Source: a virus
Length of the DNA: 28,504 bases
Direction: 5' to 3' (one strand)
Virus record (IMG/VR): IMGVR_UViG_3300031629_000052
Location: 1 to 28,504 of that record
Shown: positions 1-28,504 of the stretch, piece after piece
How positions within the stretch are numbered: position 1 is the stretch's first letter
Layout: the number at the start of each line of letters is the position of its first letter
The notes under the pieces: generated by a model
What the model was told of the DNA's origin: nothing
The model's input: the letters and a program-made list of their open reading frames with translations, nothing else
The model's database searches: none
Made by a program: the position numbers and the translations under genes

Positions 1-188
1 ACTGTGTAATCACCAGTTCCGTTATCTGTAATACTACTAACGTTATAAGATGCTCTAATAGCTACAACTCCCGTACCATTAAAGTTTACCCATGCACGAC
101 ACAACCTAGTAGCTATATCAGCCCCACCTATATTCGGGATAGCACCTGAACTGGTCTCAAAGTTATCGGATACTACTGAGCTAGCCAT
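1..188 (-). CDS. Tail protein, paralogue of the 137-aa protein (partial, N-terminal part only)
   Basis: The reading frame opens at ATG (186-188 on the plus strand) behind a GGTGAAAGC ribosome binding site and runs off the left window edge, so only about 62 residues are seen. The translation contains RAWVNFNGTG and SYNVSSITDNGTG, which match almost word for word the KAWVNFNGTS and SYNVSSITDNGTG blocks of the complete 137-aa gene at 409-822. The start codon overlaps the stop of the 69-aa gene (TAATG), so the two are probably translationally coupled. Proteins of this type sit beside phage tail fibres. A structural or receptor-contact role is an inference from position. Confidence 0.75.
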   Translation of the reverse strand, partial: MASSVVSDNFETSSGAIPNIGGADIATRLCRAWVNFNGTGVVAIRASYNVSSITDNGTGDYT

Positions 189-397
189 TATGCTTTCACC
201 ACCCAGTCAGCTACATCTGTCTCTTCCCAAGCATCTCTAAATGTTCTGTCAGAGGGTACATCAGCAGTGTCTACAATCCTGTACTTAGAGCCTACTGGTA
301 TATCCTTGATGCAGAACGCAGCCGTGTGTTGTGGAGAGGGAACGATGACTCCAATAGAAGCCCCGTTGTCGTTTGTAATTAAAATTCTTTGCGTCAT
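188..397 (-). CDS. Small conserved tail-region protein
   Basis: A 69-aa soluble protein with no signal peptide or membrane segment. It starts at an ATG with an AAGGA ribosome binding site about 9 bases upstream. The middle block PVGSKYRIVD and the following DVPSDRTFRDAWE are, from memory, a recurring pattern in small proteins encoded among phage tail fibre genes, but I know of no proven function. It lies between two paralogous tail proteins and its stop codon overlaps the next start (TAATG). A role as tail fibre accessory or chaperone is possible but unproven. Confidence 0.7.
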   Translation of the reverse strand: MTQRILITNDNGASIGVIVPSPQHTAAFCIKDIPVGSKYRIVDTADVPSDRTFRDAWEETDVADWVVKA

Positions 398-408
398 TTT
401 GTTTTCCT

Positions 409-822
409 TTAACTTGAATATATCTGCACATTAACAATAGACTGGTCTTGAATAAGGGCGGAAGCTGGGTAGCCGACACCTATTCTTAAACTTGAAGTTG
501 TGTAGACAGCGTTGTTTGCGCCTCGCTTCCAAGCCCCGTAAGCATAGCCATCTGTCTGCCCCGCAGTGCCTATATCGGTAGCCGCCAACGATGCACTATA
601 ATTAGCATCTGGCATAGCCGTAGTAAACGAAATAGTATAATTACCTGTGCCATTATCGGTAATTGAGCTTACGTTATAACTATCTCGAATAGCTACAGTG
701 CTTGTACCATTAAAGTTTACCCATGCTTTACAAACCTGTGTTGAGTTAGTGTCTACAAGCTCATCTGTGTTTAAAGTCACAGCCCCTTTTGATAGTGTGT
801 CTACTACTAAATTAGAAGCCAT
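409..822 (-). CDS. Putative tail (fibre-associated) protein, 137 aa
   Basis: The gene starts at ATG 820-822 with an AGAGAGGT ribosome binding site. The N-terminus (MASNLVVDTLS) is followed by a beta-rich, Asn/Thr/Ser-rich body with the blocks KAWVNFNGTS, SITDNGTGNYTISF and MPDANYSA. This block series is typical of short phage tail or fibre-tip proteins in marine podoviruses. It is directly downstream of the collagen-like fibre gene and has a second, partly seen paralogue at the window edge. Likely a virion protein in host contact; this is inferred from context, not from a catalytic motif. Confidence 0.75.
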   Translation of the reverse strand: MASNLVVDTLSKGAVTLNTDELVDTNSTQVCKAWVNFNGTSTVAIRDSYNVSSITDNGTGNYTISFTTAMPDANYSASLAATDIGTAGQTDGYAYGAWKRGANNAVYTTSSLRIGVGYPASALIQDQSIVNVQIYSS

Positions 823-847
823 TATGCTACCTCTCTATTTGCTTTCA

Positions 848-1786
848 TTAGATTACAATCCATCTGCCGTCAACCGTCACGGTATAAGTATCAGCAATTG
901 CAATGTCACCAATAGACATACCATTCGTACCTGACGGTATTGTTATATTTTCACTAATAGTCTGTGCGTTTGTTCTTATAATGCTATTAGTACCAAGGCT
1001 AGGACCACCTGCAGCAGATAAGTCTGCAATAGACTGAGCTGTAACGGTTTTAAGATTACTTGAATCACTTGCATCTTGTACAAGAACTTTATCTGTAGTT
1101 GCAACAGTAACTGCTGTTAAAGTTGCCCCACTTAACGTTGCTTGTGCTGTTTGCCAAGATGCAGTTGAGCCGTTAGTCTGCAAATACTTACCTGAGTTCC
1201 CTGATTGTGATGGGAAGGTATCTCCATCAGCTCCATCATCTCCATCAGCTCCAGCAGCTCCTGTAGCTCCTGTAGCTCCTGTAGGTCCTGTAGACCCTGT
1301 AGGGCCAGCTACTGTTGAATCAGCTCCAGCAGCTCCAGCAGCTCCTGTAGCTCCTGTAGACCCTGTAGACCCTGCAGGTCCAGCCACTGTTGAAGCAGCC
1401 CCTGTAGGTCCTGTAGCACCTGTAGCTCCTGTTGCTCCTGTTGCCCCTGTAGCACCTGTAGCACCTGTAGCACCTGTAGGAAGTCCTAAACTTAGAACCC
1501 CTGTACCTGAATTGTAGCTAGAGGTAGAAGAACCTCCAGCAGCTACCGTAGTGGTTGCTGTGGTTAAGGCTGTTAGTTCAGCAGCACTTGCTGCTGCATT
1601 CGTAGCAGAGGTACTTGCTTCACTTGCTTTAGTTGTTGCTGTACTTGCGGAATCACTTGCACTTGTTTCTGAGACTAATGCTTCATCTCTATACCTTTTA
1701 GCATCTGCTGAAAAACCAGCTACTTCATCCCGCGTTACATCTGTGGATGAGTCACCAGACCCACCAGAACCTCTATAAATTGCCAT
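848..1786 (-). CDS. Tail fibre protein with collagen-like repeats
   Basis: A 312-aa protein. Residues 1-20 ([16 protein letters not shown]...) resemble the attachment end found on many T7-like and marine phage fibres. Residues 30-80 form an Ala/Ser/Thr-rich predicted coiled coil. Residues 104-186 are Gly-X-Y triplets (GAT, GPT, GST, GAA, GAD), a collagen-like trimeric shaft broken by two ASTVAGP/DSTVAGP inserts. The C-terminus has SGKYLQTNG and a terminal block [17 protein letters not shown] followed by VDGRWIVI, a recurring fibre tip motif. It follows the major capsid gene after an 89-bp gap with a hairpin. Function as a host-recognition fibre is well supported by architecture; the receptor is unknown. 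Confidence 0.88.
1229..1477 (-). repeat. Collagen-like triplet-coding repeat tract
   Basis: Short direct repeats built on the 9-base unit gctcctgta (plus strand) and close variants encode the Gly-X-Y run of the tail fibre. All repeats are in frame, so gain or loss of units would change shaft length without breaking the gene. Confidence 0.9.
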
Positions 1787-1835
1787 GTATATGTAACCTT
1801 ATTTTTGAAGTTGTTAAAGATATAAAGATGAAGCA

Positions 1836-1851
1836 GGTAGGTTTCCCCACC
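1836..1851 (-). terminator. Hairpin between major capsid and tail fibre genes (possible terminator)
   Basis: On the minus strand GGTGGG, a GAAA tetraloop and CCTACC form a compact stem with one G-T pair, about 25 bases after the capsid stop. A mildly T-rich stretch follows (CTTCATCTTTATATC), not a clean U-run. T7 has its late terminator at the same place, after gene 10, which makes a partial terminator or RNA-stability element plausible. Efficiency cannot be judged from sequence. Confidence 0.4.
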
Positions 1852-1875
1852 CACTCCAAGCTAACTAAATGTTAC

Positions 1876-2817
1876 TTAGTTAGGCACTGCAATAACTAAA
1901 CCAGACTCTGGTCTAAGAACTGCTGTACCATAAAGAGTATCAGAAGTAAATAGATTTGCTAACCACTCTTGTTTGTACTGAGTTTGTGAACGAACACCCA
2001 ATTGCTCTGCTAACACTAGAGCATCTTTGTGACCTAAAACAGCACCACGAGTATCTACAGCAGAAGCTGAGTTATCAGCAGCAGTTTCTACTACAGGACA
2101 GTTGCTTGATACATATACATCAACACCGTATAGTGAACCAATTTTACCATTCTGAACGCCACGACCATCTACAAAATCACTAGATTGATAACGGTCAATA
2201 CCCATGATAGTGTTACGTACTGATGGTGGGATAACTAAGAAACGACCGTCCATAGGTGTATCATTGTCATCTAACTGTTGGATAGCACCACGTAGGGCTA
2301 AGTCAGTGAATACATCAGTAGCAGCTACAGTATCGACTGCATAAGCAGCAAGACCATTAGCAGCATCAACATAGAAAGAGTTGTTATGAACATAGCTTGA
2401 GCCATCGCCATTACCAAAAGATTTACTTAAGTCAAACAAATCAGTATCGACTTGTTTAGCTAGGGCATAGCCAGCATCATCTGTGTAGAATTTACGTAGT
2501 GATGCAAGAGCTTGAGTCTCTGCAATGTCTTCAATCAAACGAGAGTACTCGTAATGTTTATTGACAGTTACAGTAACTTCAGATTCTGTAGCAGCGATTA
2601 GTGATACTTGTGTAGATGCTGCTTTTGCAGAAGCTGCGCCACGAGTTGGTTTAGGGATGTGTAATGTATCACCCTTTTTACCAGTCATAGGCATGCGGTT
2701 AACGAGGTTAGCTAAAATTAAGTTTGATTTATAGGCTGCTACAATCTCATCACTCCACAGTTCTGGGATGAAGGTTGCTGCAGTTGTTGTTGTTACGTGT
2801 GCTGTTCCTAGTGCCAT
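1876..2817 (-). CDS. Major capsid protein
   Basis: A 313-aa protein whose N-terminus (TTTTAATFIPELWSDEIVAAYKS) and following LANLVNRMP, GDTLHIPKP and YEYSRLIEDI blocks are the standard signature of podovirus major capsid proteins with the HK97 fold. It builds the icosahedral head around the scaffold. It starts at ATG with AAGG 10-11 bases upstream and directly follows the acidic scaffold gene, the usual head-gene order. The C-terminus (LRPESGLVIAV) also fits the family. No protease or maturation gene is seen nearby, so maturation cleavage is not indicated. Confidence 0.93.
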   Translation of the reverse strand: MALGTAHVTTTTAATFIPELWSDEIVAAYKSNLILANLVNRMPMTGKKGDTLHIPKPTRGAASAKAASTQVSLIAATESEVTVTVNKHYEYSRLIEDIAETQALASLRKFYTDDAGYALAKQVDTDLFDLSKSFGNGDGSSYVHNNSFYVDAANGLAAYAVDTVAATDVFTDLALRGAIQQLDDNDTPMDGRFLVIPPSVRNTIMGIDRYQSSDFVDGRGVQNGKIGSLYGVDVYVSSNCPVVETAADNSASAVDTRGAVLGHKDALVLAEQLGVRSQTQYKQEWLANLFTSDTLYGTAVLRPESGLVIAVPN

Positions 2818-2848
2818 TTTAAAATACCTTTATAATTAAGAAGTTGTG

Positions 2849-3697
2849 TTACTTTACCCTTTTCTCAGCGTATGCTTTTGTTATCTCATCGGATAACTCA
2901 AGATACCGAGCAGGGTCATTTTGCATTAAATTAATAATATCAGAACGTCTGTACAGTTTCCTTGATTTGGTCTCACCTGAGCCAGTAGCAGAACCTGTGG
3001 AAGCAGCCTTACGCTGTTGTTTCCTATTGGTATCTTCATTTTGGGTAGAGTCTTTTATAACTTTTTGTCTCTCTTTCCAATTTGATAAGAGTTCATTAGC
3101 AGAATCATAATCAAAGCCTGAGTGCGCTCTTTCAAATAACTCTAGTCTAACTTTTGAGTCCTTAACCCAACTAACAAAGGCTTCATTATTTACTACTTCT
3201 AAATAATCAGGATGATTATCAGTAAGTTTAGTAGTAATGTCCTGTTGTTTTAGGGCTTGCTTAATTTCCTTCAGCTCTTTTGCTTGCTCGCTGTTTTCAA
3301 TTGAGCGTTGGATATACTCTTCTGGTTTGTCAAATAAATCTAAATCTTCTTGCTTAGGTTTGCTTTCCTTGTTCTTGTGGGTTGTTGCTGCAAGTCCGTC
3401 CTTTACATATTTGTCAATAACACTACGTAAGTCACCTAACTCATTACCCTGTCTGCTGATATGTTTCTCAGCTTCTTGGTGCATCTTAATAACATCAGGA
3501 ATAGATTTACCTGAGTACTTCTGCAAAGCTGGGTCTGGTGCTTCTTCTTCTTCTGAAACCTCTTCATCTACTTCAGGAGAATTGTCTGCTTCTAGTGCAG
3601 AGCCTCCTTCCATATCTTCAAATGATTCCTTAGTGCTACTAACCTCTTCTGTTTCAAGGTCTGCTTCTTGCTCTTCAACTAAAAATTTTGCTGCCAT
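2849..3697 (-). CDS. Capsid assembly scaffolding protein
   Basis: A 282-aa, highly charged protein with an acidic first 60 residues (runs such as EEQEADLETEEV and SEEEEAPDPA). A long predicted helical, coiled-coil middle follows (residues about 85-200). The C-terminus is basic (SRKLYRRSDIINLMQNDP). Acidic N-terminus, helical middle and basic tail, placed between portal-side genes and the major capsid gene, are the usual marks of a phage scaffold, which guides procapsid assembly and then leaves. It starts at ATG behind CGGAGTT. Identification rests on composition and position, not on an enzymatic motif. Confidence 0.85.
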   Translation of the reverse strand: MAAKFLVEEQEADLETEEVSSTKESFEDMEGGSALEADNSPEVDEEVSEEEEAPDPALQKYSGKSIPDVIKMHQEAEKHISRQGNELGDLRSVIDKYVKDGLAATTHKNKESKPKQEDLDLFDKPEEYIQRSIENSEQAKELKEIKQALKQQDITTKLTDNHPDYLEVVNNEAFVSWVKDSKVRLELFERAHSGFDYDSANELLSNWKERQKVIKDSTQNEDTNRKQQRKAASTGSATGSGETKSRKLYRRSDIINLMQNDPARYLELSDEITKAYAEKRVK

Positions 3698-3731
3698 TGT
3701 ATTAACTCCGTACTTATAAAAGTATTATGGA

Positions 3732-3950
3732 TTATTGTGATTGTGAAGAGTTCTCATGTTTCCTTGCCCACCTAATAGATTCCCCAGGAAAATTCCCAGA
3801 GATAGCATCTAATTTACAAGCAACAGGAGAAATTATCTTCACAGCTTCTTTCCCACAAACCTCACATTCTACAGACTCTATTGCTGTGTCTATAAAACGC
3901 TCCGTTGTGTGGCCTTCTTTGCATTTAAAATCAAACATTCTACGAGGCAA
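3732..3950 (-). CDS. Small zinc-ribbon (FmdB-like) protein
   Basis: A 72-aa protein with MPRRMFDFKCKEGHTTE at the start and VECEVCGKEA near residues 28-37. Cys10, His14 and the Cys30-x-x-Cys33 pair form a plausible zinc ribbon like that of FmdB-type regulators. The C-terminal half (ISGNFPGESIRWARKHE) recurs in phage proteins of this kind, to my memory. Its start lies inside the end of the 84-aa gene (11-bp overlap), so it is probably translated by coupling. It may aid head assembly or regulate expression; neither is shown here. Confidence 0.72.
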   Translation of the reverse strand: MPRRMFDFKCKEGHTTERFIDTAIESVECEVCGKEAVKIISPVACKLDAISGNFPGESIRWARKHENSSQSQ

Positions 3951-4194
3951 AATTATTCTCCTGTTCTTCAGAGATTATCTGGTCGTAAGCAGCTCGAGTA
4001 TTAAACTCAAAGTTCAAGATGTTCTTCAGAATGAAAAGTTGTCCTTGCACATGTCGCAAGTGTTTCTCATCTTCCAAACCCTCTATACTGAACCCTTCTA
4101 AGTTTTCTTTGATAGTGGCTGTAAATTGCTCCCAGCCATCTGTACCAAACAAATCAAAAAAGGTTTCATAGTATTTTTCGTCTTCTAGAATCAT
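3940..4194 (-). CDS. Hypothetical protein between portal and zinc-ribbon genes
   Basis: An 84-aa acidic, mostly helical protein (MILEDEKYYETFFDLFGTDG...) with no recognised catalytic motif. It begins 10 bases after the portal stop, has no strong Shine-Dalgarno sequence, and overlaps the next gene by 11 bp, so translation from the portal message by coupling is likely. Small acidic proteins at this place are common in T7-like phages and may be head-assembly factors, but this cannot be decided from sequence. Confidence 0.7.
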   Translation of the reverse strand: MILEDEKYYETFFDLFGTDGWEQFTATIKENLEGFSIEGLEDEKHLRHVQGQLFILKNILNFEFNTRAAYDQIISEEQENNFAS

Positions 4195-4204
4195 TTATGT
4201 ATGT

Positions 4205-6184
4205 TTACTTTCTGCCCATCATCTGCATTTGTGCAATAACTTCATTGGACTCTACATCTGCGGCTTTAATGAGGTTGCCCTCTTCTTTAATTTTAAGTTC
4301 AGCAATCTTAACAGCTTTCTCAAAGTCATCTACAGGAGTATTCTTAGACATGGCAGCGATACGTCTTGTCTCTTCCTCGAAAGGTAAGAGCTGAGTCTCA
4401 ACGTTATTCTGTTGTACTCTTGATTGAATCTCTGCTGCTTCTATCTGAAGTTTCTGTACTTGAGCTTGTGCTAGTTGTAGCTGAAGCATTAACTGTTGTT
4501 GTTGTGCTTGCTGCTGTTGTTGAGCTTCTTGTTGTTTCTCAGGAGTATCTGCATTAGCTGCTCTAATAGTAGCCAAGATAGATTCTCTGTTTGTAAGGTT
4601 CATAGACTCTACAATAGACTCTACTAACATTGGATACATTGGAGAATCCGCAGGCATAGTCTGTAGCAACTGTACTAGCTGTGTGACCTCATATTCTCTA
4701 GCAATAATACCTAAAGAGTTAGATGCAACAAATTTGTAGTCCTGTACTGGATAAGTCTCAGGGTCAAACTGCATGTACCTGTAAATTGCTTTATGGATAA
4801 ACGGTACTAGGAAGTTCTCTTGGAAGTTTAAGAGAGTTCTCTTATGCCGCTTGATAACAGCACCTAATGCCATTGAGATACCAGAAGCAGTTGCCTCTCC
4901 ACTCAACGCACCTTGGAAGCCTACAGTATCTACAGCACCTGTTGCTTGCTGTACCATGTTCTGTAGCTGTTGTCCTTGTGCAAAAGTAATCTGGTCCACT
5001 GCACCAAACTTAAATGGTTGTAGAATCTCTGAGGGATTACCGTTAGTAAGGAATGTCTTACCCGGTTTAATATCGAACTTAGCACCTCTAGGCATACGAG
5101 AAGCATCAATAGCCATCATAGGATGTACTGTAAGTGCTAGGGCATCAATACGCGCTCTAAGCTCTGTATCTAGTGCTTTCTGGCTGTTATAGCCCTTCTC
5201 ACAGACACCACGACCCCAGAACTTACTAGGTACTGTATCCCATTGGAATGCTACGATAGGTCTATCCTGCATCATAAACGGGTTAGCTTCTACTTTTAAG
5301 ATAGTTTCCCCGTTAGCAATAATAACAATAGCTTCTATATAAGAGTCATCGTTACTAACCTCATCAGGGAATAGGGATTCTAACTCACCCTCTTCTTCTT
5401 CATTCTCCATCTCAGCTTCAAATAAACTTTTAGGCACTAGTCCGTAGTACTTAGTAAGGCGTACCCTGTTGTCATCTTGGTAGCTTGTGTCCTGGTCTGG
5501 TTCTAGTTTGTCATCTGTAGGAGCTCTGTCAATCTCTACATCTCTGTAGATACCATTATCAATATCAATCTGTACTTGATGTGCAGGTACAAACATGTCT
5601 GTAGCACAGCCAAGTGCCTCTTCAATGCTTGATGCTACTGGGTCAATCAAGAAGTTCTGAGGAAGGATAGGTCTTATCTTAACGATAAACCTTTCTTTTT
5701 TATTTACACCTACAGCTTGCATTGCACCATCCATCACTGGCTGGCTAGCAGGTGTATACTCTATAACATCATCTAAGTAGACTTCACCAATGCCTGTACC
5801 ATAGACAGCACTGTTGATTAATACTTCGCTGATGGAGCTCCTAGCCTTAGCGAACTGCATGTCCTCTTCTAGTTGCTTCTTAACTAATTCAATGTCAATC
5901 TTTTCATTATCTTGGAAGTCATCGTGTAAATCAAACCACTTGCCCCGTCCAAAGGTCGCTTCTTCAACTTCTGCAACAGAAGACTCTACTGCTTGTTGTA
6001 AAGCTGGCGTAATAATACGAGAGCGTTCTGACTTTCTCTCTTGGTCTTCAGATGCCCAGATGCCTCTCCAGAGTCTATAATACTCTTCGTGGTCTAATCT
6101 ATAGTTAGATTCGTAGTGGTCTCTCCAAGTGTCACACTTCTCCATCACCCATTGATTTAATTCCAGACTATCTAGTTCTTTCAT
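4205..6184 (-). CDS. Portal protein (head-tail connector)
   Basis: A 659-aa protein of the size and sequence style of podovirus portal proteins. Visible blocks include MEKCDTWRDHYESNYRLDHE near the start, ALQQAVESSVAEVEEATFGR, NFLIDPVASSIEEA, PIVAFQWDTVPSKFWGRG and a wing/clip region. The last 130 residues are Gln-rich and helical (EAQQQQQAQQQQ, then LQLAQAQVQKLQIEAAE), a likely coiled-coil crown. Twelve copies form the ring through which DNA is packaged by the terminase encoded just upstream. The start has AAAGGAT 5-6 bases before ATG. Confidence 0.92.
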   Translation of the reverse strand: MKELDSLELNQWVMEKCDTWRDHYESNYRLDHEEYYRLWRGIWASEDQERKSERSRIITPALQQAVESSVAEVEEATFGRGKWFDLHDDFQDNEKIDIELVKKQLEEDMQFAKARSSISEVLINSAVYGTGIGEVYLDDVIEYTPASQPVMDGAMQAVGVNKKERFIVKIRPILPQNFLIDPVASSIEEALGCATDMFVPAHQVQIDIDNGIYRDVEIDRAPTDDKLEPDQDTSYQDDNRVRLTKYYGLVPKSLFEAEMENEEEEGELESLFPDEVSNDDSYIEAIVIIANGETILKVEANPFMMQDRPIVAFQWDTVPSKFWGRGVCEKGYNSQKALDTELRARIDALALTVHPMMAIDASRMPRGAKFDIKPGKTFLTNGNPSEILQPFKFGAVDQITFAQGQQLQNMVQQATGAVDTVGFQGALSGEATASGISMALGAVIKRHKRTLLNFQENFLVPFIHKAIYRYMQFDPETYPVQDYKFVASNSLGIIAREYEVTQLVQLLQTMPADSPMYPMLVESIVESMNLTNRESILATIRAANADTPEKQQEAQQQQQAQQQQLMLQLQLAQAQVQKLQIEAAEIQSRVQQNNVETQLLPFEEETRRIAAMSKNTPVDDFEKAVKIAELKIKEEGNLIKAADVESNEVIAQMQMMGRK

Positions 6185-6206
6185 TTGTATCCTTTTAAAC
6201 TATTTA

Positions 6207-7466
6207 TCAGTAACCTGCTGTGATATCCATTGGTTCGTAGTTGTCTTCTTCAAAGTCATACCCATAAGACACCAGAGCTAACTGGTCTATATAGGCTAAA
6301 GAGTCAATCAAGTCATCATGCACTAAAGGGTTAGGGAATTGAAACAGCTCATCTAAAAACTCAATGTTCCATTCCCCTTCCGCTAGCTTGATAGTCCCGT
6401 GTTCAAACTTACCCTGTAAGGCAGACACTATCCTATCAGTTTTCTTTCTGTTACCGTGAGTTAACTCTACTACTCTAAAGAACCTACCCTGCTTCTTCAT
6501 CATATCCGTAAGGGGTGACATCACTGCTTGCCTAGCAATACCCTTCTCTATACCTACAGAGATTGGCTGGTACTTAGCAACAGCACTGAATATCTTATTG
6601 ACAGTCTCATCAAAAGTCCACCTACCAAAAACAATATCTTCTACGTACCAACCCTCCTCATTTACTTTAACTATCGAGATGGCTGTGTTATCTAACCTTT
6701 TATGCTTTGTCTTTGCTTTACCTACTTCTTCAAAACCAGCCAAGTCAATGGCGATGTAGTACTCTCCAATATCAGGGGGCTCCTCCTCAAAGGCTACCCA
6801 CTCTTCCTTAAATATCTCACTACCCATAGCTTCAAAAGAAGCCATGAACTCTTGTCTAAACGCATAAGAAGACATAGAGCTTTTTGCTAGGTTAATCTCC
6901 TCTGGGTCTAGTAGAGGGTTGTCATACGAAGTAAAGTGCCAGCCCTCATACGTTACATCCTCTCCTAAGTCTGCATACTTATACAAGTCATAGAAGTGAT
7001 TTCTACCCATAGGAGTACCGATAAACAGTGCTTCTCCCTTCTGGTCGGCAAGGGCTGGTCTTAAAATCTGCTCCCAGACTGCAGGCTTCATATCTGCATA
7101 CTCATCCATCACTAGGAACTTCAAACTAACACCACGCATGGTCTCTGGTCTATCAGCTCCTTTTAGGGAAATAGTAGCACCATTGATTAACGTAATCTGT
7201 AAATTGTTAATATGACTGGTCTTTATAACAGGGTGAGCTAACTCTAATAGAGTCTGCCAAATAATATCCCTAGCCTGCCCTTGCGTAGGAGCAACGTAAA
7301 ATACATTACCCTTACCTGACTGTAGTGCATTAACGATAAGGAGCCAAGCAGCTAGTCTGGACTTACCAGTTCGTCTACCTGCGGCTACCACTTTAAATCT
7401 TGTCTTACTAGCCCATACCTCTTCTTGCCAAGGTAGGAGCTTAATGTTTAGGTCTGTGCTACTCAA
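6207..7466 (-). CDS. terL: Terminase large subunit (TTG start)
   Basis: A 419-aa packaging motor. The ATPase has Walker A AAGRRTGKS (residues 28-36), Walker B FLVMDEYAD (Asp121-Glu122) and the coupling motif IGTPMG (149-154). The RNase H-like nuclease shows Asp241 (YIAIDLAG), Glu307 (VGIEKG) and the Asp cluster HDDLIDSLAY (384-388). The start codon is TTG at 7464-7466, overlapping the TGA stop of the LysM gene (TTGA); no in-frame ATG exists before residue 110, after the Walker A. The gene is probably coupled to its upstream neighbour. The enzyme cuts concatemeric DNA and drives it through the portal. Confidence 0.95.
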   Translation of the reverse strand: MSSTDLNIKLLPWQEEVWASKTRFKVVAAGRRTGKSRLAAWLLIVNALQSGKGNVFYVAPTQGQARDIIWQTLLELAHPVIKTSHINNLQITLINGATISLKGADRPETMRGVSLKFLVMDEYADMKPAVWEQILRPALADQKGEALFIGTPMGRNHFYDLYKYADLGEDVTYEGWHFTSYDNPLLDPEEINLAKSSMSSYAFRQEFMASFEAMGSEIFKEEWVAFEEEPPDIGEYYIAIDLAGFEEVGKAKTKHKRLDNTAISIVKVNEEGWYVEDIVFGRWTFDETVNKIFSAVAKYQPISVGIEKGIARQAVMSPLTDMMKKQGRFFRVVELTHGNRKKTDRIVSALQGKFEHGTIKLAEGEWNIEFLDELFQFPNPLVHDDLIDSLAYIDQLALVSYGYDFEEDNYEPMDITAGY

Positions 7467-8434
7467 TTAGTTTTTGCTTTCCAGTACTTAATCCAATAGT
7501 CTGCTAGCTGTTTACCTTCTAAATCTTGTCCAGTGCCATTTAGGTTAGCCTTAATTTTTGCAGCTCTTGTTTCACTAATATTACCAGATAGAATTTCCTT
7601 AAATCCTTTAAGACCTTGTTGGTGTGCGCCATAAATATGAAAGGTATCTTTAGGTAAACTGCCCATACCCTTCATATTATCCTTAGTAAAGTTTACAAAC
7701 ATTTGGTCTTGTTTGTCAGGGGTCATCCAAGCTCTTAGGTCTTCCCCAGGCTTACCAGCATATCCTAAGTCTTTAGCATACGCAAACCCTGTAGACTTTG
7801 TCCCTCCAGTCATAAATTGGTACTTACCATAAGCTGAGGACTTTGGATTCTTTATATCGTACCCTACATTACCTGACTCTAGTTTAATGAGGGTTTTTAA
7901 TGGACCTTCGGGAAGTCCTATTTGCTTGGCTATAGAAGATAATGAAGACTCTTCTGGAGTTGGTGTTGTCTCTTCTGGAGTTACTACTGGAGTTACTACT
8001 GGAGTTACTACTGGAGTTACTACTGGAGTCTCTTCTGGCATTTGAAAAGATGAATCTATATCTTCCATACCCTCAAGAGAGGTTGGCATAGGGGAGTTAG
8101 TAAACGAAGAGAATACATCGTCATCCTCGATAGAGCTAGCTGATAAGTCTTCGTAGACATCACGAGCATCAGCACCAACTTCTCTAAAGAAACTTGTAGC
8201 CCAATCAGCAGCCCCCGATTTGAATTCATCCTCACCACTAAGTTGTTGTTCTTGACTTTCTTGTCCTTGTGGGACTATCGAATAGTCGTATAGGTTAAGG
8301 TTAATCTCTTGTCCTACCTGTAATTTAGTAGGGTCATCAATACCGTTAAAGGCAGCTACTTCCTGCCAGTTCTGTCCGAATAAATCAGATAGGGTATCAC
8401 CCTCTTTAATTCTGTATATGTTTTCTGCTGGCAT
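7463..8434 (-). CDS. LysM-containing lysozyme/transglycosylase-like protein
   Basis: A 323-aa two-domain protein. Residues 5-48 (YRIKEGDTLSDLFGQNWQEV ... LQVGQEINL) form a LysM peptidoglycan-binding module. Residues 136-162 are a repetitive Pro/Val/Thr/Glu linker (TPVVTPVVTPVV). Residues 165-320 look like a lysozyme-fold muramidase or lytic transglycosylase, with LIKLESGNVGYDI (Glu186 as likely acid catalyst) and SSAYGKYQFMTGG. It could be the endolysin or a virion-bound wall hydrolase; position among packaging genes and lack of a signal peptide do not decide. AGGATAGAGT precedes the ATG. Confidence 0.82.
   Translation of the reverse strand: MPAENIYRIKEGDTLSDLFGQNWQEVAAFNGIDDPTKLQVGQEINLNLYDYSIVPQGQESQEQQLSGEDEFKSGAADWATSFFREVGADARDVYEDLSASSIEDDDVFSSFTNSPMPTSLEGMEDIDSSFQMPEETPVVTPVVTPVVTPVVTPEETTPTPEESSLSSIAKQIGLPEGPLKTLIKLESGNVGYDIKNPKSSAYGKYQFMTGGTKSTGFAYAKDLGYAGKPGEDLRAWMTPDKQDQMFVNFTKDNMKGMGSLPKDTFHIYGAHQQGLKGFKEILSGNISETRAAKIKANLNGTGQDLEGKQLADYWIKYWKAKTN
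7977..8029 (-). repeat. 12-bp tandem repeat in the linker of the LysM protein
   Basis: About four copies of ggagttactact (plus strand) encode the TPVV repeats between the wall-binding and catalytic parts. The unit is a multiple of three, so copy-number change only alters linker length. Confidence 0.9.
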
Positions 8435-8442
8435 ACTCTATC

Positions 8443-8712
8443 CTACCACTTTACTTTATCAGACCAGTAAGCAGCAGACATTTTACCTTTAGCTATGTTC
8501 TTACCATGTCTAGCCTTAAAGCTTTTCTGTCTAGCTTTCTCAGATTTTGTAGTAGGGCTTGCACCAGCACCAGAAACTCCTTGTTGACCAAATCTAATCA
8601 ACTTAGTAGTCTCCCCTTCTTTTGCCAATACTGCGTGGGACTTCTTCCCATCTGGAGTTTTCTTAGGTTTGTTATAACCTGCAAAAGTCTCCCCTCTATA
8701 TTCTATAGTCAT
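8443..8712 (-). CDS. Conserved basic phage protein, 89 aa
   Basis: A small lysine-rich protein with blocks TPDGKKSHAVLAKEGE, KLIRFGQQGVSGAG and a C-terminus SFKARHGKNIAKGKMSAAYW. The RFGQQG and KARHGKNI...AAYW pattern recurs in many tailed phages, to my memory, where it is annotated only as hypothetical. Its ATG overlaps the stop of the small terminase gene (ATGA). High positive charge and its place in the packaging block suggest a nucleic-acid-binding or head role, which is inference. Confidence 0.75.
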   Translation of the reverse strand: MTIEYRGETFAGYNKPKKTPDGKKSHAVLAKEGETTKLIRFGQQGVSGAGASPTTKSEKARQKSFKARHGKNIAKGKMSAAYWSDKVKW

Positions 8713-9200
8713 TCATCAACCCCACTGTATTTAAAGGACTCAACATCTATTACCTGTTCTTCTTCTTCCTGTACTATTTCCATATTACCATTACTACTAC
8801 CACCTACACCGCTAATAGTAATATTAACAGAAGGTCTACCACCAGTACCTAAGACATCCTTCTCAAACAGTCCAACAGGTAATATCCTATCAGTGACTAT
8901 CTTCCAAGCAGCAGCCTGATGTTTGTGGTCATCATCTAGAGCAGCATTAAGTATTGTATCCAATACCTTCCTACTCTTAGGAGAAGCTAACATACGAGCT
9001 TTATACTCATTGATGACAGAGTTATCCCCCTTAGGTCTACCGACAATACCAGTACCTTTAGCTGCTTTTTTTAAATCAGCTTTAGGAGGTCTTCCTCTTT
9101 TTCTTTTAGCTTTATTCTTTTCTACGTGTAGTCTTGTAGCTTCCTCTTTAGTTACTGGAGGTGTAATGACATCACTGGAGTTATTGTTTTCTGTAACGAT
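8709..9200 (-). CDS. terS: Terminase small subunit (non-standard or uncertain start)
   Basis: The first ATG in frame (8991-8993) gives only 94 residues starting MLASPKSRKV. The same frame stays open up to 9272 and upstream of that ATG encodes KRKRGRPPKADLKKAAKG and GTGIVGRPKGDNSVINEYK. This is an AT-hook-like basic stretch followed by the usual lead-in of phage small terminases. No in-frame ATG, GTG or TTG exists there. An AGAGGT ribosome binding site lies 9 bases before an ATC codon (9198-9200), which I take as the best start; a single-base error in the assembly is the alternative. The protein recognises DNA and recruits TerL. Identity is inferred from motif and position just before the packaging genes. 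Confidence 0.65.
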   Translation of the reverse strand: MVTENNNSSDVITPPVTKEEATRLHVEKNKAKRKRGRPPKADLKKAAKGTGIVGRPKGDNSVINEYKARMLASPKSRKVLDTILNAALDDDHKHQAAAWKIVTDRILPVGLFEKDVLGTGGRPSVNITISGVGGSSNGNMEIVQEEEEQVIDVESFKYSGVDE

Positions 9201-9304
9201 AGGAAAGCTACCTCTGCACCATACTAGAAGAATGTTAAGTATGTTAAGGAGAGTATATATATATAAAACTAACTAACTAATCTCTTACTTAACAAAGAAA
9301 TAAG

Positions 9305-9333
9305 ATTATACCATACCTTTATCCTTTTGTCAA
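9305..9333 (-). promoter_or_regulatory. Perfect consensus sigma70 promoter for the leftward (late) genes
   Basis: On the minus strand TTGACA (9328-9333) and TATAAT (9305-9310) are separated by exactly 17 bases. Both hexamers are perfect. Transcription would start near 9298, about 100 bases before the small terminase, and drive packaging and structural genes. No phage RNA polymerase gene is seen in the window, consistent with use of the host enzyme. Confidence 0.88.
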
Positions 9334-9362
9334 GCTTTATTTTTATTTAGTTTAATATTATC

Positions 9363-9414
9363 TGAATAACACGTAGTTGCTAGAGGTTTCCTATTAACAA
9401 CTATGTGGTATTCA
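9363..9414. repeat. Long imperfect inverted repeat after the pqqA-like gene
   Basis: Arms 9363-9379 and 9398-9414 pair over 17 positions with one mismatch and one G-T pair, around an 18-base loop that holds a small AGG/CCT pairing. It begins 6 bases after the stop of the 23-aa gene on the minus strand and ends 30 bases before the late promoter. There is no following U-run on either strand, so it is not a typical intrinsic terminator. An mRNA-stability hairpin or protein-binding site is possible. Confidence 0.7.
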
Positions 9415-9420
9415 AATCTC

Positions 9421-9492
9421 CTATTTATTCATTACATACATAGTAACTTCAAAACCAAATCTCATTTCTGTTGCTGATGGTGTTGTCCACAT
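9421..9492 (-). CDS. pqqA: PqqA-like peptide: precursor of the cofactor pyrroloquinoline quinone
   Basis: A 23-codon gene reading MWTTPSATEM then RFGFEVTMYVMNK. PqqA is the ribosomally made peptide whose Glu and Tyr side chains are crosslinked by the radical SAM enzyme PqqE and cut out to become PQQ, the cofactor of periplasmic alcohol and glucose dehydrogenases. The EVTMY block supplies Glu15 and Tyr19 at the required E-x3-Y spacing. Trp2, Pro5, Arg11, Gly13, Val16, Thr17 and Asn22 also match the 23-residue Klebsiella-type peptide as I recall it (10 of 23 identical, same length). GAGGAG lies 7 bases before ATG, and a promoter lies about 60 bases upstream. No pqqB-E is present, so the host would have to mature it. 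A stand-alone signalling use cannot be excluded. Confidence 0.88.
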   Translation of the reverse strand: MWTTPSATEMRFGFEVTMYVMNK

Positions 9493-9560
9493 GGTAATTC
9501 TCCTCTTTTATATATAATATACTGTTACGTTATCTCTTACCCTTGTTGATAAGAACAGTC

Positions 9561-9589
9561 ATTATAACATACACTAGGTACTATGGGAA
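9561..9589 (-). promoter_or_regulatory. Extended -10 promoter for the pqqA-like gene
   Basis: On the minus strand a perfect TATAAT (9561-9566) carries an upstream TGT (extended -10) and lies 17 bases from TTCCCA (9584-9589, 4 of 6 matches to the -35 consensus). Transcription would start near 9554, leaving a leader of about 60 bases before the PqqA-like ATG. Confidence 0.7.
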
Positions 9590-9683
9590 TACTAATAATC
9601 CCTAGTTAATAATACGTAATTTACTAGTATTTAATAGTCCTTAGCTAAGTCGTTGTATCGGTTAGGGTTTATGGGAATCCCTA
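9582..9683. repeat. Repeated TATGGGAAT / CCCTA boxes (possible operators)
   Basis: TATGGGAAT occurs at 9582-9590 and again at 9670-9678. Each is followed by CCCTA (at 9600-9604 and 9679-9683). The first copy covers the -35 element of the pqqA promoter. The second sits within a TTAGGG...CCCTAA inverted repeat (9662-9684). A regulator binding both sites is a reasonable guess; no binder is identified. Confidence 0.45.
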
Positions 9684-10067
9684 AAAGCTACTATTTTGTA
9701 TTTAGGTGGGTACTATATATACTGACTAGAAAATTTCCCCCCTCCCCCCCTAACTATATGGTGATGTAGCCTGTTATTCGGTGAGTTTCTTCGGTGCCTC
9801 TAGCAGTTTACATAGGGGTGAGGGTTGGGGTGGCTACCTCCATACACATATATACACACCATCCTATACTACTGCCCCAAGTACTTCCTCCACCACTTGA
9901 AGAAGTCCTCCCCATAATGTACTTATCGCCCTATGCTATCCTATAGGTGACGAGGAGTTCGTGGCTTGTACCCCCCTTAACGCAAGCCTACTTCTACGGA
10001 TACATACATAACTATGCATTCTACTTCAGTCTAACTAACTACATATATATAAATGTAAAGATAATGC

Positions 10068-10096
10068 TTGACATCCCGAATATAGGGGTTTATGGT
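10068..10096 (+). promoter_or_regulatory. Early rightward sigma70 promoter
   Basis: TTGACA (10068-10073, perfect) lies 17 bases before TATGGT (10091-10096, 4 of 6). Start near 10103, about 33 bases before the first early ATG. It is the natural start for the rightward early gene block. Confidence 0.7.
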
Positions 10097-10135
10097 TATA
10101 TCTCGTTACTTCACTTATATAAAGGATTACATATC

Positions 10136-10312
10136 ATGACTACTTATACAATCACATACGACACAGAGTTTGGCGAAGCACATTATGAAGGTGACGAAGG
10201 CCAACACTACCAAGCATTCATTGCCTCAGCCACAAAGGCTGGCATTAAGATGGGTTTGATTGAACAAGGCGATAGTGTACTTGATTACGACCACGAGGTA
10301 GAATCATTCTAA
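10136..10312 (+). CDS. Early hypothetical protein, 58 aa, acidic
   Basis: This is the first rightward gene. The ATG at 10136 is chosen because it has AAGGA upstream and lies after the predicted transcription start; a longer frame from 9947 would begin upstream of the promoter. The product (MTTYTITYDTEFGEAHYEGD...) is acidic, ends in YDHEVESF, and has no known motif or membrane segment. As the first early gene it may act on the host, for example by binding a host protein, which is inferred only from position. Confidence 0.68.
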   Translation: MTTYTITYDTEFGEAHYEGDEGQHYQAFIASATKAGIKMGLIEQGDSVLDYDHEVESF

Positions 10313-10324
10313 GTGTCAACTGAT

Positions 10325-10346
10325 AAGGCACTCTAACAAGTGTCTT
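10325..10346 (+). repeat. Intergenic hairpin 1 in the early region
   Basis: AAGGCACT and AGTGTCTT form an 8-bp stem (one G-T pair) around a 6-base loop, between the first and second early genes. No U-run follows, so an RNA processing or stability role is more likely than full termination. Confidence 0.5.
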
Positions 10347-10383
10347 GCTGGATTCACACAACAACACAACAAGGGAATACATT

Positions 10384-10551
10384 ATGACAATCGCACAACG
10401 TAAAAGACTTCTTCTAACACACCACGTCACATATAAGATGCAAGATAATTTGCTTATGGCGGTTTGTGTATCATTAGATTCTATCGGTATCAGAAGATTT
10501 GAGTGGACTAATGTTACTGATATTAATTTATATCACTGGTTGGGATATTAA
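10384..10551 (+). CDS. Early hypothetical protein, 55 aa
   Basis: Starts at ATG 10384 behind AAGGGA. A TTG-started longer frame from 10345 lies in the preceding hairpin and lacks a ribosome binding site. The product (MTIAQRKRLLLTHHVTYKMQ...) has a basic first third and an ending NLYHWLGY. No recognised family. Its place within a row of small early genes, each preceded by a hairpin, suggests a host-takeover role that cannot be specified. Confidence 0.62.
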   Translation: MTIAQRKRLLLTHHVTYKMQDNLLMAVCVSLDSIGIRRFEWTNVTDINLYHWLGY

Positions 10552-10557
10552 TCATCT

Positions 10558-10581
10558 GACTTTGTTGGGCTGATTAAGCCA
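10558..10581 (+). repeat. Early intergenic repeat, copy A
   Basis: A 24-base element beginning GACTTTGTTGGGCT and ending AAGCCA; GGCT and AGCC form a short stem. It matches the element at 10956-10979 in about 20 of 24 positions and lies in the same position before the next early gene. Confidence 0.6.
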
Positions 10582-10614
10582 CTACGATAAACTACAATAT
10601 AGGATTACATTATT

Positions 10615-10929
10615 ATGACTGAATTAAACGCACACCTTACACTTAACGACTTTCGCACCTTATGGGCTAACAGTAGTAGAAAAGACTCATTCAGCTACGA
10701 GGCTTTAGAGTTTATTTATGATTATTTAACTGAGTTTGGTTGTGACATAACAGACATTATAGCTATTGATTGTGAGATGGTTGAACAAAGCGCAAAAGAT
10801 ATTGCGATGGATTACAACATAGAAATTCCCGCTGGTGACGACCTAAGAGCCACGGTTATAGAACACTTAGAAGAACAGACAGTAATTGTCGGCATTAGTG
10901 ACAATACTATTACTTATTATTCTTTTTAG
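10615..10929 (+). CDS. Acidic early protein, 104 aa
   Basis: Strongly acidic (blocks ALEFIYDYLTEFGCDITDII, IDCEMVEQSAKDI, AGDDLRATVIEHLEEQT) with no membrane segment. It shares layout with the next gene: an aromatic/Ala/Leu helix, an acidic Tyr-rich turn, an isoleucine-rich strand, a middle helix and a final hydrophobic strand ending in Phe. The pair looks like diverged paralogues. Small proteins of this pattern (Tyr-Glu-rich, DIIAIDCE-type strand) occur in phage early regions; DNA mimicry is a possibility only. The ATG follows AGGATTACATTATT. Confidence 0.7.
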   Translation: MTELNAHLTLNDFRTLWANSSRKDSFSYEALEFIYDYLTEFGCDITDIIAIDCEMVEQSAKDIAMDYNIEIPAGDDLRATVIEHLEEQTVIVGISDNTITYYSF

Positions 10930-10939
10930 GTAGACTGAT

Positions 10940-10961
10940 AAAGCCTGTTTAAACGGGCTTT
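10940..10961 (+). repeat. Perfect palindromic hairpin before the 100-aa gene
   Basis: AAAGCC and GGCTTT flank T-GTTTAAAC-G, giving an 11-bp arm with one G-T pair and a GTTTAAAC centre. It starts 10 bases after the stop of the 104-aa gene and runs straight into the repeat at 10956-10979. It may act as an attenuator or RNA processing site. Confidence 0.6.
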
Positions 10962-10979
10962 GTGGGGCTATTTAAGCCA
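10956..10979 (+). repeat. Early intergenic repeat, copy B
   Basis: GGCTTTGTGGGGCT...AAGCCA is the second copy of the element at 10558-10581. The shared GGCT/AGCC stem is kept while loop bases differ, which suggests selection on the fold. Confidence 0.6.
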
Positions 10980-11009
10980 ATATACAATTTACAACACGGA
11001 GAATATATC

Positions 11010-11312
11010 ATGGCACTATACAAAGTAGTAAACGAATCAGAAGGTATGAGAATGTTATTATCAGATGAGTATGCTAATTGGACTTACGACCAAGCTCAAG
11101 CATTACTTGAATACTATGAGCAATACAGCGAGGACACGGAAGAAGACCTAGAGCTTGACACAACAGTCATCAGAATGGAGTGGGCAGGTTATGCCAGCAT
11201 TAAAGAAGCCCTTGAAGACCATGGTAGCCCAATCACTTGGGAGGGCTTACAAGAGCAGACAGGTACCATTGAAGGGCTTAATGATGGGTCTGTGTTAGTC
11301 CATGAATTCTAA
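11010..11312 (+). CDS. Acidic early protein, 100 aa, likely paralogue of the preceding gene
   Basis: Starts at ATG 11010 with CGGAG 8 bases upstream; a GTG-started frame from 10962 would run through the hairpin and is not favoured. The product has YDQAQALLEYYEQYSEDTEE, then EDLELDTTVIRMEWAGYAS, and ends GLNDGSVLVHEF. The Tyr/Glu-rich helix followed by a D-x-x-VI strand is a pattern I have seen in conserved phage and prophage hypothetical proteins. No enzyme motif. A DNA-mimic or inhibitor function is speculative. Confidence 0.72.
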   Translation: MALYKVVNESEGMRMLLSDEYANWTYDQAQALLEYYEQYSEDTEEDLELDTTVIRMEWAGYASIKEALEDHGSPITWEGLQEQTGTIEGLNDGSVLVHEF

Positions 11313-11332
11313 GCATATAAGGAGATATTGAA

Positions 11333-11518
11333 ATGACTGATAAATTTGATAAGCAAAAAGAGTACACAAAGGGATTTGTAGATGGGCATTCGGCTGGGTT
11401 TAGCCACTCTGAAGCTGAGTTAACCGCACTACGTTTTGAGAATTTTCACCTAAGACACTCACTAACTGTTGCTCAAAATAAGGTAGTACTAGAAACATTA
11501 AAGAAAGGTAATAAGTGA
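11333..11518 (+). CDS. Small helical hypothetical protein, 61 aa
   Basis: AAGGAGATATTGAA precedes the ATG, a strong ribosome binding site. The product is soluble and mixed-charge, with a C-terminal helix (ELTALRFENFHLRHSLTVAQ...) that could form a coiled coil. Its TGA overlaps the next ATG (TGATG), so it is coupled to the membrane protein that follows. Confidence 0.68.
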   Translation: MTDKFDKQKEYTKGFVDGHSAGFSHSEAELTALRFENFHLRHSLTVAQNKVVLETLKKGNK

Positions 11519-11670
11519 TGTTAGATACAATATTTATGATAAGTAACTTTATATTTATGATGATTGGCGCAATGGTGTGCATATTTATATTATTAGTTTG
11601 GTTGAATATCCTCAAGGATAATGATAAGATTAATAAAGAATATTTAGACAAGAAGAAAGCTAAGGGGTAA
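11518..11670 (+). CDS. Single-pass membrane protein, 50 aa
   Basis: A short frame with start ATG 11518, overlapping the preceding stop. Residues about 5-32 (IFMISNFIFMMIGAMVCIFI and onward) are a long hydrophobic span, followed by a charged tail with LKDNDKIN and EYLDKKK. It is clearly related to the 46-aa protein at 12223: both share FIF-x-x-IGA, a Cys, WL, LK, ND and IN at matching places. Holin-like or inner-membrane blocking roles are possible; nothing in the sequence decides. Confidence 0.68.
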   Translation: MLDTIFMISNFIFMMIGAMVCIFILLVWLNILKDNDKINKEYLDKKKAKG

Positions 11671-11677
11671 TATTATT

Positions 11678-11887
11678 ATGAATTTTGATAGTGTAAAGAA
11701 CTTGGTTTTAGAAGAGGGCTTGATGGAAACCTATTCCGATTTCTTAGATTCTTATACGCATTCCATCGCGGTTTATGCAGAAAATGCGGAAGGTGTGCCT
11801 TTAAGTGAATCTGAATTAGATATTTTAAATGATGAATACCATTACATTGTTGAAGTGTATGCACTAGACAGTGTTTTTGGATACTAA
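11678..11887 (+). CDS. Acidic hypothetical protein, 69 aa
   Basis: AAGGGG, at the end of the previous gene, serves as ribosome binding site before the ATG. The product (MNFDSVKNLVLEEGLMETYS...) is acidic and Tyr-rich, with SESELDILNDEYHYIVEVYA near the end. No membrane segment and no family recognised. It sits between small membrane and secreted proteins of the early region. Confidence 0.65.
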   Translation: MNFDSVKNLVLEEGLMETYSDFLDSYTHSIAVYAENAEGVPLSESELDILNDEYHYIVEVYALDSVFGY

Positions 11888-11899
11888 GGAGGGAATAAG

Positions 11900-12217
11900 A
11901 TGAATAAAACTATTGTAACAGTATTGTTACTATCGTCATTACCTTTGGGTGTTTGTGCTGGGGGATATAGCTGGGAGAACTCTCCTAACAATTGGGAGAA
12001 CTCTCCAAATAACTGGGAGAACTCTTCTAACAATTGGGAGAACTCACCTAACAATTGGGAGAACTCTCCAGGTAACTACTTAGATGACCGTACAATACGT
12101 GATTCTAATGGGGAGGCTAAGGGCTACGCTGTACCTAAAGCTGATGGTGGTATTAATTTTTATGATAACGATGGTAATCGTACAGGTTACCTACCAAGAA
12201 ACAGCAGAGGGAGGTAA
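11900..12217 (+). CDS. Secreted protein with WENSPNN heptad repeats
   Basis: A 105-aa protein with a signal peptide (MNKTIVTVLLLSSLPLGVCA, cleavage likely after Ala20). Five 7-residue repeats of the WENSPNN type cover about residues 25-59. A C-terminal part follows with GYAVPKADGGINFYDNDGNR and TGYLPR. Such N-S-P-N-N-W repeats are found in scattered bacterial and phage secreted proteins with no clear function. The Gly-Tyr/Asn-Phe-Tyr-Asp repeats at the end resemble short beta-hairpin units. Ribosome binding site GGAGG precedes ATG. A periplasmic or surface role, for example superinfection control, is inferred from export only. Confidence 0.75.
   Translation: MNKTIVTVLLLSSLPLGVCAGGYSWENSPNNWENSPNNWENSSNNWENSPNNWENSPGNYLDDRTIRDSNGEAKGYAVPKADGGINFYDNDGNRTGYLPRNSRGR
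11972..12076 (+). repeat. Five 21-bp tandem repeats encoding WENSPNN
   Basis: The unit tgggagaactctcctaacaa(t) occurs five times head to tail with changes mainly at third positions and in the last codons. In-frame length means copies may be gained or lost without a frameshift. Confidence 0.92.
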
Positions 12218-12222
12218 AGACA

Positions 12223-12363
12223 ATGTTAAACGTAACGCTTATAGTAGTAGATTTTATATTCGTATTAATTGGGGCTGGATTCTGTGTATTTATGTTAGCA
12301 CTCTGGTTAGACCTACTTAAACAGAATGATAGGATTAACGAAGCAGCAGAAGAGGAGAGGTAA
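12223..12363 (+). CDS. Single-pass membrane protein, 46 aa, paralogue of the 50-aa gene
   Basis: ATG at 12223 behind GGGAGG. Residues 3-30 (NVTLIVVDFIFVLIGAGFCV and onward) form a membrane span; the tail LKQNDRINEAAEEER is charged. The match to the 11518 protein (FIF, IGA, Cys, WL, LK-ND-IN) shows a duplication in which the 69-aa and secreted-repeat genes now lie between the copies. Function unknown. Confidence 0.7.
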   Translation: MLNVTLIVVDFIFVLIGAGFCVFMLALWLDLLKQNDRINEAAEEER

Positions 12364-12367
12364 CATT

Positions 12368-12466
12368 ATGGTGGATTTATATTTCTTTATGACATTAGCA
12401 GTTTCTTTTATAGTGTGGTTAGTGGTATTATATATTTTAATTTGGGGAGATGATGACAATGAATAA
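12368..12466 (+). CDS. Tiny membrane protein, 32 aa
   Basis: Residues 2-27 (VDLYFFMTLAVSFIVWLVVL and onward) are an uninterrupted hydrophobic span, ending in WGDDDNE. AGAGG lies at the end of the previous gene, 9 bases before ATG. Its stop overlaps the next start region (ATGAATAA). One more of the small membrane proteins of this cluster; a holin-like role cannot be tested by eye. Confidence 0.6.
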   Translation: MVDLYFFMTLAVSFIVWLVVLYILIWGDDDNE

Positions 12467-12605
12467 CTTAGAGATAGACTATACCGATGAAGATTACCAA
12501 GATGATATCAATCACCTAGCCTCTGCACAACTAGAAGAGTTTGAACAATGGTTAGACGAGGTAAATAAATATAACGATTTAATTGACTTTGGGGATTTAT
12601 CATGA
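12459..12605 (+). CDS. Acidic hypothetical protein, 48 aa
   Basis: ATG 12459 overlaps the end of the preceding gene; GGGGAGATG is the ribosome binding site. The product (MNNLEIDYTDEDYQDDINHL...) is very acidic and helical, with LEEFEQWLDEVNKYNDLIDF. Its TGA overlaps the next ATG (ATGA). Function unknown. Confidence 0.6.
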   Translation: MNNLEIDYTDEDYQDDINHLASAQLEEFEQWLDEVNKYNDLIDFGDLS

Positions 12606-12736
12606 TACAATCGAAGAATGTTACAGGGATTGAAAAGAACAAAATACAACAATATAAATTAATGTTATTAAGGATAGTTTATATTATATTAGTTTTAGGG
12701 GTTGTATTTGTCTTATCGTTTACATTACATACATAG
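12602..12736 (+). CDS. Small membrane protein, 44 aa
   Basis: ATG 12602 overlaps the previous stop. A basic N-terminal half (MIQSKNVTGIEKNKIQQYKL) is followed by a hydrophobic span (LRIVYIILVLGVVFVLSFTL). The layout fits a single-pass inner-membrane protein with the basic end in the cytoplasm. Function unknown. Confidence 0.6.
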   Translation: MIQSKNVTGIEKNKIQQYKLMLLRIVYIILVLGVVFVLSFTLHT

Positions 12737-12751
12737 AGGGAGTATAAAATT

Positions 12752-12946
12752 ATGATTAATTCAAGAGTTCTATCTACAGGTTTTAGGACAGTACAAATTG
12801 ATATTACTACGGAGCCAGACTTTAAAGCTATATTATCTGCCTTACAGAATTTTAAAGAGGTTATGGAGCAAGATGTATCATATACCTTTGCGGAACGTTG
12901 TGTTGTTTCAGACTTAGTAAGGGAGTTAGGGTATCAAAGTGCCTAG
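12752..12946 (+). CDS. Hypothetical protein, 64 aa
   Basis: GAGGGAG precedes the ATG by about 10 bases. The product (MINSRVLSTGFRTVQIDITT...) ends FAERCVVSDLVRELGYQSA. Its end overlaps the GTG start of the next gene by 8 bases. No family recognised. Position immediately before the replication genes suggests an accessory role, unproven. Confidence 0.65.
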   Translation: MINSRVLSTGFRTVQIDITTEPDFKAILSALQNFKEVMEQDVSYTFAERCVVSDLVRELGYQSA

Positions 12947-13178
12947 AGACTTTGATGATGACTTTGATGATTACTATGGGGTTACTATAGAGGAGGAAGA
13001 CAAACCATACACATCTGTACAAACTAACCAGTTTTCAGGCAGTGATATAATCCACCTTGTCATAGAGTCATTAGTGCAAGATGGTCACACGCATGAGGTA
13101 TCTTTAAACATAAATGGGGAGGTTGTTGATATGAATGAATTAGTTGTTAATATCAAAACTACTACGGTAATCCAGTGA
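12939..13178 (+). CDS. Acidic hypothetical protein, 79 aa (GTG start)
   Basis: Begins at GTG 12939. The N-terminus is a run of Asp residues (MPRDFDDDFDDYYGVTIEEE), followed by a small beta-rich part (IIHLVIESLVQDGHTHEVSL). The stop overlaps the GTG start of the primase-helicase (GTGA), so translation of the replication genes is coupled to it. The acidic head may bind a replication partner, which is only a guess. Confidence 0.65.
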   Translation: MPRDFDDDFDDYYGVTIEEEDKPYTSVQTNQFSGSDIIHLVIESLVQDGHTHEVSLNINGEVVDMNELVVNIKTTTVIQ

Positions 13179-14842
13179 ATAAAGGTACTCCACTACGTAA
13201 GACTTCTTGTTCTGAGTGTGGCAGTTCAGATGGTAAGCAGATATTCCAGCAAGATGATGGTAGTTTAGATGCGTTCTGTTTTGCTTGTGAGAGTGTTTTT
13301 AATGAGGTAAGTGAGGGGGTAGGTATGGTAGGAGGTAGAAAGTCTGTTACAGAGCCACCACGTGCTTCTGAGGGCTATATTACAGTAGAACAAATAGGTA
13401 AGTTACCTAGTGATGGCTTTAGAAGTATTAAAAAGCAGGTTGTAGACCTCTTTAATGTTAAGGTTGGTTACAGTAAAAGTGATGGTAGTACGATTGTTAA
13501 GCACTACTATCCTACTACTAAAGAGGGATTAGTAACAGGGTACGAGGAACGTACTGTACTAGATAAGGGTTTTCGTAGTGTAGGTGACAGAAAAGGGGAT
13601 GTAGAGTTATTTGGTACAGGCCTAGCTAAACGTAATGGTGGTAAGAAGTTATATATTACTGAGGGTGCTTGTGATGCTATGGCTTTATATCAAGCTATTG
13701 TTATTCATACAGACCCTAAGTATAAAACATTTAAACCTAGTGTCGTATCTCTAACACGAGGGGTTACCTCAGCAGTTAAGGATATTCTTAACAATAGGGC
13801 GTTCGTAGAGTCTTACAATGAAGTTATTTTAGTGTTAGATAATGATGATGCTGGTAAGAAGGCTGTTAAGGATGTTCTAAAGACCTTTCACACCTTCAAG
13901 GTGGCAGAGCTACCCCTTAAGGATGCTAACGCTATGCTGGAGGCTGGTAGAACTCAAGAGCTGTATCAAAAAGTCGTGTGGGATAGCCAACCAGTACGAC
14001 AAGGTGAGGTGTTGGATGTGTTAGACTTCATTGACAAAGCTTTAATTAAACCTGAGATGGGGATTAGTTTTCCGTGGCCTACAGTCACAAAGGCTTGCTT
14101 TGGTATCAGACCACATAACATCCACATAGTTGGAGCAGCTCCTAAGATTGGTAAGACAGACCACCAGCATCAGCTAGTAGAACACTTGATTTACAAAGAG
14201 AACGCTAAGGTTGGTATGTTTGACCTTGAGAATGCACCAGCTAAGACAGCTAAGAAGCTAGCAGGTAAGCATGATAGGGTTGATTATAGTAGGCCAGATA
14301 TTGAATATGATATAGAAGACTTACGCAATACGCTAACAGATATGAATGGTAAGGTAAGGTTCTATGACAGGTTAGCTAGCCGTGATTGGAATGATATACG
14401 TATAGCCATTGAAGAGATGCACTTGCTTGATGACATAAATATCTTTATCATTGACCCATTGACAGCATTGATTAGTAGGTATGCCAGTAGTGAAGCTAAT
14501 GATAAACTCAATGAGATTATGACGGACATGGCAGACTTGGTTATGAAGTATCCAATCACAATATTTTGTTACAGTCATGTTAACCCTAAGCCTAAGACCT
14601 CTACACCACATGAAGCAGGTGGTAAGGTACTAAGTTCAGAGTTTACAGGTAGTAGAGCGATGGAGAAGTGGGCACATTATGGTCATGGTATTAGTCGAGA
14701 CAGAACAGAGGATTGTGAACCAGCTCGTAAGAATATGAGTGAGTTCAGGATGCTATTTGATAGAGACTTTGGACAAGGGTACAGTTGTGATGTATACTTT
14801 GATGAGAGAACAATTACTTACTTAGAAGTGAAGGGGTACTAA
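13175..14842 (+). CDS. DNA primase-helicase (T7 gp4-like)
   Basis: A 555-aa fusion with GTG start. The zinc-binding domain has Cys12, Cys15, Cys35 and Cys38. The TOPRIM primase core has LYITEGACDAMA (Glu163) and VILVLDNDDAG (Asp222, Asp224). The RecA-like helicase has Walker A GAAPKIGKT (320-328) and Walker B IFIIDPLTAL (Asp427), followed by YSHVNPKP. It unwinds the replication fork and lays RNA primers for the family A polymerase encoded downstream. Length and domain order match T7 gp4 (566 aa). It is translationally coupled to the 79-aa gene before it. Confidence 0.95.
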   Translation: MNKGTPLRKTSCSECGSSDGKQIFQQDDGSLDAFCFACESVFNEVSEGVGMVGGRKSVTEPPRASEGYITVEQIGKLPSDGFRSIKKQVVDLFNVKVGYSKSDGSTIVKHYYPTTKEGLVTGYEERTVLDKGFRSVGDRKGDVELFGTGLAKRNGGKKLYITEGACDAMALYQAIVIHTDPKYKTFKPSVVSLTRGVTSAVKDILNNRAFVESYNEVILVLDNDDAGKKAVKDVLKTFHTFKVAELPLKDANAMLEAGRTQELYQKVVWDSQPVRQGEVLDVLDFIDKALIKPEMGISFPWPTVTKACFGIRPHNIHIVGAAPKIGKTDHQHQLVEHLIYKENAKVGMFDLENAPAKTAKKLAGKHDRVDYSRPDIEYDIEDLRNTLTDMNGKVRFYDRLASRDWNDIRIAIEEMHLLDDINIFIIDPLTALISRYASSEANDKLNEIMTDMADLVMKYPITIFCYSHVNPKPKTSTPHEAGGKVLSSEFTGSRAMEKWAHYGHGISRDRTEDCEPARKNMSEFRMLFDRDFGQGYSCDVYFDERTITYLEVKGY

Positions 14843-14843
14843 A

Positions 14844-15068
14844 ATGTTAGTGAATCAAGAGGAAAGACTATTAGACTATCTTAAAACCAACGGGAGTGTT
14901 AACCCATTGGATGCTTGGAAGGAGTTAGGAATCTATAGATTGAGTGCAGTTATCTTTCTACTACGTGAGAGGGGTTATAATATAGAGACAAAGAGGAATT
15001 CAATGCTAAACAAGTTTGAGGAGTTGTGTAACTTTGCAGAGTACGAGCTACAATTGGAGGCTTCATGA
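14844..15068 (+). CDS. Helix-turn-helix protein, 74 aa
   Basis: Residues 5-50 (ERLLDYLKTNGSVNPLDAWK, then ELGIYRLSAVIFLLRERGYN) form a winged-helix DNA-binding fold of the type found in many phage small regulators, with a recognition helix around IYRLSAVIFLL. Starts 1 base after the helicase stop; GAAGGGG lies before ATG. Its stop overlaps thyX (ATGA). It could regulate the replication genes or assist the replisome. Confidence 0.8.
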   Translation: MLVNQEERLLDYLKTNGSVNPLDAWKELGIYRLSAVIFLLRERGYNIETKRNSMLNKFEELCNFAEYELQLEAS

Positions 15069-15736
15069 ACGTAAAGGTAGTAGGTATCACAAAACCTTTG
15101 GTTGAGGGTATGGAGACAGCGGCAGAGTTAGTGAGTTACTGTGCAAGAGTGTCCAACCCTGATAATCAAATGAACTTTAAAACAAGTGGAGGGTTGTTAA
15201 AGTATTGTATTAAACATAAGCACTTCAGTATCTTTGAGATGGTTAATGTTGTGATGGAGGTTACTACCACTAGAGATATTGGTAGACAGATTCTAAGACA
15301 CCGTTCATTCTCCTTTCAAGAGTTTAGCCAACGCTATAGTCAAGCCAGCCCAGACCTAGAGTTCAGGGAGATGAGGCTACAAGACACTAAGAACAAGCAG
15401 AACAGCATCAAGGGTGAAGATAGTATGGATTTTATAGGTATGCAAAAAGATGTGTGGTCTGTTGCGATAACTGCATACTTATACAGCTTAAACAGTGGAG
15501 TAGCTAAGGAGCAAGCAAGGGCTTTACTGCCTGAGGGACTTACAAATACTTCTATGTACATGAATGGCTCACTACGCTCTTGGATTACATACTGTACAGT
15601 AAGATGTGGTATTGAAACACAAAAAGAACATAGAGATATAGCTAAGGAGTGTGCTATACTCTTATTTAAGGACTTCCCATTCCTAGAAGAAGTTATGGGT
15701 GAAGTACTGCAAGATAACTATTCAGCAGAGGATTGA
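15065..15736 (+). CDS. thyX: Flavin-dependent thymidylate synthase
   Basis: A 223-aa enzyme that makes dTMP from dUMP with FAD, NADPH and methylene-tetrahydrofolate. The ThyX signature RHRSFSFQEFSQR (residues 78-90) is complete. The second conserved block EQARALLPEGLTNTSMYMNG is also present. Together with the class II RNR it supplies DNA precursors during infection. ATG overlaps the preceding stop; the gene is close to the DNA polymerase, fitting a replication operon. Confidence 0.96.
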   Translation: MNVKVVGITKPLVEGMETAAELVSYCARVSNPDNQMNFKTSGGLLKYCIKHKHFSIFEMVNVVMEVTTTRDIGRQILRHRSFSFQEFSQRYSQASPDLEFREMRLQDTKNKQNSIKGEDSMDFIGMQKDVWSVAITAYLYSLNSGVAKEQARALLPEGLTNTSMYMNGSLRSWITYCTVRCGIETQKEHRDIAKECAILLFKDFPFLEEVMGEVLQDNYSAED

Positions 15737-15741
15737 GTTGT

Positions 15742-17553
15742 ATGGAATGTGTATTTGATATTGAGACAGATGGCCTAAACCCCACAAAGATACATTGTAT
15801 GGTGATAGATGGTGTAGCTATTACAGATTATCAAGAGATGAGAGACTGCCTAAACAAAGTGTCAACCTTAGTTGGTCACAATATCATACGATATGACATA
15901 CCTGTATTAGAAAGGTTACTTAATATAACTATCAAGGCTACACTAGTGGACACTCTAGCACTGTCTTGGTACTTATACCCAACTAGAACTAGACATGGGT
16001 TAGCACATTATGGGGAGGACTTCGGTATTCCTAAGCCTAATGTTGATGATTGGGAAAACCTACCACTAGAGGAGTATGTGAACCGATGTAAGGAAGATGT
16101 GAGGATAAATACCTTACTCTGGAAGTTACAGAAGGGTGACTTAGATGCACTATATGAGGGTAAATACAATGACTTAGTAGAATACCTAACCTTCAAGATG
16201 ACTTGTGCTAGGGGGCAAGAGGAGGAGAGGTGGAAGTTTAATGAGGTACAGGGGGAGGAGTTACTATCCTTGATGATAGAGAGACAAGACATTGCTAAAG
16301 ATACATTACATTCTGTCATGCCAGAAGTTCCTAAGTATACTAAGAAAGTTAGACCTAAAGAGCCCTTTAAGATGGATGGTACTTTAAGTGTAGTTGGGGT
16401 ACGTTGGAAGGAGTTAGCAGAAGAAAGGAATTTAGGGTTTGATTACCAAGGGGAAGTGCAAGTATTCCAGAAGAACTTACCACCTAATGCTAGTAGCTCT
16501 AAGCAGATTAAGGATTGGTTGTTCGCTTTAGGATGGGTTCCAGCTACTTTCAAATTTGTAGATGATAGACAGGTACCTCAGATTAAAAACAGTAGTGGTA
16601 TGTTATGTTCTTCTATTGAGAATATGATTAAAGACCACCCAGAGTTAGCTAGCCTATCAGACTTGGGGGTACTTGGACACCGTATAGCGATTGTCAAGGG
16701 GTTCTTAGAGTCAGCTAAGAAGGGTTATGTAGTGGCAGGGATACAAGGTCTAACAAACACCTTAAGATTTAAGCATAAGACTTGTGTTAATATCCCTAGC
16801 TTACGTAAACCTTATGGGGAGGAGATTAGAAGTTTACTAACAGTTAGAAAGGATACTAATGAATTAATTGGCAGTGACATGTGTAGTCTTGAGGATAGGA
16901 CTAAGCAACATTATATGTGGAGTCATGATGCAGAGTATGTAAAAGAGATGATGGTAGAGGGCTTTGACCCACACCTAGACATTGCAGTAGCAGCTAACAT
17001 GATGACACAAGAGCAAGCTAACCAATACAAAGAGGGAGGTAAGACTGAGGTACTAGATAAGATTAGATACAACGCTAAGACAGCTAACTATGCCTCTACC
17101 TATGGTGCTGGTGCAGCTACTATCGCAAGGCAAGCAGGTATGAGTGAGAAGGAGGCTAGGAAATTACACAAAGCTTATTGGGAACGTAATTGGAGTGTTA
17201 AGGCTATTGCAGAGGAGAGTATAGTAAAGAGTATTAAGGGTAAGATGTGGTTGTATAACCCAGTGAGTAAGTTTTGGTACTTCTTAAAGGCTGATAAAGA
17301 TAAGTTCAGCACCCTTAATCAAGGGACAGGTACATTCTTATTTGATATGTGGGTTAAGGAACTAAAGAAAGGTGGTGTTAGAATACTAGGGCAGTTCCAC
17401 GATGAGGTCATTGCTGAGGTTAAGCAAGGACAACAAGAGAAGGTGAAAGAATACTTTAAGCTAGCTGTACAGGAAGTTAATAATAAGTTCAGCTTGAACA
17501 GAGTCTTGGATGTAGATGTACAGTTTGGTAAGAATTATGCAAGTATACATTAG
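15742..17553 (+). CDS. DNA polymerase, family A (T7-type)
   Basis: A 603-aa polymerase with 3'-5' exonuclease. Exo I is VFDIETDG (Asp6, Glu8), exo II HNIIRYD (Asn47, Asp52), exo III in NRCKEDV. Polymerase motif A is GSDMCSLEDR, motif B RYNAKTANYASTYGAG, and motif C FHDEV. The residue equal to E. coli Phe762 is Tyr, as in T7, a trait linked to fast lytic phages. I use ATG 15742, 10 bases after AGAGG. The TTG at 15733, overlapping the thyX stop, would give 606 aa but sits too close to that site. It is about 100 residues shorter than T7 polymerase. Confidence 0.95.
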   Translation: MECVFDIETDGLNPTKIHCMVIDGVAITDYQEMRDCLNKVSTLVGHNIIRYDIPVLERLLNITIKATLVDTLALSWYLYPTRTRHGLAHYGEDFGIPKPNVDDWENLPLEEYVNRCKEDVRINTLLWKLQKGDLDALYEGKYNDLVEYLTFKMTCARGQEEERWKFNEVQGEELLSLMIERQDIAKDTLHSVMPEVPKYTKKVRPKEPFKMDGTLSVVGVRWKELAEERNLGFDYQGEVQVFQKNLPPNASSSKQIKDWLFALGWVPATFKFVDDRQVPQIKNSSGMLCSSIENMIKDHPELASLSDLGVLGHRIAIVKGFLESAKKGYVVAGIQGLTNTLRFKHKTCVNIPSLRKPYGEEIRSLLTVRKDTNELIGSDMCSLEDRTKQHYMWSHDAEYVKEMMVEGFDPHLDIAVAANMMTQEQANQYKEGGKTEVLDKIRYNAKTANYASTYGAGAATIARQAGMSEKEARKLHKAYWERNWSVKAIAEESIVKSIKGKMWLYNPVSKFWYFLKADKDKFSTLNQGTGTFLFDMWVKELKKGGVRILGQFHDEVIAEVKQGQQEKVKEYFKLAVQEVNNKFSLNRVLDVDVQFGKNYASIH

Positions 17554-17554
17554 C

Positions 17555-17583
17555 TTGCTTTATATTATAGAATGTGTTACAAT
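17555..17583 (+). promoter_or_regulatory. Internal rightward promoter before the ssDNA-binding protein gene
   Basis: TTGCTT (17555-17560) and TACAAT (17578-17583) are 17 bases apart, and TGT before TACAAT makes an extended -10. Start near 17590, about 24 bases before the ATG at 17614. It would give a separate boost for the replication and nucleotide genes. Confidence 0.65.
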
Positions 17584-17613
17584 AACAGTTGAGTTAAACA
17601 AGGAGAGTTAAGA

Positions 17614-18198
17614 ATGGCTATTAAAAGAACAGGTGCAACAGCAAGTACAGACCAGAACGATATACTACCAGAAGGAGAGTATGAGGGTCGTTTAGTTTAT
17701 GTAGCAGACTTAGGTATGCAGAAGCGGGAGAAAGATTTTGGTGAGGGTGTACGAGCACCTATCCAACAGTTATCATTAGGTATTGAGATTCTAGGACAGA
17801 CTCGTACCTATGAAGGAGAGACTAACCCAATGCTTATGTGGACTAATGGCTTCAACATCCTACGTACTCTAACAGAGATGGGTAATGAGCTTAAGCGGTT
17901 TAAGGTATTCTCTTCTTCAGCTAAAGAGGGACAGGTAGCAGATTGGGATTCTGTAATTGGTAAGCCTTGTAGTGTTCAAGTTGCTCACCGTGGTGGGTAT
18001 GCTAACATCAAAGAAATCCTAGCCATCCCAGAGAAGTATCAGAAGGATGTAGCAGAAGGTGGTATTACTGATGGGTGTACTGGTGATGTAGATGATGAGA
18101 ACAACCCAGCACAGAAGGCTATGTATGGCTTACCTCGCTGGTGTGTAGATAACAACCGAGCTTCTGGTGAAGAGGACACAGCTCCAGACTTCTCCTAA
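17614..18198 (+). CDS. Probable single-stranded DNA-binding protein
   Basis: A 194-aa protein with a beta-rich middle (ILPEGEYEGRLVYVADLGMQ, QQLSLGIEILG, GKPCSVQVAH) consistent with an OB fold. The C-terminal tail is acidic and ends SGEEDTAPDFS, like the acidic, Phe-ending tails of phage SSBs that contact the polymerase. GGAGAG lies before the ATG. Position between the polymerase and exonuclease genes matches T7 gp2.5-type proteins in marine podoviruses. There is no decisive motif by eye. Confidence 0.7.
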   Translation: MAIKRTGATASTDQNDILPEGEYEGRLVYVADLGMQKREKDFGEGVRAPIQQLSLGIEILGQTRTYEGETNPMLMWTNGFNILRTLTEMGNELKRFKVFSSSAKEGQVADWDSVIGKPCSVQVAHRGGYANIKEILAIPEKYQKDVAEGGITDGCTGDVDDENNPAQKAMYGLPRWCVDNNRASGEEDTAPDFS

Positions 18199-18206
18199 TA
18201 GGGATT

Positions 18207-18283
18207 GCGCCTATAGCTCAATCGGATAGAGCACCAGCCTTCTAAGCTGGGGGTTGCAGGTTCGATTCCTGCTGGGCGCACCA
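18207..18283 (+). tRNA. tRNA-Arg (anticodon UCU)
   Basis: A complete 77-base cloverleaf. Acceptor stem GCGCCTA pairs with TGGGCGC (one G-T pair). D-arm stem is GCTC/GAGC and anticodon stem CCAGC/GCTGG, with loop CTTCTAA giving UCU at 18241-18243. T-arm is GCAGG-TTCGATT-CCTGC, and CCA is encoded. It reads AGA (and AGG by wobble), codons used often in these phage genes. It lies in a short gap between the SSB and exonuclease genes. Confidence 0.96.
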
Positions 18284-18299
18284 AGAAAGGTAAGACTAT

Positions 18300-19022
18300 A
18301 TGAAGTTATTAATAGACCTAGACCCAATAGTATATAGAGTGGGGTTTGCTACACAACATAAGATGCCAGATGGGGAGATAGAAGCAGAACCCATACGGTA
18401 CGCACTATCTACTGTTAAAAGATTTATGAATGGGTTATTAAAAGATACTGAAGCAGAGCACTATAAGGGATTCCTTACAGGTAAAAACAACTTTAGGTAT
18501 ATAATAGACTCAGAGTATAAAGCAAACAGGAAGGGGGTTGGTAAACCAGTACACTACCAAGCAATAAGAGATTATCTAGAGAAGAGTTATAACACTGAGA
18601 TTGTAGATGGTAAGGAAGCTGATGATGCGCTAGCTGAGAACCAAACAAACGAGACAGCAATAGCTACAATAGATAAAGACTTACTGATGGTGGCTGGGAA
18701 GCATTACAATTACGTTAAGAAAGAGTGGAAGGAGGTAACAGAAGAAGAAGGCACTAGGTTCTTCTACAAGCAGATGTTGATGGGGGATAAGGTAGATAAC
18801 ATTCCGGGGATTAGAGGTATAGGTCCTAAGACAGCAGACAAGCTACTAGATGAGACTGATAGAAAAGATTGGGATAAGTTAGTAGAAGAGAAGTATGAAG
18901 AGTTCTTTGGTGAAGGGTGGTTTAACAGAATGGTACAGAACACTCAGCTCTTGTGGATGATTCAAACAGATACACTAATGCCAATGAACATAGAGGGATA
19001 TGCTAATGCAAAAGAAGAATAG
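18300..19022 (+). CDS. 5'-3' exonuclease (T7 gp6-like, PIN/FEN family)
   Basis: A 240-aa nuclease. Asp6 (LLIDLD), the DGKEADDA block (Glu106, Asp108, Asp109), TIDKDLL (Asp125, Asp127) and GDKVDNIPG (Asp163, Asp166) are the metal-binding residues of the flap/5'-exonuclease family. GIRGIGPKTADKLL is the helix-hairpin-helix DNA-binding element. It removes RNA primers and helps degrade host DNA. AAAGG lies before the ATG. It overlaps the following endonuclease gene, as in a nucleotide-recycling operon. Confidence 0.92.
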   Translation: MKLLIDLDPIVYRVGFATQHKMPDGEIEAEPIRYALSTVKRFMNGLLKDTEAEHYKGFLTGKNNFRYIIDSEYKANRKGVGKPVHYQAIRDYLEKSYNTEIVDGKEADDALAENQTNETAIATIDKDLLMVAGKHYNYVKKEWKEVTEEEGTRFFYKQMLMGDKVDNIPGIRGIGPKTADKLLDETDRKDWDKLVEEKYEEFFGEGWFNRMVQNTQLLWMIQTDTLMPMNIEGYANAKEE

Positions 19023-19410
19023 ATATCGAAGTAAGCTGGAGGCTAACCTAGCTCTTACCTTACCAAAAGACTTTACGTATGAGTGTACTACCCTTAAGTA
19101 TCGTAAGAAAACTAGAAGAGAAATGGTATGTCAATCTTGTGGTGGTGATAACATCTTGCAGTATGCAACGTACCTTACAGACTTCAGGTTGCCTAATGGC
19201 ATTTACCTAGAAGCAAAGGGTTGGTTCAAACCTAGTGACAGAACAAAGATGGAATCAGTAATTGCTTGTAACCCAGACGTAGATATTAGAATGGTATTCC
19301 AAAACGATGGGTGGACTACTAAATTAAAGAAACAGAAGTATAGTGAGTGGTGTATCAAACGTAAGATTAAATATTGTATTGGTAAGATTCCCAAGGAGTG
19401 GTTGCTATGA
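19006..19410 (+). CDS. Endonuclease I, Holliday-junction resolvase-like (T7 gp3-like)
   Basis: A 134-aa enzyme with Glu12, Asp59, Glu69 and Lys71 (YLTDFRLPNGIYLEAKGW), matching the catalytic E...D...E-x-K of T7 endonuclease I at the same spacing. DRTKMESVIACNPDVDIRMV is also like T7 gp3. It cleaves branched DNA and host chromosome fragments. I start at ATG 19006, 8 bases after AGGG; ATG 19000 is too near that site. A CQSCGG insert (Cys42, Cys45, perhaps with Cys27) between helix and core is not in T7. Confidence 0.9.
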   Translation: MQKKNRYRSKLEANLALTLPKDFTYECTTLKYRKKTRREMVCQSCGGDNILQYATYLTDFRLPNGIYLEAKGWFKPSDRTKMESVIACNPDVDIRMVFQNDGWTTKLKKQKYSEWCIKRKIKYCIGKIPKEWLL

Positions 19411-19712
19411 GTGAAGAGAGTTTAATTTGTTATTCTTGTGGAGCAGAGGGGCCTGAGTACGAAGTAGTAGACTATCAAAGGGTCTGTGCTGTTTGTGGAG
19501 AACCTGCTGTAATGACAGTAGTAGAGGTTATTGATTTACTAAATGACCTTAGACTAAAAGGGTTGATTAAAGATGCTATCATGGCTGAACATGTTGACGA
19601 AGACTACGGAGTTAAAGAGTTAGACTTTGAAGAGGACCAAGGTGAGTTAGAACATTCCTTCAGGGCTTTTGAGAAAGACTTTAAAGATGAGTATGGAGAA
19701 GACTATGATTAA
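19407..19712 (+). CDS. Zinc-finger acidic protein, 101 aa
   Basis: Starts at ATG 19407 with AAGGAG 8 bases upstream, overlapping the endonuclease stop (ATGA). Residues 8-11 (CYSC) and 27-30 (CAVC) form a two-pair zinc ribbon. The rest is acidic, including a tail of Asp/Glu/Phe/Tyr (EDQGELEHSFRAFEKDF and onward). It may bind nucleic acid or a replisome partner; unknown. Confidence 0.68.
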   Translation: MSEESLICYSCGAEGPEYEVVDYQRVCAVCGEPAVMTVVEVIDLLNDLRLKGLIKDAIMAEHVDEDYGVKELDFEEDQGELEHSFRAFEKDFKDEYGEDYD

Positions 19713-20028
19713 TCCGATAGCTTTAACTTTAGTAGGCCTTATGACAGTAGTGACAGCTAACGCAGCACCTCAGGAGGTAGTAACTGAGGTAACAAAAGGG
19801 GTGTTCATTACTTTAACAACCACCCCATGTACTATGTATGAAGCACCTCCTAATATATTTCTGTTCCAAGCCCATGCTGTAGATGAGAATATTAAGCAAA
19901 AGGCAGAGGGTTGTTTTTCAGTGGAGCAAGATGGTAATGTGGTTATTAACTTAGTCAACACGAAGAACAACAATCAGTATGGGTATGTACTACCTATAGA
20001 TATTTTTAAGGAAGTTGGGTATCTTTAA
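19705..20028 (+). CDS. Secreted/periplasmic protein, 107 aa
   Basis: Starting at ATG 19705 (after GGAGAA) gives a clean signal peptide, MINPIALTLVGLMTVVTANA, cut before APQ. A frame from 19669 would hide that signal. The mature part is about 87 residues with two Cys (TTPCTMYEAP, EGCFSVEQDG), a likely disulfide. It could act in the periplasm or envelope, for example in exclusion of other phages; inference only. Confidence 0.72.
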   Translation: MINPIALTLVGLMTVVTANAAPQEVVTEVTKGVFITLTTTPCTMYEAPPNIFLFQAHAVDENIKQKAEGCFSVEQDGNVVINLVNTKNNNQYGYVLPIDIFKEVGYL

Positions 20029-20039
20029 CCCATGACAAA

Positions 20040-20068
20040 TTGACACAGGTTGGAAGGAATAGTAAAAT
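20040..20068 (+). promoter_or_regulatory. Candidate promoter before the Cys-rich peptide gene
   Basis: TTGACA (20040-20045) lies 17 bases before TAAAAT (20063-20068, 5 of 6). The -10 overlaps the ATG of the 59-aa gene, so the message would start inside that gene and serve the Cys-rich peptide and later genes. Chance occurrence cannot be ruled out. Confidence 0.4.
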
Positions 20069-20246
20069 GAATGTTTTAAAAAAAGGTATTTCGGTGTTAG
20101 TGTCAATATGTCTATTTACTGGGTTTGTATATACATGTTTTTGGGTGGCTAAGAACTTCAGCTACTATTTTATGTATGATAATTTAGTACAAGAGACTAT
20201 CATCGAGAATGTAAAAGCGGAATGTTTAATTATAAATAAGGAGTAG
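20067..20246 (+). CDS. Small membrane protein, 59 aa
   Basis: ATG 20067 has AAGGA about 10 bases upstream; the TTG at 20040 falls in a promoter-like sequence. Residues 8-30 (SVLVSICLFTGFVYTCFWVA and neighbours) form a membrane span preceded by basic residues. The C-terminal half is soluble with one Cys. Function unknown. Confidence 0.6.
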   Translation: MNVLKKGISVLVSICLFTGFVYTCFWVAKNFSYYFMYDNLVQETIIENVKAECLIINKE

Positions 20247-20250
20247 TACA

Positions 20251-20403
20251 ATGAAAAGATTATTAATAGCAACAGCACTACTTATAACATCACTAGGTGC
20301 ATATGCAGTGTGTACTTCTAACACTTTCATCGACCCTAGTGGTAAGGTGGTTATGTGTACCACTTGTTGCTTTGGTGCAAGTTGCACCACCACTTGTTAT
20401 TAG
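20251..20403 (+). CDS. Secreted Cys-rich peptide, 50 aa
   Basis: A signal peptide (MKRLLIATALLITSLGAYA) is followed by a 31-residue mature part with six Cys (VCTS, VMC, TTCC, SCTT, TCY) and many Thr. AAGGAG lies 9-10 bases before ATG. Short Cys/Thr-rich exported peptides of this kind occur near DNA-metabolism genes of podoviruses, to my memory, without known function. Disulfide-stabilised periplasmic peptide is the natural reading. Confidence 0.72.
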   Translation: MKRLLIATALLITSLGAYAVCTSNTFIDPSGKVVMCTTCCFGASCTTTCY

Positions 20404-20416
20404 AAAGGATTAGACT

Positions 20417-20764
20417 ATGAAAATATTTAAAGAGGACTATGATATATCCATCACATCTATAGACAAGGACTCATTTAAAATAAGAGATGAATTACTAAAC
20501 CGAATCACAGAGAGCATCTTTGATACCAGAGAAAAAGTGTTGAGAGATAAGTTAATTGATATGGGATGGACACCTCCAACAGAAGTTAAATTCAAAGTAG
20601 GTGATGCGGTTAGGTCTAGTGAAAATGGCACGGGTATTGTTAAAGAGTATAACGAAAGAGAGCCTTACCCTGTTTGGGTTGTGTTTGACGCTAAATGTGG
20701 GGTTAGTTACACAGATGACGGCAGGAGCTACAAAAGCAAAACTATCACTTTAACTAAGGATTAG
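20417..20764 (+). CDS. Hypothetical protein with SH3/KOW-like end, 115 aa
   Basis: An N-terminal helical half (ISITSIDKDSFKIRDELLNR ... DKLIDMGW) is followed by a small beta-barrel-like part, FKVGDAVRSSENGTGIVKEY to VWVVFDAKCGVSYTDDGRSY. This recalls SH3-like or KOW-type modules that bind nucleic acid or protein. GAAAGG lies before the ATG. No further assignment. Confidence 0.65.
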   Translation: MKIFKEDYDISITSIDKDSFKIRDELLNRITESIFDTREKVLRDKLIDMGWTPPTEVKFKVGDAVRSSENGTGIVKEYNEREPYPVWVVFDAKCGVSYTDDGRSYKSKTITLTKD

Positions 20765-20767
20765 ACT

Positions 20768-21538
20768 ATGAGTAAACGAATTATAGTGATACCAGATACA
20801 CAGGTTAAGTTGGGTGTACCAATGGACCATCTCAGGTGGGCTGGTGAGTACATAGCAGAGAAGAAGCCTGATTACATTGTACACATCGGAGACCATTGGG
20901 ATATGCCTAGCCTCTCCTCTTATGACAAAGGCAAAAAGTCTTTTGAGGGTAGACGTTATAAGGATGACATAAGCTCAGGTAATGAAGCAATGGACATACT
21001 ACTAGCACCTATCAAGAAAGAAATGAAGAGATTGAAGCGAGGTAAGAAGAAGCAGTGGACACCTAGATTAGTATACTGTATGGGTAACCATGAAGAACGT
21101 ATCAACAGGGCAGTAGAGTATGATGCTATCTTAGAGGATGTTATCGGTTATAAAGATTTAAACTTAAGTGATTGGGAAGTGTATGACTTTCTAGAGCCAG
21201 TCATCTTAGAGGGTGTAGCTTTTGCCCACTACTTCACTTCGGGTGTAATGGGTAGACCAGTAGCAAGTGCAAGAGCTTTACTAACTAAGAAGATGATGAG
21301 CTGTATTATGGGTCATGTTCAGGATAGAGACATAGCTTTTGGTAAGCGTGGTGATGGTGCTAGATTAACGGGATTGTTTGCAGGTATCTTCTACCAACAC
21401 GATGAGAACTACTTAGGGTATCAAGGTAACGGTTCTTGGAAAGGAATCTGGACATTGAATGAAGTAGAGAATGGTAGCTTCGATGAGATGCCTATTAGTA
21501 TTAGATACTTGGAGGATAAGTATGCACGACAGGACTAA
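20768..21538 (+). CDS. Calcineurin-like metallophosphatase
   Basis: A 256-aa phosphoesterase with metal ligands in VIPDTQ (Asp10; Gln12 replaces the usual His), GDHWD (41-45), CMGNHEE (Asn107, His108), AHYFTSG (His154) and MGHVQD (His183). It may hydrolyse nucleotides or end phosphates in the DNA-metabolism pathway; the actual substrate is unknown. It lies between hypothetical genes and the DUF3310 gene it overlaps. Confidence 0.85.
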   Translation: MSKRIIVIPDTQVKLGVPMDHLRWAGEYIAEKKPDYIVHIGDHWDMPSLSSYDKGKKSFEGRRYKDDISSGNEAMDILLAPIKKEMKRLKRGKKKQWTPRLVYCMGNHEERINRAVEYDAILEDVIGYKDLNLSDWEVYDFLEPVILEGVAFAHYFTSGVMGRPVASARALLTKKMMSCIMGHVQDRDIAFGKRGDGARLTGLFAGIFYQHDENYLGYQGNGSWKGIWTLNEVENGSFDEMPISIRYLEDKYARQD

Positions 21539-21812
21539 CAACCCAGACTGGTTCCTAGACAAAGTAAGGAAGACAAAAATGACAGAGAAGACAAAGGAAG
21601 TAGTAACTAAGGCTTTTAAAGATATACAAGTAGGTGGTGACCACTATAAGAAGTACACCATCCAACCTTGGGATATTGTAGATGAGTATAAACTAGGGTT
21701 CTATGCAGGTAACGCCCTGAAGTACCTACTACGAGATAAAGATAATAAGAAGCAAGACTTAGAGAAAGCAAGACACTATATAGATAAAATGATTGGAGAC
21801 CTACGTGAGTGA
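21522..21812 (+). CDS. DUF3310-type protein (annotated elsewhere as nucleotide kinase-like)
   Basis: ATG 21522 has GGAGG 6 bases upstream and overlaps the phosphatase stop. A block GGDHYKKYTIQPWDIVDEYK followed by LGFYAGNALKYLLRDKDNKK and LEKARHYIDKMI is the full DUF3310 signature, found in many phages. The fold is small and helical; the kinase label in databases is not proven. It probably belongs to DNA precursor metabolism, being just before RNR. Confidence 0.86.
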   Translation: MHDRTNNPDWFLDKVRKTKMTEKTKEVVTKAFKDIQVGGDHYKKYTIQPWDIVDEYKLGFYAGNALKYLLRDKDNKKQDLEKARHYIDKMIGDLRE

Positions 21813-21877
21813 AAGCATGGGTAGATACATTACCACCAATCAATTTATACAACTACAAAATAAAAAGGGAATACACA

Positions 21878-23725
21878 ATGGACAATTCACAAGAGCTCTT
21901 ATCAAACATTACAGTCTTCAACAAGTACGCAAAGTATGTTGACGGACTTGAGCGTAGAGAGACATGGGCAGAGCTAGTTGACCGTAACCTTGACATGCAC
22001 GTACGTAAGTACCCAGACTTTGAAGGAGAGATAGTAGCAGCTTACAAGTATGTATACGCCAAACAAATACTACCTTCTATGCGTAGCTTACAATTTGGTG
22101 GAAGACCTATTGAGTTGAGCAACAACCGTATGTTCAACTGTGCTTTCTCAGCGGTAGACCATCCTGCTGTGTTTAGTGAGACTATGTTTAATCTACTAGG
22201 TGGTAGTGGTGTAGGCTACTCAGTACAGAAGCGTCACACAGAGCAGCTACCAACCATTGTAGGGCCTCTAGAGCGTCAACGTAGGTTCTTAGTGGGGGAT
22301 TCAATTGAAGGCTGGGCAGATGCCGTTAAAGTGCTAATCAAGGCATACACTAAAGGTAAGAGTGACCCACAGTTTGACTTCCGAGACATTAGACATAAGG
22401 GTGCTAGGTTAGTAACAAGTGGTGGTAAAGCTCCTGGACCAGACCCATTACGTATCTGCTTAGATAAGTTACGTAGTGTACTTAATGATGCAGTGGGTAG
22501 AAAACTACAACCACTAGAAGTACATGATATGATTTGTCACATTGCAGATGCAGTATTAACTGGTGGTATTCGTAGAGCAGCTTTAATTAGTCTCTTTGAC
22601 AAAGATGATTTAGACATGCTATCTGCTAAGGCAGGAAATTGGTGGGAGTTAAACCCTCAACGTGGTAGAGCTAACAACTCTGTGGTGTTACACCGAGATG
22701 ATACCACTGAGGATGAGTGGAAGGATATCTGGAAGAAGGTAGAAGACTCAGGTAGTGGTGAGCCAGGTGTGTTCTGGACTAACAACTATGACATGGGTAC
22801 AAACCCATGTGCAGAGATTGCACTTAACTCTGACCAATACTGCAACTTAGTTGAGACTGATGTAAGTGACGTGACTACACAAGACGAGTTAAACAGACGA
22901 GTGAAAGCCGCTACTTTAATCGGCACACTACAAGCTGGGTACACAGACTTCCACTACCTTCGCTCTGTATGGAAAGAGACAACAGAGAGAGAAGGCCTAC
23001 TAGGTGTGTCTATGACTGGGATTGGAAGTGGAGCTGTTCTAAAATTAGACCTGAAAGAGTCTGCAGAAATAGCTAAAGAGGAGAACGCACGTGTTGCTAA
23101 CCTTATTGGTATTAATATCAGTTATCGGATTACTACTGTTAAACCTGCGGGAACTACCTCACTGGTCTTGGGTTCAAGCAGTGGCATACACGCTTGGCAT
23201 AATGACTATTATATTCGTCGTATGCGTGTTGGTAAGAACGAGCCACTATATGCCTACATGAAGTCTAAAGTACCAGACCTAATTGAAGACTGTGTTCATA
23301 AGCCTCACCTAGAAGCAGTCATGAGCTTCCCACAGAAAGCACCTAAAGGGGCTATGTTAAGGACTGAGAGCTACAAAGACTTACTAGAACGAGTACGGAG
23401 ATTTAATCAGGAGTGGGTTGGCAATGGTCATAACAAAGGGGATAACCAACACAATGTAAGTTGTACTATCTCATTGAAAGATGATGAGTGGGAAGAGTGT
23501 GGACAATGGATGTGGGATAACCGAGAAGAGTATACAGGTATTTCTGTACTACCATACAACGGGGGAACATATCAGCAAGCACCCTTCACAGATTGTACAG
23601 AGGATGAGTACCTAGAGATGTATCAACAGTTAGCTAAGATTGACTTAACCGAGGTAGTAGAAGTTGAGGATAATACAGAAGCTAAAGATAACCTTGCATG
23701 TAGTGGTGGTTCTTGTGAAATTTAA
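21878..23725 (+). CDS. Class II (adenosylcobalamin-dependent) ribonucleotide reductase
   Basis: A 615-aa monomeric RTPR-type enzyme that reduces ribonucleoside triphosphates with B12. The active-site Cys of NPCAEIALNS is Cys311 with Asn309 and Glu313. The redox Cys pair is Cys88 (FNCAFSA) and Cys322 (YCNLVE), keeping the 11-residue spacing of the family. KPAGTTSLVLGSSSGIHAWH is the phosphate-binding region. The C-terminal Cys608/Cys613 (CSGGSCEI) are the shuttle thiols. ATG 21878 follows AAAGGGA; a GTG frame from 21809 is less likely. Shorter than Lactobacillus RTPR (739 aa). It depends on host cobalamin and thioredoxin. Confidence 0.95.
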   Translation: MDNSQELLSNITVFNKYAKYVDGLERRETWAELVDRNLDMHVRKYPDFEGEIVAAYKYVYAKQILPSMRSLQFGGRPIELSNNRMFNCAFSAVDHPAVFSETMFNLLGGSGVGYSVQKRHTEQLPTIVGPLERQRRFLVGDSIEGWADAVKVLIKAYTKGKSDPQFDFRDIRHKGARLVTSGGKAPGPDPLRICLDKLRSVLNDAVGRKLQPLEVHDMICHIADAVLTGGIRRAALISLFDKDDLDMLSAKAGNWWELNPQRGRANNSVVLHRDDTTEDEWKDIWKKVEDSGSGEPGVFWTNNYDMGTNPCAEIALNSDQYCNLVETDVSDVTTQDELNRRVKAATLIGTLQAGYTDFHYLRSVWKETTEREGLLGVSMTGIGSGAVLKLDLKESAEIAKEENARVANLIGINISYRITTVKPAGTTSLVLGSSSGIHAWHNDYYIRRMRVGKNEPLYAYMKSKVPDLIEDCVHKPHLEAVMSFPQKAPKGAMLRTESYKDLLERVRRFNQEWVGNGHNKGDNQHNVSCTISLKDDEWEECGQWMWDNREEYTGISVLPYNGGTYQQAPFTDCTEDEYLEMYQQLAKIDLTEVVEVEDNTEAKDNLACSGGSCEI

Positions 23726-23741
23726 TCGAAAGGAATAGATA

Positions 23742-23891
23742 ATGAAATATCACGGTGCGTCATGGAGTTGGATATCAGGGATGGGGTTGGGGGTTGAGTT
23801 TCCACCCAATCCTTCAACAGACATTTCATTCATTATGACATTAGACCTCATCATTGTGAGGGTAGTATATTATGTATTTAAAATAGAATAG
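23742..23891 (+). CDS. Small hydrophobic hypothetical protein, 49 aa
   Basis: A short frame behind AAAGGA, last of the rightward arm. It starts MKYHGASWSWISGMGLGVEF and ends in a hydrophobic helix (IMTLDLIIVRVVYYVFKIE) that could touch the membrane. No family recognised with certainty; its position between RNR and terminator fits a real, strongly translated gene. Confidence 0.65.
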   Translation: MKYHGASWSWISGMGLGVEFPPNPSTDISFIMTLDLIIVRVVYYVFKIE

Positions 23892-23893
23892 AG

Positions 23894-23919
23894 AAGGGGG
23901 GCTTAATTGCCCCCTTTTT
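23894..23919 (+). terminator. Strong hairpin terminator, shared by converging arms
   Basis: GGGGGC (23897-23902), loop TTAATT and GCCCCC (23909-23914) form a stem that can extend by G-T and A-T pairs. TTTTT follows on the plus strand. It sits between the last rightward gene and the stop (23931) of the leftward 1190-aa gene, so it probably works best for the rightward arm but may block both. Confidence 0.9.
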
Positions 23920-23930
23920 CTTCTCTTCTT

Positions 23931-26900
23931 TTATTTGTAGTTACCCTTACTGTTGTAACCCATCTCTCTCATTTTAATCATAACAGCTTTAGTTACAATC
24001 CCTTTCTTAAAGAGTTCGTTCAGTTCCTTTGGATTGTTTCCTATTGTCTTAATAGCATACTCAGCTCTCTCTTCAAGAGACAACCCCTTGACTACAGCAT
24101 CATAAGCAGAGACCCCTCTCACTTTAGCTTTCCTATTAGCCACGTATCTATTCTTTAAAGCTTTAGCTAGGTTCGCATCTGTCTTAAAGACTTCCCCCAC
24201 TTTCTTACTAAACTCTTTAGGTGTAGCAGTGTCTAACCCTAACTCAGTAAAGATGTCAGCAGTAGTTGGTTCTTTGTCAGGGGCAGGGATATTGATTCTA
24301 CCTTCTAACAAACTTAAGATATCAGAACCTTTTGTACCAGCTTCTTTTAATACACTGATGATTCTATCTTGGTCATAGCCTAGCTTCCTCATACTACTTA
24401 TATTCTCTAATACATTTTTCATGTTGGCAGTATAGTCAACTGAAGCTGCTTCGTATGCTATAGCCATTGCTTGTGGGCTATCCTCTGCCTTGTTCCTCAT
24501 AGAGTTATAAGCACCAAAAGAATCTCTACCAGCAAAGATGTTAGACCTAACAGTTTGTACTGAACGCTCTTCAATATCAAACTTATTATTTCTAATACCT
24601 ACTAGCCTTAAAGCCATCTCTTCTCTAGTAAACTCTGGGTCTAAGCCCCTCTCAAACTCCCTAAATACTCCAGGCTCAAGTAGTTTATAGAGGACATGAG
24701 CGACTCTCTTACGAGTATTCACTACCTTGTCTGGGGAGTTAGAGATAGTTCTACCATACTCATCCCTGTTTGCTAGACCGTCAGCGACTTCTCTGAATAC
24801 AAAGGAACCCTCACCTACAAAGTACTCAGACAAACCATTTGCTATATCAGTTGCTGGGTCATCCCCTAAGCCAGCATTAACAAGGTCTGCTATCATAGCA
24901 TGGGGAGATAGGTAGGATAAGTTCATGTACTCTCCAGACTCACCATCCTCACTCATTTTAAAACTAAGAGATTTATTTTTATCCCAAGGAGCTACGACAA
25001 GATTGTTTAGTACTTTCTCCTTGTCTTCAGTGACCCCCTCCTTCTCATTGTACGCTCTTCTGCCAGCTTCTGTTGCACCTACTACTGTAGCTAGAGAAGC
25101 AAGACGTTTAGCTCCCTCTAGTTTCATAGCAGCAATGTTAGGCTTGTTTGTAATACCTAACTCTGTCCCAAACGTACCCGTCATCATCTGCTTTGCTACC
25201 TTTACTTGGTTTGTAATATTTCTAGCAAACTCTAAAGTAAAAGAAGCAAACTGTGGCATAAAGCCTATACGAGAAAGGGTCTTAGCTGTATCATTTAGCC
25301 TAGCGTAGTTCTGGAAGGTATCATTTGTTAGGTCAGCAGCTCTTTGTTTAATACCTTCACTATCCATATCAGGGAACAGCTTGCCTACTACTGCCCTATT
25401 ATGAACCCACACTTGGTATCTAGCAGCAGTATCCGTAGCAGAGTAGACTTTACCTACAGGTGCGAGCTTCTCTCCAATAGCTGTAGAGATTTTACCTGCA
25501 TCTAGTGTATCCCTAACATCAGAGACTAAGATATTAGCATTAGAAATACCAAACCTTTCCATGTCTCTCATGTCAGTAAGGATAGCTTTCCTAGCTTTTG
25601 GGCTAGCCCCACTCGCTAAGTCTTCTACTATATTAAACTCAGACAAAGCAAGTTTAAGACCCTTGAAGTAAGCCCTGCTAGGGACAACACCCATACCTAA
25701 CATAGTAGCCATACCACCATACGCATTGACTGCGTAAGAGGAAGGGTTAAATAGAACCTTAGTAGCCTTAGCAACACCAGTACCAGCAAACCAAAAGTCC
25801 TGTATACCTTCTAAGAGGTCATTAGCAGGTTTCTGTTCTTTAGCAAGGTAGTCCTTAATTAAAGATTTGTTAATAGCAGGTGGTACATGTAGTCCTGTAT
25901 CTAAGTTACCACGTACTAGTAAAGGTATCCAATGAGCTGGTGCACCCTTCTCAGCGGTAGCTAATCCTGCTTTCTGTAGGGTCTTAGCAATGGCAATATC
26001 CCCAGCATTCCTCTCAACAATTCTAGATAGGGATTCTAGTGTCCCCCTAATCCTTTCTCCTGGCTCTGTAATCTCTCCAAGGAACTCTCTCTCTGCAGGC
26101 CCAACATCTCCCCGTTTTCTGAAGACACCCTCTAAGGCTTTGCCCCTACTATCACCACTTACAGACCTAGCAAAAGCACTACTATCTAGTAAGCTCTGTA
26201 CTTTCTCCTCTGCTGCTTCTGTACTACCTTCTTTTACTGCAATCTCTTTAACTGCAGCAGCTCTCTGTTTTGCATTAGGCTCATATTTACTATCCGTAAA
26301 CATCTTATACTCTCTAGTGTTGTAGCTTTTATCTCTGTAACTTCTTTGGACTACCTCACTTAATTCCTTTGTCTCCTGTGCAGTCATCTTTAAAAAACTA
26401 TTCTCATCTAGTTGGTCTATCAAAGAGAGTTGAGATTCAGACCTCAGCTTGTCATAAAACTTCAAGTCTGTTTCTACTAGAGTCCCTTTTAAAGCCTTGT
26501 CCATAATACCTGTATCTAAAAACTTATCTACGCTTGGAGATATACTTGGATTCTTTTGTATAGCTTCTGAGATACTTCTTTCTAACCTAGACCCAACAGC
26601 TATATTACCTTTAGTAAGGTTTGAGTGTTTGATAATTAAATTTTGTACTTCTTTACCAAGAGTGATAGAAGGAGTCCAACTAGCAAATGTTTTTTGAAAC
26701 CAATTCAATCCGCCTGATTCTTTCTTTAAGAGCTCTTCAACCTCAGCAACTTCCTTAGCCTCACTAGCCAATACTGTTTTCTTAGCTACATCTCCTACAG
26801 GTATGTCAGTTAATTCTGCTAGTTCCTGTCGAGTAATAGCTCCCTTCGTGACTAACTCATCAATCTCTGCAGGTGTCTTACCCTCAATCTTTTTAGCAGC

Positions 26901-27503
26901 CTTAGAGGAAAACCAACCACTAACATTCTTAGCAATCTTAGGAGAGACAGCACCTAACGCTCCACCAAATGCAGTACCAGCTAGGCCACCTGTGAGTAGC
27001 TCTTCAGGGGTGGGCATCCTACCCTCATCTATCGTAGCACGAGCTGTTGTATCACTGACACCAATAGCAGCACCCTTAAGTGCTTGGTCTTTAGCAGAGG
27101 CAGCTATTAGCTGTTTAGTTATGACAGTACCCTTAGCTATGCCCTGTAGAGCCTTGCTAGCAGGTATTAAGTTAGCAGCACCTGCTACTAAGGCCCTACC
27201 CCAAGAAATGTCTTCAGCCCCCTCTATCTCTTGTGCTGCGATGTTACCTGCAACACCACCAGCAAAGGCAATAGGGAGGTATCCAATCCCAGTAGCAGCT
27301 CCTGCAACTTGTGCACCTGCACCAATAGCAACTTCAGCAGCTAGGCCTTTAGCTATGTCCCCACCAGAGGGACCTGCTGCTTCCGTAGGGGGAGTGTATG
27401 CCGTGCCTTGAGGTAACTCATCCACAAAGGATAAGAACTCTTTAGAGTCCCCATCAAAGGTGGCTATCTTTCCATCGTCTTGCTTCTGATACAAAGTTGT
27501 CAT
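23931..27503 (-). CDS. Large internal virion protein (1190 aa)
   Basis: The longest gene of the window. Residues 40-130 are Ala/Gly-rich and may contain membrane-active helices (AAEVAIGAGAQVAGAATGIG, YLPIAFAGGVAGNIAAQEIE). The rest is mainly helical with blocks SSYAVNAYGGMATMLGMGVV and IGFMPQFASFTLEFARNITN. Length and place among late genes match the large internal core proteins of T7-like phages (gp15/gp16), which are ejected into the cell to form the DNA channel. No transglycosylase motif was recognised. It ends at the shared terminator. A (CA)6 tract separates the ribosome binding site from the ATG. Confidence 0.82.
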   Translation of the reverse strand: MTTLYQKQDDGKIATFDGDSKEFLSFVDELPQGTAYTPPTEAAGPSGGDIAKGLAAEVAIGAGAQVAGAATGIGYLPIAFAGGVAGNIAAQEIEGAEDISWGRALVAGAANLIPASKALQGIAKGTVITKQLIAASAKDQALKGAAIGVSDTTARATIDEGRMPTPEELLTGGLAGTAFGGALGAVSPKIAKNVSGWFSSKAAKKIEGKTPAEIDELVTKGAITRQELAELTDIPVGDVAKKTVLASEAKEVAEVEELLKKESGGLNWFQKTFASWTPSITLGKEVQNLIIKHSNLTKGNIAVGSRLERSISEAIQKNPSISPSVDKFLDTGIMDKALKGTLVETDLKFYDKLRSESQLSLIDQLDENSFLKMTAQETKELSEVVQRSYRDKSYNTREYKMFTDSKYEPNAKQRAAAVKEIAVKEGSTEAAEEKVQSLLDSSAFARSVSGDSRGKALEGVFRKRGDVGPAEREFLGEITEPGERIRGTLESLSRIVERNAGDIAIAKTLQKAGLATAEKGAPAHWIPLLVRGNLDTGLHVPPAINKSLIKDYLAKEQKPANDLLEGIQDFWFAGTGVAKATKVLFNPSSYAVNAYGGMATMLGMGVVPSRAYFKGLKLALSEFNIVEDLASGASPKARKAILTDMRDMERFGISNANILVSDVRDTLDAGKISTAIGEKLAPVGKVYSATDTAARYQVWVHNRAVVGKLFPDMDSEGIKQRAADLTNDTFQNYARLNDTAKTLSRIGFMPQFASFTLEFARNITNQVKVAKQMMTGTFGTELGITNKPNIAAMKLEGAKRLASLATVVGATEAGRRAYNEKEGVTEDKEKVLNNLVVAPWDKNKSLSFKMSEDGESGEYMNLSYLSPHAMIADLVNAGLGDDPATDIANGLSEYFVGEGSFVFREVADGLANRDEYGRTISNSPDKVVNTRKRVAHVLYKLLEPGVFREFERGLDPEFTREEMALRLVGIRNNKFDIEERSVQTVRSNIFAGRDSFGAYNSMRNKAEDSPQAMAIAYEAASVDYTANMKNVLENISSMRKLGYDQDRIISVLKEAGTKGSDILSLLEGRINIPAPDKEPTTADIFTELGLDTATPKEFSKKVGEVFKTDANLAKALKNRYVANRKAKVRGVSAYDAVVKGLSLEERAEYAIKTIGNNPKELNELFKKGIVTKAVMIKMREMGYNSKGNYK

Positions 27504-27522
27504 AGTGTGTGTGTGTTACCTT
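27504..27522 (-). promoter_or_regulatory. Ribosome binding site with a (CA)6 spacer
   Basis: On the minus strand AAGGT (27518-27522) is followed by a 14-base spacer, including six CA repeats (27505-27516), before ATG at 27501-27503. Spacers of 5-9 bases are usual, so this is long. The short repeat could vary by slippage and change translation of the 1190-aa protein. Confidence 0.6.
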
Positions 27523-27524
27523 AT

Positions 27525-28202
27525 TTATTTGAATACAGGACGGTTGCTGTTGCCAAGAGATTCCCTATACAACTGCCAGAGCTGTTTGTCTTTTTCTACT
27601 GCAGTGCCTCTAACTGAGCTAACTCTAAAAGGGTCACCAGGTCTTGACTTATTAAGCCACGCATCTCTCTCTACCCTAGTTGGTTCTGCAGGAGGTGTTG
27701 TAATACCACTAGTGAATACGTCAGTACCCTCTACCTGCTGAGGGATTGTAGGGTCTTGGTTAAATGTACCTGGACCTGTTGTTAGCACACTTTCAGGAGG
27801 AGCTACAACTTCTTCTTCAGCCACGAGACTACCACCTCCTTGTACTCTATCATAGTTTTGTAAGGACTGAGCTTCCATCTCTGGGTCATACATCCCTGTT
27901 AACGGATTTGTAGAGTTCCTAAGCCCAAACATACCTCTAGTTATACGAGCTTCCTCATCTATATCAGCTAAGTTTTTTGCCTCACCTGCCCTAGCTGCTG
28001 CCATTTCTGGGGACTCCCCTTTATACTTCTCTGCCAGCTTCTGCCCTAAGATAGTAGCTAGTGTATCCACTGCGTAGTTTTGACCTGCATATTCATTACC
28101 AGAAGCAAGACTTCGTTGGTAAGAGTCCTGCAGTAAGGAGTATTGTCTATTTCTTGACTCTCTTTGTGCTCTAAGTATATCTTGTACTGTTTGTCTAGCC
28201 AT
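27525..28202 (-). CDS. Probable internal virion protein, 225 aa
   Basis: A 225-aa protein with a helical, polar N-terminal half (MARQTVQDILRAQRESRNRQ...) and a Pro/Thr/Glu-rich, probably disordered, second half. The ribosome binding site AGGAGAA is strong. It precedes the large 1190-aa gene, the position of small internal core proteins in T7-like phages. Assignment rests on order and composition. Confidence 0.72.
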   Translation of the reverse strand: MARQTVQDILRAQRESRNRQYSLLQDSYQRSLASGNEYAGQNYAVDTLATILGQKLAEKYKGESPEMAAARAGEAKNLADIDEEARITRGMFGLRNSTNPLTGMYDPEMEAQSLQNYDRVQGGGSLVAEEEVVAPPESVLTTGPGTFNQDPTIPQQVEGTDVFTSGITTPPAEPTRVERDAWLNKSRPGDPFRVSSVRGTAVEKDKQLWQLYRESLGNSNRPVFK

Positions 28203-28231
28203 CTAAAATTCTCCTAAACTTATCATTATCA

Positions 28232-28504
28232 TCATCTCGCCAGCGTCCTCATCATACTTCCCCCACTCATACCAGTAGAACTAAGTGCTGGAGTAGCTGC
28301 TAGAGACGCACCCCCTGTCATATAGGCACTACCTAATGTAGCAGCAGCCCCTAAGAGACCACCCTTACCACTCTGTCTCTGTGGGGTAGCTTGAGCTAGT
28401 TGTGCACCTGCCATAGCAGAGTTTGATAAAGCTCCAGACCTAGCTTGCTCGATAGAGAGACCTTGGTTAATCAGATTCATTTCTAGTTCTGAGATACCAG
28501 CACC
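28232..28504 (-). CDS. C-terminal part of a virion protein (partial, runs off the right edge)
   Basis: The frame has no stop up to the window edge. The in-frame Met at 28478-28480 is therefore not needed as start: codons upstream of it (GAGISELE) look like the same coding sequence. The visible part is Ala/Gly/Ser-rich (LSNSAMAGAQLAQATPQRQS, then GKGGLLGAAATLGSAYMTGG) and ends GGSMMRTLAR, the style of podovirus internal core or tail proteins like T7 gp14. Confidence 0.65.
   Translation of the reverse strand, partial: GAGISELEMNLINQGLSIEQARSGALSNSAMAGAQLAQATPQRQSGKGGLLGAAATLGSAYMTGGASLAATPALSSTGMSGGSMMRTLAR

Follow-up and report, generated by a model that had tools for sequence, protein, structure and literature searches.

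A putative small terminase gene of a marine phage most likely starts at a non-canonical AUC codon or the neighbouring AUU

The window, meaning here the whole stretch of DNA that was analysed, is a virus record of 28,504 bases. Its minus strand carries, in order, a gene similar in position to that of the small terminase (TerS), a gene of 89 amino acids, a LysM protein gene, the large terminase (TerL) gene and the portal protein gene (E 8e-48), downstream of which lies the major head protein gene. The plus strand carries genes of a primase/helicase, a DNA polymerase, a thymidylate synthase, an exonuclease and a ribonucleotide reductase. A tRNA-Arg (TCT) gene is also found at 18207-18283 (+); the OM43 phage Melnitz has a tRNA-Arg(tct) gene too, adjoining rpsU (PMC9004378), and rpsU was not found among the 10 small proteins of the window that were scanned. 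The features relevant to the start of the TerS-like gene are as follows.

6207..7466, minus strand: large terminase (TerL) gene, TTG start; PHROG 2, E 3e-47
8709..9200, minus strand: putative small terminase (TerS) gene read from ATC, an open frame of 163 amino acids plus stop
8991..8993, minus strand: first in-frame ATG, an internal Met codon of the conserved INEYKARMLASPKS block
9081..9107, minus strand: AT-hook-like KRKRGRPPK; Pfam AT_hook E 0.014, under the curated cut-off
9198..9200, minus strand: proposed non-canonical start codon ATC (AUC), with a Shine-Dalgarno word; kept in relatives L082 and L314/L315
9210..9215, minus strand: Shine-Dalgarno-like AGAGGT, of which GAGG is 9214-9211; GAGG kept in L082 and L314
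9208..9222, minus strand: four-codon mini-ORF ATG GTG CAG AGG TAG, in a frame other than that of the gene
9217..9226, minus strand: conserved leader block TAGTATGGTG, holding the mini-ORF ATG; identical in the window, L082 and L314
9305..9333, minus strand: sigma-70-type promoter, -35 TTGACA 9333-9328, 17-nt spacer, -10 TATAAT 9310-9305
9421-9492, minus strand: pqqA (PQQ precursor peptide), 23 codons; Pfam PqqA 41.3 bits (cut-off 21.1), NCBIfam TIGR02107

The promoter was read off the sequence and is also kept upstream of the gene in L082 and L314. The name small terminase, given in the initial annotation, is a positional one, as the gene precedes those of TerL and portal. No TerS profile bears it out, and we use it as a putative one. 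The protein has no PHROG match at 1e-3 and no NCBIfam match, and in Pfam only the sub-threshold AT_hook. In 44 members of the family, the PHROG matched most often carries no description, and the family profile has no sequence match in the PDB. The predicted model of the protein has five helices, of which the core at 60-118 is best modelled (mean pLDDT 62, pTM 0.31); a fold search with this low-confidence model (pLDDT 62) gave no PDB match at E 0.001. Protein searches found no isolate relative of this protein or of that of the family member L051, and a DNA search found none for the region of L175. The adjacent gene of 89 amino acids (8443-8712, minus strand), between the TerS-like and LysM genes, is missing in L314; its homologues occur in cyanophages, Roseobacter phages and others, with up to about 70-74% identity. 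By eye, an element GTTCGTATAGATCCC ... GGGACTCATGCGAAC is shared upstream of the gene in L025:333-465, L028:891-1059, L047:480-618 and L051:4851-4956; it could be a hairpin or a packaging site.

As the initial annotation had described, the frame of the TerS-like gene is open from 9272 to a stop ending at 8709 (187 amino acids from stop to stop), it holds no ATG, GTG or TTG before the internal ATG 8993, and it encodes KRKRGRPPK upstream of that ATG, at 9107-9081. Upstream of the AT-hook-like stretch the frame has six codons that differ from ATG by one base. The one codon among these within reach of a Shine-Dalgarno word of five or more bases (GAGGT) is ATC 9200; ATT 9167 has one of 4 bases and the others have none. 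The ATC lies 10 nt after GAGG and 9 bases after AGAGGT (9215-9210), the former spacing being longer than the 7-8 nt typical of most weak starts in the family, and the residues read from it are I-V-T-E-N. Since it is the sole in-frame near-cognate codon behind such a word, ATC 9200-9198 appears to be the best start of the gene, which agrees with the choice made earlier. The leader RNA showed no structure beyond that of shuffled sequences (z 0.56).

Translation of the part upstream of ATG 8993, which had been held almost certain, is upheld by comparison with relatives. A first scan found 80 related loci among at least 600 candidate stretches, and in these, barring cut or mis-entered frames, the gene starts upstream of the GRP motif that matches KRKRGRPPK of the window. 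In the alignment of 44 family sequences G-R-P of the AT-hook-like stretch is kept throughout, and many relatives begin [M/V/L]-[S/T]-[E/D]. Over the residues that run from the ATC as far as the AT-hook-like stretch, the window and L314 differ with a dN of 0.38 and a dS of 0.95, i.e., evolution of the coding type, which argues that the region is translated. In the same alignment ATG 8993 is the Met of the near-invariant INEYKARMLASPKS block. No relative starting at its equivalent was found when the TerS-like proteins were aligned, and the upstream residues are conserved; initiation at the internal ATG was thus rejected.

The lack of a canonical start is shared by relatives of two degrees. L082 is a separate contig of 32,852 bases, and because its identity to the window is 97.8% and 99.4% over two segments, it represents a different genotype; in this sister strain both the ATC and GAGG are kept. 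The genus-mates L314 and L315, obtained by searching with the LysM protein, share 99.97% identity and match the window at 93% identity over about 4.2 kb. In both, a TAG just 8 codons before the ATC bounds the frame, which contains no canonical start and reads TAT GGT GAA CCG AGG GAA GCT ATT ATC ATT ACA GAA. Counted on the sequence of L314, ATT lies 6 nt and ATC 9 nt after GAGG, so that this neighbouring ATT could serve as the start there instead. ATC is preferred because it is the codon common to the window, L082 and L314, across which it is aligned. The three are a single lineage, forming one supported group in the tree (97).

How rare such frames are was taken from a census of 394 entries including the window (L001 and L114 excluded), of which 390 hold the gene by profile search. 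With 8 frames running off their contigs and 113 duplicates set aside, 269 distinct frames were left, and the starts chosen were ATG in 189, TTG in 64, GTG in 12 and none in 4. The 4 of 269 are L006, which is unrelated, and the window, L082 and L314. That these last three belong to one lineage argues for inheritance rather than scattered noise, and on these comparisons the absence of a canonical start is real and inherited.

Taken together, the gene at 9200-8709 is probably translated by weak initiation from the near-cognate AUC (9200-9198) behind GAGG(U). The mini-ORF just upstream raises a different explanation. ATG GTG CAG AGG TAG is present at 9222-9208 in another frame as previously described, and its ATG falls in TAGTATGGTG, which sits in an otherwise diverged leader; the shared 10-base word was obtained in 0/500 mononucleotide shuffles. 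Coupled re-initiation would have ribosomes start at ATG 9222, terminate nearby and initiate again at the AUC, which would then be used mainly through coupling. This is consistent with the retention of ATGGTG within the 10-base block, with the Shine-Dalgarno word at the end of the mini-ORF and with a report that loss of ribosome-release function leads to non-canonical starts after termination (PMC2268962). However, the mini-ORF at 9222-9208 has no Shine-Dalgarno word of its own, and its stop precedes the ATC only in the window: the TAG is CAG in L082, and in both L082 and L314 the mini-ORF reads past the ATC. Of the re-initiation proposed in the initial annotation, then, the conserved ATGGTG stands, while the CAG of L082 and the distance from the mini-ORF ATG to the ATC (22 nt in the window, 23 nt in L314) go against it, and we regard it as unlikely. 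Since direct initiation at AUC leaves the conserved ATGGTG unexplained, some role of the mini-ORF has to be allowed for; TAGTATGGTG possibly serves coupled re-initiation or is a DNA site.

Initiation at another codon, namely GTT 9197, ATT 9167, an upstream ATA or ATT or the internal ATG 8993, is quite improbable. In L172, L175 and L178 the gene begins AGAGGTACTGTC-GTG-ACAGAGAAT, and alignment by eye places this GTG on GTT-ACA-GAA-AAC of the window, one codon after the ATC. The ATC may accordingly be a displaced start, the ancestral one having perhaps been at the GTT position and then shifted one codon upstream. GTT itself differs from ATG at two bases and stands 13 nt away from GAGG. ATT 9167 is backed by its 4-base word. 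For the upstream ATA and ATT codons there is no Shine-Dalgarno word, and in L314 their place falls beyond a stop that is nearer to the gene; ATG 8993 is within the most conserved block.

A programmed frameshift carrying ribosomes from ATG 9222 into the frame of the gene would also account for the conserved ATGGTG, and AGG followed by the stop UAG might form a pause site; it is nevertheless very unlikely and was rejected, because the register to the gene is not conserved (with 22 against 23 nt, shifts in opposite directions would be needed, +1 in the window and -1 or +2 in L314), the stop is CAG in L082 and no shared slippery site is seen by eye. Finally, a single-base assembly error, which had been suggested earlier and which metagenomic contigs invite, or a gene whose start was lost, can hardly explain a deficit found in L082 and also in the more distant L314/L315, in a frame that is intact with dN below dS; the single-base error was rejected on the strength of these relatives.

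L006 appears to be a case independent of the window lineage, known from one contig. A scan for the leader word CTAGGAGGCAATACTT found 17 loci, in which the next codon is TTG in 14 and ATT in L006, where the frame before the ATT holds GAG GCA ATA CTT and nothing more; two of the 17 (L117 and L126) are not the TerS-like gene. The leader slot GGCAATACTT thus has ATT in L006, TTG in the 14 relatives and ATG in L319-L324 and L328-L330. These last are near relatives of L006 and read AAGGCAATACTT-ATG, the Shine-Dalgarno word being weaker there; AAGGAGGCAATACGA-TTG is found in L332, L333 and L337. Within this slot ATG goes with AAGG, and TTG or ATT with AGGAGG. A single leader slot therefore seems to accept ATG, TTG or ATT, and the weaker codons come with the stronger Shine-Dalgarno word. 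In another clade, whose 29 loci (L286-L313 and L151) were selected by the leader CTCAACANAGAGGTAATTG, TTG follows this leader two bases on in 29/29. The codons past the TTG vary there, as though the leader were more tightly constrained than the N-terminus.

Across the family, a Shine-Dalgarno word of at least 5 bases accompanies 69/80 non-ATG starts against 81/189 ATG starts. A kinship-aware test of this link had 6 independent pairs on supported branches and gave a median p of 0.22 (p 0.125 with the trait 'no ATG'), so the link is statistically not established. No ATG precedes GRP in 78 of the 269 distinct frames, a share inflated by several scans that took weak-start members as their seeds. 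In the first scan only, the least biased sample, distinct frames without ATG were 5/72 for the TerS-like gene, 27/72 for TerL and 0/55 for portal, which argues that weak starts are no general rule for the TerS-like gene; the idea that they mark TerS in particular was rejected on these counts. If anything they mark TerL. A larger set, taken before the last two scans and with the start zone defined differently, gave 76/216 for TerL and 0/164 for portal. The weak starts of TerL lack a Shine-Dalgarno word in 75/80, and an overlap of TerL with the upstream gene is seen in the window alone. At 7466, TerL of the window starts with TTG, that of L082 with GTG.

The pqqA gene gives a clue to the host. 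It lies upstream of the TerS-like gene with its own Shine-Dalgarno word and is present in L082 and absent from L314. With 83-92% identity, the DNA at this gene resembles stretches of phages P19250A, Venkman and MEP301, the hosts of which are Methylophilaceae/Methylophilales, and of a Manatee Spring record. The records of the three phages annotate no feature at the pqqA-like DNA; pqqA has been published before from a methylotroph virus of Lake Baikal (PMC7678222). A degenerate DNA pattern made from pqqA matched at least 80 loci, the genome titles being mostly Methylophilaceae among the matches listed. From these DNA similarities the host is probably a methylotroph of the Methylophilaceae. When infC, the gene of IF3, was sought in 30 Methylophilaceae or related genomes, it was found in 28, with 29 matches. 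The frames readable by motif numbered 27 (L516-L518 and L521-L546, except L524 and L544). The start position holds ATA or ATC in all 27 (ATC in L518), and 20 of the 27 have no canonical start before the core. Hosts of this type thus probably initiate their own infC at AUA or AUC.

In the mechanism that best fits these observations, the word GAGG(U) would place the ribosome at AUC 9200-9198, where the initiator tRNA would insert formyl-Met. Initiation at AUC would be weak, giving low output of the protein, and IF3 would presumably repress it as it does for infC and sigR. The open frame, the conserved ATC and GAGG and the coding-type evolution are observed, and from them we infer use of the AUC in the cell. 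Control by IF3 is suggested by the precedents, and the behaviour of that IF3 depends on a host which is itself a probable one. Most likely, then, the phage starts this protein at a rare, inefficient AUC or the neighbouring AUU. Weak initiation at a near-cognate codon fits a recognition protein for DNA packaging needed in few copies, and the role of the start would probably be to keep the protein scarce, at a low dosage that we deduce from the codon.

A broader proposal is put forward tentatively. The strength of the start codon might be a tuned control of packaging dosage, traded against Shine-Dalgarno strength, and in the methylotroph phages the gene for packaging recognition might have been moved to an AUC that answers to host IF3 as infC does, which would link packaging, late in infection, to the balance between ribosomes and IF3. 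If true, a conserved AUC start of a phage gene would provide a natural handle on IF3-dependent initiation during infection, and the series of ATG, TTG and ATT in one leader slot is a natural experiment on compensation between the Shine-Dalgarno word and the start codon. There is also a consequence for annotation. Gene finders accept only ATG, GTG and TTG, and so such a gene would be called from the internal ATG with loss of the AT-hook-like N-terminus, or be missed.

There are several known systems with which this start may be compared. IF3 has been shown to repress starts of the AUH type (PMC5472188; also PMC2268962). The start of infC, which is AUU in E. coli and ATC in Streptomyces, resembles that of the window gene in being an AUH codon, and its repression by IF3 is documented (PMC5472188). 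In contrast, infC is an autoregulated housekeeping gene of the host, whereas the gene of the window belongs to a phage and is known from its sequence alone. In Staphylococcus aureus, cvfC1 (AUU) and ccpN (AUA) have conserved non-canonical starts, as does the window gene, and such AUU/AUA starts yield about 10% of the output of AUG in poor medium (PMC13009471). Streptomyces sigR starts at GTC, is repressed by IF3 and in this way limits the dosage of one partner (PMC5472188). The S. aureus genes are bacterial, have strong extended Shine-Dalgarno motifs and are proven by ribosome profiling (PMC13009471), and the GUC of sigR is proven by mutation (PMC5472188), whereas the AUC of the window gene and its moderate GAGG(T) are read from DNA. 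Closest in kind are L011, L048, L074, L079 and L172, members of the same protein family that combine a weak GTG or TTG start with a Shine-Dalgarno word, although these are canonical alternative starts and the window gene has none. No title or abstract in the literature searched described non-canonical initiation of a phage terminase gene. Initiation of this kind with the backing of a Shine-Dalgarno word is known already, and what would be new here is a conserved case in the packaging region of a phage.

Follow-up and report, generated by a model that had tools for sequence, protein, structure and literature searches.

A stand-alone pqqA gene in phages of methylotrophic bacteria and its probable role as a source of PQQ precursor

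A 28,504-nucleotide stretch of viral DNA (IMG/VR record IMGVR_UViG_3300031629_000052, referred to here as the window) was found to carry a real pqqA gene on its minus strand. PqqA is the peptide that bacteria process into the redox cofactor PQQ. We proposed that phage pqqA is probably an auxiliary metabolic gene, which would supply the substrate of PQQ synthesis and sustain the PQQ-dependent methanol dehydrogenase of the host. It also seemed reasonably likely that pqqA, alone of the whole pathway, has been acquired repeatedly by phages of C1-oxidizing bacteria as a whole, among them 35-kb podoviruses, T4-like phages and a contig of 356 kb.

Identification of the pqqA gene

The gene and its ribosome-binding site were located as follows.

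9421..9492, minus strand: pqqA coding sequence, MWTTPSATEMRFGFEVTMYVMNK, 23 codons and the stop codon TAG
9500..9505, minus strand: ribosome-binding site GAGGAG, 7 nucleotides upstream of the ATG

A search of the window with the Pfam PqqA profile (PF08042) gave a match of 39.1 bits (E 4e-11) in which all 19 positions were covered, and hmmscan of the peptide MWTTPSATEMRFGFEVTMYVMNK scored 41.3 bits over positions 1-19 of 19, the curated cut-off being 21.1 bits. In known PqqA, PqqE links Glu15 to Tyr19. Both were present in the 23-residue peptide, with three residues between them, as fits the Glu/Tyr pattern of a family of 22-29 amino acids. The assignment to PqqA made in the first-pass annotation, which had been based on the letters of the window, was thereby confirmed, and searches of other phage DNA revealed a recurring gene. 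No PHROGs family matched the peptide.

A chance reading frame was ruled out by the profile match, by the constraint seen in phage copies and by the absence of the PqqA core from all 150 randomized versions of the window (first-order Markov). The earlier view of the frame as selected, with a proper ribosome-binding site, was therefore upheld. Likewise, tblastn detected no pqqB, C, D or E in the window, as had been remarked before. The usual pqqBCDE neighbourhood, which is common but not required for PqqA, was thus lacking in the window; such adjacency is not a defining feature of PqqA, because host pqqA copies also often stand apart. The peptide would be expected to act as a substrate of PqqD and PqqE and to provide the atoms of PQQ.

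Copies of pqqA in the putative hosts

The marine methylotroph HTCC2181 has a PqqA copy (L093) identical to the window peptide, and the host of the window phage is probably a member of the Methylophilaceae, as judged from the peptide only. The pqqBCDE genes of HTCC2181 (L501:3953-7041) had no adjacent pqqA; three copies were located elsewhere, two of them in tandem. Delivery of PqqA from a separate locus is therefore normal in this bacterium, and a phage copy fits such an arrangement. A host homologue and the rest of the pathway, both expected for an auxiliary metabolic gene, were found in HTCC2181 as the identical PqqA and pqqBCDE. Between 1 and 12 PqqA copies, mostly away from pqqBCDE, were counted in each of the Methylophilaceae genomes, and 3-12 pqqA genes together with one pqqBCDE set have been described for this family (PMC4109929). 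In Hyphomicrobium a separate pqqA copy was expressed alongside the operon copy, and in work cited by the same authors purified PqqA yielded PQQ with a Gluconobacter cell extract (PMC9851590).

Organization of the window and expression signals

The window was recognized as true phage DNA by genes for a terminase, a portal, a capsid, a collagen-like tail fibre, a primase/helicase and a family A DNA polymerase. It further encoded a LysM/transglycosylase-like protein, ThyX, an exonuclease, a metallophosphoesterase and a ribonucleotide reductase. The DNA polymerase was closest to those of PA11/GP100-like Pseudomonas phages and marine podoviruses, at about 50% identity, and no close public phage was found for the window at the DNA level. 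The record is a 28.5-kb fragment. A 1190-aa frame (23931-27503, minus strand) between the ribonucleotide reductase gene and the contig end matched no PHROG and probably encodes a large virion protein.

The following features were placed around pqqA.

9561..9589, minus strand: probable promoter TTCCCA-17-TATAAT with extended -10 TG, 10/12 matches
9360..9417, minus strand: hairpin directly 3' of the pqqA stop codon, -22.6 kcal/mol
9305..9333, minus strand: perfect sigma-70-type promoter TTGACA-17-TATAAT, 12/12 matches, downstream of pqqA
4205..8993, minus strand: downstream phage genes (94-aa and 89-aa ORFs, LysM/transglycosylase-like protein, TerL, portal)
within 4205..8993, minus strand: 89-aa ORF downstream of pqqA, phrog_7595
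6207-7466, minus strand: terminase large subunit
4205-6184, minus strand: portal
9947..17553, plus strand: divergent early/replication genes (small ORFs, primase/helicase, ThyX, family A DNA polymerase)

The extended -10 promoter claimed in the first-pass annotation does exist as a site, but its function is plausible and short of proven, because promoter-like sites in the region (7) were not enriched over shuffled sequences (5.3 +/- 2.2). The hairpin was also found as described, but a U-run was absent after it; it is possibly the 3' end or a processing site of the pqqA transcript. The perfect promoter beyond it likely drives the structural operon. With a separate promoter placed after it, pqqA looks like its own one-gene transcription unit ahead of the leftward structural operon, in a divergent region facing the early genes. 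A GGGGGGGAGGGGGG tract was observed on the minus strand at 9737-9750, upstream of pqqA and in AT-rich surroundings.

The strong hairpin 3' of pqqA could also indicate that the conserved unit acts as RNA or as an element placed ahead of the operon that follows, the peptide being incidental. However, the region of pqqA and the hairpin had no Rfam match, and between unrelated phages the conserved intergenic part consisted of only the ORF and about 12 nucleotides including the ribosome-binding site, the hairpin sequence not being conserved. Conservation so confined favours the translated peptide, and a conserved RNA element was therefore rejected as having a next to negligible probability.

Distribution of pqqA in public phage records

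The peptide was compared by tblastn with 50,697 phage records. Matches were obtained in nine Methylophilales phages (P19250A, Venkman, MEP301, MEP401, MEP402 and four Melnitz isolates), one spring-water podovirus and two Acinetobacter records. The same twelve records were recovered with a PqqA query of the Pseudomonas/Acinetobacter type, and a query of the Methylobacterium type gave no match to the phage records. The nine Methylophilales phages span siphovirus- and podovirus-type phages, Zobellviridae and T4-like phages (Kyanoviridae), and the surroundings of the gene differ between these groups. The gene was present in all Methylophilales phage isolates whose records were found, a count that leaves out the OM43 Pelagivirus isolates MEP431-434 listed in the taxonomy.

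Both Acinetobacter records were judged to be bacterial. The one that was opened, Acinetobacter 'phage' MD-2021a (L008, CAKLQF020000010.1), held a bacterial pqqABCDE operon together with ppk and fur and was set aside as host DNA.

Distribution and sequence constraint in IMG/VR

Scans of IMG/VR located at least 588 confirmed pqqA places with the phage peptides and at least 551 with a general PqqA set. No homologues of pqqB, C, D or E were detected in the examined flanks of the best 160 of these places. Additionally, no PqqD above the cut-off was found in 39 whole records, in a search that detected the host control. When sorted by gene content, the 166 assembled phage copies formed 20 groups besides the window, and their neighbours included T4-like DNA polymerases, baseplate and head proteins, portals and tail fibres.

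Bacterial contamination was considered and dismissed, as the ORFs that the pqqA loci had in common with host loci were nearly all pqqA itself or antisense to it. One locus (L034) was dropped for its bacterial-looking flanks. A contig placed in a bacterial bin (L098) had 21 ORFs in common with phage P19250A and is therefore a misbinned phage. A contig of jumbo-phage size (L377, 356,312 bases) encoded the PqqA peptide MWTKPTAQEMRFGFEITMYVMNR, with a DnaB-like helicase and a carbamoyltransferase as neighbours.

Residues W2, P5, R11, G13, F14, E15, T17 and Y19 were invariant across the 166 phage copies, although this apparent conservation is inflated because the IMG/VR loci were ranked and chosen by peptide similarity. 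The check on Glu15 and Tyr19 asked for in the first-pass annotation thus came out in favour of the gene, as did a dN/dS of about 0.03 in one group picked by peptide. The same annotation had suggested a decoy or signal directed at PqqD/PqqE. In such a case the phage peptide would occupy these proteins, lowering PQQ synthesis or blocking another phage, and a gene standing alone without maturation enzymes is compatible with this. The suggestion found no support: some decoy lineages would be expected to change their reactive residues, yet Glu15, Tyr19 and the flanking core never varied, and peptides identical to those of the host would undergo maturation rather than block it. A decoy or inhibitor was consequently regarded as most unlikely.

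A ribosome-binding site preceded 159 of the 166 copies (8 expected from shuffles), and terminator-like hairpins lay downstream of 52 of 165 copies (1 in shuffled sequences). These hairpins, together with the separate perfect promoter of the window, indicate that phage pqqA often forms its own transcription unit. This arrangement, and the close match of phage peptides to host sequence, would also be expected if infection shut down or degraded host transcripts, the short-lived pool of host PqqA collapsed and the phage copy merely restored the precursor. Sequence cannot tell such a replacement from a boost of supply; we regarded replacement alone as rather unlikely.

Retention and loss among related phages

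Relatives of Venkman were collected by the exonuclease gene adjoining pqqA, which avoids selection by the peptide. The gene occupied the same slot in 26/26 relatives of at least 92% identity with enough flank, in one of four at 79-80% and in all four at 62-68%, and was found in none of the 43 relatives at or below 53% identity, some of which had short flanks. In two loci (L442, L443) another small frame occupied the slot. It follows from this sampling that pqqA is stable in close relatives and is gained or lost on a longer time scale.

In the case of the window, pqqA was absent from TerL relatives near 75% identity (0/35 loci with flank, 0/45 records), and the contigs of two 91% relatives stop short of the pqqA site. 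Loss in close relatives had been named in the first-pass annotation as an observation that would speak against the gene; it was seen among the roughly 75% TerL relatives of the window and not among the close relatives of Venkman. This mixed result fits host matching. In another related phage (L328:5257-5328, plus strand), a different 23-residue PqqA was observed between a homologue of the 89-aa gene of the window and a tail-fibre gene, inside the structural operon, which suggests a separate uptake of pqqA in a phage with another host.

Phage pqqA was concluded to be under purifying selection, with the Venkman set sampled by exonuclease and the dN/dS set by peptide. It was also considered that a small host gene had been repeatedly acquired and carried without selection. 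Capture would be easy because the hosts hold many dispersed copies, the nucleotide similarity to host copies spans the ORF and the ribosome-binding site, and pqqA was lost or swapped in some relatives, as in the two loci with another frame. Nevertheless, one and the same phage peptide was encoded by 35 different nucleotide sequences, pqqA occurred in about 20 gene-content backgrounds and every one of the close Venkman relatives had kept it, so an unselected passenger was held to be highly unlikely.

A contig with pqqA and pmoC

Methane oxidation yields methanol, and methanol dehydrogenase requires PQQ. In a 39-kb IMG/VR contig (G355; L342, L499-L500), pqqA was located about 2 kb from pmoC.

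L499:3142-3210, minus strand: pqqA of G355, 23-residue PqqA
L499:5319-6041, minus strand: pmoC of G355, PF04896, E 2e-124

The contig also carried a CbbQ-type ATPase gene and phage-type RNA ligase, HNH and endonuclease VII-like genes. It is likely a methanotroph phage with two genes of C1 oxidation. As a gene of methane oxidation, pmoC is already known from phages (PMC7674155).

Proposed role of phage PqqA

We proposed that the infecting phage would transcribe the one-gene unit and make PqqA, whose Glu15 and Tyr19 would be cross-linked by PqqD and PqqE of the host, and that host PqqB, PqqC and a protease would complete PQQ. Since each PQQ consumes one PqqA, the demand for the peptide scales directly with output. 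The extra peptide would keep or raise the supply of PQQ to the PQQ-dependent methanol dehydrogenase (XoxF/MxaF), and this enzyme would in turn keep a methylotrophic host supplied with energy and formaldehyde, from which the phage would gain at a cost of 72 bases.

The feeding of precursor into the host pathway, proposed in the first-pass annotation, appeared well supported at the sequence level by the recurrence of the gene, the PQQ-dependent hosts, the retained catalytic residues and the contig with pmoC. Its beneficiary, given there as periplasmic quinoprotein dehydrogenases, was corrected to the likely one, methylotroph methanol dehydrogenase, in hosts that already hold several pqqA copies. 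PqqA may not be limiting, because of these host copies and because pqqA is dispensable for PQQ synthesis in M. extorquens AM1 according to a title cited in PMC2294125. The absence of the gene from the TerL relatives of the window and of any methanol dehydrogenase match from 39 long IMG/VR contigs with pqqA (0/39) was also counted against an auxiliary role.

Comparison with known systems

Coutinho et al. (2020) reported PqqA beside methanol dehydrogenase in the Lake Baikal virus VP_266 (PMC7678222), and a 2026 paper listed pqqA among viral genes of reservoir sediments (PMC13188868). Phage pqqA as such is therefore already known, and the statement of the first-pass annotation that no established example existed does not hold. 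Judged by the open-licence PMC literature, what seems new is pqqA on its own, recurring across many phage lineages, in every Methylophilales phage isolate with a record found and in a contig with pmoC. The open-licence papers examined on these isolates made no mention of phage pqqA.

VP_266 (PMC7678222), compared here by its description, resembles the present phages in carrying PqqA, in its assignment to methylotrophs and in the proposed aid to methanol oxidation, but it encodes methanol dehydrogenase as well, for which the 39 long pqqA contigs gave no match. With the PqqA of Methylophilaceae (PF08042; HTCC2181 and relatives), the phage peptides share the 23 residues, the core and the reactive residues, and are identical to the peptide of some hosts, in which pqqA is also present as dispersed copies away from pqqBCDE; the phage-borne copies differ in lying between phage genes and in having promoters, hairpins and neighbours specific to the phage. 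Cyanophage psbA is a phage copy of a host gene with a fast-turnover product that limits energy supply in infection. Phage pqqA would be similar in these respects, whereas psbA encodes a photosystem protein and PqqA is a cofactor precursor. Phage pmoC (Chen et al. 2020, PMC7674155) also contributes to the initial steps of C1 oxidation and occurs together with pqqA in G355, but it encodes an enzyme subunit, whereas PqqA is a consumed substrate; the text of that paper has no mention of PQQ.

OM43 bacteria and their methylotrophic relatives play an important part in the use of methanol in coastal water and lakes, and for this reason a precursor gene in the phages common among them would link infection to C1 carbon flux. 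The idea is directly testable, because cultured pairs exist: Venkman and Melnitz on H5P1, MEP301, MEP401/402 and P19250A. Phage metabolic genes usually encode enzymes or their subunits. Here the phage would bring a ribosomally made substrate that host enzymes convert into a redox cofactor.

Annotation of phage pqqA

If the acquisition of pqqA by phages of C1-oxidizing bacteria is as general as proposed, PqqA would be, among the metabolic genes of phages, one of the smallest and one of the most widespread, overlooked because gene callers skip frames of 23 codons. The gene exemplifies a class that is lost to annotation. None of the phage records with true matches had a pqqA annotation, and in those examined the gene either lacked an annotation or was covered by a hypothetical protein called on the opposite strand. 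Such proteins were QZI94433.1 and UOF77531.1 in Melnitz and ctXG6705 (L005:5961-6056 and L006:2067-2195, both minus strand), and both calls are probably spurious.
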